From contig BBYL01000030.1 of the NCBI GenBank assembly GCA_001570385.1, forward strand, positions 1-64,000: a stretch of DNA of 64,000 nt, given 5' to 3'. Source of the DNA: Microtetraspora glauca. Lineage in GTDB: Bacteria; Actinomycetota; Actinomycetes; Streptosporangiales; Streptosporangiaceae. Each line of letters begins with the position of its first letter. Position 1 is the first letter of the stretch. Positions 1 through 64,000 of the stretch are shown piece by piece. Both the position numbers and the translations under genes were made by a program. The notes under the pieces are model-generated. The model did no database searches. It saw only the letters and a list, made by a program, of their open reading frames with translations, and had not been told where the DNA came from.

Positions 1-140
1 TCACCGTGCTGGCCGGGAGAGGTGAGCCGGGCGATCGGACGGCATCGCCGATCGGCGACCAGGTGAATCTTGGTGGACAGTCCACCCCGGGATCGGCCCA
101 ACGCCTCCCGGCCCGACGTCACTCGCTTGTGATCTTTTCC
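1..140 (-). CDS. IS5-family transposase, C-terminal frame (orfB), partial
   Basis: In the -1 frame relative to orfA the sequence reads REALGRSRGGLSTKIHLVAD, the conserved block that follows the first DDE aspartate in IS427-type transposases. There is no separate start codon, so expression would depend on frameshifting from orfA. The gene continues beyond the left edge of the window. Confidence 0.75.
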
Positions 141-526
141 GGCCCCCTTGAAGGGATATCGACGGCCGGGGCGTGCCGCGCCCCGGCCGCGTGCTGGTGG
201 GCACGCACCACCGTGGAGTCAGCGCTCACCGTCCAATCATCCCCCTCGGCCTCGTCACACCCCGCCCGCAGCTCATCCAGGATCCGTTCCCACGTTCCGT
301 CCAATGACCAGCGGCGATGCCGGTTGTAGACCGTCTTCCAGTTCCCGTAACACGGCGGCAGATCCCGCCACACGGTTCCTGTCCGCGTCCGGTGGAAGAT
401 CCCGTTGAGCACAGTCCGGTGGTCGTTCCACCGCGCGCCCCAGCCCGTGCTCACTGGTAGCAACGGCCCCAGCCGCGCCCACTCCTCATCGGTCAGATCG
501 TGACGTTTCAGGCGTTCCTCATCCAC
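119..526 (-). CDS. IS5-family transposase, N-terminal frame (orfA)
   Basis: This 135-residue product has the N-terminal DUF4096-type domain of IS5 transposases. Visible motifs are LTDEEWARLGPLLP near the start, WRDLPPCYGNWKTVY in the middle and the first DDE aspartate in the VSADSTVVRAHQHAAG stretch. The frame stops at 119-121. The rest of the transposase continues in the -1 frame, and an A-AAA-G run just before the stop (134-140 on the plus strand reads cttttcc) is a plausible slippage site, as is usual in the IS427 group. Probably a functional design, but the element is cut by the window. Confidence 0.85.
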   Translation of the reverse strand: MDEERLKRHDLTDEEWARLGPLLPVSTGWGARWNDHRTVLNGIFHRTRTGTVWRDLPPCYGNWKTVYNRHRRWSLDGTWERILDELRAGCDEAEGDDWTVSADSTVVRAHQHAAGARHAPAVDIPSRGPEKITSE

Positions 527-535
527 ACTGATGAT

Positions 536-1639
536 CTACACCAAACCGGCACCGAAGATCACGGGACACGCCCTAGTACCGGCCCCGTGGCACTGATCGG
601 CGACCCAGTCCGGGTCCGCGAGCGCGGCCAGACGGACAAGTCGCCGCAAGAAAAGCTCGGCAGCCGTCATGGTGATCCCGAATTCATGCATGATCCAAGC
701 GACGAACTCGGTACCGCTCGGAGGAACATCAGCGCAGATCCGGGCGAGCAGATCCTGATAGCGCCCCCGCGCGCGTGCCGGGCGCGTGGTCACCGGTCCG
801 CCCGTGAGCAGCTTGCCCAGCGTCCGCCGTGCCGCATCCTTCTCTTCGCCGAGCATGAACAGCTCCTCCGGCCCCTGCTGGGAAGTGCTGCCCGGAAGCA
901 GTGTTTCCTGCCCCAGATATCCGGCCACGTTGGCCGCGTAGAAGCCCGGGCGCAGCGCGCCGAGCCGGTCAAGGGAGTCGCGCAACATGCGCCTGGCCGT
1001 GGGCAGGTCCAGACACAAGCGTTCGAGCAGGCCGCAGGAAACGTCGTAGGGATCCACACCCCCGTTCCGCAATCTGATTACGGCATCCTCCAGAAGCTGG
1101 AAAGCGACCACGTTCCCGCGAAGCGGCTTCGCCCAGTCGGACGTCCGGAGATCGCGCTCAGGCTTGGCCGAGGCGCCGCGGCTCATCGCGTCCGCACGGC
1201 GTACGCGTGCTTCGAGGCTGAGTAGGGGGTGATGGACGAGCTGCGCGCGGGCCGCGCGGACTCCGGGCGGCTCCTCCTCGCTGGGCCGTCTCCGCATCTG
1301 GCGAGACACGAGGTCGAGTCTGTCCCCGACTGCCTCGGATGAGGTCAGCCATCGAACGGCTGACTCCATCTCGCGAACCGTGTCCCCCGTCCGTGTGCGA
1401 GGTGGTACTCCCGCCAGGGCCTTGCGCAACCTGGCGTACCCGTCGAGCAGGTGGTCAGCGATCACCTGCTCGCACTCATCACACCAACGAGTACGGTCGA
1501 CTCCGCTGCATGACCTTCCGTTGTGCCGGGCGCGGCGCAACGGCCCGCGCGCGGCGTCCCTGAGCGCTGGTGAGACCAGTGAGAAGTACGCGTGGAAGGC
1601 GGTCGACTCGCATGCTGAAACAACGGCGGCGAGGTCCAT
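536..1639 (-). pseudogene. Unknown gene truncated at its 3' end by the IS element
   Basis: The open frame encodes 367 residues from an ATG at 1639. I do not recognise the family. The product is rich in Arg and Ala and looks mostly helical. It has a CDEC motif near residue 53 and segments such as DPYDVSCGLLERLCLDL and GTEFVAWIMHEFGIT. The last dozen or so residues (ACPVIFGAGLV and the stop) are encoded by the IS end at 536-573, so the native C-terminus is lost. It lies 164 bp downstream of the CARF-like gene on the same strand and could have belonged to the type III operon, although it has no recognisable CRISPR-associated domain. Confidence 0.6.
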
Positions 1640-1803
1640 GAGAATTGCCCCTCCGAGGCATCACAGGAGAACGCGCTCGAAAACGCGGTCTCGCGACATC
1701 GGCCTCGAAGTCCGAGGCCCTCAGAGGGAGCGGAATGAACCACTCAAGCTCGCAGGCGTCCTGCCGTTGAACGAGACAAGGCTGCCAACGTGCCCAGCCA
1801 TCG

Positions 1804-4134
<2,331 letters not shown>

Positions 4135-4271
4135 TCACCCGCGAGCATCACTGACAAAGTCGCGAACTACCACACCACCCTGCCCTTTCTGCCATGCCTA
4201 ATATCAGAAGATATGAGGGATTAATTACGCTTTAGCGGCTTCTGCGTCGCCCGGACGGTCCAGAACGGCCG

Positions 4272-6437
4272 TCATCGCGCCCCCCCTCTTTGTTCATCGG
4301 AGAGGTACGTGGTAAGCGGCGCACCGGTGTTCCCCAGGCCGGGCAGCGCGCGTCCTCTCCCTGAAACGGGCCTGCCCTGCTCGGGTCTCTCGTTCTCGGT
4401 GAACCATTTGTAGTTCCACCCCCGCGGATCCGGCGGAGCAGGGACGTTCTCCGGCAACCATTCCGGACGCGTACGGGGATAGTGCACCGGAAGTTCGGGG
4501 TTGCCGCGCGCCACGGCGAGCATGGCCTCCCTTACGGTGACCAGCTGATCGGAGCTCTCCACCAGCCGGACGAACTCTTCGCGCGCCGCCTCCAGGATCT
4601 TGGCTCCGTCACCGTCAGAGAGAGGCGTGGACAACGACCGGTAATAGTCGGCGAACTGCTCACCGGAGTGCAGTCGGGTGTTCTCGACGTCGATGTCGAG
4701 CCGTACGCTGCCGAAGCCGAGCGGGCGTCCGAGACCGAGTCGGTGGAAGTGCCCCGCCGGGAGGGTGAGCAGCCAGACGAGCGCGCCGAGCTCGTGGGCG
4801 TCGAGGTCTCGGACGTCGACGGCGAACCGGAAGGTCGTCTTGGGCCGCACCCATCCCCTGATGGAGCGGTTCTGCGTATCGCGTTGCTCGGCGTCCGTCG
4901 TCCAGTACCGCTTCTTGTCAGGAGTCGGAAGGCCCTTGTCATCGTAAGCAGCCCGGGAGCGGCGGTACTCACGGTAGTGAGAGCCGACCCGGACCTGGGT
5001 GGGGTCCCACCTCCCCTGTCCCTCGGTCCAGTGCTGGCGCGGGTCGAGCCCGGCGTGATGCCAGTACGCCTTCCTGCCGCGCAGGCCACGCCCGGACTGG
5101 TAGAGCTTCTCCTTCGGCGTCCCGTCTCTGACCGGCCGATCCGGCTGGTCGGCCGACTCGGCGAGGTAGAAACGTCCCTGCTGGGGCTTGGGCTGCCCGA
5201 GGATCGAGATCGGCAGGCCGTCTCCGTCGAACCGCTCCACGGCCTCATCCGCGCCTTGCTCGCAAGCGACCGGACCGATGCGCAGTCGGCCACGGTAGGC
5301 CGCAGGACGAACGCCGGAACCTCTCGGAGCGACCCAACCGAACACGCGATCGGCCGGTGACAGCTTGTCGTAGCGGCAGGCCGGCAACAGCGATTCCGGC
5401 AGCAGTTCTCGCGGGGAAACGGGATAGAGGTCACGGGGCACCAGCACGGGATAGAGCGCCGTCACCTGGTCGTCCTCCAGACGGGCATAGCAGACCGAGC
5501 CCCGCCTCAACACCGTCACGTCGTCCTCATGGATGTGCGGACTCCATGCGAGCTGTCCGGGGCCGTCGCCGATCCGCTCTCCCGGACCGGCGGACGTGCC
5601 GTCCGCGCGACGGCGTCCGAACAGCTCGGCCTCGTCGTGCACTCCGCGGTAGTCACGGATCAGGTCGTTCCACTGCTTTTCCAGCGCATGCCACGGCCTG
5701 GCGAGTTCCAGCGCTTTGGGCTTCTGGCCTTGCTCCAGATAGAAGAAGCGCTCGCAGGTCTTGCCTTCGATGTTCGGGCCGGTAACGAAGGCGACGCCGT
5801 TGACGATCCGCTCGCCGCTCTCTCGCGCCAGCACCTCTTTGGCGCCTTCTCGCACGAACCGGACGACCTCGGTCTGGTTGTTCTTCCCTCGTCTGACCAG
5901 GGCGCGGAGCCGTTCCAGATGCCGGGGCGCCTCCTGGCCATCCTTCGGGTAGATGCTCACCCCGTCCTTGTCGTACATCCTGAGCACCGCCTGCTGGAAC
6001 TTGTACAGCACTCCCTGGGCGGCGATGTACACGGGCACCATGCCCAGGGCGAATCCGGCGTCGCGACGGAAGCCGAGCCGGCTGTCGTGGCCTTCGAAGA
6101 CACCGAACCGGGAGTTGGTGACGGCCTCGTACGCGGCGCGCAGCATGCCCTTGACCGAGGTGGCGGGCAAGTGCGGGCGGCCGTCGCGGAGCCGTACGGG
6201 ATAGACGAAATGGCCCTCCGCGCCGTTTCCACCGTCCGACAGTGGGGTCTTCCGCGCGGTGTCGAGGAGCAGCAGCGGCGTCTGCACGGTGAGGGTGACA
6301 CCGATGCGGCCGGTCCAGCAGCCGGGACGCAGCAGGTCGCGCGCGGGCGGCGGTCCGTCGCGGAGCGGCTCCGGCAGTCCCTCGCGAGGAAACGCCGGGA
6401 TGAACGTGTAGGGGTTCAGGAACTCGCCGGTCATCAC
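4272..6437 (-). CDS. Cas7-insertion-like RAMP protein (TIGR03986 type), type III-D
   Basis: A 721-residue RAMP protein. The N-terminal ferredoxin-like part shows LTVQTPLLLLDTARKTPL near residues 49-66 and the conserved LPATSVKGMLRAAYEAV near 90-106. The C-terminal glycine-rich RAMP loop appears as FHRLGLGRPLGFGSVRLDI near 560-580. About 350 residues lie between these halves, so the fold looks like a Cas7 with a large insertion, as in the Cas7-insertion subunit of III-Dv complexes. The start is GTG (6437) or the next codon, ATG (6434), overlapping the csx19 stop. It should form one backbone subunit and possibly one target-RNA cleavage site. It is the last gene of the tightly overlapping subunit cluster. 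Confidence 0.8.
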   Translation of the reverse strand: MMTGEFLNPYTFIPAFPREGLPEPLRDGPPPARDLLRPGCWTGRIGVTLTVQTPLLLLDTARKTPLSDGGNGAEGHFVYPVRLRDGRPHLPATSVKGMLRAAYEAVTNSRFGVFEGHDSRLGFRRDAGFALGMVPVYIAAQGVLYKFQQAVLRMYDKDGVSIYPKDGQEAPRHLERLRALVRRGKNNQTEVVRFVREGAKEVLARESGERIVNGVAFVTGPNIEGKTCERFFYLEQGQKPKALELARPWHALEKQWNDLIRDYRGVHDEAELFGRRRADGTSAGPGERIGDGPGQLAWSPHIHEDDVTVLRRGSVCYARLEDDQVTALYPVLVPRDLYPVSPRELLPESLLPACRYDKLSPADRVFGWVAPRGSGVRPAAYRGRLRIGPVACEQGADEAVERFDGDGLPISILGQPKPQQGRFYLAESADQPDRPVRDGTPKEKLYQSGRGLRGRKAYWHHAGLDPRQHWTEGQGRWDPTQVRVGSHYREYRRSRAAYDDKGLPTPDKKRYWTTDAEQRDTQNRSIRGWVRPKTTFRFAVDVRDLDAHELGALVWLLTLPAGHFHRLGLGRPLGFGSVRLDIDVENTRLHSGEQFADYYRSLSTPLSDGDGAKILEAAREEFVRLVESSDQLVTVREAMLAVARGNPELPVHYPRTRPEWLPENVPAPPDPRGWNYKWFTENERPEQGRPVSGRGRALPGLGNTGAPLTTYLSDEQRGGAR

Positions 6438-6982
6438 GCGGCCCCTTCCACTGCGTAGGGTTCGAACGCGATCAGGCGTTCCTCGGCGACATAGGCGTTG
6501 CCGTGCTCACAGTCCGCGACGACGTACTCGCGGGCGGCCAGCCGTACGCGGTCGCCCTCTCCGACGGACAGCAGGGGAACGGCCAGGGTGCCGACACGAG
6601 AAGAGGCAACGGTGGTCCAGCCGGATCCGGACACGGTCACCGCGCCCCAGACGAGATAGCGGGCGTCCATCGTCGCGATGGCGGGCAACGGATCCACCCG
6701 CTCGCCGAAAGAGTCCGGCAGCAGGTACTCGTCCTCTGTGAGCAGGACCGTGTACCCGGACTCCACCCAGCGCAGCTCCGCCTCCGAGGTGAAGACCCGC
6801 GCCTCGTAGACGACGGACAGATCGACCAGGCCGGACGCGGTGACGCAATCACCGCCCTCGACCCTGGCCACGCGGTACGCGGAAGGCGTGGTGAGCAGGG
6901 CGCATCCGCCGTCCAGCCCGGCGGCCTCCAGCGCCTCTGGCAGGGTGACGCCGGTGGCGGCGGCGCCGTACAAGGTCGTCAT
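6434..6982 (-). CDS. csx19: Csx19-like type III-D CRISPR protein
   Basis: A 182-residue product whose start (ATG at 6982) overlaps the preceding gene's stop by four bases. The order of short motifs matches the Csx19/TIGR03984 family as I know it: YEARVFTSEAELRWVESG near residues 74-91, ARYLVWGAV near 124-132, SSRVGTLAVPL near 143-153 and GNAYVAEERLIAFEPY near the C-terminus. Csx19 is an accessory subunit characteristic of subtype III-D and its presence here anchors the subtype call. The protein has no obvious catalytic residues and is likely structural. Identification is by motif recall rather than a profile search. Confidence 0.72.
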   Translation of the reverse strand: MTTLYGAAATGVTLPEALEAAGLDGGCALLTTPSAYRVARVEGGDCVTASGLVDLSVVYEARVFTSEAELRWVESGYTVLLTEDEYLLPDSFGERVDPLPAIATMDARYLVWGAVTVSGSGWTTVASSRVGTLAVPLLSVGEGDRVRLAAREYVVADCEHGNAYVAEERLIAFEPYAVEGAA

Positions 6983-8616
6983 GACACCTCCTGTGCCAGG
7001 TAGTCCGTCCACGCCTGAGCGATGGTTGAGATCTCGGGCCCGTCCAGTGCCTCGGGCAGCGTGACCTGCTTCGGCCACGGTCCGCCGACTAATGTGATCT
7101 CGCTGACCTCGATGTCGCCGAACCCCCTGTTGACGGACGCCCCGAGCAGGACGCGCCCCTCGGCCAGGTCGCGCAGGGTCAACAGGAGCAGGGCCAGCGC
7201 CGGCTCGCGGCCGTCGGCCAGCCGGGTGAGGTCGATCGAGAGCCTGATCGGCTCCCATTCGACCGAGTGCGGCTCGACCACGCTGAACAGGCGTCCGTCG
7301 GCCGCGCCGCCGGTCCACCGGTCCAGGGCGACGTGGTCGGCCTGAGCCATGCCGAGGTCGTCCAGCCGGTCCCGCACCGCCGCCGGCAACTCCGCATGCT
7401 CGCCTTGAGACGCCATCGGCAGGGGATCGGCCCCGGTGACGGTCTGCCACAGCGTTTCGGGGATGGTGATCAGTGCGGTGCACTCCTCAGCCCGCAAGGC
7501 TCCCGCCCTCCGGTCCCTGACGTCGTCGCGTGCCGCGCCGAACAGATCCCGTACGGCGGGCAGCTGGTCGAGCTGCGCCCGGAACGCTGCGCTGTGCCTA
7601 GCGGCGGGATCTTCCGAGGCGGCCCGAGGGGTGGCGGCTCCTGACGCGCCGTGCGAGGCGGTGGTTTCCGAAGCACCGTCGGGGGTGAACCTCGCAGTGC
7701 GTTCCACGAACTCGGCGTGGGCTCGCAACGCCCCCTTGAGCGAACCGCCCGGCAGGACCAGAGTCAGGTGACGCTGATCGACCCGGGTGGTCAGCGGCAA
7801 CGTGTCGACAGACAGCCCGCTCGGCGTCGCCCGGACCATCACCGGCGCCAGCGGCCTCCAGACGACCTGGACGTGAAGGAACTCACGCCTGGTCGGCAGC
7901 TCCGGCTCCACGGCACTCAGTGACGTCTTCGAACGGACGCGCGCGGCATCACCTCTGAGAACGGCCAGCAGCCCCTGCGGGGAGTCGAACCTTTCTACGG
8001 TGACCTCGAGGGGATCGTCGAGCAACCGCACGGAGCCGAGCCCTCGACCGGTTGCCGCGCCGATCCGTATCTCCCCTGCTGAAAGCGCCGCGAGGAAGGC
8101 CCCCATCCGGGCCTCGTCCACGGCCGGGTCCGAATCGGCGGCCGACTCGATGTCGATCTCCAGCCGTAGAAGGTAACCGGCGGGGACGACCTGCCTGCCG
8201 TACAGGAACTCCGGGGCGGCCGTGCCGGTCACCCGGTCGATGCCGACTGAGGGCCGGAACTCCAAGAACGCACGGTTGAGCGGGCTGAGCGGCAGACCGT
8301 GATCGTCCAGCCGGGTGTCGGACGTCACCAGAGCGTCGGCGACGATCACACGGCTCGCGCCGCCCTCGCTGTCTTCCCCGGCGGTCCCCCACAGGTCGGG
8401 CAGCAGGGCGTCCGGGGCGGCACCCCGCGACCAGCTTCGCAGGACTCCGGCGAGTGTCGTGCCGGGCACGTAGGGACGACCCAGGCCGTCCAGGGCGATC
8501 GGCAGCGGCTCCGAGGGGTCCGTACCGAGACCTCCGACGTGCACCGGCGACTCAGTGCGCAGCCAGCCGCGGGCCCGAACCCGGCTCGTCACGTGCCGGC
8601 CTGTTCTGCGTGTCAT
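6979..8616 (-). CDS. Cas7-2x-like double RAMP protein, type III-D
   Basis: A 545-residue protein with two consecutive Cas7/Csm3-like RAMP domains. Domain 1 has RTESPVHVGGLGTDPSEPLP near residues 21-40, YVPGTTLAGVLRSW near 49-62 and a glycine-rich loop IGAATGRGLGSVRL near 193-206. Domain 2 repeats the pattern with LPGGSLKGALRAHAEF near 295 and VNRGFGDIEVSEI near 500. Aspartates in the domain-1 loop after HVGG are candidates for RNA cleavage. Two fused Cas7 units followed by csx19 is the arrangement of the Cas7-2x subunit in III-Dv. Start and stop overlap both neighbours by four bases, so translation is coupled. Confidence 0.78.
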   Translation of the reverse strand: MTRRTGRHVTSRVRARGWLRTESPVHVGGLGTDPSEPLPIALDGLGRPYVPGTTLAGVLRSWSRGAAPDALLPDLWGTAGEDSEGGASRVIVADALVTSDTRLDDHGLPLSPLNRAFLEFRPSVGIDRVTGTAAPEFLYGRQVVPAGYLLRLEIDIESAADSDPAVDEARMGAFLAALSAGEIRIGAATGRGLGSVRLLDDPLEVTVERFDSPQGLLAVLRGDAARVRSKTSLSAVEPELPTRREFLHVQVVWRPLAPVMVRATPSGLSVDTLPLTTRVDQRHLTLVLPGGSLKGALRAHAEFVERTARFTPDGASETTASHGASGAATPRAASEDPAARHSAAFRAQLDQLPAVRDLFGAARDDVRDRRAGALRAEECTALITIPETLWQTVTGADPLPMASQGEHAELPAAVRDRLDDLGMAQADHVALDRWTGGAADGRLFSVVEPHSVEWEPIRLSIDLTRLADGREPALALLLLTLRDLAEGRVLLGASVNRGFGDIEVSEITLVGGPWPKQVTLPEALDGPEISTIAQAWTDYLAQEVS

Positions 8617-10970
8617 TCCGCGTCTCCTTCCGCCCGTTCCCGGCTGTGCGCCGCCAGGCAGGCGGTGAGCAGGACGCGCACCGCCTCGTCGTGCAGCTCC
8701 GTGCGCAGCGCGGCGGCGCCGTCGGCGGTCACGGTGAGCCTCTCCTCGGGCAGGCCGAGCATGGTCCAGATCCGATCGGGATGGTCGAGCAGATCGGCCA
8801 GCGTCTGCGCCTTCTTTCTCGGCCAGGACGGGCGACCTGCCTTGATCCGGGTGAGCCAGGCGAGCCGGTTGCGGGCTCTTTCCATCGAGGGCTCCCTGAC
8901 GACCTCGCGCAGCCCGTTGAGCTGGGTGGGAGTCACCTCGACCGGCAGGATCTCCGCACGTCGGTCGCGGGCCGCCATCACGGCTTCGCAGGTCCGGTGG
9001 ATCTCCACGCGCCAGGCCGCACGTTCGAAGATCCTCCCTTCGGCGTGGCCGTCCTCGCCCTGCATGATCGGCTCGGGCGACACGTCCGACGCCGGCTCGC
9101 CATCGGGAACGCCTTGGGCAGGCATGTCGCCGACGCTCCGAAGCAGCAGGTCATGATCGATCTCGACCTGTCCGAAGCCCTCGGCGCGACGCTCCCCCAT
9201 CCCGGCGGCGCGTACCTCGTCCAGAACCTCAGGGGGAATAGGACCGCCGGAAACCTCAAAGGTGAGGCAACTCCCTGCGGCGAGGCCGTACAGGGTGGGT
9301 CGAGGCAGCCCCCAGCCCCGGTGCCAGCTCTCCGTCCTGTGCGCACCGAGCGCAACGGCGATGCGGCCGTCCTGCTGCTCGGTCACCGGACTCAGGGTCA
9401 CTCCGGATGCACCCGCTCTTGCGAGGGCCTGCTCCAGTGCCCGCCCGACGTCGCCGGAGTCGGTGCTGAATCTCAGTCTGCTGTCCCTGACCAGCAGCTC
9501 CGAAAGCAGCCATACGCGAAGAAGGCTCCCTTCCCCATGTGCGCCGCTGGGCGTGGCGCTGTGGCCTTCCTCCGTAGAGGACCCACTCGACATTCCACGC
9601 ATGCTCTTGGGAGAACCGCTCGGCATGACGCCCGGACGTGCTTCTACCCGCACCTGGCCGTAGTCGTCCTTCGCTGACCGGCCGACCCGCCACCGTCCGG
9701 TCAGCCGCTTCTGCCAGCCCGGCTCCAGCAGGCCCGCTCGCACCCGTACCTCGGCGCGGAGCACTGATCCGGCGGCCAGTGCCTTGTAGATGTAGACCCC
9801 GCCGACGTCCCGGCTCGGCCGTTGGATGTCGTCCCGGATGGTGTTGTGCATGCGAAGGGTGAAGTCCGGGCTGACGACCGTACCCGCCTCCTCGCCCTCC
9901 GGGACGACATGGCCTTCCCGGTACGACTTGCCCACAGCCGCGTCTCCGGCCACCCGGTTTCCTGCGACGACGCCCTTGGTCCCCTTCGCGTGCACGAACG
10001 CCTTGGGGACGGGCAGGGTTCGCACTCCGCCGCGTGACTGCGGGGTGGCGGCCGTGACAAGGAGGTCTCCCGTACGGACGAGAGCGTGTGCCGGTCCCCC
10101 GAGCCGCCTGGCCACCTCTGGCATCAGGCACCAGCCGGGGATGAACGCCTCACCCCGGACCAGGTTGCCCTGGATGGTGGCGGCGGCGAGGACCGGCTGC
10201 TCGACGGTGATGACCAATTCCGCGCATTCCCACTCACGGCCGCCCGGTACGGGAACCGGGGCCGGGCGATCGGCCACGCGGTACGGCATGGCCGCGGGAG
10301 GTGGTGCGATGTCCGCCCGGGCGAGCACGGCGAAGTCGGGCTCCACGCCCCGCAGCGTCAGCCGGCAGCGGCCGGAGCCGCGACGCCGCTTGCCCCCGAT
10401 CCGTTCCAGCAACCGCGCGCCCGCCGCCAGCAGGCCCACGGCGGCATGCCGCTGATCCTGATCCAGCTCGTCGAAACCTCGGATCCGCGCGCGGCCGGTC
10501 AGCGTGACACCTGCCCTGGCCATCTCCTCGAACCGCAGCATCCCGGCCTCGGCGGTGCCCGTCCTCGGATCGATCGCCACTCCCGGCTTGCGGAACGTCG
10601 CGGCCCAGGCCACCTCCGGACGGGTACGCAGCAACTCGGGAAGCCGACCCGGCAGACGCAAGGCCCCGTCAAGAGCCAGGGCCGCGGGCCGCACGGCATG
10701 GCGGCGGTCGGCGCTGTACTGGCCGCCGAACAGAAAGTCCAGCCAGTCGTGCCAGATACCGGAAGGGCCGCTGTCGAGCGCGTGCGCCGCCAGCTCGCAG
10801 GAGTCCCGCCAGACGCCGATCAGGGTCTTCGCGGGGACGATCGGCGCGGCGGGCGCCGTCGAGGCGTCTCCAGCCTCCCGCTGGACGAGCCGGTCGGCGT
10901 AGCCGGGGACTCCGGTACCGGTGCCAACCCTCCAGTCGCTGAGCATGAGCAGTTCGAGTTCGACATTCAT
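8613..10970 (-). CDS. Cas7-5-11-like fusion RAMP protein (Csx10-related), type III-D
   Basis: A 785-residue multi-domain protein. The N-terminal RAMP unit contains LSDWRVGTGTGVPGYADRL (residues 10-28), with Asp26 in the loop where Cas7 ribonuclease aspartates sit, and IVPAKTLIGVWRDSCE near 44-59. A second RAMP unit starts near residue 245 (LVITVEQPVLAAATIQGN, then FIPGWCLMPEVARRLGG) and closes with a glycine-rich stretch GMGERRAEGFGQVEID near 600. It resembles the Cas5-type Csx10. From about residue 610 to the end the sequence is helical and charged, suiting a fused Cas11-like small subunit. No separate cas11 gene is present. This is the layout of the Cas7-5-11 fusion of III-Dv. Domain borders are my estimates. 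Confidence 0.7.
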   Translation of the reverse strand: MNVELELLMLSDWRVGTGTGVPGYADRLVQREAGDASTAPAAPIVPAKTLIGVWRDSCELAAHALDSGPSGIWHDWLDFLFGGQYSADRRHAVRPAALALDGALRLPGRLPELLRTRPEVAWAATFRKPGVAIDPRTGTAEAGMLRFEEMARAGVTLTGRARIRGFDELDQDQRHAAVGLLAAGARLLERIGGKRRRGSGRCRLTLRGVEPDFAVLARADIAPPPAAMPYRVADRPAPVPVPGGREWECAELVITVEQPVLAAATIQGNLVRGEAFIPGWCLMPEVARRLGGPAHALVRTGDLLVTAATPQSRGGVRTLPVPKAFVHAKGTKGVVAGNRVAGDAAVGKSYREGHVVPEGEEAGTVVSPDFTLRMHNTIRDDIQRPSRDVGGVYIYKALAAGSVLRAEVRVRAGLLEPGWQKRLTGRWRVGRSAKDDYGQVRVEARPGVMPSGSPKSMRGMSSGSSTEEGHSATPSGAHGEGSLLRVWLLSELLVRDSRLRFSTDSGDVGRALEQALARAGASGVTLSPVTEQQDGRIAVALGAHRTESWHRGWGLPRPTLYGLAAGSCLTFEVSGGPIPPEVLDEVRAAGMGERRAEGFGQVEIDHDLLLRSVGDMPAQGVPDGEPASDVSPEPIMQGEDGHAEGRIFERAAWRVEIHRTCEAVMAARDRRAEILPVEVTPTQLNGLREVVREPSMERARNRLAWLTRIKAGRPSWPRKKAQTLADLLDHPDRIWTMLGLPEERLTVTADGAAALRTELHDEAVRVLLTACLAAHSRERAEGDAE

Positions 10971-12646
10971 CCGGCTGCTCCCCGAATGGGCAGGAAGGGC
11001 AGCGCGGCCACGGCGTCCATGAGACCCGTCACCATCCTCTCCTCATGACCGCCCCGGTCGATGTGATCACTGCGGTCGATGTGATTGACAAGGTCACCGT
11101 GGTCGGCGTGATCGGCATGGGCGGCGTGATCGCTGTGATCGCGCCAGACCAGCCGCCCAGGGTCCCCTTCCAACTCGGCCAGCGCCGCCAACCGGGCCGG
11201 GGATCCGCTGAAGCGCGTGCGGAGCAAGGTGAACCGGGCGTCCGCCACCTCCGCGCCCAGGCACAGCCCCTCGCGGAGCTCGTGCACCGCACCGCTCGGG
11301 ATGAGCAGCTCACCCGATTCGGCATCCGTTCGCTGGAGCGCGTCCACCCGGCGCAGGAGGTCCGACCAGCGCCGCCGTTCCGCGCGGGGGTCGTCGCTTC
11401 CCCGCCCCACCAGGTACGGCGACGCCGACGCGACGGTCCCGCCCGCCAGCGTGGACGAGCTCCGGATCCTCGCGAGATCGGGTGCCGAGCTCTCGAACAG
11501 CACGGTGAACGCCAGCGCCGACCCCCACGCCTTCACCTGCTTGGCCTCGGCGGTGATCAGCTCCTCGGCGAGGTCATAGGCGAACCTGAACGGGTAGTTC
11601 CGCTTGACGATCGCCACCCCGGCCGCCGCCCCCAGCCAGGGGCGGTCGGCTTTGTCGAGGATCGGGCGGAGCAGGGCATCGCTCGCGGTCTCCTCTTCGA
11701 ACGCTTCCAGGTAATGCCGGGCGAACGGCAGGGCCACGGCGCCCTCGCAGAGTACGGTCAGGTCGTCACCGCCGAGCACCAGAGGTAGGACGGGAGGCAT
11801 GCCGTTCACCGTGACGGACGCGTGTTCGGCCGCGGTCCGGGTCAATGCCTTATGGAAGGCCCTTTTCGCGCAGTCATCGACCCCCAGGGACAGCGTGCGC
11901 AGGGCTTCCGTGTACTTTCCGTCCCGGTTGACGGCATCCGCCACGTCGAGCCTGTCGCCGAGGCCGCGGAAGATGTCGCCGAACCCGTTGCCGTCCGCGT
12001 GCACCACCGCCACCCAGTCGGCTTCAAGCCCCAGCCTGTCGACGATCTTTCTCGTCGTGGCGACGTCGGTCTGCGCGTCCTCGGCCAGGCGGCTGAGCGC
12101 GTGCTGGAAGTGGTCGAGCTTGGCCATGGACGCCGCCGACCTGGTTCTGCTGGGCTCGTCCCGCCCTTCACGATGGAGTGACATCGCCGGCAGTCCCGTG
12201 GAGGCACAGTCCTCGACCAGCGGCAGCCGCAGGAACCTCGCCTGCGGGCCCGGCCTGGACTCGCGCACCGCCGCGAGTTCGGTGCGTGCCGCCGAGATGT
12301 CGTGCGCGAGCGGCCCCACCGCCTCGACCACCACGCCGCAGACGTCCAGACCGGGGGCCTCGCGCAGGGCTCGGCCGGTCAGCTCGGTCACCAGGCTCCG
12401 GCCGGCGTCCTTGTCCCGAACCAGCACGGTGATGGCTCCCGCCCCGGCGGTGATCAGTTCCGCGGCGTGGCCGTCCTTGATGCGCCAGCTCCTGTCGAAC
12501 CCGGGGAACACGCGGGCCATCGCCTCGTCGGCCCAGGAGCCGTTGACCTGTGCGATCAGATCCGACGCCCCGACGATCTCCTGCCGTTTGCGCGAGGAGA
12601 AGATGTACCGCTGGTTGCCCGCCGTACCGATCACGACGACGTACAT
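10967..12646 (-). CDS. cas10: Cas10-like protein, HD-less, GGDD cyclase motif intact
   Basis: A 559-residue Cas10, short for the family because it begins directly with the first palm (QRYIFSSRKRQEIVGASDL at residues 12-30) and has no N-terminal HD nuclease. The second palm has VVHADGNGFGDIF near 214-226 and an intact GGDD at 292-295 (LVLGGDDLTVL), so cyclic oligoadenylate synthesis is predicted and ssDNA cleavage is not. Absence of HD is usual for III-D. A histidine/aspartate-rich tract of about 30 residues (roughly 502-534) near the C-terminus is unusual. The gene overlaps cas7-5-11 by four bases and the upstream SAVED-like gene by 16 bases. Confidence 0.9.
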   Translation of the reverse strand: MYVVVIGTAGNQRYIFSSRKRQEIVGASDLIAQVNGSWADEAMARVFPGFDRSWRIKDGHAAELITAGAGAITVLVRDKDAGRSLVTELTGRALREAPGLDVCGVVVEAVGPLAHDISAARTELAAVRESRPGPQARFLRLPLVEDCASTGLPAMSLHREGRDEPSRTRSAASMAKLDHFQHALSRLAEDAQTDVATTRKIVDRLGLEADWVAVVHADGNGFGDIFRGLGDRLDVADAVNRDGKYTEALRTLSLGVDDCAKRAFHKALTRTAAEHASVTVNGMPPVLPLVLGGDDLTVLCEGAVALPFARHYLEAFEEETASDALLRPILDKADRPWLGAAAGVAIVKRNYPFRFAYDLAEELITAEAKQVKAWGSALAFTVLFESSAPDLARIRSSSTLAGGTVASASPYLVGRGSDDPRAERRRWSDLLRRVDALQRTDAESGELLIPSGAVHELREGLCLGAEVADARFTLLRTRFSGSPARLAALAELEGDPGRLVWRDHSDHAAHADHADHGDLVNHIDRSDHIDRGGHEERMVTGLMDAVAALPFLPIRGAAG

Positions 12647-13794
12647 GGCTCTCCTGCCTCATAGGGGTGCGGAACCGGCGTGACCTTGTGACCCATCAAC
12701 CAGCCGAGCGCGAAGGCGACGCTGGCCGGAGCAGTGATGAACAGGCGCGGACACAGGCCGACGTACTCTGGGCGAGCCTCGATCCACGCCGACCACGCCC
12801 CGTAGACGTGCCGGACAACGAGCTCGAAGTCTCCGGTGCTTTCGGGGATGTTGGCCGGGCCGCCGTCGACGACCAGAGCCGCACGGCAGCGCTCCCAGCG
12901 CCCATTGACGTCCAGGCAGCCCTCGCGCGCCGCGCGCAGCGCCTCGGCAACCATCATCGGGTTGTCCGCGAGGTGCACCACAAGCGCGACCGCTCCCCCG
13001 TCCGGCACGTCGCCGAATTCCGGCTCCTCGATCACTGTGGCCAGCTTCGCCGCACGTACGGCCTCCGCAGGGGTCAGTGGATCCTTCAACCGGCCGCTGA
13101 TCCGTACCGCCGTGAAGAAGTCCGTACGGGCGAACTCGGCGCGTTGCGGCAGGACGACATCGGCGATCGCATTGCGATCGTCAGCGGACGCGTCGTCGTG
13201 AGGGGATGCGCCGACGCCGCGCAGCCTCCGGTGCACATTGAACTTGAACCTCGCGCCCAGTTCGAAGGCGTCGGGCAGCGCGGCGTTGACATAGAGCGAC
13301 ACCGGGGTCGAAGGATCGGCCTCGGCCAACTCCGTGAGCCGCACGTTCACCAACTCGCAGGCGAACTCGATGGCGTCCACGCGCGCTTCTCGCGCGGTGG
13401 CCTTCGCCTCCGCGTCGTCTTCCGGCGTCGCCGCGACGATGTCCCGCCGTACGGTGAAGCAGGAGTCATGATGTCGCCTGGCGTGGGCGACGGCAGCGGC
13501 GGCCCACTGGGTGCTCCACGGCGCTCGCCAGTTCGTTCTCGGCAGGGCGATCACGATGCCCACACCTTTGCTGCGCTGCTGCCACAGGTTGATGCCCGCG
13601 AACACCGCCGCCGAGACGACGCACAGCGCGGTGAGGAACCCTCGCTGATCGCCGAGCCAGCTCTTGATCACATCCGGCACCGTGCCGGCGGCGACCGCCG
13701 CCGCGACACCCGCGAGGGCCGCCACCGCCCAGCGGGATGTTCCCTCCACCGCCGTTCTCGCCTTGCCCGTCGTCTGAGCCCGGGAAAGCCCCAT
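12631..13794 (-). CDS. Two-TM protein with a C-terminal SAVED-like domain, candidate cyclic-oligonucleotide effector
   Basis: A 387-residue product from the ATG at 13794, preceded by a purine-rich GGAGAGGA; a longer reading from 13872 would run into the CRISPR trailer region. Two hydrophobic helices lie near residues 22-40 and 53-70, separated by a short polar turn. The following 300 residues resemble a SAVED domain. PVSLYVNAALPDAFELGARF occurs mid-domain, and LFITAPASVAFALGWLMG followed by PVPHPYE lies close to the C-terminus, where SAVED proteins carry the pattern FxAxPxxxAxxLG. TM-SAVED proteins are known in CBASS (Cap14 type). Beside a GGDD Cas10 it would be a membrane effector gated by cyclic oligoadenylate. 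The SAVED call is by eye. Confidence 0.6.
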   Translation of the reverse strand: MGLSRAQTTGKARTAVEGTSRWAVAALAGVAAAVAAGTVPDVIKSWLGDQRGFLTALCVVSAAVFAGINLWQQRSKGVGIVIALPRTNWRAPWSTQWAAAAVAHARRHHDSCFTVRRDIVAATPEDDAEAKATAREARVDAIEFACELVNVRLTELAEADPSTPVSLYVNAALPDAFELGARFKFNVHRRLRGVGASPHDDASADDRNAIADVVLPQRAEFARTDFFTAVRISGRLKDPLTPAEAVRAAKLATVIEEPEFGDVPDGGAVALVVHLADNPMMVAEALRAAREGCLDVNGRWERCRAALVVDGGPANIPESTGDFELVVRHVYGAWSAWIEARPEYVGLCPRLFITAPASVAFALGWLMGHKVTPVPHPYEAGEPCTSS

Positions 13795-13902
13795 CCACTC
13801 GTCCTCTCCGCCCCGTTTTCCACCTTCACCCGACACAGATGGACGACACAAAGAGCGACGAAATGGTAACAAGTAGCAACTTTCGGAGTATTACACGGAG
13901 AT

Positions 13903-15313
13903 GTTGCAACCCCCATAGGGGCAATGAGGACAGGCGATCTATTCCAAGAATCGCCGCGGGAAATTCGGGTTGCGACCCTCGTAGGGGCGATGAGGACTCC
14001 GGCGGTGGTTCCAGTTCTGCGCAGAGACCGGCCTGTTGCGACCCCTCGTAGGGGTGATGAGGACTGGTGATCCCCGTCGCGCGAGCGTCGCCGCACACGT
14101 TGCGACCCCTCGTAGGGGTGATGAGGACACGCGAGCAGCGGCAGGGGAAAGTGTGCTGCCGCATGTTGCGACCCCTCGTAGGGGCGATGAGGACCGTCTT
14201 GTCGCGGTAGTCCATGAGCACGCGCATCTCGTTGCGACCCCTCGTAGGGGTGATGAGGACTGGTGATCCCCGTCGCGCGAGCGTCGCCGCACACGTTGCG
14301 ACCCCTCGTAGGGGTGATGAGGACACGCGAGCAGCGGCAGGGGAAAGTGTGCTGCCGCATGTTGCGACCCCTCGTAGGGGCGATGAGGACACGAGCTCGC
14401 CACGCTCCTGGCCGCCCCGGCGCTCACCTTGCGACCCCTCGTAGGGGCGATGAGGACGGCAGCAGCGGCTACGCAGGCTCGGCTACGTGATGTTGCGACC
14501 CCTCGTAGGGGCGATGAGGACCTCGACATTCGGGACGCCCATCCCGAACCGGCGGATGTTGCGACCCCTCGTAGGGGCGATGAGGACTGCGGGCTGGTTC
14601 CGGATGAAGTCCGGCGGAGGCGGTTGCGACCCCTCGTAGGGGCGATGAGGACTGCAGGTGAAGGCGTTCCAGAAGTCCAAGAAGCTCGAGTTGCGACCCC
14701 TCGTAGGGGCGATGAGGACCAGAGCGCCAGCAGGGCCGGGACGTGGCTCACGCTGTTGCGACCCCTCGTAGGGGCGATGAGGACCGTCGCAATGCCGGTG
14801 AGGCCCAGCCACGTCTGACGTTGCGACCCCTCGTAGGGGCGATGAGGACCCCCACCTCTCGAATCGGAGAAATCACCGTGACCAGTTGCGACCCCTCGTA
14901 GGGGCGATGAGGACGGAAGTTCGTGCCCTGCACCCTGCTCAGACCCGGAAAGTTGCGACCCCTCGTAGGGGCGATGAGGACGCCTGAAGGCATGTATTTC
15001 CGCACTGTTGAGTGGTTGCGACCCCTCGTAGGGGCGATGAGGACCGGACACGACGATCGACATCTCCTGGCCGGACATGGAGTTGCGACCCCTCGTAGGG
15101 GCGATGAGGACCGCCGAGCGCGTCAGCCGCGGCGTTCCACACCTTGAGTTGCGACCCCTCGTAGGGGCGATGAGGACCCACGCGCCCCACTCCGCCCGCG
15201 TGATGATACTCAAGGTTGCGACCCCTCGTAGGGGCGATGAGGACCCCCCGCTCGGTACCGGCCGACCGGCCCGAGCTGGCGAAGTTGCGACCCCTCGTAG
15301 GGGCGATGAGGCC
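13903..15313 (-). CRISPR. CRISPR array 1 (22 repeats, 21 spacers)
   Basis: A 30-bp repeat, read toward the crRNA as GTCCTCATCG, CCCCTACGAGGGG, then TCGCAAC (the CG before the stem belongs to the palindrome edge); it contains the 13-bp hairpin CCCCTACGAGGGG. Starts on the plus strand: 13903, 13969, 14035, 14099, 14165, 14231, 14295, 14361, 14428, 14492, 14558, 14623, 14690, 14755, 14820, 14885, 14952, 15015, 15082, 15148, 15215 and 15284. Spacers are 33-39 bp. The two leftmost repeats are 29 bp and diverged, marking the old end, so the array is read leftward from the leader at 15314-15424. The expected 8-nt crRNA tag is GTCGCAAC. A 160-bp block (14035-14194) is repeated exactly at 14231-14390. 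Confidence 0.98.
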
Positions 15314-15424
15314 CCCCCCACGGTAAAGCCGCAGGTCAACGAGCATGAGAATGGCCAGAATCATCGGCGTTTTGCAGTGAACCTCCGGTCGTGCGGAAAA
15401 CCCGGGAGGTCTGCTGCAAAAACA
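15314..15424 (-). promoter_or_regulatory. Leader of CRISPR array 1
   Basis: Read on the minus strand this region aligns with the leader of array 2. It carries TTTGCAGCAGACCTC, then ACCGGAGGTTCACTGCAAA, and near the array TTGACCTGCG-CTTTACCGTGGG. The shared part holds an imperfect inverted repeat, 15371-15385 with 15406-15420. It should contain the array promoter and the Cas1-Cas2 integration anchor. The remaining 180 bp up to cas6 probably hold the divergent promoter of the type I-B operon. Confidence 0.85.
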
Positions 15425-15607
15425 TGATCACAAACCAGACTGGCAACGTCTCGAACACAGGTTAGCCCGAGGCCCTCGCTCAAGACCACCACTCGACAGC
15501 TCCTCGACTCCCCAATGTCCTGACCTGCGTTAACAGGTGTCAGCCTTCGCTCCGAAGTCGTCGTCCATCTGTACAGGGTGAATAGCGAGCAGGCGGGAGG
15601 CAGAGCA

Positions 15608-16336
15608 GTGAGGTTGCGGATCGAGGTCACCACAGCGGCGACCGAGCTCGCGTGGACGAAGGTGCTGGCACCGGGACGGTCCCTGGCGTACGACTTGCTG
15701 GCCCACACGGCACCCGACATCGGACGGCAATTGCATCACCAGGGGGCCGGGCCGTACGGCATGGTGCCGCTGGGGCATGGCGCCCCGGTGTTCCCGAAAG
15801 CCACGCGACGCAGGGGGGCGTACGCCGCGGGAGGGCGAGGCTTCGTGGAGCTCGGCAGCCCGCTCTTCGAGGTGGTGACGGCGCTCGCTCAGGGCGTCAA
15901 GCAGCGGGAGCTGCTCGACTGGGGCGGCGCGGCCTTCCGCGTCCTGAACGTGGCCATCGCCGAGCCTCCGGAGTTCCGGTCAGGCCGGGGCCGGTTCCGT
16001 ACAACCACTCCCGTGGTCATGAAGGGCACCGGACGCGACACCGACGGGACGCGGAGCACCCGGCAGGCATGGCTGATGCCGACCGATCCCGAGTTTCCGG
16101 TGTTCTTCCAGCGCAACCTCCGCCGGAAGGCCGAGACACTCGGTCTCGACCCGGAGATATATCTGACGGCGATCACCTGGATCGGCTCCAAGAGGTCGTT
16201 CTCCGTGGGCCACGGGGCGAAGCCCGGAGCGCCCGTCGAGGTAGAGCTGAGCGGGCCACCGGAAACGCTCCAGGCGATCTGGAGCTGGGGCCTCGGACAG
16301 GCCAACGCCGCCGGCTTCGGCTGGATCGCCGCATGA
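15608..16336 (+). CDS. cas6: Cas6 crRNA-processing endoribonuclease
   Basis: A 242-residue protein starting at GTG 15608, chosen because GGGAGG lies seven to eight bases upstream. An in-frame start at 15578 would add ten residues. The RAMP fold is indicated by the N-terminal strand LRIEVTTAATELAW, by AYDLLAHTAPDIG and by the C-terminal glycine-rich loop GLGQANAAGFGWIA. Cas6 cuts the pre-crRNA at the repeat hairpin. It is the only cas6 in the window, so it presumably processes both arrays for both the I-B and the III-D effectors. First gene of the I-B operon; its stop overlaps the cas8 start by four bases. Confidence 0.85.
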   Translation: MRLRIEVTTAATELAWTKVLAPGRSLAYDLLAHTAPDIGRQLHHQGAGPYGMVPLGHGAPVFPKATRRRGAYAAGGRGFVELGSPLFEVVTALAQGVKQRELLDWGGAAFRVLNVAIAEPPEFRSGRGRFRTTTPVVMKGTGRDTDGTRSTRQAWLMPTDPEFPVFFQRNLRRKAETLGLDPEIYLTAITWIGSKRSFSVGHGAKPGAPVEVELSGPPETLQAIWSWGLGQANAAGFGWIAA

Positions 16337-17766
16337 ACGAACCCGATCCACGGGATGTGGACGCAGGCGATCAGGCGCGGCTCAGGCTGACCGCGCATCC
16401 CCTTCAGCGGATCGGCGCGTACGCCCTGGCGGCCCTGGCCAAGGCGTCATCTGTCGAGGGCCTCACATCAGACGGCTTCGCCACAGCGGTGGAAACGGTG
16501 ACCCGGGACGCGGTTGCCGCTGCCCTCGTGCGTGACACGAAGAGCGACCAGGGGTTCTGGCTCAAGACGAGCATGTCCTTCTTCCCGAACTCGAAGATGA
16601 ACCATCTCAGCAACGCGAAGAAGGACGACCCCACAATCCGTGATGCCGTACGGCGATGGCGTGAGCGTCCGGATCCATCGGCCTGGCCGGAGGCGGCATG
16701 CGTGCTGTGCGGGCGGGACGCGGTGGGGTACTACGGCAAGGTCGACGTCCCCCTGGCGGAAAGCGATCTCTACCGCAACAACACGCCACGCGGGCACGCC
16801 GGGATGGCGCTGTGCTGGCCGTGCCTGTGCAGTTTCTACGCCCTGCCGTACGGCTGCCGCCTGACGGGTGGGCCGTCCACCGCTCTCCACAGCTGGGACG
16901 AGCGATTCATGGCGCGAACGCTGTCCCGTCGAGTCGAGCGCAACCGGCAGTTGATCGCCCTGGGCAGGGCCGACTCCCGCAAGGTGCTCTCGAACGAGGT
17001 GATGGCTCTCCAGGCGTTGCGCCACTACGAGGATCGGCTGACCGCCGGAGTGGAGCTGCTGGTTTTCAGCAACAACAACCGCGGCCAGACGCTGGAGATC
17101 CAGTCACTGGATCGGCCGATCGCCGAATGGTTGCGGCGGTCGTCACGGCCTCCGCGCAAACGCGGCTTCCCGGCGCTGCTCCGCGCCCACGCGACGGGGG
17201 ACCGGCCAGGCGCCCTCGGCCTGGCGCGTAACGCCTTCCGCGCGCCGGAGCAGATCGCCCAGGCGTGCAGCCGATATCTGACCGCGCATCTCGGCCGTGG
17301 CGTGATCCGTACGGACACCGCCGAGCTGGCCGAGCTGTGCTTCTCCTTCGTGATCGAGGTGATGCGAATGAACCAGAACGAGATCGACGAGATCAAGGCC
17401 GCCGGAGCCCAGGTGGCGGCCTGGTTGAACGCGGAGAACTCCGCGGGGCAGCTCCGGGCGTTCAACGCGACGTTGAAGGAACCCAGGCGGATGCGGCATT
17501 GGCTGATGCGCCGCAATGTCGATGCCCTGCTGGACCAGGACAGTGGGATCGGCGGCCCGCTGATCACCGAGAACCAGTTCCGGCTGCTCTTCGACCCCGA
17601 GGTGGAGCAGGCGTGGTTCCACCGGCAACTGCTCATCGTCTCGGTGGTCCAGCGGCTGCACGAGCTGGGATTCACGCCCGCGGATCGGGCCGAGGTCGCC
17701 GCCGCGATGGCGGACGAGGAGAAAGAGCACCCCGAGGACATCGACTACATGAAGGGCGATGAGTGA
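16333..17766 (+). CDS. cas8b: Type I-B Cas8b/Cst1-like large subunit (CXXC-CXXC family)
   Basis: A 477-residue product starting at the ATG overlapping the cas6 stop. The same frame stays open upstream inside cas6, but that part is a shadow. It has the two zinc-binding pairs that define Cst1: CVLC at 123-126 and CWPC at 161-164, with another Cys at 166. The length fits the family. Cas8 is the large Cascade subunit that recognises the PAM and recruits Cas3. The gene overlaps cas7 by eight bases. The CXXC pairs identify the Cst1 branch of subtype I-B. Confidence 0.82.
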   Translation: MNEPDPRDVDAGDQARLRLTAHPLQRIGAYALAALAKASSVEGLTSDGFATAVETVTRDAVAAALVRDTKSDQGFWLKTSMSFFPNSKMNHLSNAKKDDPTIRDAVRRWRERPDPSAWPEAACVLCGRDAVGYYGKVDVPLAESDLYRNNTPRGHAGMALCWPCLCSFYALPYGCRLTGGPSTALHSWDERFMARTLSRRVERNRQLIALGRADSRKVLSNEVMALQALRHYEDRLTAGVELLVFSNNNRGQTLEIQSLDRPIAEWLRRSSRPPRKRGFPALLRAHATGDRPGALGLARNAFRAPEQIAQACSRYLTAHLGRGVIRTDTAELAELCFSFVIEVMRMNQNEIDEIKAAGAQVAAWLNAENSAGQLRAFNATLKEPRRMRHWLMRRNVDALLDQDSGIGGPLITENQFRLLFDPEVEQAWFHRQLLIVSVVQRLHELGFTPADRAEVAAAMADEEKEHPEDIDYMKGDE

Positions 17767-18802
17767 GATGAGCTACCTGGTCGGTAAGGTCGTCCTGGAT
17801 ATTGTGGCCGGCGCGCCGAACAACGGCCTCGGCGAGGACAACGTCGCCACGGTGAAGCAACTGCGCGTCGGGCGTGACACCCATCCGTACGTATCGGCGC
17901 AGGCGTTCCGCCGCTGGCTGCGGGACTCGCTGCCCGCCTCGGAACCGGTCTCACCAGTAGTGCGGTCGGGCAGTGGCCAGAAGCAGCAGGCGTACACGCA
18001 GGGCCGCCCTGACCTGTACCTCGACGACGACCTGTTCGGCTACATGGTCGCGGTCAAGGGCGACAAGACCAAGACGTGCCAGCGGGACACGGTCCTCGCC
18101 ACGGGAACGTTCGTGTCGGTCGCCCCGCGCCGCCCTGAGCGGGACTTCGGGACGATGAGCCGCGGCTTCGCGGCCGGGGAGAACCCGGTGCTGCACGGCC
18201 ACGAGTTCTACAGTGCCGAACTGGCCGGTGACGTGCTGCTCGACCTGGCTCGAATAGGCGTGTTCGAGATCGACGGCGCCGGGTTGAAGATCGCCCTGCC
18301 CGAGCCTGCCGCCAAGGAGGCGGCGGACAACGGAGCCGAGCCGGTCACCTTCCGCGGCTGCTCCGCGCTGCGGCTGACGATCGAGGAGCGACGCCGCCGG
18401 GCCGCTCTGCTGCTGCGCACGCTGACCGCCATACGTGGCGGGGCCAAGCAGTCGATGCACTACGGTGACCGCGCCCCAGCGATCATCCTCCTCGCGCCGG
18501 TGAAAGGCGGGATCAATCCTTTCACCCGAGTTCTCAGTGTCCGGGGCGAGCGCGCGCTGTTCGACGCGGGTGTCCTGCGCGCCGAGATCGAGGCCTGGTC
18601 CGACGAGCTGGACGGGCCGGTGCTGCTCGGTTGGGCGCCGGGCTTCCTCGGCGAACAGCGGGATCGGACCCGCGCGGATCTCGCCGATCTGATCACCGCC
18701 GGAAATCTGGTCATCGACCACCCTCGTGTGCTGCTCGGTGGCTTGGCGGAGCAGATCGAGCGGGGTGAGCGGGACACCTGGTTCGAGGATCCGAAGGCAT
18801 GA
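17759..18802 (+). CDS. cas7: Type I-B Cas7 (Cst2/DevR family)
   Basis: A 347-residue Cascade backbone protein. The N-terminus has LVGKVVLDIVAGAPNNGLGE followed by VKQLRVGRDTHPYVSAQAFR, a pattern of Cst2/DevR-family Cas7 in which the second block precedes the RRWLRD helix. The first ATG (17759) overlaps the cas8 gene by eight bases; ATG 17768 is an alternative start. The product should polymerise along the crRNA in the I-B interference complex. DevR is also the name of the Myxococcus autoregulator homologue, but nothing here suggests a developmental role. Confidence 0.88.
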   Translation: MSEMSYLVGKVVLDIVAGAPNNGLGEDNVATVKQLRVGRDTHPYVSAQAFRRWLRDSLPASEPVSPVVRSGSGQKQQAYTQGRPDLYLDDDLFGYMVAVKGDKTKTCQRDTVLATGTFVSVAPRRPERDFGTMSRGFAAGENPVLHGHEFYSAELAGDVLLDLARIGVFEIDGAGLKIALPEPAAKEAADNGAEPVTFRGCSALRLTIEERRRRAALLLRTLTAIRGGAKQSMHYGDRAPAIILLAPVKGGINPFTRVLSVRGERALFDAGVLRAEIEAWSDELDGPVLLGWAPGFLGEQRDRTRADLADLITAGNLVIDHPRVLLGGLAEQIERGERDTWFEDPKA

Positions 18803-19464
18803 CCACGACCGAGGCGTTGCGAGTGACGGTCACCGCGCCGATCGTCTCCTTCCGCAACCCGCTGTACGCGGGAGTGCAGGTGGCGCTGCCCTGCCCACCG
18901 CCCGCGACCGTGGGCGGCATGCTCGCGGCGGCGGCCGGGGGCTGGCACGCCGTCGATGTGGAGACACGGTTCGCCATGGCCTTCCACGCGCGCGGCAAGG
19001 GAGTCGACCTGGAGACGTACCATCCGCTGGACGCCACGGGTAAGAAGGCCGATCCGACACCTCGCGAACGGGAGTTCCTGGCCGACGTCACCCTCACAGC
19101 CTGGTTCATAGAAGACCTCGACGTGTGGGAGCGCAGGCTCCGCAGGCCGGTCTGGCCGTTGCGTCTGGGCAGGAGCCAGGACCTGGTCGGACTCATGACC
19201 CGCCGCGTCGTCCTTCGCCACGGCCCCGGCCGCCAGCGCGACGCCGTACTTCCAGAGGGGACCACTCCCCTGCCCGCCGGAACGCTGCTGCGGCTGCCGA
19301 CCGCGGTCTCGCTGAACCGGCATCGGACCCGCTGGGACGCTTATCACTTCGACGCGGCCGGCCGAAGTGACGTGATGGTCGCCTCCACCTGGGCGGACGA
19401 GGACGGCAGGGCAGTGGCTCTGCTGCCCCCGGTCCATCCCGAGCAACTCATGGGAAGCGGGTGA
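18799..19464 (+). CDS. cas5: Type I-B Cas5
   Basis: A 221-residue RAMP protein whose ATG overlaps the cas7 stop by four bases. The N-terminal strand LRVTVTAPIVSFRNPLYAG and the following LPCPPPATVGGMLAAAAGGW are typical of Cas5, in which PPATVxGML marks the first helix. Cas5 caps the 5' tag of the crRNA and bridges Cas7 and Cas8. The size matches the Cas5 of I-B systems. Confidence 0.87.
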   Translation: MTTTEALRVTVTAPIVSFRNPLYAGVQVALPCPPPATVGGMLAAAAGGWHAVDVETRFAMAFHARGKGVDLETYHPLDATGKKADPTPREREFLADVTLTAWFIEDLDVWERRLRRPVWPLRLGRSQDLVGLMTRRVVLRHGPGRQRDAVLPEGTTPLPAGTLLRLPTAVSLNRHRTRWDAYHFDAAGRSDVMVASTWADEDGRAVALLPPVHPEQLMGSG

Positions 19465-19465
19465 C

Positions 19466-21802
19466 ATGGAGCTGCGGGACATGCTGGCCAAAAGCAACCC
19501 GGTGGAAAGACTCATCGATCATCTGGCCGCAACCCTGGAGGGCGCCCTCGCACTTCGGCGGCGGGTGGGAGACATCGCCGTTGTGGAGCAGGTAACCCAG
19601 GGCCAGTTCTGGACCGCGGTGTCCTTGGCCGCGCTCTGCCACGACGCCGGGAAGATCCCGGACGGCTTCCAGGCCATGCTCAGGGGAACCACCCAGTCGT
19701 GGGGCGAGCGGCACGAGGTCGTCTCCCTGGGCTTCCTTCCCTGTCTCATCGAGGATGAGCGGCTACTGACCTGGGTCGCTACCGGGGTGGCCACTCACCA
19801 TCGGTCGCTTGAAGGCGGACGCGGTCCAGTGATCAAGCTGTACGGCGGCGCTCCCGACGCGGAGTGGCGCGACCGCCTGCGACCCCTCCCTGACTCCGTC
19901 GCGGTCGAACTCATCGGCTGGCTGGCCCGTACGGCGAAACGGGCCGGGCTCCCGGCGGCCTCCCTCTCGCCGGAGGAACTCGACGTGGTCGGCGAGGCCC
20001 GGCGGATGTTCGACCTGCTGCTGGACAGGTGGGAGCTTCCGGCGCACCCCGACGAAGGTCTCGCGGCGGTTCTTCTGCAGGGTGCCGTCACGCTGGCGGA
20101 CCATGTCTCCTCCGCGCACGGCACTCTCCACACCCGCCAGCCCATCGGCATCCGGTTCCGAGCGCTGTTGGAAAAGGCGTTCACCGAGAAGGGGCAGAGC
20201 CTCCGCCCGCACCAGGCCGAGGCGGCGGAGACAGGTGGCCACCTCCTGCTCCGCGCCCCGACCGGCTCGGGAAAGACGGAGGCCGGACTCCTCTGGGCGG
20301 CGACGCAGGCGGCCGAGATCACCCGTCGTACGGGCGGCGTCCCGAGAGTCTTCTTCACCCTGCCTTATCTCGCGTCCATCAACGCCATGGCCGCACGACT
20401 CGGCGGGCTCCTGGAGGACGACACGCTGGTGGGGGTCATGCACTCACGGGCCGCGTCGTACCACCTGGCGAGGGCCATCTGCCCGGAAGACGGCGAGGAC
20501 GAGCACGCCGAGGCGGCGAAGAAGGCCGTGTCGCGGGCAGCGGCGACCCGGCTGTTCCGGGAGACCGTGCGGGTCGGCACCCCGTACCAGATCCTGCGTG
20601 GCGTGCTGGCGGGACCGGCTCATTCCGGAACACTGATCGACGCCGCGAACTCGGTGTTCGTCCTGGACGAGCTGCACGCCTACGATCCTCGGCGGCTCGG
20701 GTACATCCTCGCGAGCGCCCGGTTGTGGGAACGGCTCGGTGGGCGCCTCACCGTACTGTCGGCCACGCTTCCCGGCGTGCTGGCCCGGCTGTTCCGCGAT
20801 CTGCTCGATCAGGACGTCCGCCTGATCGAAGCCTCCGCCGTTGGCGCGCCGCTTCGGCATCGGCTCGGCCTTCGGGAGCGGCACCTGACCGATCCGGAGT
20901 CGGTCGAGGAGATCCGGAGCAGACTGGCGGCCGGCGATTCGGTGCTCGTCGTCGCCAACAACGTCGCGGACGCCCAGCGTCTGTTCGCCGAACTCGAACC
21001 GGAAGCCGACGCCGCCTTCCTGCTGCACTCGCGGTTCCGCCGAATGGACCGATCAGCTCTGGAGCAGGCCATCGCCGAGCGATTCGGCGTCGGCCGGGAC
21101 CGCCTGCCGGGACTGGTGGTGGCCACCCAGGTCGTCGAAGTGAGCCTGGATGTGGACTTCGACTGCCTGCTCACGTCGGCGGCGCCGTTGGAGGCTCTGT
21201 TACAGCGATTCGGCCGAGTCAACCGGATCGCCGCGCGACCACCCGCTGATGTCATCGTGCACGCGGCCGCCTTCGCTCCGCGGCGCAAGGGAGGCGAGGA
21301 GTTCGCCGACGGCGTCTATCCCAGGACTCCCGTCGAGACCGGCTGGCACATCCTCACCCGTCATGACGGGTGCGCGGTCGACGAGGCGGATGCCCGCCTC
21401 TGGCTCGACGAGGTGTACGACACCGTGTGGGGCCAGGAATGGCATGACGAGGTGCTGCGGCACCAGACGGAATTCACGGAGGCGTTCCTGGGCTTCGCCC
21501 ACCCCTTCGTCAGCCGGGACGAGCTCGCCGAGCGGTTCGACGAGTTGTTCGACGGCACGGAGGCGGTCCTGGACCGGGATCGCGACGCGTACGAGGCGGA
21601 TCTGGCGACCGGCCACAAGGCAGCGGGACGCCTGCTCGCCGAGCGGTACCTGATCCCGATGCCGCACTGGGCCGCTCCCCTCACCACCTGGGAGAAGCGG
21701 CTCGGCGTACGGATCATCGACGCGGAGTACGACGAGCGGCTGGGGCTGGGCGAGGTCCACGGGCGGGTGGCCCAGGTCTACCAGGCGGGTGAGGTGCTGT
21801 GA
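19466..21802 (+). CDS. cas3: Cas3 HD nuclease-helicase
   Basis: A 778-residue single-chain Cas3. The N-terminal HD nuclease shows LAALCHDAGKIPDGFQ (His59-Asp60), His83 and HH at 111-112. The SF2 helicase follows with Walker A APTGSGKTEAG near 262-272, the DELH box near 400-403, SATLP near 432 and motif VI QRFGRVNR near 580. It starts one base after the cas5 stop. It is recruited by Cascade bound to target DNA and degrades it. All key residues are present, so interference should be competent. Confidence 0.95.
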   Translation: MELRDMLAKSNPVERLIDHLAATLEGALALRRRVGDIAVVEQVTQGQFWTAVSLAALCHDAGKIPDGFQAMLRGTTQSWGERHEVVSLGFLPCLIEDERLLTWVATGVATHHRSLEGGRGPVIKLYGGAPDAEWRDRLRPLPDSVAVELIGWLARTAKRAGLPAASLSPEELDVVGEARRMFDLLLDRWELPAHPDEGLAAVLLQGAVTLADHVSSAHGTLHTRQPIGIRFRALLEKAFTEKGQSLRPHQAEAAETGGHLLLRAPTGSGKTEAGLLWAATQAAEITRRTGGVPRVFFTLPYLASINAMAARLGGLLEDDTLVGVMHSRAASYHLARAICPEDGEDEHAEAAKKAVSRAAATRLFRETVRVGTPYQILRGVLAGPAHSGTLIDAANSVFVLDELHAYDPRRLGYILASARLWERLGGRLTVLSATLPGVLARLFRDLLDQDVRLIEASAVGAPLRHRLGLRERHLTDPESVEEIRSRLAAGDSVLVVANNVADAQRLFAELEPEADAAFLLHSRFRRMDRSALEQAIAERFGVGRDRLPGLVVATQVVEVSLDVDFDCLLTSAAPLEALLQRFGRVNRIAARPPADVIVHAAAFAPRRKGGEEFADGVYPRTPVETGWHILTRHDGCAVDEADARLWLDEVYDTVWGQEWHDEVLRHQTEFTEAFLGFAHPFVSRDELAERFDELFDGTEAVLDRDRDAYEADLATGHKAAGRLLAERYLIPMPHWAAPLTTWEKRLGVRIIDAEYDERLGLGEVHGRVAQVYQAGEVL

Positions 21803-22296
21803 TCGGAGCCGAAGACGTGGGCGGGGTGCACATCAAATACCTCTACCACTGCCGTCGCCAGCTCTGGCTCTACGCACGCGGGGTTCGCCCCGAGCATCTC
21901 AACTCCGCGGTGCAGATGGGTGAGGCCGTCCACGAGACCTCCTACACCCGTAGTTCTCCGGTCGATCTCGGCGCCGCCAAGCTGGATCACCTCGACGGAG
22001 CTGCCTGGGTACACGAGGTCAAGTCGTCATCGAAGCCCAGCCAGGCCGACGAGGCACAGGCCATGCACTACTGCTATCGGCTGCATGCCGTCGGCATCGC
22101 CGCCCAAGGCGGGGTCCTGCACTACCCGAAGACCCGCCGGACGCGGCGCCTGCCCTACACCGCAGAGACGGCGAAACAGGCCGAGGCCGACATCGTGGAG
22201 GTGCTGGCCGTGGTCTCCGCGGTCTCCTCACCACCGCTTCTCGCCCGCTCGGCCTGCCGGGGATGCTCCTACATCGACTACTGCTGGAACGAGTAG
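21799..22296 (+). CDS. cas4: Cas4 Fe-S exonuclease
   Basis: A 165-residue protein starting at GTG 21799 and overlapping the cas3 stop (GTGA). One cysteine near residue 18 (YHCRRQLWLY) and a C-terminal cysteine cluster CRGCSYIDYC provide the four ligands of the iron-sulphur cluster. The RecB-like nuclease core shows WVHEVKSSSKP. Cas4 trims prespacers and selects the PAM end during adaptation. Its position directly before cas1 is normal for type I-B. Confidence 0.93.
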   Translation: MIGAEDVGGVHIKYLYHCRRQLWLYARGVRPEHLNSAVQMGEAVHETSYTRSSPVDLGAAKLDHLDGAAWVHEVKSSSKPSQADEAQAMHYCYRLHAVGIAAQGGVLHYPKTRRTRRLPYTAETAKQAEADIVEVLAVVSAVSSPPLLARSACRGCSYIDYCWNE

Positions 22297-23277
22297 ATGC
22301 CCACTGCCTCCCGTACGTACTGGCTCACCACTCCCTGCCGGATCCGGCGCAAGGACCAGTCCCTGCGAATCGAGCGGGTCGACGGCTCGCCCGTGCATAT
22401 CCCGATCACCGATGTCCGCGACATCGTCGCGTGCGAGCCGGTCGACATCAACACCGCCGTGATCAGCCTGCTCAACCAGTACCGCGTCAACGTTCACTTC
22501 CTCAGCCATTACGGCGACTACGCCGGCTCGCTGCTGACCTCCGAGAGCAGCACCTCCGGCCAGACCGTCATCGCCCAGGCCAAGCTGGCCGGCGACCCCG
22601 TGGCCTCCCTGGACGTCGCCCGGACGATCGTGGTGAGTGCGGCGGCGAATGTGCGCCGGGTGATCGATCGCAAGCTGCTCACCCGTCCGATGGCGGTATT
22701 GGAAACCTCCGTCGCCGCATCGTCGACCCGCGAGGAACTCATGGGTGCCGAAGGCACCTTCCGGCGCGCGGCGTGGGCGGTGCTGGACACCCGGCTTCCC
22801 GACTGGCTCCGGCTCGACGGCCGCAGCCGCCGCCCACCGCTCAACGCCGGGAACGCGTTCATCAGCTACGTCAACGGCATCGTCTACGCTCGGCTGCTGT
22901 CGGCGATCCGGCTCACTCCGCTGCACTCCGGGGTGGCCTTCCTGCACAGCACCATGGAACGCCAGCGGCACTCCCTTGTGCTCGACCTCTCCGAGGTGTT
23001 CAAGCCTCTCTTCGCCGAACGGCTGCTGCTCCGGCTCGCCGGGCGCGGCCAACTCAAACCGGTCCATTTCGATGTCGATGTCAACCAAGCGATGCTGAGT
23101 GAATCGGGTCGCAAGCTGGTAGTGCAGACCGTCCGTGACGAATTGGCGGTGACCATTCAACACCGCTCTCTCGGCCGGAACGTGGCATACGACGAGCTGC
23201 TGTATCTCGAAGCCCTCCAGCTCACTCGTACGTGCTTGGAAGGCACGCCGTACAAGCCGTTCAAAATCTGGTGGTGA
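22297..23277 (+). CDS. cas1: Cas1 integrase
   Basis: A 326-residue Cas1 that starts immediately after the cas4 stop. Catalytic residues are in place: Glu152 in ELMGAEGTFRRAAW, His217 in GVAFLHSTMERQ, and the acidic LDLSEVFKP motif near 229-237. It joins Cas2 to insert new spacers next to the leader. Being the only cas1 in the window, it probably serves both arrays and, indirectly, the type III-D effector. Confidence 0.96.
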   Translation: MPTASRTYWLTTPCRIRRKDQSLRIERVDGSPVHIPITDVRDIVACEPVDINTAVISLLNQYRVNVHFLSHYGDYAGSLLTSESSTSGQTVIAQAKLAGDPVASLDVARTIVVSAAANVRRVIDRKLLTRPMAVLETSVAASSTREELMGAEGTFRRAAWAVLDTRLPDWLRLDGRSRRPPLNAGNAFISYVNGIVYARLLSAIRLTPLHSGVAFLHSTMERQRHSLVLDLSEVFKPLFAERLLLRLAGRGQLKPVHFDVDVNQAMLSESGRKLVVQTVRDELAVTIQHRSLGRNVAYDELLYLEALQLTRTCLEGTPYKPFKIWW

Positions 23278-23283
23278 GGTCAC

Positions 23284-23547
23284 GTGTACGTCGTGGTCGT
23301 CTACGACACCCTGGCGAAGCGCAACGCCGCCATCCTGCGACTGTGCCGCCAGTATCTCCACCATGTGCAGCGAAGCGTGTTCGAGGGCGCGCTGAGCCCG
23401 GCACAGCTACGGCGGTTCCGCCACGCGGTCGAGGATGTGATCGACGCCGGATACGACAGCGTGCTCGTCTTCACGTTCCCGCCAGGAACGACTCCGGAAC
23501 GCCAGGAATGGGGCATCGCCCAGCCCGCTCCCAGCGATATTCTCTGA
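23284..23547 (+). CDS. cas2: Cas2
   Basis: An 87-residue protein from GTG 23284, six bases after cas1. The MYVVVVYDTL start with Asp8 and the RRFRHAVEDVI and SVLVFTF segments are typical of the Cas2 ferredoxin-like fold. It is the structural partner of Cas1 and the last gene of the operon, ending 130 bp before array 2. Confidence 0.95.
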   Translation: MYVVVVYDTLAKRNAAILRLCRQYLHHVQRSVFEGALSPAQLRRFRHAVEDVIDAGYDSVLVFTFPPGTTPERQEWGIAQPAPSDIL

Positions 23548-23564
23548 CCAGCACGACATTGTCG

Positions 23565-23677
23565 ATCATGGAATTTGCAGCAGACCTCGCGGGTTTCCTG
23601 CGCAACCGGAGGTTCACTGCAAACCACCGCTCGAACCGCACGGTAACCAGGCCATTGACCTGCGCCTTTACCGTGGG
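23565..23677 (+). promoter_or_regulatory. Leader of CRISPR array 2
   Basis: The stretch holds TTTGCAGCAGACCTC at 23574-23588 and GAGGTTCACTGCAAA at 23609-23623, which form an imperfect inverted repeat. It also holds TTGACCTGCGCCTTTACCGTGGG-like sequence (in two parts, TTGACCTGCG and CTTTACCGTGGG) directly before the first repeat. The same blocks, same order and similar spacing occur in leader 1 on the other strand. It should hold the promoter and integration signals. Confidence 0.85.
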
Positions 23678-24953
23678 GTCCTCATCGCCCCTACGAGGGG
23701 TCGCAACGGTGTGACACACCTGCAAGCGTTCGAGAGGACAAGTCCTCATCGCCCCTACGAGGGGTCGCAACTTCAGGGCGCCATTCTTGAGTGTCAGCTT
23801 GAGCTTTGTCCTCATCGCCCCTACGAGGGGTCGCAACCGGGAGCGGGAGCACTTGGCTTACGATACCCACCAGTCCTCATCGCCCCTACGAGGGGTCGCA
23901 ACGCCTGCCCCGCTTCCGTAGCTTCGTGCGTGAGTACAGTCCTCATCGCCCCTACGAGGGGTCGCAACTGGGGACCGGCGAGCAGGCGCACCCGCGCCCG
24001 CGCGTCCTCATCGCCCCTACGAGGGGTCGCAACAGGCTGAACGGCTCGCCACCCCACAACTGCACCTTGTCCTCATCGCCCCTACGAGGGGTCGCAACGC
24101 TGACGTACTACCGGCTCAACGGATAGGAGGTGAGTCCTCATCGCCCCTACGAGGGGTCGCAACCCGGATAAACCCACATGTCACCGATCCGGTACGCGGT
24201 CCTCATCGCCCCTACGAGGGGTCGCAACGCTCGGTCGGCTGGTGGGCCGCGTACGGCGTGGAGCGTCCTCATCGCCCCTACGAGGGGTCGCAACTTGGGG
24301 TGTGTGCCCTGTTGTGTGGCTAGCGCTAGTCCTCATCGCCCCTACGAGGGGTCGCAACCCGGGCTGCCGGCCGAGGGGGTCCGTCTCCCCCTTGTGTCCT
24401 CATCGCCCCTACGAGGGGTCGCAACCTGCCGCTCTGGTCTCCGAGCTGCCCGGCGTCCGCAGTGTCCTCATCGCCCCTACGAGGGGTCGCAACTGTCGTA
24501 GATGTCCTTGGCGTAGGCGGTGAAGGTCCGGTGTCCTCATCGTCCCTACGAGGGGTCGCAACCCGCGCCCCGTTCGAGTGCATCGGCCGGGTCCACCGTC
24601 CTCATCGCCCCTACGAGGGGTCGCAACGCGATTGTTCATAGCGCGGCTGATCAGGGCGGAAGTCCTCATCGCCCCTACGAGGGGTCGCAACAGGACGGCG
24701 GTCCGGCTCACGCGGCACGCTCCCGGTCCTCATCGCCCCTACGAGGGGTCGCAACTCCCACCAGGCGACGCCAGGCAGGCCGCCATACCTGTGTCCTCAT
24801 CGCCCCTACGAGGGGTCGCAACAGGACGGCGGTCCGGCTCACGCGGCACGCTCCCGGTCCTCATCGGCCCCTACGAGGGGTCGCAACTAGTGCTCGGACG
24901 GCTTTATGACGGCGGTGACGGTGGTCCTCATCGCCCCTACGAGGGGTGGCAAC
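23678..24953 (+). CRISPR. CRISPR array 2 (20 repeats, 19 spacers)
   Basis: Same 30-bp repeat as array 1 in the opposite orientation, beginning GTCCTCATCG and ending GGGGTCGCAAC. Starts: 23678, 23742, 23808, 23873, 23939, 24004, 24069, 24134, 24199, 24265, 24329, 24396, 24464, 24533, 24598, 24662, 24726, 24793, 24857 and 24924. Spacers are 34-39 bp. Old-end repeats are altered: 24533 has a C-to-T change in the stem, 24857 has an extra G (31 bp) and 24924 ends GTGGCAAC. The spacer at 24692-24725 recurs exactly at 24823-24856. The array ends against a broken phosphotransferase gene. Confidence 0.98.
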
Positions 24954-25302
24954 ATCGCTGCACACCGGGGAGCCCGGATGGCGGCTGCTCGACTTCGCCC
25001 GCGCGTTCAACGGCCCCGGCCTGCTCGACCTGGCCTCCTGGCCCGGCACTCTCGAAGCGGCCGATCCCGCACGGGTCGGCGGCTTGATCGACTCCTACAT
25101 AGCGGCCGGCGGCCATCGGGACGCTCAGGCGCGACGCGGCGGGCTGAGCGCCGAAGCTTGGGCCCTGGGCTGGCACCGCGTCTGGATCACCGAATGGTTC
25201 ATGGACCAGGCCGTGCACTGGATCGCCGACCCTGCCACCGACCCGGCCTACCTCAAGGCCGTCCGCCGCCACCTCGCAGACGCCGTACGTTTGCTCGACA
25301 CC
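24954..25302 (+). pseudogene. C-terminal remnant of an aminoglycoside-phosphotransferase-like gene
   Basis: Directly after the last repeat the frame reads SLHTGEPGWRLLDFARAFNG, which fits the region between the catalytic loop and the metal-binding DF-A/G motif of APH-type kinases. A helical C-terminal lobe follows (LLDLASWPGTLEAADPARVG and WITEWFMDQAVHWIADP). The N-terminal lobe and the catalytic HxD loop are missing, replaced by the CRISPR array. The frame has no stop before the next gene. Non-functional. Confidence 0.7.
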
Positions 25303-25961
25303 ATGAACCGGGCCGCCTGGCAGCAACACGCCCGCCAGCGCCAGGCCACCGAACCCCACGGACCGTTTCCACCGCCGCTGGAGATGCACTGGGGCCAGCA
25401 TCCCGGTGTCGGGCCGGGAGCGGAGATCCTCGGTGATCTCACCGGCCGCACGGTGATCGATCTCGGCTGCGGCCCCGGCCACCACACCGCTCACCTCGTC
25501 ACGCTTGGCGCCATCGTGACGGGCGTCGACATCGCCCAACGCGCAGATCGAACGGGCCCGCAATCGCTACGGTCATCTGGTCGGCATCAGCTTCACGTGG
25601 CCGACGCCATCGACTTCCTCGGCGAGGTGGGGTGCGACGTCTGCTACTCCGTCTTCGGCGCGGTGGGGTTCGCACCACCTGAGCGTCTGCTCCCGGCGAT
25701 CGCCGCAGCGCTCCGGCCGGGTGGGCTGCTCGCCTTCAGCGTCCCGCACCCGACCGCCGGGCTCGCTCGAACCAGCTCACCCTCCCTTTCGGCGACCGGG
25801 CGCCCATCCAGCGCTGGGAACCGCCCGCGTCCGCCTGGCCGCTCCTGTTGGCCGAAGCCGGACTCGACCTGGAAACCCAGCACCACCTCACCAATCCATT
25901 CGAAGGCCCGGCAACCCTGCTCATCGCCGCACGGAAACGTCCGCCAGGAGTTCCCCCATGA
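25303..25961 (+). pseudogene. Class I SAM-dependent methyltransferase, frameshifted
   Basis: Motif I is clear (TVIDLGCGPGHHTAHLV), followed by TGVDIA and later DAIDFLGEVGCDVCYSVFGA. Between these, the expected helix (AQIERARNRYGHLVGISFTW) reads in another frame, so there are two opposite single-base shifts near 25540 and 25600. A third change near 25745-25770 moves the C-terminus into a third frame, where LTLPFGDRAPIQRWEPPAS and LLIAARKRPPG run to a stop at 25961. That stop overlaps the next ATG by four bases, showing the ancestral operon structure. The substrate is unknown. Confidence 0.75.
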
Positions 25962-26627
25962 CCATCGCCTACCTGCTGATCGACATCGACGGCGTCCTCA
26001 TCCCCTTCCCCCGACAGCGCGGCAACGGCCCCGCCACCCACGTCCGACACCTCGTCATCCCGACCGGGTACGACGCCGCCAAGCCGGTCCCGATCTGGCT
26101 CAACCCGGCCCACGGCCCCATGCTCACGAACCTGTTCCAGGAAGTCCCTGTCACTCCGGTCTGGTGCACGAGCTGGCACGGCGACGCGAGCACCCTCATC
26201 GGCCCCAAACTCGGACTTCCCCCATTACCCCATGTCGAGCTCGGACGGCCGGCCATCACCACCAGCCACCCCAACGGCTACCTCTGGAAACGCGACCCCG
26301 TCACCCGATGGCTCCGCTCCAGCCGCCTGGATCGACGACGACTTCACTCCCACCGACCACGCCTGGGCCGCTCACCGTACCCAGTTCGGCACCCCAACGC
26401 TCCTCATCCAGCCCGACCCCATGACCGGTCTGGAACCGTCCCACCTTGACGCCGTACACACCTGGGCGCTGGAGATTGCCGACGGCTCGCTACCGGAACG
26501 AATCGAGCACGAGCAGACTGGGCCGAGCAAAGCCCGAGCCCGCTACCTTCCCAGCCCACCCGGCAGCACGTTGCCGATCTCCGCGACCGAGCGTTCCGTC
26601 GACGTGGCAGGCCATGAACGGCAATGA
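25958..26627 (+). pseudogene. HAD-like hydrolase gene, frameshifted
   Basis: From ATG 25958 the frame opens with AYLLIDIDGVLIPFPRQRG, the DxD motif of HAD-superfamily phosphatases, and continues through PVWCTSWHGDAS. Near 26315 the reading frame breaks. The expected C-terminal part (AAWIDDDFTPTDHAWA, TQFGTPTLLIQPD, GLEPSHLDAVHTWALEI) continues one frame over to a stop at 26627. The DD of WIDDD would be the second acidic motif. It is the third consecutive damaged gene of this strip. Confidence 0.75.
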
Positions 26628-26661
26628 CATCTCCTGAGGTGGAAACCGTCTACGAGCCGGT

Positions 26662-27465
26662 TTACGCAGGCTGTGCGAACGGTCCCGCTGCCAGATCGCA
26701 GGCACAGCAACGTTCGAAGCTGAACGGCTCCACCGCGGCTTGCTCCCAAATTCGCCTGGCGTTTCCATTAGATCCTGGATCGACTAACCGTACTATAACG
26801 AGCGCGACCACGGCTGCAGCCCCTGCCCGATACAGCGCCGAAGCAGCGCTTTGGACGTGTGCGCCGGAGACGAAAAGGTCGTCCAGCAATAGCACCCTCT
26901 CACCATCGATACGACAGGTGGTCTGGAATGCGCGGTCGTCGGACTCTCTAGCGGCAAGAAACGGTGCGCGTCCATAGACAGGCATCAGGATGGTCTTGTG
27001 AAGCTCTTGTAGGGCGGTGACCATTTCGACAACCCGCGCCATGGGGGCTGATTCCTGGGCCTGCCGTTCCAATCGCATGCTGGGGACCGTAGCCACCAGC
27101 GTGAAGCCGCCACCTGCCAGCCTGGCCAGACAGGAGCGGTGAACCTGATAGAAGCGAGCGACTGTGGCAGCCAAGAATATCGTTCGATCCACACTGCTCT
27201 GAGGAGATGGATCTCGGTATCGGGACACAATGTCGTATAGCTGATCTTCTTCCTTGACGCACAAGGAGATGGGGACCACATAATCGGTGTGGCGGTAAAG
27301 CCCCGCCGTGGTTCGACGGCAGCTCAAACAAATAGGATAGGGCTCGCCAGTGGTATAGCAGTCACTTGGCCCCGAGTGGCAGATCCGGCAGACTCCGGGG
27401 CGCGCTGCCGGAACATTCCGATACAGATGGGTGAACCGATCCGTTATCACTCGGGGGTCACCCAT
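26662..27465 (-). CDS. ComF-like phosphoribosyltransferase with N-terminal zinc ribbon
   Basis: A 267-residue protein. The N-terminus has a four-cysteine ribbon (CRICHSG and CLSCRR) as in ComF proteins. The PRTase core follows, with the PRPP-loop-like VLLLDDLFVSGAHVQSAASA near residues 195-214. The loop departs from the usual DD-x-x-TTG-x-T form (FVSGAH), so PRPP binding may be altered. The start codon lies just after the stop of the upstream DprA-like gene, so the two are co-transcribed and probably work together. ComF and DprA are natural-competence partners. Their pairing beside CRISPR arrays suggests a defence role, but this is inference. Confidence 0.75.
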   Translation of the reverse strand: MGDPRVITDRFTHLYRNVPAARPGVCRICHSGPSDCYTTGEPYPICLSCRRTTAGLYRHTDYVVPISLCVKEEDQLYDIVSRYRDPSPQSSVDRTIFLAATVARFYQVHRSCLARLAGGGFTLVATVPSMRLERQAQESAPMARVVEMVTALQELHKTILMPVYGRAPFLAARESDDRAFQTTCRIDGERVLLLDDLFVSGAHVQSAASALYRAGAAAVVALVIVRLVDPGSNGNARRIWEQAAVEPFSFERCCACDLAAGPFAQPA

Positions 27466-27467
27466 AG

Positions 27468-28403
27468 TCAGAATCTGGTTGGTTGACGAGTCACATCTAC
27501 TAGATTGACAGCCTCGATCAACAGATCGTCAATACCCTTAACGACAGTGATCCCTCCCCGGTACGCCAGACGGCGAACCCATAGCTGTTCCTGGTGAAGC
27601 GAATGGGGCACGAACACATGCTTGCCATGATTGAGCGCGATCTCGGCTTGCATAGCCGCTCCACTCCCCTCCTCCCCGTTCAGGATGAAGACGGCTGCAG
27701 CCAATCCGGTGGTCACGATGCGCGATAGCGAGATGGCCGCGGCGGTCGGCTCGGCCGTGGGCCAGAACCGCGAGACCAATACGCCTGCGCGGGCTATCTC
27801 CTTTGCCACAGTTGCGTTCGGTGGCGAATCCATCGGTGCTGTGATGCCGTGAGTCAAGGTCGCGATACTACGGCCGCCGACGGCGAGAACCGATCTATGG
27901 ATAGCGGATTCAATCTCTGACGAGATGCCGGCCACGACGGTGAAGCCCGCCTCGGCCACGGCACGGGCCGCATGACGGGCCCGATCAAGGACTTGCTTGC
28001 CTTCGCCGGCAACGGCAATCGATCGGCGATCGTCACTCATGAACTGCCCGCGCGTCCAGAGGAAGGGCGGGAAGTTGTAAGTGAACTCGAGGTTGCACGG
28101 ATACTCCTGCTCCAGGACAGTGACCAAGTGCACGTCTTGTGCTCGCATCTCAGTGATGAGCGCTTCAGCCCGTGCGAGGTCACCGGGCTGGATCCGGGAG
28201 ACGACAGCAGCGGCGTGAGTGAGCCCGTCCTCGTCCAGGCCGCTGAAGTCCCCCTCCATCAGGCGCAGAGCGCTGCGGCTGGCCTGGATGATGCGAGAAG
28301 TGTGATGCCAAGGCCCAGGGGTGGCCTTGGTAAGCGCCAATACTGCAGCCTGTTCCTTGGCGAATGACATGATCTTCACCAGCCCGACGTTCGGATCCGA
28401 CAT
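27468..28403 (-). CDS. DprA/SMF-like Rossmann-fold protein
   Basis: A 311-residue protein (start 28403; ATG 28370 is possible). After a helical N-terminus and PPFLWTRGQF it has a DprA-type Rossmann core: IAVAGEGKQVLDRARHAARA, then GFTVVAGISSEIESAIHRS and GGRSIATLTHGI, close to the DprA signature SGxAxGID-xxAH. It lacks the usual Arg-Gly-Ile-Asp wording (SSEIESAIH). The C-terminal part has AVFILNGEEGSGAAMQAEIA and GKHVFVPHSL, the second nucleotide-fold half. It is shorter than housekeeping DprA and lacks the C-terminal winged helix. It stands directly before the PRTase gene. Confidence 0.75.
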   Translation of the reverse strand: MSDPNVGLVKIMSFAKEQAAVLALTKATPGPWHHTSRIIQASRSALRLMEGDFSGLDEDGLTHAAAVVSRIQPGDLARAEALITEMRAQDVHLVTVLEQEYPCNLEFTYNFPPFLWTRGQFMSDDRRSIAVAGEGKQVLDRARHAARAVAEAGFTVVAGISSEIESAIHRSVLAVGGRSIATLTHGITAPMDSPPNATVAKEIARAGVLVSRFWPTAEPTAAAISLSRIVTTGLAAAVFILNGEEGSGAAMQAEIALNHGKHVFVPHSLHQEQLWVRRLAYRGGITVVKGIDDLLIEAVNLVDVTRQPTRF

Positions 28404-28644
28404 AGCCCGTAGACAGGGGGTAGAGACGAGCCTGCCGACAGAAGGTGATCAAATACTCGTTTTTGACGAATCGAGTCTGCCCCACAACGTTCTCGGCAGA
28501 AGCGCGTGGCGGCGTTCGCTTCCGCATCGAATAGGCCCTGCGGGGCGCGGTTTCGCCGTACGAGACCGAACGTCGTTGTGCCGCCGTGCCCGAGCTTCCA
28601 ATCCGGCCATCTGACACCCCCTCCCGCTGGCGAGCTCCACTCGT

Positions 28645-28866
28645 TCAGCTCTTGTGCGAGGTAGGAGGGTCGACGCCGAGGAGCTTGAGGAGCTCAGCCG
28701 TGGGGACCAGATAGGCGACGCCGACACGGATGACCCGGCACGGGAACTCGCCTTTCTTGGCCAGCTCGTACGCCTTGGTCCGGCCCAGCCCCAGCGCCCG
28801 AGCGGCGGTGAGCAGATCGACGGTGGCCGGCAGCTCGTGCAGCTCCGCCAGGGTGAAACCCTTCAT
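28645..28866 (-). CDS. Excisionase-like helix-turn-helix protein
   Basis: A 73-residue protein with ATG at 28866 behind a strong GGAGGA. It has a MerR-type/excisionase helix-turn-helix: VDLLTAARALGLGRTKAYEL, then KKGEFPCRVIRVG and YLVPTAELLKLLG. Such proteins act as excisionases or regulators in actinobacterial integrative elements. It overlaps the upstream cell-wall hydrolase gene by four bases, so it belongs to the transfer module. Confidence 0.75.
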   Translation of the reverse strand: MKGFTLAELHELPATVDLLTAARALGLGRTKAYELAKKGEFPCRVIRVGVAYLVPTAELLKLLGVDPPTSHKS

Positions 28867-29771
28867 CTCTTCTCCTCCGAAAGAAGTGCCGGGCGGGCGA
28901 ACCCGACGACATCGGACCGATCCGCATACGACGCGTAACGCACCACGTCGCCGGTCTGCGGTGCGTGGATCATCTGGCCGGGTGCGACGACCACGCCCAC
29001 GTGCCCCGGGCCATCCGACTCCGGGCGCATGAACACCAGGTCTCCCGGCTGCTCCTGACCACGAGACACCGAAGGCCCCTGCCGCCATTGATCAGCGGCA
29101 ACCCGTGGGATCGCGATCCCGGCGTACTGATAGGCGCGCATCGTCAGCCCCGAGCAGTCGAACGCTCCAGGCCCCTCCGCACCCCAGGCGTACGGCTTGC
29201 CGAGCTGCGTCCGCGCGTAAGCGATGACCCGGCCCGCGACCGCGCTCGGCGCATAAGGAAGCGAGCAGAACTCCTCCCCCACGTCAGCCGAATATCGGCG
29301 GGCGAAGCCCAGCACGTGCCGCACGTACCAGTCCGCGTGGTTGTACCGCCAGATCGCCCCATACATCCGCTCCGGAGCGCCGTTCGCCTTGAGGTACCGC
29401 GCCGCCCCCGGGATCGCGTCGGCCGGATCGTAAACGTCCGCCCGCCCGTCGCCGTTGCCGTCCACCCGGTACGCCGACCAGGTCGAGCCAAGGAACTGCA
29501 TCGGCCCCATCGCCCCTGCCGCGTTCACACCAGAAGCAGCAACTGCCCGACCGTGGTCACTCTCCGCCTTCCCAATCGCGGCCAGCACCTGCCACGGGAT
29601 CCCGTACGCCTCGCCGGCGCGCCGATAGAGCCGCAGATAATCAGGCGGGATGTCGCCCGACGAACCCGTTCCGCATCCCTCGGAGCCGCCCACCGCCGTC
29701 ACCAACAGGACCAACCCCAGCGGCAGCCCAATCGCGAGGCACAGGCCACCGGCCGCAAGCCGCGCAATCAA
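28863..29771 (-). CDS. VirB1-like lytic transglycosylase fused to NlpC/P60 peptidase
   Basis: A 302-residue envelope protein. An N-terminal hydrophobic segment (residues 7-29) anchors or exports it. A lysozyme-like SLT domain follows, with catalytic Glu70 in IGKAESDHG and GAMGPMQFLGSTW. A C-terminal NlpC/P60 domain has Cys206 in FDCSGLTMRA, His257 in GHVGVV and a third polar residue near H269. Two-domain muralytic enzymes of this type open the cell wall for conjugation machines of Gram-positive bacteria. It is transcribed away from the main transfer operon. Confidence 0.88.
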   Translation of the reverse strand: MIARLAAGGLCLAIGLPLGLVLLVTAVGGSEGCGTGSSGDIPPDYLRLYRRAGEAYGIPWQVLAAIGKAESDHGRAVAASGVNAAGAMGPMQFLGSTWSAYRVDGNGDGRADVYDPADAIPGAARYLKANGAPERMYGAIWRYNHADWYVRHVLGFARRYSADVGEEFCSLPYAPSAVAGRVIAYARTQLGKPYAWGAEGPGAFDCSGLTMRAYQYAGIAIPRVAADQWRQGPSVSRGQEQPGDLVFMRPESDGPGHVGVVVAPGQMIHAPQTGDVVRYASYADRSDVVGFARPALLSEEKR

Positions 29772-29786
29772 CGGGACCGCCCGGAA

Positions 29787-30065
29787 TCACAGCTCCTCGG
29801 CGCGCTCCCGTGCCTGCCGTGCGGCGACCCGCCCGGCACCCGGCCTGCCCTGCTGATCATCTTCGTCGCCCCCAACTACCGGATGGGGCTGTCGCAGCAC
29901 GTCGAGGACCGCACTCCAGGAGTACCGGTAGTCCTTTCCGGTCCGGAGCGCGGGGATCTGACCGGCGTTCGCCATCCGCCGGACCGTCTGAGCCGACAGG
30001 CCGAGCTTGGCGGCGAGTTCCTTGGTGGTCAGCACATCCGGGTCACGGCCGAGCGGCTCGGTCAT
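29787..30065 (-). CDS. Helix-turn-helix (MerR/excisionase-type) DNA-binding protein
   Basis: A 92-residue protein. I chose the ATG at 30065 because an AGGAGG lies just upstream. The core LTTKELAAKLGLSAQTVRRM followed by ANAGQIPALRTGKDYRYS is the classic excisionase-family helix-turn-helix. The C-terminus is charged and disordered. It is divergent from the conjugation operon and likely regulates the shared intergenic region or excision. Confidence 0.8.
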   Translation of the reverse strand: MTEPLGRDPDVLTTKELAAKLGLSAQTVRRMANAGQIPALRTGKDYRYSWSAVLDVLRQPHPVVGGDEDDQQGRPGAGRVAARQARERAEEL

Positions 30066-30242
30066 GGTCACTCCTCCTGGTCGGCGGTTCCCCGACAAGT
30101 CTCCCCCAGCGAAGCTACGACAGCACGCCATGTGAATATCTGACGCTTGATGAAGCTGTTTGACATTGCTTGCGCTCCACATCTTGCCCACGTAACGTGT
30201 CGATCACGCTACTCAACGTCAAAGATGTCTCGGGGGCGAGTG

Positions 30243-30533
30243 ATGCTGATCCACACGGTGCTCGACATGGCCCAGGCCGTGCCCGTCCCGAACCCGGAAC
30301 CGATCGCGCCGCCCGGCCTGAAAAAGCCGATCAACACGATCCTCGGCTGGGGCAAGTGGGGCGTCATCGTCTCCGGCGTCGCCGGTCTGCTCATCTGCGG
30401 CGCGCAGATGGCCATCGGCCGCAAGAACCGCTCCTCATTCGCGGCCGACGGGGCCTCCGGCATCCCCTGGGTGCTCGGCGGGCTCAGCCTGGCCGCCACC
30501 GCATCCGGCATCGTCGGAATGTTCCTCGGATGA
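30243..30533 (+). CDS. Small two-TM membrane protein, pilin/VirB2-like position
   Basis: A 96-residue protein (ATG 30243; GTG 30240 directly before it is also possible). It has two hydrophobic helices, WGVIVSGVAGLLICGAQMAI near residues 39-58 and PWVLGGLSLAATASGIVGMF near the C-terminus, joined by a basic loop. Its size, topology and place at the head of a conjugation operon suggest a TrbC/VirB2-type membrane component. It overlaps the next gene by four bases. The sequence itself shows no diagnostic motif. Confidence 0.6.
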   Translation: MLIHTVLDMAQAVPVPNPEPIAPPGLKKPINTILGWGKWGVIVSGVAGLLICGAQMAIGRKNRSSFAADGASGIPWVLGGLSLAATASGIVGMFLG

Positions 30534-31141
30534 GGGCCGCGACCCTGGCTGCGGCAGCCGTATTGCTCGCCGGGTGTTCTCACACTGCCTCGACTCCGGC
30601 GCCGACGGCCCCGCTCACCTGGCAGGACTTCCACGGCGTACGGCTCCCGTTGTCCAGCGCGGATGGACCCCACACGCTGAAGAACGACCATGCCGAGGGC
30701 TTCGCCCGCACCCGGCAGGGAGCGCTGCTCGCCGCGCTGCACATCGCGGTACGCGCGAACGCCCAATGGGGACCAGACGTCTTCGAGTCCACCATCACAC
30801 GACAGGTCACCGGCTCCGACGCCGCTCAGCTCCTCGACAAGACGCGCCAGCAGTACGAGGAAAGCCGCCGCGAAGCCGGCCTCCCGGCGGGGAGTCCGCT
30901 CGGGCAGGCCTACGTGACCGAGGAGGCGTACCGCTGGGAGAGCTACACCCCGGACGCGGCAACGGTGGACATCGTCAGCGCCGGGCCCTCGGCCGCTGGG
31001 ACGACCGTACGCGCCTCGACCCGCGTCCAGCTCATCTGGCGCGACGGCGACTGGCGCGTGATCGCCCCACTCGGTGGCGACTGGGGCAACGCGGCATCCG
31101 AGCTCAAGCAGCTCGACGGCTACACCATGTTCGAGGAGTGA
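30530..31141 (+). CDS. Lipoprotein of the conjugation operon
   Basis: A 203-residue protein from the ATG overlapping the preceding stop. A short signal peptide ends in the lipobox LLAGC (Cys about 16), so it should be a lipid-anchored surface protein. The mature part has no motif I recognise; TWQDFHGVRLPLSSADGP and LIWRDGDWRVIAP are the most distinctive segments, the latter resembling the fold of small NTF2-like VirB8-type periplasmic proteins. A role in the transfer channel is inferred from context only. Confidence 0.65.
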   Translation: MRAATLAAAAVLLAGCSHTASTPAPTAPLTWQDFHGVRLPLSSADGPHTLKNDHAEGFARTRQGALLAALHIAVRANAQWGPDVFESTITRQVTGSDAAQLLDKTRQQYEESRREAGLPAGSPLGQAYVTEEAYRWESYTPDAATVDIVSAGPSAAGTTVRASTRVQLIWRDGDWRVIAPLGGDWGNAASELKQLDGYTMFEE

Positions 31142-31147
31142 CCGATC

Positions 31148-32392
31148 ATGCCGTGCTCCTCCCTGATCTCTCCCGTCTGCGTCGTCGGCGAACAGGTGGC
31201 GGGGCAACTCGCCGCCGGAGCCGCCAACGGCGTACTCGGTGAAATCGCCAAGTCCATCCAGGACGCCGTCGCGTGGGTGGTCGGCAACACCGTCTCATGG
31301 TGGGTGAAGATCCCCTCACCTGATCTCGCCACGGAATCCGCCGTGGACCGCATCCGCCAGTGGACGCTCCCGATCACCGCGGCGGTGGCCGTACTCGGCC
31401 TGATCAGCGCCGGCGCGAAGATGGCGCTGACCCGCAAGGCGAGCCCGCTCGTCGACGCTGGCTCCGGTCTGGTCGTCCTCACGGCGACCTCGACGGTCGG
31501 CGTGCTCACCGCCTCGATGCTCGTAAGTGCCGGCGACTCGTGGTCGAGCTGGGTGCTCGACTCCGCCGCCCAGGGCGACTTCGGCAAGCGCCTCACCACC
31601 GTGCTCGGCCTGAGCGCGGCAGCTCCCGGGGTCGTGGTCGTACTCGGCATCATCGCGATCCTTGTCGCCGCACTGCAGGCCGTACTCATGCTGTTCCGGG
31701 AAGCGGCGCTCATCATCCTCGCCGGACTGCTGCCCCTCGCCGCATCCGGTTCGATGACCACGCTGACCAAGCCCTGGTTCCGTAAGGTCACCGGCTGGAT
31801 GCTGGCACTCATCTTCTACAAGCCCGCCGCTGCCGCCGTGTACGCGACCACGTTCACGATGATCGGCGACGGCAAGGACCCGCGAACCACCCTCATGGGG
31901 TTCGCGATGATGCTCATGTCACTGATCGCGATGCCGGTGCTGATGAAGTTCTTCACCTGGACGACCGGCTCCCTCGCAGCAGCGGGCAGCGGCGGCGGCA
32001 TCCTCGGCGCGAGCGTCGCCGGAGCGGTGGCCGTCGGCGCGTTCCGCACGGCGGCCCCGGCGCAGGCGGCGGACGCGAACGCGCACGCGAGCTTCCTGGC
32101 GAGCCAGCTCGGCGGCGAGAAAGCGACGCGCGGTGCCGCGCCCACTCCGCCTCCAGGCGACTCCCGGAGTACGGCGAGCGGCAGTGGCGCGACACCGGCG
32201 GCCGGCGCTACGGCGAGCCCGAGCACGACAACCGGAACCACCGCCGCGACCAGCGCCAAGGCAGGCGGGAGCGCAGCAGCGGCGGGAAGCGCGGCCGGAC
32301 CTGCGGGTGCCGCCGCCGTCACCGTGGTGAACGGCCTGGCCACCGGCGCGCGCAAGGCCGCGGCCACGATGCGAGAGGACCGGACATCATGA
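31148..32392 (+). CDS. VirB6/TrbL-like polytopic membrane protein
   Basis: A 414-residue protein with about six hydrophobic helices between residues 75 and 300, among them LPITAAVAVLGLISAGAKMA, VVVVLGIIAILVAALQAVLM and TTLMGFAMMLMSLIAMPVLM. A long Ala/Gly/Ser/Thr-rich, low-complexity tail (about 300-414) follows. VirB6/TrbL proteins form the inner-membrane channel of type IV secretion. It overlaps the SCO6880 gene by four bases. The large soluble tail is common in actinobacterial versions. Confidence 0.75.
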   Translation: MPCSSLISPVCVVGEQVAGQLAAGAANGVLGEIAKSIQDAVAWVVGNTVSWWVKIPSPDLATESAVDRIRQWTLPITAAVAVLGLISAGAKMALTRKASPLVDAGSGLVVLTATSTVGVLTASMLVSAGDSWSSWVLDSAAQGDFGKRLTTVLGLSAAAPGVVVVLGIIAILVAALQAVLMLFREAALIILAGLLPLAASGSMTTLTKPWFRKVTGWMLALIFYKPAAAAVYATTFTMIGDGKDPRTTLMGFAMMLMSLIAMPVLMKFFTWTTGSLAAAGSGGGILGASVAGAVAVGAFRTAAPAQAADANAHASFLASQLGGEKATRGAAPTPPPGDSRSTASGSGATPAAGATASPSTTTGTTAATSAKAGGSAAAAGSAAGPAGAAAVTVVNGLATGARKAAATMREDRTS

Positions 32393-33837
32393 CGGAGGTC
32401 CGCACGTACGGCGGCTGGCGCAGGCGGCGCGGCCTCGGCCTGCTCGGCCTGGGCACGACGGGTACGCTCATCCTGCTGGGAGCAGTCGCGACCCTGATCC
32501 TGACCGTCTCGATCGATCCTCGGATAACCCTCTACGCCGGGCCGCCCGCGATCCTCGCCGGAGCGCTCGTCCTGCTTCGTGTGGGTGGCACGCCGGTCGG
32601 GCACCTCATCCTCCGCCAGATCCGCTGGTCGTACGGCAAAGCGCGCGGCCACACGACGTACCAGTCAGGTGCGATCGTCGCGCACCCGCGCGCGTTCCGG
32701 CTCCCAGGAGTGCTGGCCACCACGCAGCTCCTGTCGGCCGACGACGGGTTCGGCCAGCACTACGGCGTCGTCTGGGACCGCCGCACCGGCCTGTTCACCG
32801 CGACGCTGAAGGTCGTCCCGGCGTCCACCTGGCTGGCGGAGCGGAGCGATGCGGACACCTGGGTCGCCAACTGGGGCGGCTGGCTCGCCTCGCTCGGCCA
32901 CCTGCCCGCGGTCCGGTGGGTGACCGTCACCATCTACACCGCGCCCGAGTCAGGGTCCACACTGTCCGACACCGTCGGCCAGGCCCTCTCCCCCGGCGCT
33001 CCCGCCGCCGCAGTCCGCCTCATCGAGCAGCTCGTCGAGACCGCGCCGAGAACCGCCGCCGACGTGAACACCTACGTCAGCGTGACCTTCGACCCGACCC
33101 GCTCCCCCACCTCCGTCAACGACCTCACCTCCGCGATCGGCGAGCTGAGCCGCACCCTGGACGGCCTGGCCTCCGCGCTCGGCGCCTGCGGCGTGACAGT
33201 AACCGGACGAGCGACCGCCACCGAACTGGCCAGGGTCATCCGCTGCGCCTTCGACCCCGCCGCCCGTGCCGACGCCGTACGGGCTGAAGACCTGACCTGG
33301 GCGGACGCCGGTCCGATCGGAGCCGAAGAGCACATGGACCACTACCGGCACGACAGCGGTGTCAGCGTGAGCTGGGCCTGGCATGAGCCGCCCCGGCAGA
33401 ACGTCCCCGCCGACGTGCTCAGCCGCCTGGTCGCCCCCGGTCCGTTCCCCAAGCGGGTGAGTGTGCAGTACCGGCCGCTACCAGCCGCCGAGGCCACCCG
33501 TGTCCTGGAGGACGAGGTCAACGCCGCCGCGTTCCGCGAGCACTACCGCCGCAGGACCGGCCGGGACGAGACCGCCCGTGACGCCTTCGACCAGGCACGG
33601 GCCCGGCAGGCCGCCGCCGAGGAGGCCACCGGAGCCGGGGTCACGCTGGTCACCCTCTACGTCACGACCACGGTCACCAACCTCGGCGACCTGCCCCGCG
33701 CGGTCTCGGCGACCGAAGCGGCCGCCGAGGGATCGCGTATCCGCCTGCGCCGCCTGTGGGCCGGGCAGTCCGCCGGGTTCGCGACCACGCTGCCCTGCGG
33801 CGTGTGCCCCGCCGAGCTGGCGAGGAGGTCATCATGA
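32389..33837 (+). CDS. SCO6880-family conjugation protein
   Basis: A 482-residue protein with two N-terminal transmembrane helices (GTLILLGAVATLILTVS and ITLYAGPPAILAGALVLLRV) and a soluble domain with WDRRTGLFTATLKV. The arrangement matches SCO6880-family proteins of actinobacterial conjugative elements, which resemble PrgI joined to the N-terminal domain of VirB4. The VirB4-like ATPase is the next gene with a four-base overlap, so together the two give a split VirB4. Confidence 0.8.
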   Translation: MTEVRTYGGWRRRRGLGLLGLGTTGTLILLGAVATLILTVSIDPRITLYAGPPAILAGALVLLRVGGTPVGHLILRQIRWSYGKARGHTTYQSGAIVAHPRAFRLPGVLATTQLLSADDGFGQHYGVVWDRRTGLFTATLKVVPASTWLAERSDADTWVANWGGWLASLGHLPAVRWVTVTIYTAPESGSTLSDTVGQALSPGAPAAAVRLIEQLVETAPRTAADVNTYVSVTFDPTRSPTSVNDLTSAIGELSRTLDGLASALGACGVTVTGRATATELARVIRCAFDPAARADAVRAEDLTWADAGPIGAEEHMDHYRHDSGVSVSWAWHEPPRQNVPADVLSRLVAPGPFPKRVSVQYRPLPAAEATRVLEDEVNAAAFREHYRRRTGRDETARDAFDQARARQAAAEEATGAGVTLVTLYVTTTVTNLGDLPRAVSATEAAAEGSRIRLRRLWAGQSAGFATTLPCGVCPAELARRSS

Positions 33838-35213
33838 CGTCGTCGCGTGGCTGGCGGGAGCCGTACGGCGGGCGCGCGGTGCACGTCGAGGCAGGAGCGG
33901 AGTTCCAGGCGACCACGACGCAGGTCTGCGGACTGTTCCCGTTCGTCGCCGGTTCGGGCTCGCCCGCCGTCGGCACCCCGATCGGCCGCCACCAGCTCTT
34001 CGGCGAGGTCGTCTGCCTCGATCCCCTGACCTGGCTGCGCGCAGGTCTGGTCACCAACCCGGGCGTCTTCGTGCTCGGCCAGCCCGGCACCGGCAAGTCC
34101 ACGTTCGTCAAGCGGCTGATCACCGGCTCGATCGCCTTCGGCTCGACCGCGCTCATCCTCGGCGACACCAAGCCGGACTACACGATGCTCGTCGAGCATG
34201 TCGGCGGGCAGGTCATCCGGGTCGGGCGCGGGCTCGACCGGATCAACCCACTGGACACCGGCCCGCTCAGCGCCGCCGTGCGCAACCTGCGCGGAGCCGA
34301 GGCCGAGCGGACCCGCTGGGAGGTCCGCGGTCGGCGGCTCTCCCTGCTCATGGCCCTCTGCACGCTGGTACGGGAGGCCCCGGTCAGCAACGCCGAGGAG
34401 GTCATCCTCGGCCGCGCGATCGACCTGCTCGACGAGCGCCTGGCCGAACCGACGATCCCCGACGTGCTCGCCGTACTGGAAGAAGGACCAGAGGCTATCC
34501 GCTCGGCCGCACGCGCGGAGCAGCCGGAGCGATATCGCGACCGCGTCAGCGACCTGGTCTTCACCCTGGAACTGCTGTGCACCGGCTCGCTCGCGGGCGT
34601 CTTCGACGGGCCGACCACGTGCCCGATCGACCTCGACGCGCCCGCCGTCTCCGTTGATATCTCCCGCGTCGGCGCAGCCGGCGACAAACTGCTCACCGCC
34701 GCGATGCTGTGCACCTGGGCGTACGGCTTCGCCATGGTCGACGGAGCGGCGGGCGGGCCACGACGCTCCTACCTCGGAGTAATGGACGAGCTGTGGCGAG
34801 CTCTGCGCGGAGCACCCGGCCTGGTCGAGTACGCCGACAGCCTGACCCGGCTCAACCGCGCCAAGGGCATGGCGTCCATCATGATCACTCATTCGCTGGC
34901 CGACCTCGACGCGCTCCGTACCGAGGAGGATCGGGCCAAGGCGCGCGGCTTCATCGATCGGAGCGCCATCACCGTTCTGGCCGGACTGCCACCGCGCGAG
35001 CTGGCTCGGGTCAGCGAGATCACCCGGCTGACCCGGCCCGAGCAGGAGTTGGTGGCCTCGTGGTCCGCGCCGGACTCCTGGCAGGCCGGAGCCCGACACC
35101 CAGGACGTGGCAAGTACCTCATCAAGACCGGCGACCGGCTCGGCATCCCGGTCGAGCTGTCGCTCGTGGGCATCGAGCGCGAGCTCTACGACACCGACCA
35201 GGCGATCCGGTGA
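33834..35213 (+). CDS. VirB4-like conjugation ATPase
   Basis: A 459-residue ATPase from ATG 33834, with an in-frame shadow upstream inside SCO6880. Walker A is VLGQPGTGKSTFVKRL near residues 79-94, GDTKPDYTMLVEHVGG follows, and Walker B is YLGVMDELWRAL near 312-323. It lacks the N-terminal VirB4 domain, which is apparently supplied by the preceding SCO6880 protein. It energises assembly of the transfer channel at the inner membrane. Its stop overlaps the GTG start of the coupling protein. Confidence 0.87.
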   Translation: MTSSRGWREPYGGRAVHVEAGAEFQATTTQVCGLFPFVAGSGSPAVGTPIGRHQLFGEVVCLDPLTWLRAGLVTNPGVFVLGQPGTGKSTFVKRLITGSIAFGSTALILGDTKPDYTMLVEHVGGQVIRVGRGLDRINPLDTGPLSAAVRNLRGAEAERTRWEVRGRRLSLLMALCTLVREAPVSNAEEVILGRAIDLLDERLAEPTIPDVLAVLEEGPEAIRSAARAEQPERYRDRVSDLVFTLELLCTGSLAGVFDGPTTCPIDLDAPAVSVDISRVGAAGDKLLTAAMLCTWAYGFAMVDGAAGGPRRSYLGVMDELWRALRGAPGLVEYADSLTRLNRAKGMASIMITHSLADLDALRTEEDRAKARGFIDRSAITVLAGLPPRELARVSEITRLTRPEQELVASWSAPDSWQAGARHPGRGKYLIKTGDRLGIPVELSLVGIERELYDTDQAIR

Positions 35214-36943
35214 CCCGCGCGATCGGACCGCGCGCCGGCTTGCATGGGGCGACCGGTGGCTGGGCGCTTCTGCTCGCCTGTTGGGGCGTCATCGGTTTTT
35301 TCTGGCTGATCTGGATGGCGGCCTGGATCGGGAGTCGTCTGTTCGGCGGCCGGGTGAGCGACTTCGGTTTCGCGTTTGTCTCCGACGTGGTCGCCGGCCG
35401 CACGGCTGCCGCATGGCCCGGAACCCCGACCGCCGCCGTGGTGGTCGTCTCCGTACTGCTGGTCTCGCTGGCGGTGGCCGCGGTCGTGGGCGGCTGGTGG
35501 CTGATCGTTCGGTGCCTTCCCGATCCCGGCGACCCGGTCGCCGCACTGGCCGACAATCCGGGTCTGGCTTCGTTGCGACCAGAGGCCGCGGCCCTCAAGG
35601 CGCGTGAGCTGCGCCGTACGCTGACGGGCGCGCCGGCTCCGGGAGACATCGGTCTCGCGCTCGGCGACCTGATGCGGGGCGGCCCCACGCTGTACGCCTC
35701 GTGGGAGGACACGATCGTCGCCTTCATGGCGCCGCGGTCGGGAAAGACGACCTGCCTGAGCATCCCGTACGTGCTGTCGGCTCCGGGCCCGGTCATCGCG
35801 ACGTCCAACAAGGCGGACCTGTGGGCGGCGACCGCCGTACTGCGCGCCGAGCGTGGGACGACGTGGCTGTTCGACCCGCAGCGCATCACCTACCAGGAGC
35901 AGGCCTGGTGGTGGGATCCGCTCCGCGATCTCCGCAATGTGGAGGACGCGCACCGGCTGGCCGGGCACTTCGTGCTCACCGTCGACGACGGCCAGAAGCG
36001 CGACCTGTGGGGACCGGCGGCTCAGGACCTGCTCTGCACGCTGTTCCTCGCCGCCGCCACCTCCGGGCGTACGCTCCGCGACGTCGCCAGGTGGCTGGAC
36101 GCGCCGGCCGTACCGACCCCGGTCGAGTTGCTGGACGCGGCTGGGTTCGCGCTGCTCGCGTCGTCGCTGCGCGGTGCGCAGAACGGAGCGGTGGAGACGC
36201 GGGACGGCATCTACCAGACCGCGCGCACGGCGACCAAGGCCCTGCGCGACGAAGCGATCATCTCCTGGGTGACACCGTCGTCGCTCCCGAGCCTCGACCT
36301 GTCCGGCCTGGCCTGCGGAAGCGACACCTTGTACTTGCTGTCGAAGTCCCGGTCGGCGGCGGCTCCACTGATCGCCGCGCTGACCGACGCGGCGATGCGC
36401 GCGGCGGAGCGGCGGGCCGAGCGGATGGGCGGGCGACTCGACCCACCGATGGTGGTCTCGCTGGACGAGGCGGCCAACATCTGCCGCATCGCCGACCTGC
36501 CCGAGCTGTACAGCCACCTCGGCTCCCGGGGCATCGTGCCGGTGACCATCCTCCAGTCGTACGAGCAGGGCGTCACGGTGTGGGGCGAAGCGGGCATGGC
36601 CGCCCTGTGGGGCGCCGCTACCTGCAAGGTCATCGGAGCCGGAGTGGACTCCCCTCGCCTCGCTCGCGACCTCGCCACTCTCGTCGGCCAGCACGACGTA
36701 CCGGTGCGTTCGGTCTCGTACGGCGACGGGCGCGCCTCCGAGCAGGTCTCGCTGCGGCGGCAGGACATCCTCGAACCGGCCGCGATCCGCGCCTTGACGC
36801 CAGGTACGGCGCTGCTGCTGGCCACCGGCGGCCGTCCGGCCCTGATCTCGCTTTTGCCCTGGTATCGAAGCCGCGACGCGGCGCGCATCCAGGCCTGCCG
36901 GGACTCGCTCGAACAGTTGATCATGGAAGGTGCGGGCAGATGA
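35210..36943 (+). CDS. VirD4/TraD-type coupling protein
   Basis: A 577-residue product from GTG 35210, which shares bases with the VirB4 stop. Two N-terminal membrane helices (WALLLACWGVIGFFWLIWMA and VVVVSVLLVSLAVAAVVGGW) precede the cytosolic ATPase. Walker A is MAPRSGKTTCLSIPYV near residues 171-186 and Walker B is MVVSLDEAANICRI near 411-424, as in TraG/VirD4 coupling proteins. Such proteins deliver the relaxase-DNA complex to the channel. No relaxase gene is visible in the window. Confidence 0.88.
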   Translation: MTRAIGPRAGLHGATGGWALLLACWGVIGFFWLIWMAAWIGSRLFGGRVSDFGFAFVSDVVAGRTAAAWPGTPTAAVVVVSVLLVSLAVAAVVGGWWLIVRCLPDPGDPVAALADNPGLASLRPEAAALKARELRRTLTGAPAPGDIGLALGDLMRGGPTLYASWEDTIVAFMAPRSGKTTCLSIPYVLSAPGPVIATSNKADLWAATAVLRAERGTTWLFDPQRITYQEQAWWWDPLRDLRNVEDAHRLAGHFVLTVDDGQKRDLWGPAAQDLLCTLFLAAATSGRTLRDVARWLDAPAVPTPVELLDAAGFALLASSLRGAQNGAVETRDGIYQTARTATKALRDEAIISWVTPSSLPSLDLSGLACGSDTLYLLSKSRSAAAPLIAALTDAAMRAAERRAERMGGRLDPPMVVSLDEAANICRIADLPELYSHLGSRGIVPVTILQSYEQGVTVWGEAGMAALWGAATCKVIGAGVDSPRLARDLATLVGQHDVPVRSVSYGDGRASEQVSLRRQDILEPAAIRALTPGTALLLATGGRPALISLLPWYRSRDAARIQACRDSLEQLIMEGAGR

Positions 36944-37317
36944 ACGAACCGATGTACGGCTCGGTGGAGGAGTGGGTGACCGAGCGGTTCGTGCCGATGT
37001 ACCGGCGGACGCTCGGCGGCGAATTCAGATGGTGTGCCCAATGGTGGAAGCACGCCGAAGCGATCTCGCGCCTCACCGCGCTCTGGCACGCCTGGGAGAC
37101 GCTGCGACTGGAACCCGGCACCGGGATGGGCGTCTGGTATCGCGACCACCTCGACCACCAGCTCCCGATCCTGCTCGGCGCACGCGGCCCCTTCTACCAG
37201 TGCAGTGAGGACGAGCACCTCGAACCGCACCTGGCCACCGTCGAACCCGCCCCTCCGGGATGGTGGTCGGTGCCTGCGGAGGTCCCGTCCAGTGACGGCT
37301 TGTCCACAATCGGCTGA
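36940..37317 (+). CDS. DUF4913-type protein
   Basis: A 125-residue protein whose ATG overlaps the coupling-protein stop. The N-terminal pattern EEWVTERFVPMYRRTLGG, followed by WCAQWWKHAEAISRLTALW and WYRDHLDHQLPILL, matches DUF4913, a family that accompanies actinobacterial conjugation genes. Its function is unknown. The C-terminal 40 residues are acidic and proline-rich. Confidence 0.75.
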   Translation: MNEPMYGSVEEWVTERFVPMYRRTLGGEFRWCAQWWKHAEAISRLTALWHAWETLRLEPGTGMGVWYRDHLDHQLPILLGARGPFYQCSEDEHLEPHLATVEPAPPGWWSVPAEVPSSDGLSTIG

Positions 37318-37395
37318 TCGTCCACAGAACCGCGTTCTGCGACAGGTACAGGCGGTGAACGCCGCCAGCATCATCAGCAGCGGAAGGAGAGAGAC

Positions 37396-37824
37396 GTGCT
37401 CAACCACTACTACGACGGCCTCGGCACCCTGCGTTACGCGGACCGCTCGTCGGTCACCGCCGCGGCGGCGGACACGTTCGCCATCATCGCCGCAACCCTG
37501 AAAGCGAAGGAGGACAGCTGCCCACCCGAGCTGCACGCCTGCTACGCGTATGCGGGGCAAGAAGCCATCGAGGGGCTTGCCGAACTCACCGCGCAGATCG
37601 ATGAACGAGACGTACCCAGCCTCATCGCCACGTGGACCGAGCAGTTGGAGATCGAGGACGACGGCAGCCATCACGCCGACCTCGACGGGGTCAACAGACT
37701 CGCTGCTCTGACGTGCGAACTGCTGCTTGACGTCGTCAAGCGGTACCCCGAGCCAGCCGCGAAGCTCGCCCTGCTCAACGCCGCGGCGAACGCAGGCCGG
37801 ATCCGGGACCTGACGGCGGCATGA
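37396..37824 (+). CDS. Hypothetical protein of the conjugation operon
   Basis: A 142-residue, mostly helical, acidic protein (MLNHYYDGLGTLRYAD at the start). I do not recognise the family. It is preceded by a good ribosome site (GGAAGGAGAGAG) and overlaps the following gene by four bases, so it belongs to the same transcript. Confidence 0.65.
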   Translation: MLNHYYDGLGTLRYADRSSVTAAAADTFAIIAATLKAKEDSCPPELHACYAYAGQEAIEGLAELTAQIDERDVPSLIATWTEQLEIEDDGSHHADLDGVNRLAALTCELLLDVVKRYPEPAAKLALLNAAANAGRIRDLTAA

Positions 37825-39326
37825 CCGTCACCTTCGGCGACCTCATCGACGGCGCCCATACCCACATGGAAATCGCCGATCTGCATGCACGTAGCGAGGT
37901 CGACGTGACCGTCTCCACAGGCGTCTTCAACGCCGCCCAGTCGCTCACCGCGACGCTGACGCGCTGCGCCCGCGACTTCGCCCGGTCCGATGAGGTCGCG
38001 CGTCCGATCCGCGAAGCCTCTCACCTGCTCGCCCGGTGGGAGCCGAACCACGCGGCCTCCTCGCACCCGCTCCCGATGCATCTATCGGCCGCTGCAACCG
38101 CCTGGGGCGCCGCCGGAGACGTGCTTGCCACGCACTTCAGCGCGGACGGGACCGGTGCACGCTCCGACTGGACCACCGTCATCGCCAGTCAGCAGGTCCG
38201 AGACCGGCTCGTGCGCGACGTGGCCGGTCATGCACTGGCGCTGTCGGCCATCCTGGACCGTACGGCTCTCGCCCACGCCGCCGACGTCCGCTTCGCATCA
38301 GGGCTGCTCCGCGCACCCGTTCTCATCGCGGCATCCACGCTGGACGGCTCAGCGGCTTTGCGAGAGATTCCGCTCAATCGCCCGGCCATCGTCCAGCCGC
38401 TCCCGCACCAGCCAGAGACGCCCGACGAGCTGCGGGCGGGCATCACCGCCGACACCGATGCGCTGCGCGCCCTCTGCCACCTCGACGCCGGCAGCGAGCC
38501 TGGCCCGCGGGAGTGGCAGCGTACGGCTCTCGCCGCCTCGGTCATCACCCACATCGGGACGAGGCTTCTCACCGAGCTCACTCGCCGCGCCTACGAGCTG
38601 AACCCGGATCGTAAGCACAGCCTGGGGAAGGCACTGCAGCGCGCCACCAACGGCATCGACGGCATGCACGCCATGTGGAAGGGCGTACGGCAAGCCTGGG
38701 AGGGACACCTTCCCTCCAAGACCGCCAACGGGTCAACGCGCCAGCAACACCTGGACCAGGTGGTCGTACGCCTCGGGCGGCTGCTCTACGCCGATTCGAT
38801 GTGGACTCCCGCTCGACGCAACGCCATGCCGATGAAGACGCCCGAAGTGATCGCACCAACCACGAGGGACATGGTGCCGGCCCTCCGATCCGTACTGCGC
38901 GTCTTCGACGCGCTCACCGTCATCGCCGAACACGACCGGCGCGACGTCACCCGCGCCATGCGAACCGAGCGGCTGCCCCAAGATCTGGTGCAATCCTATG
39001 GATGGCTGACCTCATCAAGAGTCCGCGCCTCCTGGGCACTTGGCGAAGCCCTCTTCCACGCCGCCGATCCCAGCCAGCGGCCTGCACTGTGGCAAGAAGT
39101 CGATCTGTTGGAGATGCGCCGCGACCCGGCCACCTACTCCCGGCAAACCCTCCGGGAACGCGAAGGCGCCCGACTATGGCTCAGGTGGCTGAGCACCCGC
39201 GACGCCGTATCCGAATCTCGCCTCGACCTCTCCATCGCCCCGGCCATGGCCCCCGCCACTACCTCGGCCAGGTCATCGTCCATCGGACGAGACACGAGCC
39301 GTGCTCCGGGAAGTCGGCCAGGTTGA
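37821..39326 (+). CDS. Hypothetical protein at the end of the conjugation operon
   Basis: A 501-residue, mainly helical, soluble protein with no signal peptide or membrane helix. Segments such as TFGDLIDGAHTHMEIADLH at the N-terminus and RHSLGKALQRATNG-like helices mid-protein gave no family recognition. The last 40 residues are Arg/Ser/Pro-rich. It overlaps the preceding gene and ends 55 bp before a convergent acetyltransferase gene. Function is unknown; genes of this size near relaxation functions can be auxiliary transfer proteins. Confidence 0.6.
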   Translation: MTVTFGDLIDGAHTHMEIADLHARSEVDVTVSTGVFNAAQSLTATLTRCARDFARSDEVARPIREASHLLARWEPNHAASSHPLPMHLSAAATAWGAAGDVLATHFSADGTGARSDWTTVIASQQVRDRLVRDVAGHALALSAILDRTALAHAADVRFASGLLRAPVLIAASTLDGSAALREIPLNRPAIVQPLPHQPETPDELRAGITADTDALRALCHLDAGSEPGPREWQRTALAASVITHIGTRLLTELTRRAYELNPDRKHSLGKALQRATNGIDGMHAMWKGVRQAWEGHLPSKTANGSTRQQHLDQVVVRLGRLLYADSMWTPARRNAMPMKTPEVIAPTTRDMVPALRSVLRVFDALTVIAEHDRRDVTRAMRTERLPQDLVQSYGWLTSSRVRASWALGEALFHAADPSQRPALWQEVDLLEMRRDPATYSRQTLREREGARLWLRWLSTRDAVSESRLDLSIAPAMAPATTSARSSSIGRDTSRAPGSRPG

Positions 39327-39380
39327 CGCGCGGTGAGACCGGCTCGCCATGGAACCCAGACGCCGCCTTGGCGGAGAACG

Positions 39381-39920
39381 TCAGATCCTCGTACTACGGG
39401 CGATGCGGTACAGCACGTTCGGACGCAGTGGCCCTTCGGGCTCGGTGGGGTCGTCGAAGTCGTCGGCCGGGTCCCGGGTCATGCCGATCCGGCGCATCAC
39501 CGCCTGGGAACGGAGATTGGTGGCTGTTGTGACAGCGAGGATCTCGGGAAGTTCAAGGGTGTCGAAGCCGTGGGCCAGGACTGTCAGCGCGGCCTCGGTC
39601 GCGTAGCCGTGCCCCCAGGCCGAGCGGGCGAGCCGCCAGCCGATCTCCACTCCTGTGAACGGCATGCCGTCATCCACCTGGTCCAAGCCCGCGAAGCCGA
39701 TGAACTCGCGCGTGGCCTGCACCTCAACCGCCCACCACCCGTAGCCTCGCTGATCGAACTCGGCCTGGAACAGAGCCACGGAAGCATCGCTCTGCTCGCG
39801 GGTCAGCAGGTCGCCCAAGTGCTGCCGAACCTCAGGATCGGCATTCATCGCTGCCCACGGTTCAAGGTCAGAGTCGCGCCATCGACGGAGGGTAAGGCGA
39901 TCGGTACGCAGTTCAGCCAT
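39381..39920 (-). CDS. GNAT-family N-acetyltransferase
   Basis: A 179-residue protein; ATG 39920 gives the canonical start MAELRTDRLTLRRWRDSDLE of RimJ/RimL-type acetyltransferases. The acetyl-CoA-binding region reads EIGWRLARSAWGHGYATEAA (motif A), followed by EILAVTTATNLRSQAVMRRI. The substrate may be a protein N-terminus or a small amine and cannot be told from sequence. Confidence 0.85.
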   Translation of the reverse strand: MAELRTDRLTLRRWRDSDLEPWAAMNADPEVRQHLGDLLTREQSDASVALFQAEFDQRGYGWWAVEVQATREFIGFAGLDQVDDGMPFTGVEIGWRLARSAWGHGYATEAALTVLAHGFDTLELPEILAVTTATNLRSQAVMRRIGMTRDPADDFDDPTEPEGPLRPNVLYRIARSTRI

Positions 39921-40062
39921 GCGGTCCAGCCAACCTGAGCCATGCACCCCGAAGCAATCCCTGTTCTTTAGGGCGACACCGCCACGCAGAAGGCACCTGC
40001 ACGGTTCGCTCCCCGGCTGACGAGGCGACCACCGACCCGGCGAACCTATGCGGTCACTAACA

Positions 40063-40757
40063 CTAGGTTGTCGGTGAGGCACCGGCTTGGGGGTGGTGAA
40101 TCCACCAACCCGGCCCCCACCTGAGCACCTTCCCGTACAAGGTCAGGATGAGCCCGCTCTCGAAGTCACCGGCGGGGATCCTGACGTCGCGCACCAGCGG
40201 ATCCTCATCGGCCGAGTACTCGTAACGCCCGACTCCGGGCACGTACGCGGCCTGGCTCTCGGCGAAGCAGTCGAAGAACACCCACCCGTCCGAGCCCGCC
40301 GAGGCGTAGCACAGCACCCGCTTTCCGATGACCAGGCTCGGCCTACCGTAGGCCGCCTCCACCTCACCGCGCCGCACGTCCCGTCCATCGAACCGATCCC
40401 GCACCTGGCCGATCAGCTCGCCCCACTCCGGCGCCTCAAGCGTCCGGTCGACGGTGAGGTAGCCGAGCCGGTGAAAACGCTCGGCGAAGACGGACGCGAC
40501 CTCATCCACGCAACTGTGCTCCGTTCCGAAGCGAGCGTCGAAGGGCCCCTGCACGCCTACCTGGCCATACCTACGCAGTTCTTCCCTGACGTCCTCGTAC
40601 TCCTGATCACGTTCGTCGAGGAAACAGAGATTCCCCAGGAGCGTCCGGGCGACGGTCTCCATCTCACGGCCGCAAGCGCGGCCCACATGCCCGGCCTCGT
40701 CATCACCTTCGGCAGCTCATCCAGCCACCGCCGCCGCAGATCGTCCACCGTACGCAC
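40063..40757 (-). pseudogene. Unknown protein gene with an apparent frameshift
   Basis: The first part reads MRTVDDLRRRWLDELPKVMT from ATG 40757 through RPGMWA. Near 40680 the frame changes, and the protein-like sequence continues as REMETVARTLLGNLCFLDER and on to a stop at 40063. The two pieces join into one plausible protein of about 230 residues. The downstream part could start independently at GTG 40686, but without RPGMW the N-terminus would be odd. The family is unrecognised. The shift may be a real mutation or a sequencing error. Confidence 0.5.
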
Positions 40758-40908
40758 CCGCCCATACTAATGATCAAGGACGCCCGGACGCGTTCTCTCG
40801 GGGGCGGAAAACCCGGTTGTGCGATGCACGTACGTGGCGGTTCCATAAGTGGTCCCCGCCGGAATTCCCTCGGGGGTTGACGGCTCGGCCCTGGTCGTAC
40901 ATCGATGA

Positions 40909-41223
40909 TCAGGAGTCGGTGCTGGCGACGTAGAGGTCGCAGACCAGGTCCAAGGCTTCCTGTGGACTACCGGTGAACCAGATCGCGGCTTCATAGCCGC
41001 CGGTGCTGGGGGCGTGGATGGCCAGCCCCCAGTGGTGGGCCAAGCCGCCGTAGCGCAGCCGCATCAGCGGAAGCCGCTCTCTGTCAGCGAGTTCACCCTC
41101 GACGTAGCCGAACTGGCCGTGGTAGCACACATGTATCCCGGTCAGTTGCGGCCAGCGCTGCTTGGCGTGCAGCGCGAGTCGCTGGGCCAGGGAGGTCTCG
41201 GTGGAGGCGGGGATGGCGGGCAT
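40909..41223 (-). CDS. Hypothetical small protein inside the IS630-like element
   Basis: A 104-residue product from ATG 41223. Segments WPQLTGIHVCYHGQFGYVEG and GGLAHHWGLAIHAPSTGGYE gave no family recognition. It has no signal peptide and no transposase features. Its place between the IS ends and its orientation opposite to the transposase remnant suggest a captured passenger or a host gene into whose promoter region the IS inserted. Confidence 0.55.
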   Translation of the reverse strand: MPAIPASTETSLAQRLALHAKQRWPQLTGIHVCYHGQFGYVEGELADRERLPLMRLRYGGLAHHWGLAIHAPSTGGYEAAIWFTGSPQEALDLVCDLYVASTDS

Positions 41224-41346
41224 GACCGCTATCGTGCCAGCGTGTCCAGTTCCTTGCCCGCTCGGCGTGTCGTTCGCCCATAATCGGCGGGTTACCGGGC
41301 AAAGTCGACGGGTCATCGTGACGATCCACCGTAGAAAGCCCCCCGG

Positions 41347-41682
41347 TTGCCCGTCTGCCGCGCCCGCCCGATCACCCTGACCGCCTCCGAACGGCGGTGG
41401 CTCAAACAGATCGCCTACTCCCACACCGCCCCCTGCCAGCAGGTCATCCGCGTACGGATCGTCCTGGACGCCGGCCACCGCTACTCCAATGCTGAAATCG
41501 CCCGGCGGCGCGGGGTAACCGTGGACACGGTCCGACTCTGGCGAGGCCGCTACAACAGCGGCGACGGGCTCAAAAGCCTGGCTGATCGGCCCCGCTCCGG
41601 CCGGCCGTCGACGTTCATCCCGGTTCAACGCGCCGAGATCAAGGCCCTGGCCTGCCAGCTACCCGACGAGACCGGAGTGTGA
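41347..41682 (+). pseudogene. IS630-family transposase, N-terminal helix-turn-helix remnant
   Basis: About 100 residues with the IS630-type N-terminus: ITLTASERRWLKQIAYSHTA, then NAEIARRRGVTVDTVRLWRG and GLKSLADRPRSGRPSTF. The frame stops after LACQLPDETGV, where the catalytic domain should begin, so the DDE core is deleted. Confidence 0.85.
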
Positions 41683-41814
41683 ACCGCTCCGGCTTTCGTG
41701 GAGGCCCCGAAGCCAGCATCATCTGCTGGCGGAAGGGAGAATCACGACACGATGCCAGCCCCCAGGAAATACCCCCACGAGCAACTGGCCGCCGAGAGCG
41801 TCCTCCCCAGCCGA

Positions 41815-41922
41815 CCTCGAGGACCTGATGGCCCGGATCGAGCGCCACGAACAGAAAGAGTTCAACTCCCAGCAGCACAATCACTGCGAGCGACAGCCTG
41901 ACGTACTCAACGTTGCTGCTTA
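41815..41922 (+). pseudogene. IS630-family transposase, C-terminal remnant
   Basis: A short frame reading DLEDLMARIERHEQKEFNSQ and ending in a TAA just inside the right terminal repeat. It resembles the last helix of IS630 transposases, in which a DLxxLxxxIxxF/H-xxxYN pattern precedes the stop. The preceding 130 bp include a start-like MPAPRKYPHEQLAAES that resembles an IS3 OrfA N-terminus, so the interior is a patchwork. Confidence 0.5.
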
Positions 41923-42020
41923 ACCCCCGAGGGATTTACGGACGCGACCACTTAGTGGCCTGCTCGGGCCATAAATAGAAATGCATGGCACGCGGCGCGG
42001 CCCGAGGGGATGATCCGGTC

Positions 42021-43538
42021 ATGCCCCAGACTTCGTCCGAGCCTCGCCCCCTGCTCGTCCACACCACCGCCGGAACGCTGCGCGGCAGCCAGGAGAACGG
42101 TGTGGCCGTCTTCCGCGGCATCCCGTTCGCCGAACCGCCCGTAGGTGCGCTCCGTTTCGCCGCGCCGCGGCCCGTGCAGGGCTGGGAGGGCGTGCGGCCC
42201 GCCCTGGACTTCGGCCCGCCACCCCCGCAGGCCATGGGTGCGGCACAGGACACGCAGGGCGACGACTGGCTGACGGTCAACGTCTGGACGCCCGAGCCGG
42301 ACCCGGGTGCGGGGCGTGCCGTGATGGTGTGGATCCACGGCGGCGCCTACATGATCGGCACGTCCGGCCTCCCCGAGTACGACGGCTCCCGTCTCGCCGG
42401 GGAAGGCGACGTCGTCGTGGTGACCTTCAACTACCGCGTCGGGATGGAGGGTTTTGCGCAGATCGAGGGGGCGCCCGCCAACCGGGGGCTGCTCGATCAG
42501 GTCGCGGCTCTGGAGTGGGTGCGCGACAACATCCTGGCCTTCGGCGGCGACCCCGGCCGCGTCACCGTCTTCGGCGAGTCGGCGGGCGCCGGTTCCGTCG
42601 CCGCGCTGCTGGCGATGCCCAGTGCGACCGGGCTCTTTCGCAGAGCCGTCGCACAGAGCGTGCCGGGCACGTTCTTCACGCCGGAACTCGCCGCCGACAT
42701 CGCCTCCGTGTGTGCGTCCGAGGTGGGCCTGCAGCCCACGGCCGCCGAGCTGTCCTCGGTGGACCCGCTTGTGCTGGCCGCTGCCGGGTACGCGGTCACC
42801 GCGCGCCTGCCCGAGTTGGTGGAGCGTTGGGGCCCGGTCGCGTACCGGTCGATCACGTTCGCGCCCGTGGTCGAGGGGCACTCCCTGCCGGTAACGCCCT
42901 GGGAGGCGCTGGCCGGTGGCGCGGGCAGGGGCATCGATCTCCTCGTCGGGCACACGCGCGACGAGCATCGCCTGCTGAGCCTGCTCGACGGCCTGCTCGG
43001 GCAGGTGACGCGAGAGCAGGCGGAACAGGCCCTGCGGATCCTCGCCCCGGGCCCGGACGGCGCGCGCTGCTACCGCGAGGGCTTTCCCGGCGCGGGCCCC
43101 AACGAGCTGCACGAAGTGGTCAACTCGGACTGGCTGTTCCGCATGCCGAGCCTCCACCTCGCCCAGGCGCACCACGACGCCGGCGGCCGGGCGCACGTCT
43201 ACGAGCTGACCTGGCCCGCCCCGGGCATGGGCGGCATCCTCGGCGCCTGTCATGGCCTCGACGTACCGCTTGTCTTCGGCAACCTGGACCGCGGGCAGCC
43301 CGCCGCTCTGATCGGCGACGGCCCGTCCCCCGAGGCGGAAGCGTTGTCGGCACAGATGCGTGCCGCATGGACGCAGTTCGCCGTCGACGGCGACCCCGGG
43401 TGGCCCGCGTACGACTCGGAACAGCGCCTGGCGCAGGTCTACGACGCGCAGCCGAAGGTCGCCCCCTACCCGGAGGAGACCTCACGGCTCGTGTGGCAGC
43501 ACCACACCTTCGCCCCGTTGATGCCCCTCAGCTCATGA
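42021..43538 (+). CDS. Type B carboxylesterase/para-nitrobenzyl-esterase family
   Basis: A 505-residue alpha/beta hydrolase. I chose ATG 42021 (MPQTSSEP); an in-frame ATG at 41985 would put the N-terminus near the IS end. Family motifs are VFRGIPFAEPPVGALRF, DWLTVNVWTP, the oxyanion loop VMVWIHGGAY, the nucleophile elbow FGESAGAGSV with Ser187, and GACHGLDVPLVFGN with the catalytic His. It hydrolyses carboxylic esters; the substrate is unknown. It has no signal peptide. It is bracketed by two copies of the IS630-type right-end sequence. Confidence 0.9.
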   Translation: MPQTSSEPRPLLVHTTAGTLRGSQENGVAVFRGIPFAEPPVGALRFAAPRPVQGWEGVRPALDFGPPPPQAMGAAQDTQGDDWLTVNVWTPEPDPGAGRAVMVWIHGGAYMIGTSGLPEYDGSRLAGEGDVVVVTFNYRVGMEGFAQIEGAPANRGLLDQVAALEWVRDNILAFGGDPGRVTVFGESAGAGSVAALLAMPSATGLFRRAVAQSVPGTFFTPELAADIASVCASEVGLQPTAAELSSVDPLVLAAAGYAVTARLPELVERWGPVAYRSITFAPVVEGHSLPVTPWEALAGGAGRGIDLLVGHTRDEHRLLSLLDGLLGQVTREQAEQALRILAPGPDGARCYREGFPGAGPNELHEVVNSDWLFRMPSLHLAQAHHDAGGRAHVYELTWPAPGMGGILGACHGLDVPLVFGNLDRGQPAALIGDGPSPEAEALSAQMRAAWTQFAVDGDPGWPAYDSEQRLAQVYDAQPKVAPYPEETSRLVWQHHTFAPLMPLSS

Positions 43539-43570
43539 CCAAACGCCAGGCACACCATCGGCTCCGGAGT

Positions 43571-43604
43571 CAACCCCCGAAGGACTTCCGGAGCCGACCA
43601 CTAA
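43571..43604 (+). repeat. Second copy of the IS630-type right terminal repeat
   Basis: CAACCCCCGAAGGACTTCCG followed by GAGCCGACCACTAA repeats the right end at 41921-41954 in the same orientation with a few differences. No transposase lies between the two copies, only the carboxylesterase gene. It could be a solo IS end or the outer boundary of a larger unit. Confidence 0.6.
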
Positions 43605-43732
43605 GGCGATCAATCCGATGGAAGACCGGTTCGCGGGAGGAAGAACATGCTGTCCGCCCATGGCATGCCGCTGGAGAGCCTTTCCCGGGTGAGAGGCTCA
43701 CGTGACTGGCGTTGCCGTCATATCCCGCTGTC

Positions 43733-44788
43733 CTAGACAGGCAGCCGGAGCAGCGAGCTTTTGAGTTCGACCCAGCCCCGGAGTTCGTCAGCCAGGACGG
43801 TGGAGGTGATGGCAGGCACGCAGGGCTGGACGACGTGAATCTGGTTGCGCAGGCGGCGGGAAAGCCGAATGCCGGTCGGGTCGAGAGGCCGATCAGTGCA
43901 CAGGCGTGCGGCATTCGCCAGAGTCGTTGTGGCCGCCAGCCAATGCTCTATCGCCTCATCCATCGTCGGCAGCCCATCCGCCACGCTCACGTTCCGAGCC
44001 TCAGCGAGCGCAGTGATCAGGTTGACGGCCGCCTCGTCCGCAGCGTCGACACCCCGCTCGGCCGCATGACGATCGAGAAGGATGCCGAGGCGCCGCCACC
44101 GCGCGTTCTCCGCAGTGGTCCCTCCAATACGCCGAGCGACCACGCTTCGAAGACAGGTCCACCAGTCGGTTCGCGAGGGCTCCGCATCAGGTTCGCGCTT
44201 GTCCAGCCAGGCGGCCAGTTCCGGTTCGGACAGAGTCAGCACGTGGACGGCGTAGCTCTTGAACGCCTGCTCACGTCCCTGAAAGGACAGCCACTCATGC
44301 GGGCCTCCTGGTCCGAGCATCGTGAGTACGGTCCCCGGCAGTTCGTCACACTCGTCAGGGTCCGACACCGCGACGAGTCCCATCCTCGATGAGGGCTCCC
44401 AGTACTCGACGCAGCCCTCGTTGTAGGAGGGGCGCTCCTGGAGCGTGAACCCACGCGCCTGTACGGCATCGTGCAGTTCACCGAGGTCAAGCCGGGGCCG
44501 GAAACAGCCGTAGCCGTCCACGAGGGCGGTCTCGACCTGGTTGCCACTGGTAAGCCATGGCAGCCGGTGGGCCTGGGCTCCGAAGTAGGTGACCGCCCAC
44601 TCGTCCTGTGGGCGGTCCCGCCACCAGCCGAACTCGACCAGACCGAAGTCGGAGAGCATCCCCGACGGCGCCTCGAATGTGTGGCCGTGCCCGAGTGCCT
44701 CCTCAACGTCTGCGAGTTCGCTGGTGTGGTCAACGCCCAGCACCGTACCCGTGATCATCAGATCGACGAAGAAGTCGAGGTCACCCAC
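43733..44788 (-). CDS. Hypothetical protein
   Basis: A 351-residue soluble protein starting MGDLDFFVDLMITGTVLGVD. The N-terminal 130 residues (GLVEFGWWRD, WAVTYFGAQAHRLPW, CVEYWEPSSRMGLVAVSD) look like an alpha/beta domain. The C-terminal half is helical and Arg/Ala-rich. I cannot assign a family. The N-terminal type of sequence is reminiscent of actinobacterial immunity or accessory proteins, without a diagnostic motif. No operon partner is visible: neighbours are 150 bp or more away. Confidence 0.6.
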   Translation of the reverse strand: MGDLDFFVDLMITGTVLGVDHTSELADVEEALGHGHTFEAPSGMLSDFGLVEFGWWRDRPQDEWAVTYFGAQAHRLPWLTSGNQVETALVDGYGCFRPRLDLGELHDAVQARGFTLQERPSYNEGCVEYWEPSSRMGLVAVSDPDECDELPGTVLTMLGPGGPHEWLSFQGREQAFKSYAVHVLTLSEPELAAWLDKREPDAEPSRTDWWTCLRSVVARRIGGTTAENARWRRLGILLDRHAAERGVDAADEAAVNLITALAEARNVSVADGLPTMDEAIEHWLAATTTLANAARLCTDRPLDPTGIRLSRRLRNQIHVVQPCVPAITSTVLADELRGWVELKSSLLRLPV

Positions 44789-44938
44789 CGGTGCATTGTC
44801 CGGTTCACAACCTACGAACGCATCCGAATATCGACTGAATCCCCCGGGTTCGGTGGAGGCTCTGATGCGACCCGAGCTACATGAAGTCGCCTGGGCTGCG
44901 TCTCGGATTTGCGCGCACGCACGGGCTCGTAGTTCCGG

Positions 44939-45688
44939 TCAGGTGACCCCGCGGTCGAAGGCCCTGGCGAGCCATTCCTGGCGGACGCCGGTCAGCTCGG
45001 CGCCGAAGGTCTCCATCGAGGCGCCGTACGGCACGCAAGCTCCGCCGGACTGGCCGGGAAGGAGATGGCGGCCGTGGACGAGCCGCCCGCCGAGGACGCC
45101 GAGGGCGGCGTGGGCCTTGATGGACTCGATGCGGAGGTCCCCCTTGAACCAGGTGCCGACCCTGTCCAGCATGTTGGCCTCTTCCTCAGACAGGTCGAAG
45201 ACGACGCTCGTGACGGCAGAGAGGAACCAGCACGGGCCGACGTTGGAGATGTGCCCGTCAAGTTCGACCTTGTTCAGGGCCATGAAGGTCGCGGCCTCGC
45301 GGAGCATCCGCAGGTGGTCGGTGGTGACGTGGGGCAGGCCGAGGGCGGGCAGGTGCTCGTCGCGGAAGAGGTAGTCGTAGACGTCCCAGGCGGTGGACAG
45401 CACGAGTCCGGCGTCGGAGGTCGAGAATCCGTACGTCTTCACGAAGTCCAGCGCGAGCTGCTCGACGGCCGTCTCGAAGGTCTCCTCGGAGGGCAGGAGT
45501 TCGCTGCTGACGATCCGCCAGTCACACAGCAGCCAGGTGGAGGTCTCGAAGCGGAAGAAGTATTTCTCCGGCTCGATCTCGATGGCGGTGCCGTTCACGG
45601 TGATGCCGGGGATGCGGTTCCAGCGCGGGTCGAATGCGACCGGCAGCTCCACGCCGAACCCGGTGCGCGCTTGGGTGTTCGGGGACAT
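44939..45688 (-). CDS. Hypothetical protein
   Basis: A 249-residue protein (MSPNTQARTGFGVELPVAFD) without signal peptide, membrane helix or recognised motif. It has a well-conserved-looking core, YFFRFETSTWLLCDWRIVSS and HLRMLREAATFMALNKVELD. It is last in a run of four minus-strand genes that begins with the XRE regulator at 47748, separated by short gaps or overlaps, so it may be controlled together with them. Confidence 0.6.
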   Translation of the reverse strand: MSPNTQARTGFGVELPVAFDPRWNRIPGITVNGTAIEIEPEKYFFRFETSTWLLCDWRIVSSELLPSEETFETAVEQLALDFVKTYGFSTSDAGLVLSTAWDVYDYLFRDEHLPALGLPHVTTDHLRMLREAATFMALNKVELDGHISNVGPCWFLSAVTSVVFDLSEEEANMLDRVGTWFKGDLRIESIKAHAALGVLGGRLVHGRHLLPGQSGGACVPYGASMETFGAELTGVRQEWLARAFDRGVT

Positions 45689-45729
45689 TGCTCGTACTCC
45701 TTCGCGTGGTGATGGGGGTGAAAGGGGAG

Positions 45730-46089
45730 CTATCGGGCCTGGCCCAGCAGCAGGTGCTGCCAGAGCCGTTCGGCTTTCGCGGCAATGAGCCAGGGGCCCT
45801 CGTGGACGACCGGACCATCAGGTCCTCGGACGGTGCGGCGGATGAACGTCAGGCCGCCGGCCTGGCACAGCTCGTAGATCGTCGCCTTGCACTCGCAGGT
45901 GTGCTCGTGAACGCGGACACGAGTGCAGCGCGGAGTCGGCTGGAGCCAGTGGATCTCGTCACGTTCCCTCTGCAAGGGAGCGACATGGACGCCGTGGAAT
46001 GGCGGTGGAAGATCCGTCTCTCCCGGGGCGACGCGTACGCCGTCACGGATGCGTACCGGCTCGGGTGTCTCCGTCTCGTGAAGAATCAT
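45730..46089 (-). CDS. Hypothetical cysteine-containing small protein
   Basis: A 119-residue protein overlapping its upstream neighbour by four bases. The central part RCTRVRVHEHTCECKATIYE has three cysteines and two histidines that could bind metal, followed by CQAGGLTFIRRTVRGPDGP. The family is unrecognised. Probably co-expressed with 46086-46439. Confidence 0.6.
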   Translation of the reverse strand: MILHETETPEPVRIRDGVRVAPGETDLPPPFHGVHVAPLQRERDEIHWLQPTPRCTRVRVHEHTCECKATIYELCQAGGLTFIRRTVRGPDGPVVHEGPWLIAAKAERLWQHLLLGQAR

Positions 46090-46439
46090 GGCGACTCACT
46101 GACGGCACGACCGCCTATCGGCCCCGGGCGGGCCACCTCGCCCGTCCCCCGCCCCACCTCGGCGAGGACGTTCTCGACATGGTCTGCGGCATCGGACACA
46201 TCCGTGACCGAGGCGATCCGTGCCGGCCAGGGAAACCAGTAGTTCAGCTCCCCGGCCTGGTCCGGAGCGACCAGCACGTTCTCCGAGAGGACGGGGGCCT
46301 CGGGATTGATGACGAGAAGGTGCGGCGGACGCCCCTCAGGGATGCGAACCCGTACGGCGAACCGCCGGGCCTCCAGTTCCGACGCGAGGGTCTTCAGGGC
46401 TCGATCTATGGCTCTCGGATCGGGAAGATCTCGGTTCAT
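46086..46439 (-). CDS. Hypothetical small protein
   Basis: A 117-residue protein starting MNRDLPDPRAIDRALKTLAS. A strand-rich middle (FAVRVRIPEGRPPHLLVINP, NYWFPWPARI) is followed by a helix and a disordered Gly/Pro tail. Similar small proteins often follow XRE/TPR regulator genes in actinobacteria, which is the case here (gap 58 bp). Function is unknown. Confidence 0.6.
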   Translation of the reverse strand: MNRDLPDPRAIDRALKTLASELEARRFAVRVRIPEGRPPHLLVINPEAPVLSENVLVAPDQAGELNYWFPWPARIASVTDVSDAADHVENVLAEVGRGTGEVARPGPIGGRAVSESP

Positions 46440-46497
46440 GCGGTGACCGTAGGTCCACCCGCGGAGCGCGAACCCAAGCAGCGGTTGGGGGTGCCGG

Positions 46498-47748
46498 CTA
46501 CGCGATCACGCGGGCTCGCACGGCCAGATCCAGCAACGTGGGGGAAGGCCGACGGCTCGCCTCGATCATCTCAACGATCGTCTGCTTGGCCGGCGGGCTG
46601 AACATGAGCGTTTCCACCGAATACGTCTCGGACAGCCGAAGTGATGCCAGGGCTCCATCGGAGTCCCTGTGCCGCAACTGGCCGCGGGCAAGGTCGAGCA
46701 GGTGCTGTGCCCGCCGGTTGGAGGAGGGAATCGTAGAAATCTCTATGGCCTTGGCCCGGTCGACCGCCGCCCCCGAACGCCCCGTCTCCACCTCGATGGC
46801 GACGGCGTAGATGCCCACGTTCGCCTGGCCGAACATCGTCAAGGGGTTGTGGTGGGCGGGCCCGAGCGCGGTCGCCGCGTCATTGGCCCGATCCCAATGC
46901 CGCCACGCGTCCGCGGGTCGCCGGCTCTTCGCATGGGCCATCGCCGTGAACAGCTGCAGGGAGCCCCACACTGACAAGGCGGCCTTCGACGAGGGAAGTT
47001 CCGGTTCCAGATGGTGCGCGGCGCTTTCCGCTACGTCTCGTGCTTCTTCGATCTCGCTACGGCCCAGGGCCGCCATGGTGGACGTCCACGCGGAGAGCGC
47101 CATCAACACGCGATTGTCCGTCTCGTCGGCCGCCAGCAACGCCCGATCCGCCGCTCGCGCCGCGAGCTCCGGCTCACCGACGCAGTAGAGAAAACGCTGG
47201 GCCAGCTGAAACGCCTCGGCCAGAATGGCCCACGTCTTCCGGCGTTCCGTGGGTTCCGCCGTTCGGTGCAGGGCCAGCGCGTCGGTGAGTAGCCCGGGTG
47301 CTACCCCGCCCAGCGCCGTGTACGGCCGCGCGGACACGTGCCACATCGACCAGGCCATGGTCAGGCGATGCCGTATGCCCTCGATCTTGGCGGGTGTCTC
47401 GCTGATCGTCTCAATCGGATAGATAGGCGTGGAGATCACCTTGCGAATGGCGGGAACGGCCTCATGCCGGAGCCGGTTGCCGTCGCTGACCACGCACGTC
47501 ATCCCCTGGAGACGTTCTTCGACGATGAGCCCGAGGTCCCGCACTCCGAGTACGCCCGCCAGGCTGACCAAGGTGGAGAGCTTGTCCAGCCGTTGCTCGC
47601 CTCTCTCCACCTGCCGGAGCCACTCTTCGGTTCGCCCGCACAGTTCGGCGCACGCTCGGAGCCCGAGCCCCTTGCGTAGCCGCAGCGCTCGAACGCGCTG
47701 CCCGACGCGCCGGTCCAGCCCGCGGTCTTCTATCGGCTCAGTCGCCAT
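46498..47748 (-). CDS. XRE-family regulator with TPR-like C-terminus
   Basis: A 416-residue regulator. The N-terminal helix-turn-helix covers about residues 14-70 (VGQRVRALRLRKGLGLRACA, then EEWLRQVERGEQRLDKLSTL). The remaining 330 residues are helical repeats with TPR-like spacing, as in actinobacterial one-component regulators that sense small ligands or peptides. It is divergent from the flavoprotein gene at 47861, so the 112-bp gap between them probably holds both promoters and its own operator. Confidence 0.85.
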   Translation of the reverse strand: MATEPIEDRGLDRRVGQRVRALRLRKGLGLRACAELCGRTEEWLRQVERGEQRLDKLSTLVSLAGVLGVRDLGLIVEERLQGMTCVVSDGNRLRHEAVPAIRKVISTPIYPIETISETPAKIEGIRHRLTMAWSMWHVSARPYTALGGVAPGLLTDALALHRTAEPTERRKTWAILAEAFQLAQRFLYCVGEPELAARAADRALLAADETDNRVLMALSAWTSTMAALGRSEIEEARDVAESAAHHLEPELPSSKAALSVWGSLQLFTAMAHAKSRRPADAWRHWDRANDAATALGPAHHNPLTMFGQANVGIYAVAIEVETGRSGAAVDRAKAIEISTIPSSNRRAQHLLDLARGQLRHRDSDGALASLRLSETYSVETLMFSPPAKQTIVEMIEASRRPSPTLLDLAVRARVIA

Positions 47749-47860
47749 GGCACGACCTCACACCTGGGACGTAGTGTTCGCCTCAGAACACGTCAGATTC
47801 ACCCGATAGTCAACGGATCGTAGCTCTCGGTAAGCGTCAGAGGACGGAGATCGGCGACAT

Positions 47861-48400
47861 ATGGCGAAGCCCGTGCTGTACGTGATCGCATGTGGTGGTC
47901 GTCCCGCAGGGGACCTGCCCACCCTCGTGGAGCACGCCCAGGCGGATCAATGGACGGTCTGCGTGGTCACGACGCCTTCGGGCACGAAGTTCATCGACGC
48001 CGAGCGTCTCCAAGAGGCCACCGGCTTCCCGGTACGCAGCGACTACAAGCGCCCCGAGGAACCCGACGTATTGCCTCCGCCCGACGCCATCGCCGTCGTA
48101 CCGGCGACCTTCAACACCATCAACAAGTGGGCCCAGGGCATCAGCGACACCCTGGCACTCGGGCTGCTGAACGAGGCCATCGGACTCGGACTGCCGATCG
48201 TGGCTGTCCCCTGGCCCAACCAAGCGCTCGCACGCCACCCCGCCTTCTCCACGAGCATTGCCGTACTGCGCCGCTGCGGCGTGTCGATCATCTTCGACCC
48301 CGATCGGCTCCCCGCGCCCAACTCCGGCGCGCCCGGCGCAGCCACCTTCCCTTGGCAGGACCTGCACAAGGAACTCCACAAGATTCGCCTCGGTCTATAG
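47861..48400 (+). CDS. Flavoprotein (PPC-decarboxylase/HFCD fold)
   Basis: A 179-residue flavodoxin-like protein. The start PVLYVIACGGRPAGDLPTLV, the VVTTPSGTKFID segment, the phosphate-site region PDAIAVVPATFNTINKWAQG and LPIVAVPWPN match the homo-oligomeric FMN-containing cysteine decarboxylase fold, in which the PATxNTxxK pattern contacts FMN. It lacks a clear DFP decarboxylase partner domain. Together with the divergent XRE regulator it forms a pair common in Streptosporangiales-type genomes (recalled, not checked). Confidence 0.8.
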   Translation: MAKPVLYVIACGGRPAGDLPTLVEHAQADQWTVCVVTTPSGTKFIDAERLQEATGFPVRSDYKRPEEPDVLPPPDAIAVVPATFNTINKWAQGISDTLALGLLNEAIGLGLPIVAVPWPNQALARHPAFSTSIAVLRRCGVSIIFDPDRLPAPNSGAPGAATFPWQDLHKELHKIRLGL

Positions 48401-48642
48401 CCTCGACCATCCATCCCGAAGGCAATTAAGCCAGGAATTATTCGCGTGATGCATCCCGGTCGAGCCACTTTCGGATGTCCTAATTCACGATCTCGTTGAC
48501 CTCGGGCGATGAGCCGATCTTTGATAGTCATCGGCGTCTTCCGCTGCCCGGAATTGAGCGGCGGCGCCGCATGTGCCACCACATTCTCGGCGTACCGGGC
48601 GAGAGTGTGCCCGGGATGGTCGTGCTCACAGGAAGAGGTCGG

Positions 48643-51048
48643 ATGGCCCTCGAACCCCGATTCCGTCGGGTCGCGGCGCTGCATCGCCGTTTCGTCAACC
48701 GCGAGGACCAGCGGGCGATCTTCGATGAGGAGCTCGGCAAGGTCGGCCACGGCCCGCGGGTCCTGAACGTCACCGGTGTGGGCGGGATCGGAAAGTCGCG
48801 CCTGCTGCGGGAGTTCGAGCAGCGCGCGCAGGACACCTGCATGGTGGCCACGCTGGACCTCCAGGTCCCGGCACACCGCCAGCAGGAGGACGCTCTGGCC
48901 GTGCTCCGCATGCAACTCGGCCGCCAGGGCGTACGGTTCGACCGATACGACATCGCGTACGCGGTGCTGTGGCAGCGGCTGCACCCGCACCTCGGGCTGA
49001 CCAGGCGAGAGCTTCCCTTCGTCGAGTCCAGCGAGGTCCTCACGGAGGTGCTCGACACCGCCGCCGGGGTCCCGGTGTTCGCCACCGCGGTAGGCCTGGT
49101 CAAGCTGCTGGACCGAGGAGCTGACGCGCGCAAGCGACGGCGTCACCTGCGGACCGACGAGACGCTGAGCCAGCTCGACCAGCTTCCCGGCGCGGATCTG
49201 GTCGACGCGGTCACCTACCTGTTCGCTGAAGATTTGCGCGCCGGCCGCAAGGGCAGGCCGTACCTCATCGTGATCGACGCCTACGACGCGCTCGGCCAGG
49301 CGGCCTCCGATGTGTGGCTGCGGGATCTGGTGGCCCAGCTCGACCGCGGCCTCGTCGTCGTGGCCAGCCGGGAGCCGCTGCCCTGGCAGCAGTACGCCTC
49401 CGACTGGGGAGACATCATCCGTGAGCTCCCTTTGGAAGGGCTTCCGATGGAAGCCCGGATGGAACTGCTGACTGACGGCGGCGTCACCGATCCCCACATG
49501 CGAGAGGTCATCGCACAGGCGAGCATCGGCGTGCCCTTCTATCTGCATCTCGCGGTCGACAGCGAGAGCAAAAGGCAGGTGGTCTCTCAGGACGAGATCA
49601 TGCAGCGCTTCCTGCAACACGTCGACCCGGACGAGCGCCGCTATCTGGAGCTGCTGGGCATCGCGCGCACCTTCGACTTCGAGCTGTTCAACCGGCTGGC
49701 CCAGGCCTTCCATCTTCCTGCCGGTCAGATCGCCTGGGAGAGGCTGACGTCGTACTCCTTCGTCTATCCGGCGCCGGAGGACCGTCACCAGTTGCACCAG
49801 CTCATGGCCAGTGTCCTGCGGGTACGGCTGTCGCCGACGGTCACCCGGGAGACCCACCGGGTCCTGCATGACCTGTGGAGCGAGCGCGCTCATGAGAGCG
49901 ATGCCCCGACGGCGCTGCGGGAGGCGGCCTACCACGGCCTCGGCGCAGGGGTCCTGTCCAGCGACCGGCTACTCGACTACGCCGACCAGATCGCCGACTT
50001 AGGCGGTTCCCAAGGGGTGTCCGGCCTGGTCAGCGATCTCAAGGAGTTCCTCGATCAGGGCGACCCCGACGATCTTCTGGATCAGACCGCGCGGTGCCTG
50101 GCCGCCGAGGCGGCGGTGCTGCTGGGAGACGCGGAGAAGATCAACGAGTTGACGCCGGACAGATCGTGGTCACTGACCACGCGTGCCGGCGCACGTCTTG
50201 CCGTAGCGGCAGGTCACGGTCGTCGCATCGGCGGAGCCACCTCCGAGGCGTTGAACATCTACGCGACCGTTTGGGAAGGTCGCGACGGCCCCGAGCGCTA
50301 TCCCGCAGGTCTGTGGAGCGCGGACCTCCACATGGCCCAGGGCAGGTTCCGCAGGGCGTTCCACCTGGCCGACGAGGTGATCGCGGACAGCCCTACCGAC
50401 GCCCATGTTCTCCGAGGAGACCTGGCACGACTGCTGCACCTGGCATCGCGCTTCAGTTATGACTTCGAGCGGGCAGAACGGCACCTCCGTGACGCGGAGC
50501 TGCGCTATCGGCAGGCGGGAACGGTCGTCGGCGCAGCCCTGATCAAGACCAACCGGGCCGAACTACTCGCCTGGACCGACCCGTTCTCCGCCATCACGGT
50601 GGCGCAGGAAGCGATCGAGGCCAACACCGACCTGGGCGCCCTGCACGAGGCCGGCAAAGCCTTCACCGCCCTCGGCCAGGCGCAACTGGCGCTCGGACGC
50701 TTCGATCACGCGCATACGTCGCTCGACCATGCATGCCGGGCTTTGGAAACGGCAGGCTACAGATCCGGACGGGCCAGAGCCGAACTGATCCGGGCCAGCC
50801 TCCACACTCGACTGGATCAAGCCGACGCGGCGGTCAGCTCACTCCGCTGGGCCGTAGAGGAACTGGTGGCCGTCGAGGTCTACCCGACCTTGCTCATCGT
50901 GGCCGAATACCTGCTCGACATACTCGGACACCAGGATGAGGCGGTCAGCCTGGCAGCCCAGGAAGCCCGAGCCTCCATCGAGGCAATGGACTCTCTGGAC
51001 ATGCTGGAGACCCGGATGAAGCATCACTTGCGGGGGCTGCTCACGTGA
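48643..51048 (+). CDS. STAND-type P-loop NTPase with TPR-like repeats
   Basis: An 801-residue protein. I chose ATG 48643 because GGAAGAGG lies five bases upstream; the frame stays open to 48496. Walker A is TGVGGIGKSRLLREF near residues 43-57, and YLIVIDAYDALGQA near 205-218 is the Walker B region. An ARC/winged-helix part (DEIMQRFLQHVDPDERRYLE) is followed by some 350 residues of helical repeats. NTPases of this NB-ARC/STAND class act as regulators or as antiviral sensors. No N-terminal effector domain is seen. The last bases overlap the kinase-like gene downstream. Confidence 0.78.
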   Translation: MALEPRFRRVAALHRRFVNREDQRAIFDEELGKVGHGPRVLNVTGVGGIGKSRLLREFEQRAQDTCMVATLDLQVPAHRQQEDALAVLRMQLGRQGVRFDRYDIAYAVLWQRLHPHLGLTRRELPFVESSEVLTEVLDTAAGVPVFATAVGLVKLLDRGADARKRRRHLRTDETLSQLDQLPGADLVDAVTYLFAEDLRAGRKGRPYLIVIDAYDALGQAASDVWLRDLVAQLDRGLVVVASREPLPWQQYASDWGDIIRELPLEGLPMEARMELLTDGGVTDPHMREVIAQASIGVPFYLHLAVDSESKRQVVSQDEIMQRFLQHVDPDERRYLELLGIARTFDFELFNRLAQAFHLPAGQIAWERLTSYSFVYPAPEDRHQLHQLMASVLRVRLSPTVTRETHRVLHDLWSERAHESDAPTALREAAYHGLGAGVLSSDRLLDYADQIADLGGSQGVSGLVSDLKEFLDQGDPDDLLDQTARCLAAEAAVLLGDAEKINELTPDRSWSLTTRAGARLAVAAGHGRRIGGATSEALNIYATVWEGRDGPERYPAGLWSADLHMAQGRFRRAFHLADEVIADSPTDAHVLRGDLARLLHLASRFSYDFERAERHLRDAELRYRQAGTVVGAALIKTNRAELLAWTDPFSAITVAQEAIEANTDLGALHEAGKAFTALGQAQLALGRFDHAHTSLDHACRALETAGYRSGRARAELIRASLHTRLDQADAAVSSLRWAVEELVAVEVYPTLLIVAEYLLDILGHQDEAVSLAAQEARASIEAMDSLDMLETRMKHHLRGLLT

Positions 51049-52040
51049 TGAATGACCTCTATAACACCGCTGTCCAGGCCAGGAACGGGGCCAGCGGCTT
51101 CTACAACGACAACATCAGGGTTGAGACCGCAACCGGGCCGGTCATCGTTCGCATCCCGATCGCCGGAGCGGACAGCATGGATCTTCGAATCTGGCCCGAG
51201 CAGGATGTCCTGGCCGCCATCGCTCCGCATGTCGCCCATGTTCCGAAGCTGCTGCACGTCTCGCCCGAACCGCCTTTCCAGGTGCACGAGTTCATCGCCG
51301 GAGACGTCCTCGACGACATCGCCCCACGTGGTAGCCGCGTCCCACCTGCCGTATTGCGTGACGTGGTCAAGCTGTTCGCCCAGCTCGCCGAGGTCCCGCT
51401 GGAGCGGCTGCCGGGGTTGCCACCGTCGTGGCCGGCCGATGCCGACACACCCGCGTTCGCGAGACAGCTGTCCGACGTGACGGAACGGGTCTACGACACC
51501 TTTCGCCAGCCCTATCGCTCGTTGTTCGCCGCGCTTGGCATCCCTGACGACCCGTTGGCCCCGGTGCTCGCGCGTTGGTCGGAACTCACGCCACGGCCGT
51601 TCGTGCTGGTCCACGCAGACGTCCACCGCAAGAACATGATCCTTCGCGACGGACATGTGGTTTTCCTCGATTGGGAACTCGCCCTGTGGGGCGACCCCGT
51701 CTACGAGCTCGCCGTCCACTTCCACAAGATGAGCTACTACGACGACGAGCGCCAGGCCGTGCTCGACGGCTGGGTGAGCGCCATGCCGCCACGATATACG
51801 CAGGGCTGGGAACGTGACCTCGACATCTACCTGGCACACGAGCGCGTGAAGTCGGCCATCGTCGACACCGTGCGGTACACCCAGCTCATCGCAGGGAAAC
51901 GACTCAGCCCAGCCGAAGAGCACCACCTAATCGGCAAGCTCACCGGCAAGCTCAACGCGGCCGGAGAAGTCTGGCACTGGACCAAGCCCGTCAGCACTGT
52001 CCACGTCGAAGCCCTTATCCGGCCGGAAGAAAGAATCTGA
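51045..52040 (+). CDS. APH-family phosphotransferase
   Basis: A 331-residue protein from GTG 51045 (or ATG 51048), translationally coupled to the NTPase gene. The catalytic loop VLVHADVHRKNMIL carries the HxDxxxxN signature of APH/choline-kinase-like enzymes and VVFLDWELALWGDPVYELA is the metal-binding motif. The glycine-rich loop region is FYNDNIRVETATGPVIVRIP. The substrate is unknown; it could be a small molecule, an antibiotic or a protein partner. Confidence 0.85.
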   Translation: MMNDLYNTAVQARNGASGFYNDNIRVETATGPVIVRIPIAGADSMDLRIWPEQDVLAAIAPHVAHVPKLLHVSPEPPFQVHEFIAGDVLDDIAPRGSRVPPAVLRDVVKLFAQLAEVPLERLPGLPPSWPADADTPAFARQLSDVTERVYDTFRQPYRSLFAALGIPDDPLAPVLARWSELTPRPFVLVHADVHRKNMILRDGHVVFLDWELALWGDPVYELAVHFHKMSYYDDERQAVLDGWVSAMPPRYTQGWERDLDIYLAHERVKSAIVDTVRYTQLIAGKRLSPAEEHHLIGKLTGKLNAAGEVWHWTKPVSTVHVEALIRPEERI

Positions 52041-52062
52041 GAGGGCGTCCGAAAAGCGTAGT

Positions 52063-52269
52063 TCATGATTGATTGTCGGTTACGCGTCTCGCCAGGTTGG
52101 AGTGGTTTCTGTCGGACAGGTCAGCGGCGGTGCCGATGCCGAGCTTCGCGGCGACCGCGTTGATCGCGTTGATCGCGGCCCACTCGGTCGGGTGGTCCGG
52201 GCGGACCTCGGCGACGATCCGCACCGTGCGCTTACGCAGCTCTGCGGGATAGGGGGACTTGGCTGCCAT
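52063..52269 (-). pseudogene. IS3-family OrfA remnant
   Basis: Begins MAAKSPYPAELRKRTVRIVA and continues VRPDHPTEWAAINAI and AVAAKLGIGTA, the start of IS3-family OrfA helix-turn-helix proteins. After about 50 residues the sequence becomes unrelated. No OrfB or terminal repeat is seen. Confidence 0.75.
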
Positions 52270-52402
52270 GACTCGATCCTCTCAAGGAAGATGATCGCGT
52301 CGAAGATGTGGCGCAAGATGGTGGGTGGGTCGGCGACGTTGATGCCGGCTTGTGCGCGGGCCTGCAGTCGCGCGGCGCGCCAGGCGGATAGGGTCGGCTC
52401 GC

Positions 52403-52920
52403 TCAGACACCTAGCGAGCATTGGTAGCCGGGATCGCGAGGATCGGCATGGTTTGGGCGTAGGGGTAGGACGTGTGTGCGGGCGGCGTCGATGTCCGGGA
52501 CGCCGCCGGGTTCCACATCGGAGGTCCACAGCGGGAACCCGTCTGGGGCGAACAGCGCCTGAACGTTGCCGCCGAAATCGGAGGTCTTCCCGGCATACCA
52601 GGCGTCGATCTGTGCGCCTTTCATGGTCTTGATGCAGCATCGGTGGCGTCGAAGACTTTTCCGTCCAGGATGAGGTGCGGCAGTCCTTCGCCGGCGGCAC
52701 GGTGAAGGGCGGAGTGCAGGTCGGGTGCCTGATCCGCCAGGACGTCGATGGCCTCGTGCAAGTATCGGTAGGCGGTGGCCTGGGAGAGGCCGAACGCCTT
52801 GCCGTGCAGGGCTAGGTTGGGGCGCTGCCGGAACCAGGCGACGACGAAGACGGCTTGAAACCAGCAGGTCAGCGCCCTGGTGCACTTCTTGGTTCCCCGA
52901 GCATGGCAGGATAGGTGATC
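52403..52920 (-). pseudogene. IS5-type (DDE_Tnp_4) transposase remnant, frameshifted
   Basis: One frame carries KCTRALTCWFQAVFVVAWFR, then ALHGKAFGLSQATAYRYLHE and LILDGKVFDATDA, the N-terminal half of DDE_Tnp_4 transposases with the first catalytic Asp. The frame then breaks near 52635 and the core continues as QIDAWYAGKTSDFGGNVQAL, FAPDGFPLWTSDVEPG. The C-terminal end with the last catalytic Glu is missing. Confidence 0.75.
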
Positions 52921-52921
52921 A

Positions 52922-52983
52922 CGTGGAGCCTTCTGGTAGACGGACGATCTTGTGGTGAGACCTCTTCTACCGAAGGCTCCACG
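52922..52983. repeat. Long inverted repeat in front of the transposase remnant
   Basis: Arms 52922-52940 (CGTGGAGCCTTCTGGTAGA) and 52966-52983 (TCTACCGAAGGCTCCACG) pair over 18 bases with one bulged T, with a 25-base loop. The hairpin sits right at the start of the transposase remnant. Such hairpins occur at this place in related actinobacterial IS elements and may limit transposase expression or mark the element end. The following 210 bp up to 53196 contain nothing I can name. Confidence 0.6.
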
Positions 52984-53196
52984 CCTGTTTCCGGCGCCCT
53001 CTGTTCGTCCGCGTGTCTGCCCGCGTGTGATCGTTTCTGCCCAGGAAAGCCCTACTGTCCGAGTAGATCACGCTGAGAAAACGCCAATCGAAGCACTTCA
53101 TACCTGGCCGGAGCGCCACTGAAACCATTAAATCGCCGCCAGACACCCTCCCAGCCCTGACGAACACGGCTCCGCGCTGCTCGCCGAATGTTGTTG

Positions 53197-53727
53197 CTAC
53201 CTTCTCTCAAAGGTCTGCACTTTAGTTCGGTAAGGCCCACCCGATTCTGATGCGATCAGGATTACGAAGTCGGGCAGGGCTGCCTGCGTAGGCTGTCCTC
53301 CGGCATCCACTGAAGCTGGATCGATCTTCCAGTCGATCAGATGGACTCTGACCGCATACCGGCCCCGAGGCAAATAGACCCTGTTGGCCGAGCTAAAAGC
53401 AACGTCTCCCACATCTTCCAGCCCGCCTACCACAAACCAGCCCTCGGACAAGAGCAGGTAAGGATCAGATGAGACAAGAAGGCATCGGTGCTCATCTTCC
53501 GCGAGTCGAACGTTCTCGCCCCAGCGAACGGAAACCTGAAACACACCATCACCGCCGACATTTATCGGGACGAAATCCCCAGAAATCATCGAATCAACGA
53601 GATTACGATTGTCCGTAGCCCAATCTTCCCACTCCTCAAATTCTTCGAATTCGAATGATTCGGGCCGCCAAAGCGCACACATTCCCGCATTAGTCCGCAC
53701 CAAACGTGATATTTCGCGTTCCGTCAT
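53197..53727 (-). CDS. Probable immunity protein for the RHS toxin
   Basis: A 176-residue acidic soluble protein (FEFEEFEEWEDWATDNRN near the N-terminus) with a strand-rich middle (VFQVSVRWGENVRLAEDEHR, YLLLSEGWFVVGGLEDVGD). It has no signal peptide and starts 28 bp after the toxin stop on the same strand, the standard position of a cognate immunity gene. I suspect an Imm21-like family but cannot verify it. Its A+T content is higher than most neighbours, as is common for toxin-immunity tips. Confidence 0.7.
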   Translation of the reverse strand: MTEREISRLVRTNAGMCALWRPESFEFEEFEEWEDWATDNRNLVDSMISGDFVPINVGGDGVFQVSVRWGENVRLAEDEHRCLLVSSDPYLLLSEGWFVVGGLEDVGDVAFSSANRVYLPRGRYAVRVHLIDWKIDPASVDAGGQPTQAALPDFVILIASESGGPYRTKVQTFERR

Positions 53728-53755
53728 TACAAATCACCCTACCAAATCTACGTTT

Positions 53756-56700
53756 CTAACACCTAGGGGCGATTGTTACCTTACAGACCTGATCACCGAT
53801 CCTTAGTCCCAGCCTCTTGATTTGACGATCAATCTGCGGGCCAAGGCTTCTGTTCACAGAGAAGTCTAGCGGCCACAGATTACTAACATTGTCCGCCCCA
53901 CCCAGTTGCAGATCGACGAGATGGTCAATGTCCGCGTTCTCGGGGATATTTTTACCCGCCCCCCGCCACAGGTCAGCTGCACTGGTCGAGCCGCGTGCCG
54001 AAGCGGCGTCCGTCACGAAGAGTCCTCCATTATTGGCCTGATGGTTCAGCGCGGCAACTTTCGCATCAGCAGCTGCCATTTGTTCAGCTGTCCAACCGTT
54101 CTTGTATTTGAGGGCTATTTCGGCACCATTGCAGTTGTGGACCAGGACCGGCGCGGCCCCAGTTAGCACGTAATACGTGTGGAGGTCGGCGATCGTGAGG
54201 TTGTGGACACGCTGGTGGTGAGCGGTCCATTTCTTGATCGATTCAACCTGAACGTAGGTGCCAGCGGACGTGCGGAGCCACATGCCGGGGTCGAGATGTT
54301 TGGCGTCGACCCACTGACCCAGTTCGGCTACCCAGAAAGGGTGTCCATCGGTAGCGATGACTAGGCCGGATTTGTCACCCTGATCACCGTCTGTGTCAAC
54401 CGTGATTTGGACTAAATGTTTGTCACCCTCACCTGTGATCAATGCCATCACAGGCTTGACCGCCGTCTCGCCGGTCTCCGGATCGGTGGCGATCACCTCG
54501 TCTCCGACTTCGACCTCTTCGATCGGCTTGCCAGCACCGTCCGCCATCACGACCTCGGTGTCAGGCGTGAAGCTATTGCCCGGGCATCCCCGACCGAACA
54601 ATCTGCCTGCTGCGGCCTTTATGCCTCGCCCTGCGGCTTTTATACCTGCCCCTGCAGCCTTTATGCCTGCCCCTGCGGCCTTTGCGCCTGCTGCAGCACC
54701 CCCTCCGATGAAAGACGAACCAATAGTCGTGCCCCAGTAGCCCGCTTGATACCAGCCCGATCCGCTGTCGACACCAGCCTCCTCCAAAGGCTTATCAGCA
54801 AGCCCATCCCACGTGGGGCCAACGCCGCGATCGTTAAGATCACCCAGAATTGCCTGGCAAAGAATGCAAAGCATACTCCACCCTGCCTTGAAGGCACCGC
54901 CGGCGAAGTTACCCGCTGCGTTGGCACGCCGCTTTGGCTTAGTTGCCGAATGCTTCCCCACTGGCTTGTAGTGGTCGTGGGGGCGAATTTTGCGTCCGGC
55001 CTTGGCAGCGGCAGTGTCTTCTCGCCAGCCCTTGACTCCGCCGTTTTGGCCGCGCCCGTAATCTTCGGGCATGAGACCTGTCGGGTCCGACATACCGATT
55101 GGATTGTTGGCCGCATAGCTGTACGGGTTGGCCATCTGGGGGACCATAACGGCCATAAGCGGGTCAGTAGAGATGAATTTGCCGATAGAGGAGTCGTAAT
55201 AACGGGCGGAGAGGTAACTCAGACCGGTCGAGTCATCCTCGACCTTCCCGAGGAATCCTCGATCCGTGAACGGCAGGTCGTCCGCTCCACGACGCCGCCC
55301 AAAGGGGAGATAGCGTTCCCGGCTGACCTGCCCGTCGGCATCGTTCACCGCGATCTGTTCGGAACCATGGAGGCCGGAGGCGAGCCAAGTGAGGCCACCA
55401 GAGCCGCTGCCGCTGCGCATAGCGACCACGGAGCCGTCCGGTGCGGTGTAGTAGCGCTTGGCCGTGAGCGTTCCCGCCGCCAGCTCAAGCTCCATAGAGC
55501 CTAGATAGAGAACGGTCTTGGCGCCGTCACGACGGATCAAGCGGTTGCCGTCCGCGTCGTACACCATGGTGGTGTCGCTGCCATCGACAGTTGCCTTGGT
55601 GAGCTGGCCGAGTTCGTCCCACTGGAGGGTGGCATCCTTCCCTGCGACGATCCGGCCGGTCATCTGACCTGAGTCGTCGTAGCTGTAGGTGTCGCTTCCA
55701 CCCGGTCGATCGATGGAGGTCACCGCATTCGGCCGTACGGAAGCAGCACCCGCCGATGCGTAGCGGTAGGTCGAGGTCTGACCGTCATCAGTGAGCGTGA
55801 GGAGGTTGCCGACCGCGTCGTAGGTGTAGTAATGGGCGTACGGGTCGATGCCCAGGCCGTCACCTGAAGCCGCGCTGGTGCCGCACGATTCGGCGGTGGT
55901 GGTCCAGGCGGCCGACAACCGGTGCAGCCCGTCATAGGTGAAGCACTCGGCCTGGCCAGGGGTGCCGCCACTCACCGCGGACGTCTTGTCAAGAATTCGA
56001 TTGATGGTGTCGTCGATGTTGTAGGAGAATTCGTCGTTCTGCGCTGTGACGGGAGTCGCGGTGTCAGCCTTGGCCAGGGTGGTGACATTCATCAGCCGAC
56101 CAGTGGTGATGTCCCACAACATGCTCCGCTTGACCTGCTCATTGGGGCCGTATGAGCGGCCGTTGAGCAGCCCGGTCGCCGAGTAGCTGGTGCTCTTGAC
56201 GTAGGTGGTCCCGCCGCCAAGGTTGGAGGTCAGCCCGAACCCGTAGCCGAGGTCGGTGAAGCTCGAGGTGACTGTCTCACTCGGGAGACCGGCCGCGGCC
56301 GGCATGCCGATCTGGTACTGGATGCCGGCGGTGTTGTACTCGCTGGTAAAGGTGTAGTCGCCGGCCAGTGCCTCTTCACCGGTGACTGAGGGAATGGACA
56401 GCGTGGACCCGGTCGGCCGCGTCATGGCGTCGTAGCCGGTCACCCTGGTGGTGTACGCCTTGCCGCCCGTGAATCGGGTGGCTGAGGTCACTTCTCCCTT
56501 GGCCAGAGTGTCATACACCCATTCGGCGAGCTTGGTGCCAGAGCTGGCCTCGCCAGCCCACTGGGCGGTCCTACGATCGAGATCATCGTAGGTGTAGGAG
56601 ATCTTCTGCCCGCGTCCGTCAGTTGACCAGGTCACCCGCCCGGCCTCGTCATAGCTGATCTGACCGTCACCGGCGTCTGGGTCATGTGTCGTCAGTTTCC

Positions 56701-59700
56701 GGCCGAGCAGGTCGTAGGTGAAGGTGCGCACGTTGCCGTTCGCATCGGTCTGCTTGATCAACTGGCCCTTGAGGTCGTACTCGTATGTCGTGCTGTGAAA
56801 GTCAGGGGCGGCGACGGTCACAACCTGCCACGGCGTCCAGTCCGAGCGGTTCGAGCCCTTGACCGCACGCGCCCGCCAGCGGATCTTCCATCCGTCGCTC
56901 AGCTTCCCGTCTGGGATGGTGACCGCGGCGTTGGCGCCCGAGGTGACACCCTCGACGGCTGTAGTCCAGATCTGTCCGCTGCCGTGCTGGGTGTCGGTGG
57001 GGTCATGCTCCACTTCGAACTCGGCACCGAGTTGTCCGCCCTGGGGCAGGGTCACCTTTGCCATCAGTGCCGGTGTCAGCGTCATGGTTACACCACCTGA
57101 CGCAGGCTGGGTTCGGGGATTCTCGATGGTGGGAACCTGCGGGACGTCGGTCACGGTCAGCGCCTGCCAGCCTGACCACGCGGACGTTCCCCCGGAACCG
57201 ACGGCCCTGACCCTCCAGCGGACCTTCCAGCCATTGGCCAGTTTCCCGGCAGGCACTACGATCGCCGCCTTGGTCCCGGACGCCACGTTGTCGACTGCGC
57301 CGGACCAGATGGCCCCCGTGCCGTGCGTGATGTCGGCCGGGTCGTGCTCCACCTCGAACTCGGCCCGTAGCGCTCCCCCTGCCGGGTCGGTGACGTGGAC
57401 CAGCAGCTGCGGCGTCAAGGTGGAGCTCACCCTGACCCCATCGACGACCTCGGAGGGGATGACTTCCAGGGCACCCAACTCCGGGTCTGGCAGGTCCACG
57501 CCGAATGTCTGCCAGCCCGACCACGCGGACGTACCCCCGGAAGCGACGGCTCTGACCCTCCAGCGCAGCTTCCAGCCATCGGAGAGCCTCCCGGCAGGAA
57601 GAATCACCGTGCCGTCCCCGCCGGAAGCGACGTTGTCTACCGCGCCGGTCCATATGCTGCCGGTCCCATGCGCGGTGTCGGCCGGATCGTGCTCGACCTC
57701 GAACTCACCGCGCAGCGTGCCGCCGCTGGGATCGGTGAGCGTGGCGTGCAGCGTCGGCGTAAGCGTGCTTGTGATCGTGTTTCCATCGATGACCTTGGCC
57801 GGGGTGACGTGCACCTGGGAGACACCCGGGTCCGGCACGTCTACAGTCAGCGACTGCCAGTCACTCCAGCCCGAAGTGGTCGCGCCAGCCACGGCCCTAG
57901 CACGCCACCGCACCTTCCAGCCGTCCGAGAGCTTGCCGGCAGGGATGGCCACAACGGCCTGGTTGTTGGCGGCGACATCGTCTACCGCACCGGTCCAGAT
58001 GCTGCCGGTCCCATGCGCGGTGTCGGCCGGATCGTGCTCGACCTCGAACTCGGCGCGCAGCATTCCGCCCGCCGGGTTGACCACCCGGCCCGCAAGGGAC
58101 GGCGTCACCGAAGAGGTGACCGTGACGCCGTCTTGCACGGTGCTGGGGGTGACCTGCAGCAGGTCGATTCCCGGCTCGTCGCCGCTCGGGGCGAGCGTGA
58201 CTGTCAGATTCTGCCAGTCCGACCAGGCCGAGGCTGTCGTCGTCGCGGTGTTGACCGCGCGCGCCCGCCAGCGGACCTTCCACCCGTCGGTCAGCTTCCC
58301 TGCCGGTACGGAGATCGTGGCCTGGCTGCCGGAGGCGACGTTGTCGACATTGCCGGTCCAGATCTGGCCGGAGCCCTGCCCGCCGGGAGCTGCCGGGTCG
58401 TGCTCCACCTCGAACTCGGCCCGCACACTGGCTCCGCCCGGCTCGGTGACGGTGGCGCGCAGCTCGGGGGTCAGCGTTGAGGTGACCGTCTCTCCTCCGA
58501 CCTGAGTCGAGGGAACGGCCTGGAGCTGCCCGACCGTGGGCTTGGGCACGTCGACCGTGAAGGTCTGCCACGCCGACCACGGCGATGAGAGCGACTGGCC
58601 GGTATTGGTCGCGCGGGCGCGCCAGCGGACCTTCCACCCATCGGACAGTTTGTCCGCGGGTACCGTCACGGAGGCCTTGGTGCCGGAGGCGGCGTTGTCC
58701 ACCGATCCGGTCCAGATGCTCCCGCTGCCGTGCGCGGTGTCGGCCGGGTCGTGCTCGACCTCAAACTCGGCGCGTAGCGGTGCACCAGCAGGATCGGTGA
58801 CCATCACGGCCAGCGCCGGCGTCAAGCTGGGGGTCACCAGATTGCCGTCGACCAGTTGCGAGGGGGTGACCTGCTGCTGGCTGACCACCGGTTTGGGCGC
58901 GTCCACGGTGAAGGTCTGCCACGCCGACCAGGCCGAGGTGTTCGTGCCCTCCGCCACGGCCCGGGTCCGCCAGCGGACCTGCCATCCATCGGATAGCTTC
59001 CCGGCCGGGATGCTGACGCTGGCCTGGGTTCCGGAGGCGACATCGGCCGTAGTGCCGGTCCAGATGCTGCCGGTTCCGTGCGCCGTGTCGGCCGGGTCGT
59101 GCTCGACCTGGAACTCGGCGCGGGCCATCCCGCCTGTCGGATCGGTGACGCGAGCCCCGAACGTCGGGGTCAACGACGTGACGGTGGTGACCTGTCCCGC
59201 GGTCTGGGACGGGGTGACCTGAAGCTGATCGGCCACCGGATCGGGCACGGTGACGGTGACCGTCTGCCAGGCCGACCACGCCGAGGTCGTGGCGGCGCTC
59301 GGGTTGGCCGCGCGTGCCCTCCAGCGCAGGTGCCAGCCGTCGGTCAGTTGTCCGGCCGGTACGGCCAGCGGCGCGTCCGAACCGGAAGCCACCGCCGCCG
59401 AGGAGCCCGACCAGATCCGGCCGGTGCCCTCCTGCGTGTAGGCGGGATCGTGTTCGATCTCGTAGTCGGCTCGAAGGCTGCCTGCGGCGGTGTCGGACAC
59501 GGTCGCGTGCAGGGTGGGCCTTACCGAGGTGACCGCGCCCGCGTTGGACGGCGTGATCGACAGGGCGCTCACGGTGGGAGCCGAGGCGGGCCCGCTGGAG
59601 GTGACGGTCAGCTTGGGCGGGCTGTTGAACTCGCCGCTCTCCTCCGAGGAGGTAAACACCCGCCAGTTGTCGGTGTTGGTCTCCGACGGAGACTGCAACG

Positions 59701-61312
59701 CCACACCGTGGTTAGCGGCGCCCGCCACCCAGTCGGCCACGATGCCGGTGATCGTCCAATCCAGATAGCCGGCGCCGGTGCCACAGCCGTTTTGGAACGC
59801 CTTGGTGGTGGTGACGGCGTCCTCGGTCGTGTCGGTGGGCTTGTTCGCCCACGTCAGCGTCGAGGCGCTCCAAGCGCTGGTCAACCGGCGGGCCTGGATG
59901 CCAGCGCCGACCGACGTGCCGCAGGTGGGCGCGTCGATGTTCATCACTTCCAGCTTGGCGTCGCTGATCGTCGAACCCGTCAGCGATGAGGTGTTGAACC
60001 GTAGATAGACACGGGTCTTTGCGTTGCCGGTTTGGGTTCCCGCCAGGAAGGTCGGGTTGGCCGGATACCCGCCGCCGAAGATGCTGCTCACGTCCACGTC
60101 GTCGTTGACCGGCAGTGTGGTCGTCGGGTCTACACGGAGGGGGTAAACAGTGGTCGGATCGGAGAGGAAGGCGAAGTCGGGCCGCAGCACCAGCACCTGG
60201 CGGCCGTTCTCGGTGACCACGCTGGTGGTGATCTTGCCTCGTTTGCCGTCGCCAGGCACCCTGCTCTTGACCGCGTCGGCGTCCAGGGCCACGGGTTCCG
60301 GCGCGGAGGCCGCGATCTTGCCCTTGGCGTCCGTCAGCGTCAGGCCGCCCCCCTTGGCCACCGCCAGGGTCAGACCGCTGGTCAGCACGGGCAGCCGGTA
60401 CTCCACCGGTTTCGCGGGCCGCTGACGCAGCACGACATCGTGCCGGAACCCCGTCGGCAAGGCGATGACGACCAACTCTGCACCGTCGCCGAGGTCATAG
60501 GTCGCGGTGTTGCCCGTGACCTTGGGTCGGGGAAGCGCGGTCGGCCACTCGAGGGCGAAGACCGTGCCGTCCTTGCGAGTCATCTTGGCGAACGCACCAG
60601 TTCCGCCGGCGGAGAACTCCACCTGCGCGACCGCGGCCTTCGGACGGAGCACCCCGCTGGCTTCCACCAGGGAGGTGTCGATCGGCACCCACTCGCCTTG
60701 CTGCAGCACCCGGGTCGGGCCGGAAGTGATCTCGGTCGTGAACGTCTTGCCGTCCGGGTTCGCGTACATGACCGAAGACTCGGTCGTGGCCGCGTCGACC
60801 TGTACCCGTTTGCCATGCTTGGCTGCGGTTTTGAGCGCCGCCTGCGCGTCCGTCGCGGCCTCCGCCTTCGTTGTGCCCGCTTCGGCATCGCGATCAGAGG
60901 ATTCTCTGGACGTCTCGGCGCTACTTGACGTCGGCTCAGGCTCCGCTTCCTTGGATGAGGCTTTCGCTCCGCTCGATGTGCCGGATGCGGCGTCGTCCGG
61001 CGCCTTCGGTCCGACAGCCTGCTGCGTCGTGGAGCCGACCCATTCTTCGATCTTGGTTACACGAGCTTCGAGATCGGTGTGGTAGACGGTCTTGCCGCCA
61101 GACGGCGGAACCACCTCGTGGTGATCGCCGTAGTAGTTGGTGATCGTACGGCGCAGCTCGTTCCCGTAGCTGTTGTCGACCTGGGCGACCTGGCGGCCGA
61201 GCCCGTCGAAGACGTTGCTGGTCCATGACGGCACGCTGGACCAAGCCGGGTTGAGCAGGCCCGAGCCGGCGTCATCACTGCTGTAGATGGGGTCTGATGC
61301 TGCCGACACCAA
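53756..61312 (-). CDS. Chimeric RHS polymorphic toxin with DNRLRE, tandem repeats, Hint and HNH-like tip
   Basis: A 2518-residue open frame. Residues 1 to about 90 resemble the end of an RHS core (TITNYYGDHHEVVPPSGGKT, DLEARVTKIEEW). From about 100 on the sequence is that of an RHS N-terminal region (KTAAKHGKRVQVDAATTESS, RVLQQGEWVPIDTSL). A DNRLRE-like domain (about 400-590) and eight tandem repeats of about 110 residues (each with AEFEVEHDPADTAHGTG-like and DGWKVRWRARAV-like blocks) follow. Next come YD-repeats, the core end YSYAANNPIGMSDPTGLMP, and a Hint domain (NSFTPDTEVVMADGAGKP to PVLVHNC). The tip has DIDHLVDLQLGGADNVSNLW, an HNH-like nuclease motif. No signal peptide is present. The frame is open upstream of the ATG at 61312, so the start is uncertain. 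Confidence 0.8.
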   Translation of the reverse strand: MVSAASDPIYSSDDAGSGLLNPAWSSVPSWTSNVFDGLGRQVAQVDNSYGNELRRTITNYYGDHHEVVPPSGGKTVYHTDLEARVTKIEEWVGSTTQQAVGPKAPDDAASGTSSGAKASSKEAEPEPTSSSAETSRESSDRDAEAGTTKAEAATDAQAALKTAAKHGKRVQVDAATTESSVMYANPDGKTFTTEITSGPTRVLQQGEWVPIDTSLVEASGVLRPKAAVAQVEFSAGGTGAFAKMTRKDGTVFALEWPTALPRPKVTGNTATYDLGDGAELVVIALPTGFRHDVVLRQRPAKPVEYRLPVLTSGLTLAVAKGGGLTLTDAKGKIAASAPEPVALDADAVKSRVPGDGKRGKITTSVVTENGRQVLVLRPDFAFLSDPTTVYPLRVDPTTTLPVNDDVDVSSIFGGGYPANPTFLAGTQTGNAKTRVYLRFNTSSLTGSTISDAKLEVMNIDAPTCGTSVGAGIQARRLTSAWSASTLTWANKPTDTTEDAVTTTKAFQNGCGTGAGYLDWTITGIVADWVAGAANHGVALQSPSETNTDNWRVFTSSEESGEFNSPPKLTVTSSGPASAPTVSALSITPSNAGAVTSVRPTLHATVSDTAAGSLRADYEIEHDPAYTQEGTGRIWSGSSAAVASGSDAPLAVPAGQLTDGWHLRWRARAANPSAATTSAWSAWQTVTVTVPDPVADQLQVTPSQTAGQVTTVTSLTPTFGARVTDPTGGMARAEFQVEHDPADTAHGTGSIWTGTTADVASGTQASVSIPAGKLSDGWQVRWRTRAVAEGTNTSAWSAWQTFTVDAPKPVVSQQQVTPSQLVDGNLVTPSLTPALAVMVTDPAGAPLRAEFEVEHDPADTAHGSGSIWTGSVDNAASGTKASVTVPADKLSDGWKVRWRARATNTGQSLSSPWSAWQTFTVDVPKPTVGQLQAVPSTQVGGETVTSTLTPELRATVTEPGGASVRAEFEVEHDPAAPGGQGSGQIWTGNVDNVASGSQATISVPAGKLTDGWKVRWRARAVNTATTTASAWSDWQNLTVTLAPSGDEPGIDLLQVTPSTVQDGVTVTSSVTPSLAGRVVNPAGGMLRAEFEVEHDPADTAHGTGSIWTGAVDDVAANNQAVVAIPAGKLSDGWKVRWRARAVAGATTSGWSDWQSLTVDVPDPGVSQVHVTPAKVIDGNTITSTLTPTLHATLTDPSGGTLRGEFEVEHDPADTAHGTGSIWTGAVDNVASGGDGTVILPAGRLSDGWKLRWRVRAVASGGTSAWSGWQTFGVDLPDPELGALEVIPSEVVDGVRVSSTLTPQLLVHVTDPAGGALRAEFEVEHDPADITHGTGAIWSGAVDNVASGTKAAIVVPAGKLANGWKVRWRVRAVGSGGTSAWSGWQALTVTDVPQVPTIENPRTQPASGGVTMTLTPALMAKVTLPQGGQLGAEFEVEHDPTDTQHGSGQIWTTAVEGVTSGANAAVTIPDGKLSDGWKIRWRARAVKGSNRSDWTPWQVVTVAAPDFHSTTYEYDLKGQLIKQTDANGNVRTFTYDLLGRKLTTHDPDAGDGQISYDEAGRVTWSTDGRGQKISYTYDDLDRRTAQWAGEASSGTKLAEWVYDTLAKGEVTSATRFTGGKAYTTRVTGYDAMTRPTGSTLSIPSVTGEEALAGDYTFTSEYNTAGIQYQIGMPAAAGLPSETVTSSFTDLGYGFGLTSNLGGGTTYVKSTSYSATGLLNGRSYGPNEQVKRSMLWDITTGRLMNVTTLAKADTATPVTAQNDEFSYNIDDTINRILDKTSAVSGGTPGQAECFTYDGLHRLSAAWTTTAESCGTSAASGDGLGIDPYAHYYTYDAVGNLLTLTDDGQTSTYRYASAGAASVRPNAVTSIDRPGGSDTYSYDDSGQMTGRIVAGKDATLQWDELGQLTKATVDGSDTTMVYDADGNRLIRRDGAKTVLYLGSMELELAAGTLTAKRYYTAPDGSVVAMRSGSGSGGLTWLASGLHGSEQIAVNDADGQVSRERYLPFGRRRGADDLPFTDRGFLGKVEDDSTGLSYLSARYYDSSIGKFISTDPLMAVMVPQMANPYSYAANNPIGMSDPTGLMPEDYGRGQNGGVKGWREDTAAAKAGRKIRPHDHYKPVGKHSATKPKRRANAAGNFAGGAFKAGWSMLCILCQAILGDLNDRGVGPTWDGLADKPLEEAGVDSGSGWYQAGYWGTTIGSSFIGGGAAAGAKAAGAGIKAAGAGIKAAGRGIKAAAGRLFGRGCPGNSFTPDTEVVMADGAGKPIEEVEVGDEVIATDPETGETAVKPVMALITGEGDKHLVQITVDTDGDQGDKSGLVIATDGHPFWVAELGQWVDAKHLDPGMWLRTSAGTYVQVESIKKWTAHHQRVHNLTIADLHTYYVLTGAAPVLVHNCNGAEIALKYKNGWTAEQMAAADAKVAALNHQANNGGLFVTDAASARGSTSAADLWRGAGKNIPENADIDHLVDLQLGGADNVSNLWPLDFSVNRSLGPQIDRQIKRLGLRIGDQVCKVTIAPRC
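56800..59590 (-). repeat. Eight tandem repeat units of about 345 bp inside the RHS gene
   Basis: The translated units start with blocks such as QLQVTPSQTAGQV, QQQVTPSQLVDG, QLQAVPSTQVGG, LLQVTPSTVQDG, QVHVTPAKVIDG and ALEVIPSEVVDG and contain EVEHDPADTAHG and GWKVRWRARAV-type blocks. They look like beta-sandwich surface repeats. Neighbouring units share long stretches of DNA, so copy number could change by recombination. Confidence 0.8.
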
Positions 61313-61464
61313 GCCGCGCGCGTCGTACTTAGTGACCTGGACGATCCGGCCGCCCGCCGGGGAGGTCTGCTGAGACTCGAGGTCGCGTCCGAACCCGTCG
61401 AGGAACGAATAGGCCGTGGACCACTTGGCCGAACTCCCCGTACCCGACAGCAGTTTCTGGCTGG

Positions 61465-63999
61465 TCAGGTCTTGCCCAGGGCGTTCGTGGACGATGTCGG
61501 ACGACCATAGCCGTCGTACGCCATCTTCACCGCGGTGAAGTGGTCCGCATCGCTCCAGGCGCGCGCCTCCGTGGGGTTACCGTCACTCGGCGTGTTCGTC
61601 GCGGGGTCGGAGCCGCCGTCGTAGAGAGTGACCTGGCGGGAGAGAAGGCGCCCGCTGCACTCGCTTCCTTCACGTTCCTCTTCCACGGATGGAAACGCGA
61701 TCATCCACTGGCCGCCAGCAGTGTTTCGGGCATAACTGGTGGTAGCGCAGGTCTCATCGCCCGAAACACTGAGATCACCCAAGTCCACGGTCTGAGTGGG
61801 CAATCCGTAGGAGTCGTAGGCCGTCGTGCTGGCGGACGTACGGAACGTGCCGTCGGAGAGCACTTCGCGGGTTTGGTCCCGGCTCGGACGGACCATGACC
61901 GGATCCAGGGTGCCGGGCCCGTTCGCCGTGGTCTGCTGCCAGTACTCGTGCCGCGTGGATCCGGCTTCGGCCATGCCGCGCAGTGCGGGGTCGGTGTTCA
62001 GAGGGTCCGGCGTGGTGAACCGCCAGGTCCGCGACTCCAACGTCTGCCCCGACAGGGTTACCTCATCGTTCCAGCTGTTTCCGTCATAGTCCGTGATCTT
62101 GACTTGCTTCTTGTTGCCATTGGCCAAGGTGTCGTCGTACAGGCCGCGATAGAACTGGGAACTGCTGACCGTGAAGCCCTCCGGATCCGTCCCGCTGCCC
62201 TTGATGACGCGCACGGTCCCGTAGCCACGGAACTCGCTCCAGCTGAGATGGTCGGCGCGCGTGTTGTAGTTGATCTCCTTGGCCCACCCCGGAGTGCCGA
62301 CGTACTCGTACGTGGTCACCATGTCCGGCGCTCCGCCGACCAGGTCCTGCTCGGTCACTTGGGTGACCATGTGCTTGCGGTAGACGGCGAAGTGCGGTCG
62401 GGAGAACACATCACGTCCGTCGTAGACGGGATAGCAGTCGGTGACGTTCGTATCCCAGGCGATCCGCGTCGCTTGATAACCGGTCACGCAGGGGTGGAGC
62501 TGGCTGTAGCTGACAAGGGTCTGGCCGCCGAAACCGTTGACGACGGATCCGATGCGGGGCATCTTCACCACATCGTTGATCTCCCCATCCGGCATCCGGC
62601 CGGTGTCGACCCGGTTGCTGAGCATCACAGCGTTGAAGTTCTGCTCCGGCGGCGTGATCGCGTTCGCATCGTCACCGACCAGGCCGGTCTGACCGATAGA
62701 GTCCAGCCACAACACGGCTGTCGGAGAGTCGCCTTCGGTGTAGATGTATTTGTGCTCCAGCGTCAGACGCAAGACGTTGTCCCAGCCCGGAATCGTGTCG
62801 TTCCAGGCATAGGTGTCGATACTCGCGAGCTTGCTGGAGATGAAGAACGTCGGAGAGCCCTGCGGGCGCTCGCATGTCACCGGGCCGCCACCGGGAGCGG
62901 GAGAACACACGAGGTCATCAGGGATGTCGGAGTCCAGCCCGATCATTCGGCTGTCAGAATTGAAAACGATCTTCGAGGTGGGTCGGCTGCCTGCGACCTG
63001 CGTGTTGGAACCCCATTCGATCCGGTCCAGGAAACCGCCGCGATCATAGATGAGACTCGCACCACTGGACTGCGTGTAGTGGTTCGTTTCCTTGGTCCAG
63101 TAGTAGGTGGTGACGTTCTCCTGCGCGTCCTGACTCTGATCAAGGTTCCAGCGCCAAATTCCGGAGCAGGTGACCGCCGATGTGCTGGATGTGCTGTACC
63201 GGTCCCGGCATGGCTCCCCCGCGTCATCGCCGACGTACGGCACCCGCCAGATCGAGTCGGCCCTATATCCCAGCCGATACACCTGTCCTTGTTGCGTGGT
63301 GATCTGCCAGTACTCGCTGCCTTGGTCGCCGCCTGTGAGGTTCTCGATCTTCCACCCGAAGTCCTGCTGGGTCTTGTATCCCGACGGCGTCTTGAGCAGG
63401 CGGCTTGCCTGCCCTCCCAAGTTGATGAACAAGTCGGAGGCTGTCGCATCGTTGGTGGCCGAATCGCCGTCGTTCTCCTCCGGCGATTCCCAGCACAGAT
63501 CGCCCCACCCCTTCTGGTTGGGGTTCTTGCCGGATCCGGCATCGGACGAGCACGAACGATAGCGGCGCTCGATATATCCAACCGGGAGATCCCAGCCCTC
63601 GCCGACCCACGATGCCTGGTTGTTCGTGACCTTGGTCATGCCGTCGATGCGCGCGGAGTCATAGCTGATCGACAGGCCTGGATCACCTCCCGCCACCGAC
63701 GGCGGATCGGGGATCGGGTAGTTGTAGGAAAAACCTCCGGACTGGGGTCCGACCTCCCAGGAGGCTTGAGGCCGTAGGTCTGTAGCGGCGAAGTTGCCGG
63801 CTGTAGGACCTGATGCAGCCGCCGCAAGAACGAAGACCGAACCGGTCTCCGCACTGGACGATGATTCGCTACCGGTTGAGGCGGCATTTGGCGTGGGAGA
63901 CGGGGAGGCGCCCGCCGTCACGGCACCACCCGCGGGAAGGACATCCACCTCAGCGGTCAGTGTTCCGCTTTTGACGTCGTTCACCGACGGGACGACCAC
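61465..63999 (-). pseudogene. RHS-family protein fragment, 5' end outside the window, frameshifted 3' end
   Basis: The 844-residue open frame enters from the right window edge. It carries features of actinobacterial RHS N-terminal regions: TDLRPQASWEVGPQSGGFSY, GGDPGLSISYDSARIDGM and WVGEGWDLPVGYIERRYRSC, then many RHS-like blocks (YYWTKETNHY, KMAYDGYGRPTSSTNALGK). It stops at 61465 in the middle of a YD repeat. Protein-like sequence (TSQKLLSGTGSSAKWSTAYS, GGRIVQVTKYDARG) resumes in another frame leading into the next ORF. The two ORFs are therefore pieces of one damaged gene, or a deletion joins them. Confidence 0.75.
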
Positions 64000-64000
64000 A

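What the first reader, a model, noticed from the sequence alone, without database searches (positions are those of the whole stretch)
26662..28403. DprA-like plus ComF-like PRTase pair as a candidate defence module
The two genes are separated by two bases only, and neither looks like its housekeeping competence homologue: the DprA motif is altered and its C-terminal domain is missing, and the PRPP loop is unusual. They sit between CRISPR arrays and a conjugative element. I recall DprA-PRTase pairs being proposed as conflict systems in comparative genomics, but could not check this.
Basis: partly seen in the sequence, partly recalled or inferred. Interest (0 to 1): 0.6.

Follow-up and report, generated by a model that had tools for sequence, protein, structure and literature searches.

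The report
Actinobacterial DprA–phosphoribosyltransferase toxin–antitoxin-like pair
Two adjacent genes in an actinobacterium encode a cut-down relative of the DNA-uptake protein DprA and a phosphoribosyltransferase enzyme; together they look like a mobile phage-defence pair of a type already known from E. coli (ShosTA and RqlHI), but in a branch whose DprA-like partner has lost the residue that contacts DNA in its relatives.

Summary
A DprA-like gene (27468-28403, -) lies two bases upstream of a ComF-like PRTase gene (26662-27465, -), between a type I-B CRISPR array and conjugation genes. The host has a separate housekeeping dprA and a separate comF. The pair is absent from three congeners and patchy in the family (29 of 341 genomes). 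It is one of a broad actinobacterial set of DprA-PRTase pairs: 65 of 76 related PRTases have a DprA directly upstream, and two temperate Gordonia phages carry the pair. Structure models match solved ShosA and, more weakly, ShosT and ComF. I read it as a toxin-antitoxin-like abortive defence module that works like ShosTA/RqlHI; toxicity and defence are inferred from those relatives and were not tested here. PADLOC scores do not separate it from housekeeping homologues. What is new is the Streptosporangiaceae branch: its DprA has lost the ssDNA-contact arginine and the SGxAxGID, YP and FxxRN motifs, while the PRTase keeps its acidic pair in an altered PRPP loop. In this branch PRTases also persist without DprA on several separate lineages, which argues against a simple lethal toxin.

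The parts
27468..28403 (-). DprA-like gene (311 aa; the homologous region starts at the ATG at 28370): N-terminal helical domain plus DprA Rossmann domain, no C-terminal winged helix; predicted antitoxin or sensor
26662..27465 (-). ComF-like PRTase gene (267 aa): zinc ribbon plus PRTase fold; predicted toxin or effector
26848..26895 (-). PRPP-binding loop VLLLDDLFVSGAHVQS (residues 191-206); D196, G201 and Q205 invariant in 55 aligned sequences
27319..27390 (-). Zinc-ribbon cysteines C26, C29, C46, C49 of the PRTase, invariant in 55 aligned sequences
27894..27932 (-). Degenerate SGxAxGIDxxxH motif of the DprA-like protein (AGISSEIESAIHR)
27999..28001 (-). Codon 135 (Gly) of the DprA-like protein, at the position of the ssDNA-contact arginine (SpDprA R115, HpDprA R52)
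23678..24963 (+). Neighbour, not part of the pair: 20-repeat CRISPR array next to type I-B cas genes
28645..28860 (-). Neighbour, not part of the pair: small HTH_17 (excisionase-type) gene upstream of the pair, first of the conjugative-element genes

Best explanation
A two-gene, toxin-antitoxin-like abortive defence module of the DprA-PRTase class (it works like ShosTA and RqlHI). Shown here: gene pairing, folds, separate phylogeny from the housekeeping genes, patchy distribution, carriage by phages. Inferred: the PRTase binds PRPP and, once released or activated during infection, disturbs nucleotide metabolism and the genome, stopping growth of the infected cell. [quoted passage not shown] Because the DNA-contact arginine and pocket motifs are lost in this branch, I expect control by protein-protein contact rather than by ssDNA binding. 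The physiological trigger is unknown.
For: 65 of 76 related PRTases have a DprA directly upstream on the same strand (alignment-based scan). DprA and PRTase distance matrices agree (r = 0.80; 0 of 1000 permutations as high). DprA model (pLDDT 94.7) matches solved ShosA 8zva (Z 25.2) and DprAs (Z 26-28). PRTase model (pLDDT 93.5) matches ComF 7p0h (Z 9.4) and ShosT with phosphate or PRPP-Mg (Z 9.3, 8.9). All 60 relatives searched have a housekeeping-type DprA, and the window's lineage is separate from it in the tree. Pair carried by Gordonia phages Vasanti and Bosnia beside repressor and integrase genes and, in other forms, by phages Mana and PfAC02a. BREX BrxC/PglY, CARF-HEPN or IIG R-M genes lie next to some pairs, and the window itself has III-D and I-B CRISPR. 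Pair G+C is 60.3% against 67.4% for the window. RqlH toxicity needs its PRPP-pocket residues and RqlI binds its PRTase domain (PMC4670107); an E. coli DprA-PRTase pair protects against T7 and lambda (PMC9122126); ShosT is reported to disturb purine metabolism with T7 Gp0.7 as trigger (review PMC12593503).
Against: No experiment on any member of this branch was found. In near-complete Nonomuraea-like genomes G221, G223, G226 and G233 the PRTase persists with no full DprA partner found anywhere, and the acidic pair is broken in only one such lineage; that is unexpected if the PRTase is lethal without its partner. PADLOC ShosA/ShosT hits are not specific: the host's housekeeping DprA and ComF score higher than the pair does. 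Defence neighbours were counted without a background control.
Confidence: 0.6

Rival explanations
1. Sensor-effector rather than toxin-antitoxin: the DprA-like protein senses infection and switches on an otherwise quiet PRTase, so an orphaned PRTase is harmless and drifts.
For: Orphan PRTases on several separate lineages, most with an intact acidic pair, and no partner elsewhere in four near-complete genomes. Orphan pairs have somewhat higher dN/dS (0.35-0.45) than most paired ones (0.23-0.30, one at 0.39). Activation of the PRTase by DprA was suggested for the E. coli pair (PMC9122126).
Against: RqlH and ShosT, the tested relatives, are toxic without their partner (PMC4670107; review PMC12593503). 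The DprA here has lost the known ssDNA-contact residue, so its sensing surface is not evident.
Confidence: 0.25
2. An accessory DNA-transfer or establishment function of the conjugative element or prophages (DprA and ComF reused for incoming ssDNA), not defence.
For: The pair lies 241 bp downstream of conjugative-element genes on the same strand, and both proteins are homologous to competence proteins.
Against: The ssDNA-contact arginine and pocket motifs are lost in this branch. Relatives sit in phages, beside BREX genes and in chromosomal sites where no conjugation genes were recognised.
Confidence: 0.12
3. A decaying remnant: the DprA-like gene is degenerate because the pair no longer works.
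For: DprA signature motifs are lost, and DprA stubs are seen in related loci.
Against: Both window frames are intact. The branch is monophyletic (100/100) with its own conserved residues in many species, and paired PRTases show dN/dS of 0.23-0.39. The motif loss predates the branch's diversification.
Confidence: 0.05

Closest known systems
ShosTA (including the compact E. coli P2-hotspot DprA-PRTase pair)
   Same: DprA-like and PRTase proteins encoded side by side; DprA-like partner with the same fold (8zva, Z 25.2); carried by phages; a compact PRTase form exists (PADLOC ShosT model of 237 aa).
   Different: PfAC02a ShosT carries an N-terminal HAD-type domain and its gene comes first, whereas here a zinc-ribbon PRTase comes second. 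The DprA-like protein here has lost the DNA-contact arginine and pocket motifs. Monophyly with ShosA is not resolved.
RqlHI / PsyrTA
   Same: DprA-homologous partner plus a PRTase domain; the PRTase is the toxic part in RqlH and is bound by RqlI.
   Different: The toxin there is a RecQ-like helicase fused to the PRTase, and RqlI has a C-terminal HTH; neither is present here.
Housekeeping DprA and ComF
   Same: Same folds; ComF also has a zinc finger plus PRTase domain.
   Different: The host keeps both elsewhere. The DprA here lacks the C-terminal domain and the ssDNA-contact residue and falls outside the housekeeping clade; here the two genes are adjacent and patchily distributed.

Membership tests
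ShosTA | Adjacent DprA-like and PRTase genes | tested here: met
   65 of 76 relatives
ShosTA | DprA-like partner with the ShosA fold | tested here: met
   8zva TM 0.69, Z 25.2; the fold is shared with housekeeping DprA
ShosTA | PRTase specifically ShosT-like | tested here: inconclusive
   ShosT Z 9.3 ties with ComF Z 9.4; hhalign to PfAC02a ShosT 2.8e-6 against host ComF 1.5e-6
ShosTA | Specific profile match (PADLOC ShosA/ShosT) | tested here: inconclusive
   Matches at 83 and 21 bits, but the host's housekeeping DprA and ComF score 165 and 23 bits
ShosTA | Common ancestry with ShosA apart from housekeeping DprA | tested here: inconclusive
   Deep forks unresolved in the tree; long branches for the ShosA and Mana rows
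ShosTA | HAD-PRTase toxin encoded first | tested here: not met
   No HAD domain and DprA first; compact DprA-first forms exist, so this feature is not universal in the class
ShosTA | Toxicity, neutralisation by the partner, phage protection | not testable with these tools
   needs expression and phage assays
RqlHI / PsyrTA | RecQ-like helicase fused to the PRTase | tested here: not met
   267-aa protein, no helicase domain
RqlHI / PsyrTA | DprA-like partner with C-terminal HTH | tested here: not met
   Model ends with the Rossmann domain and one helix
Housekeeping DprA | Equivalog score and placement in the housekeeping clade | tested here: not met
   97.5 of 191 bits; separate clade
Housekeeping DprA | Conserved ssDNA-contact arginine (SpDprA R115) | tested here: not met
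   Gly in the window; Arg in 49 of 49 canonical pair DprAs
Housekeeping ComF | Zinc finger plus PRTase with acidic pair | tested here: met
Housekeeping ComF | Housekeeping comF locus of the genome | tested here: not met
   comF lies at G000:C7 beside hpf-like and lpqB-like genes, named by eye

The most novel reading that the evidence does not exclude
In the Streptosporangiaceae branch the DprA-like partner has become a DNA-independent regulator: it no longer uses the DprA ssDNA/nucleotide pocket and controls a PRTase with a remodelled PRPP loop purely by protein contact. This would be a distinct mode of control in the DprA-PRTase class, and the PRTase can outlive its partner because it is not lethal by itself.
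Probability: 0.3. Interest if true: 0.55.

Novelty: new variant of a known kind. Interest (0 to 1): 0.4.

Why it matters
DprA-PRTase pairs are recognised anti-phage systems whose control step is not settled: whether the DprA-like partner binds DNA and recruits repair, or binds and blocks the toxin. A natural branch that keeps the pairing while losing the DNA-contact residue, with close relatives that keep it and others that have lost DprA altogether, gives a ready comparative series to test this. It also shows that compact zinc-ribbon PRTase versions are widespread in Actinobacteria and carried by temperate phages.

Tried and rejected
The single-sequence scan of genome contigs found nothing; the alignment scan worked. 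No relatives of the PRTase in viral contigs or plasmids. PADLOC ShosTA hits were first taken as membership evidence and then downgraded, because housekeeping DprA and ComF score as well or better. The weak second comF hit in the genome (G000:C20) reads as PRPP synthetase, not ComF. Acinetobacter 'phage' DprA (H11) is a chromosomal-type housekeeping smf beside yrdC. No tRNA in the window, so element ends could not be placed. No sigma-70-type promoter match upstream. The primary ShosTA structure paper and the Kimelman and Sberro papers were not found in the library, so their content is cited through PMC12593503, PMC9122126 and PDB titles. The idea that a small ORF upstream of the L027 PRTase is a HEPN partner gave no Pfam hit.

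Full report
What is there. Two genes on the minus strand, a DprA-like gene (27468-28403, 311 aa) and a PRTase gene (26662-27465, 267 aa), are separated by two bases. The first matches the DprA family (Pfam 1.6e-25) but reaches only half of the dprA equivalog cut-off. The second matches PRTase families only around its PRPP loop. On one side lie a 20-repeat CRISPR array and type I-B cas genes, with a type III-D locus beyond; on the other lie excisionase-type HTH, NlpC/P60 and TraG/T4CP genes of a conjugative element. Pair G+C is 60.3% against 67.4% for the window; about 3% of windows of that size are as low.

It is not the housekeeping copy. The same genome has a DprA scoring 224.8 bits on another contig (91 bits for the window gene), and a comF between lpqB-like and hpf-like genes (neighbours named by eye). 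All 60 relatives searched have a housekeeping-type DprA. In a 52-row tree the window DprA lies in a 10-row branch with 100/100 support, next to two paired DprAs with canonical motifs, and outside the actinobacterial housekeeping clade (99/99).

Distribution. Three congeners lack the PRTase. In the family, 29 of 341 genomes have a match at E <= 1e-20; where named, close carriers include Nonomuraea, Microtetraspora, Sphaerisporangium and Spongiactinospora, i.e. Streptosporangiaceae. An alignment-based scan of genome contigs gave 76 related PRTases across Actinobacteria; 65 have a DprA directly upstream on the same strand, 64 of them full length. The scan pattern was the PRPP loop, so this sample is of PRTases with that loop. 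DprA and PRTase distances correlate (r = 0.80; 0 of 1000 permutations), as expected for genes that travel together. Gordonia phages Vasanti and Bosnia carry the same gene order near repressor and integrase genes; Burkholderia phage Mana and Pseudomonas phage PfAC02a carry other DprA-PRTase forms. Some chromosomal pairs adjoin BrxC/PglY, a CARF-HEPN protein or a type IIG enzyme; no background control was made for this.

Structure. AlphaFold2 models from 55-row alignments have mean pLDDT 93.5 (PRTase) and 94.7 (DprA). The DprA-like model matches R. palustris and S. pneumoniae DprA (Z 28.1, 26.0) and E. coli ShosA (8zva, Z 25.2). The PRTase model matches H. pylori ComF (Z 9.4), ShosT with phosphate or PRPP-Mg (Z 9.3, 8.9) and, lower, many PRTases. 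The PRTase keeps the acidic pair D195-D196 and G201, and four zinc-ribbon cysteines are invariant in 55 aligned sequences.

What is special in this branch. In 49 canonical pair DprAs the arginine equivalent to SpDprA R115 (HpDprA R52), which contributes to ssDNA binding (PMC4066776), is always present; in the six sampled members of the window's branch it is Gly, His (two), Arg, Glu or Asp, and Gly in the window. The SGxAxGID, YPxxN and FxxRN motifs are lost throughout this branch. Its PRTases have DDLFVSGAHVQ or close variants instead of DDTWTTGARxQ. The branch has its own conserved positions and dN/dS mostly of 0.23-0.30 between paired PRTases (one pair 0.39), so it looks maintained.

Orphan PRTases. 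In several genomes of the branch the DprA is absent or reduced to a C-terminal stub while the PRTase frame is intact. The tree needs at least four changes between paired and orphan states; one of these involves two metagenome-assembled fragments and may not be a loss. G221, G223, G226 and G233 have no such DprA anywhere; G231 has a second, paired copy. The second acidic residue is changed only in G226, G231 and G233 (DE or DG); G227, G219, G221 and G223 keep DD. Orphan dN/dS is 0.35-0.45 (simple NG86 estimate, few pairs). These facts fit a PRTase that is not lethal on its own in these hosts, or one disabled by changes I cannot recognise. RqlH without RqlI is likewise reported in many Gram-positive bacteria (PMC4670107).

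How it probably works. From relatives: in RqlHI the PRTase domain is responsible for toxicity, PRPP-pocket mutants lose most of it, and RqlI binds that domain (PMC4670107); ShosT is reported to disturb purine metabolism, and ShosA to bind DNA, with T7 Gp0.7 as trigger (PMC12593503); a DprA-PRTase pair protects E. coli against T7 and lambda (PMC9122126). I infer that the window PRTase is a PRPP-using effector kept in check by its DprA-like partner, and that in this branch control runs through protein contact. The catalytic product, the trigger and actual defence are not shown.

Membership. It works like ShosTA/RqlHI but I do not file it as ShosTA: gene order and toxin architecture differ from the HAD-PRTase form, common ancestry with ShosA is unresolved, and profile scores are not specific, since the host's housekeeping DprA and ComF score 165 and 23 bits against the same models. 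It is not RqlHI/PsyrTA (no helicase). I call it a new variant of the known DprA-PRTase class.

Noticed in passing
window 1804-13836 and 17759-23547: Two CRISPR-Cas loci: type III-D-like (Cas10, Csm3/Cas7, Cas5, CorA-like, CARF-HEPN protein) and type I-B (Cas7b, Cas5b, Cas3b, Cas1b); frames at about 14.2-14.8 kb carry the same repeat, so a second array lies there.
   Followed up: partly
window 53756-63999: Two very long minus-strand frames (2517 and 844+ aa) that may be an RHS/YD-repeat-type protein; not examined.
   Followed up: no
L126, L127, L054, L052/L135, L139, L132, L140, L142: Orphan PRTases in Nonomuraea-like genomes, some with a C-terminal DprA stub still upstream; in L132/L140/L142 the second acidic residue of the PRPP loop is changed.
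   Followed up: partly
L037:8360-9448 and L041:8252-9175: Solitary PRTases of the same family directly upstream of what reads by eye as endonuclease III (nth), in a similar gene order in two genomes; possibly a domesticated version.
   Followed up: no
L181 (CAKLQH020000035.1): A record labelled Acinetobacter phage carries a chromosomal-type housekeeping dprA (smf) between LysM and yrdC genes, so the phage label looks doubtful.
   Followed up: partly
L027:1152-1604: Small unassigned ORF just upstream of a close PRTase homologue that lacks DprA; no Pfam hit.
   Followed up: partly
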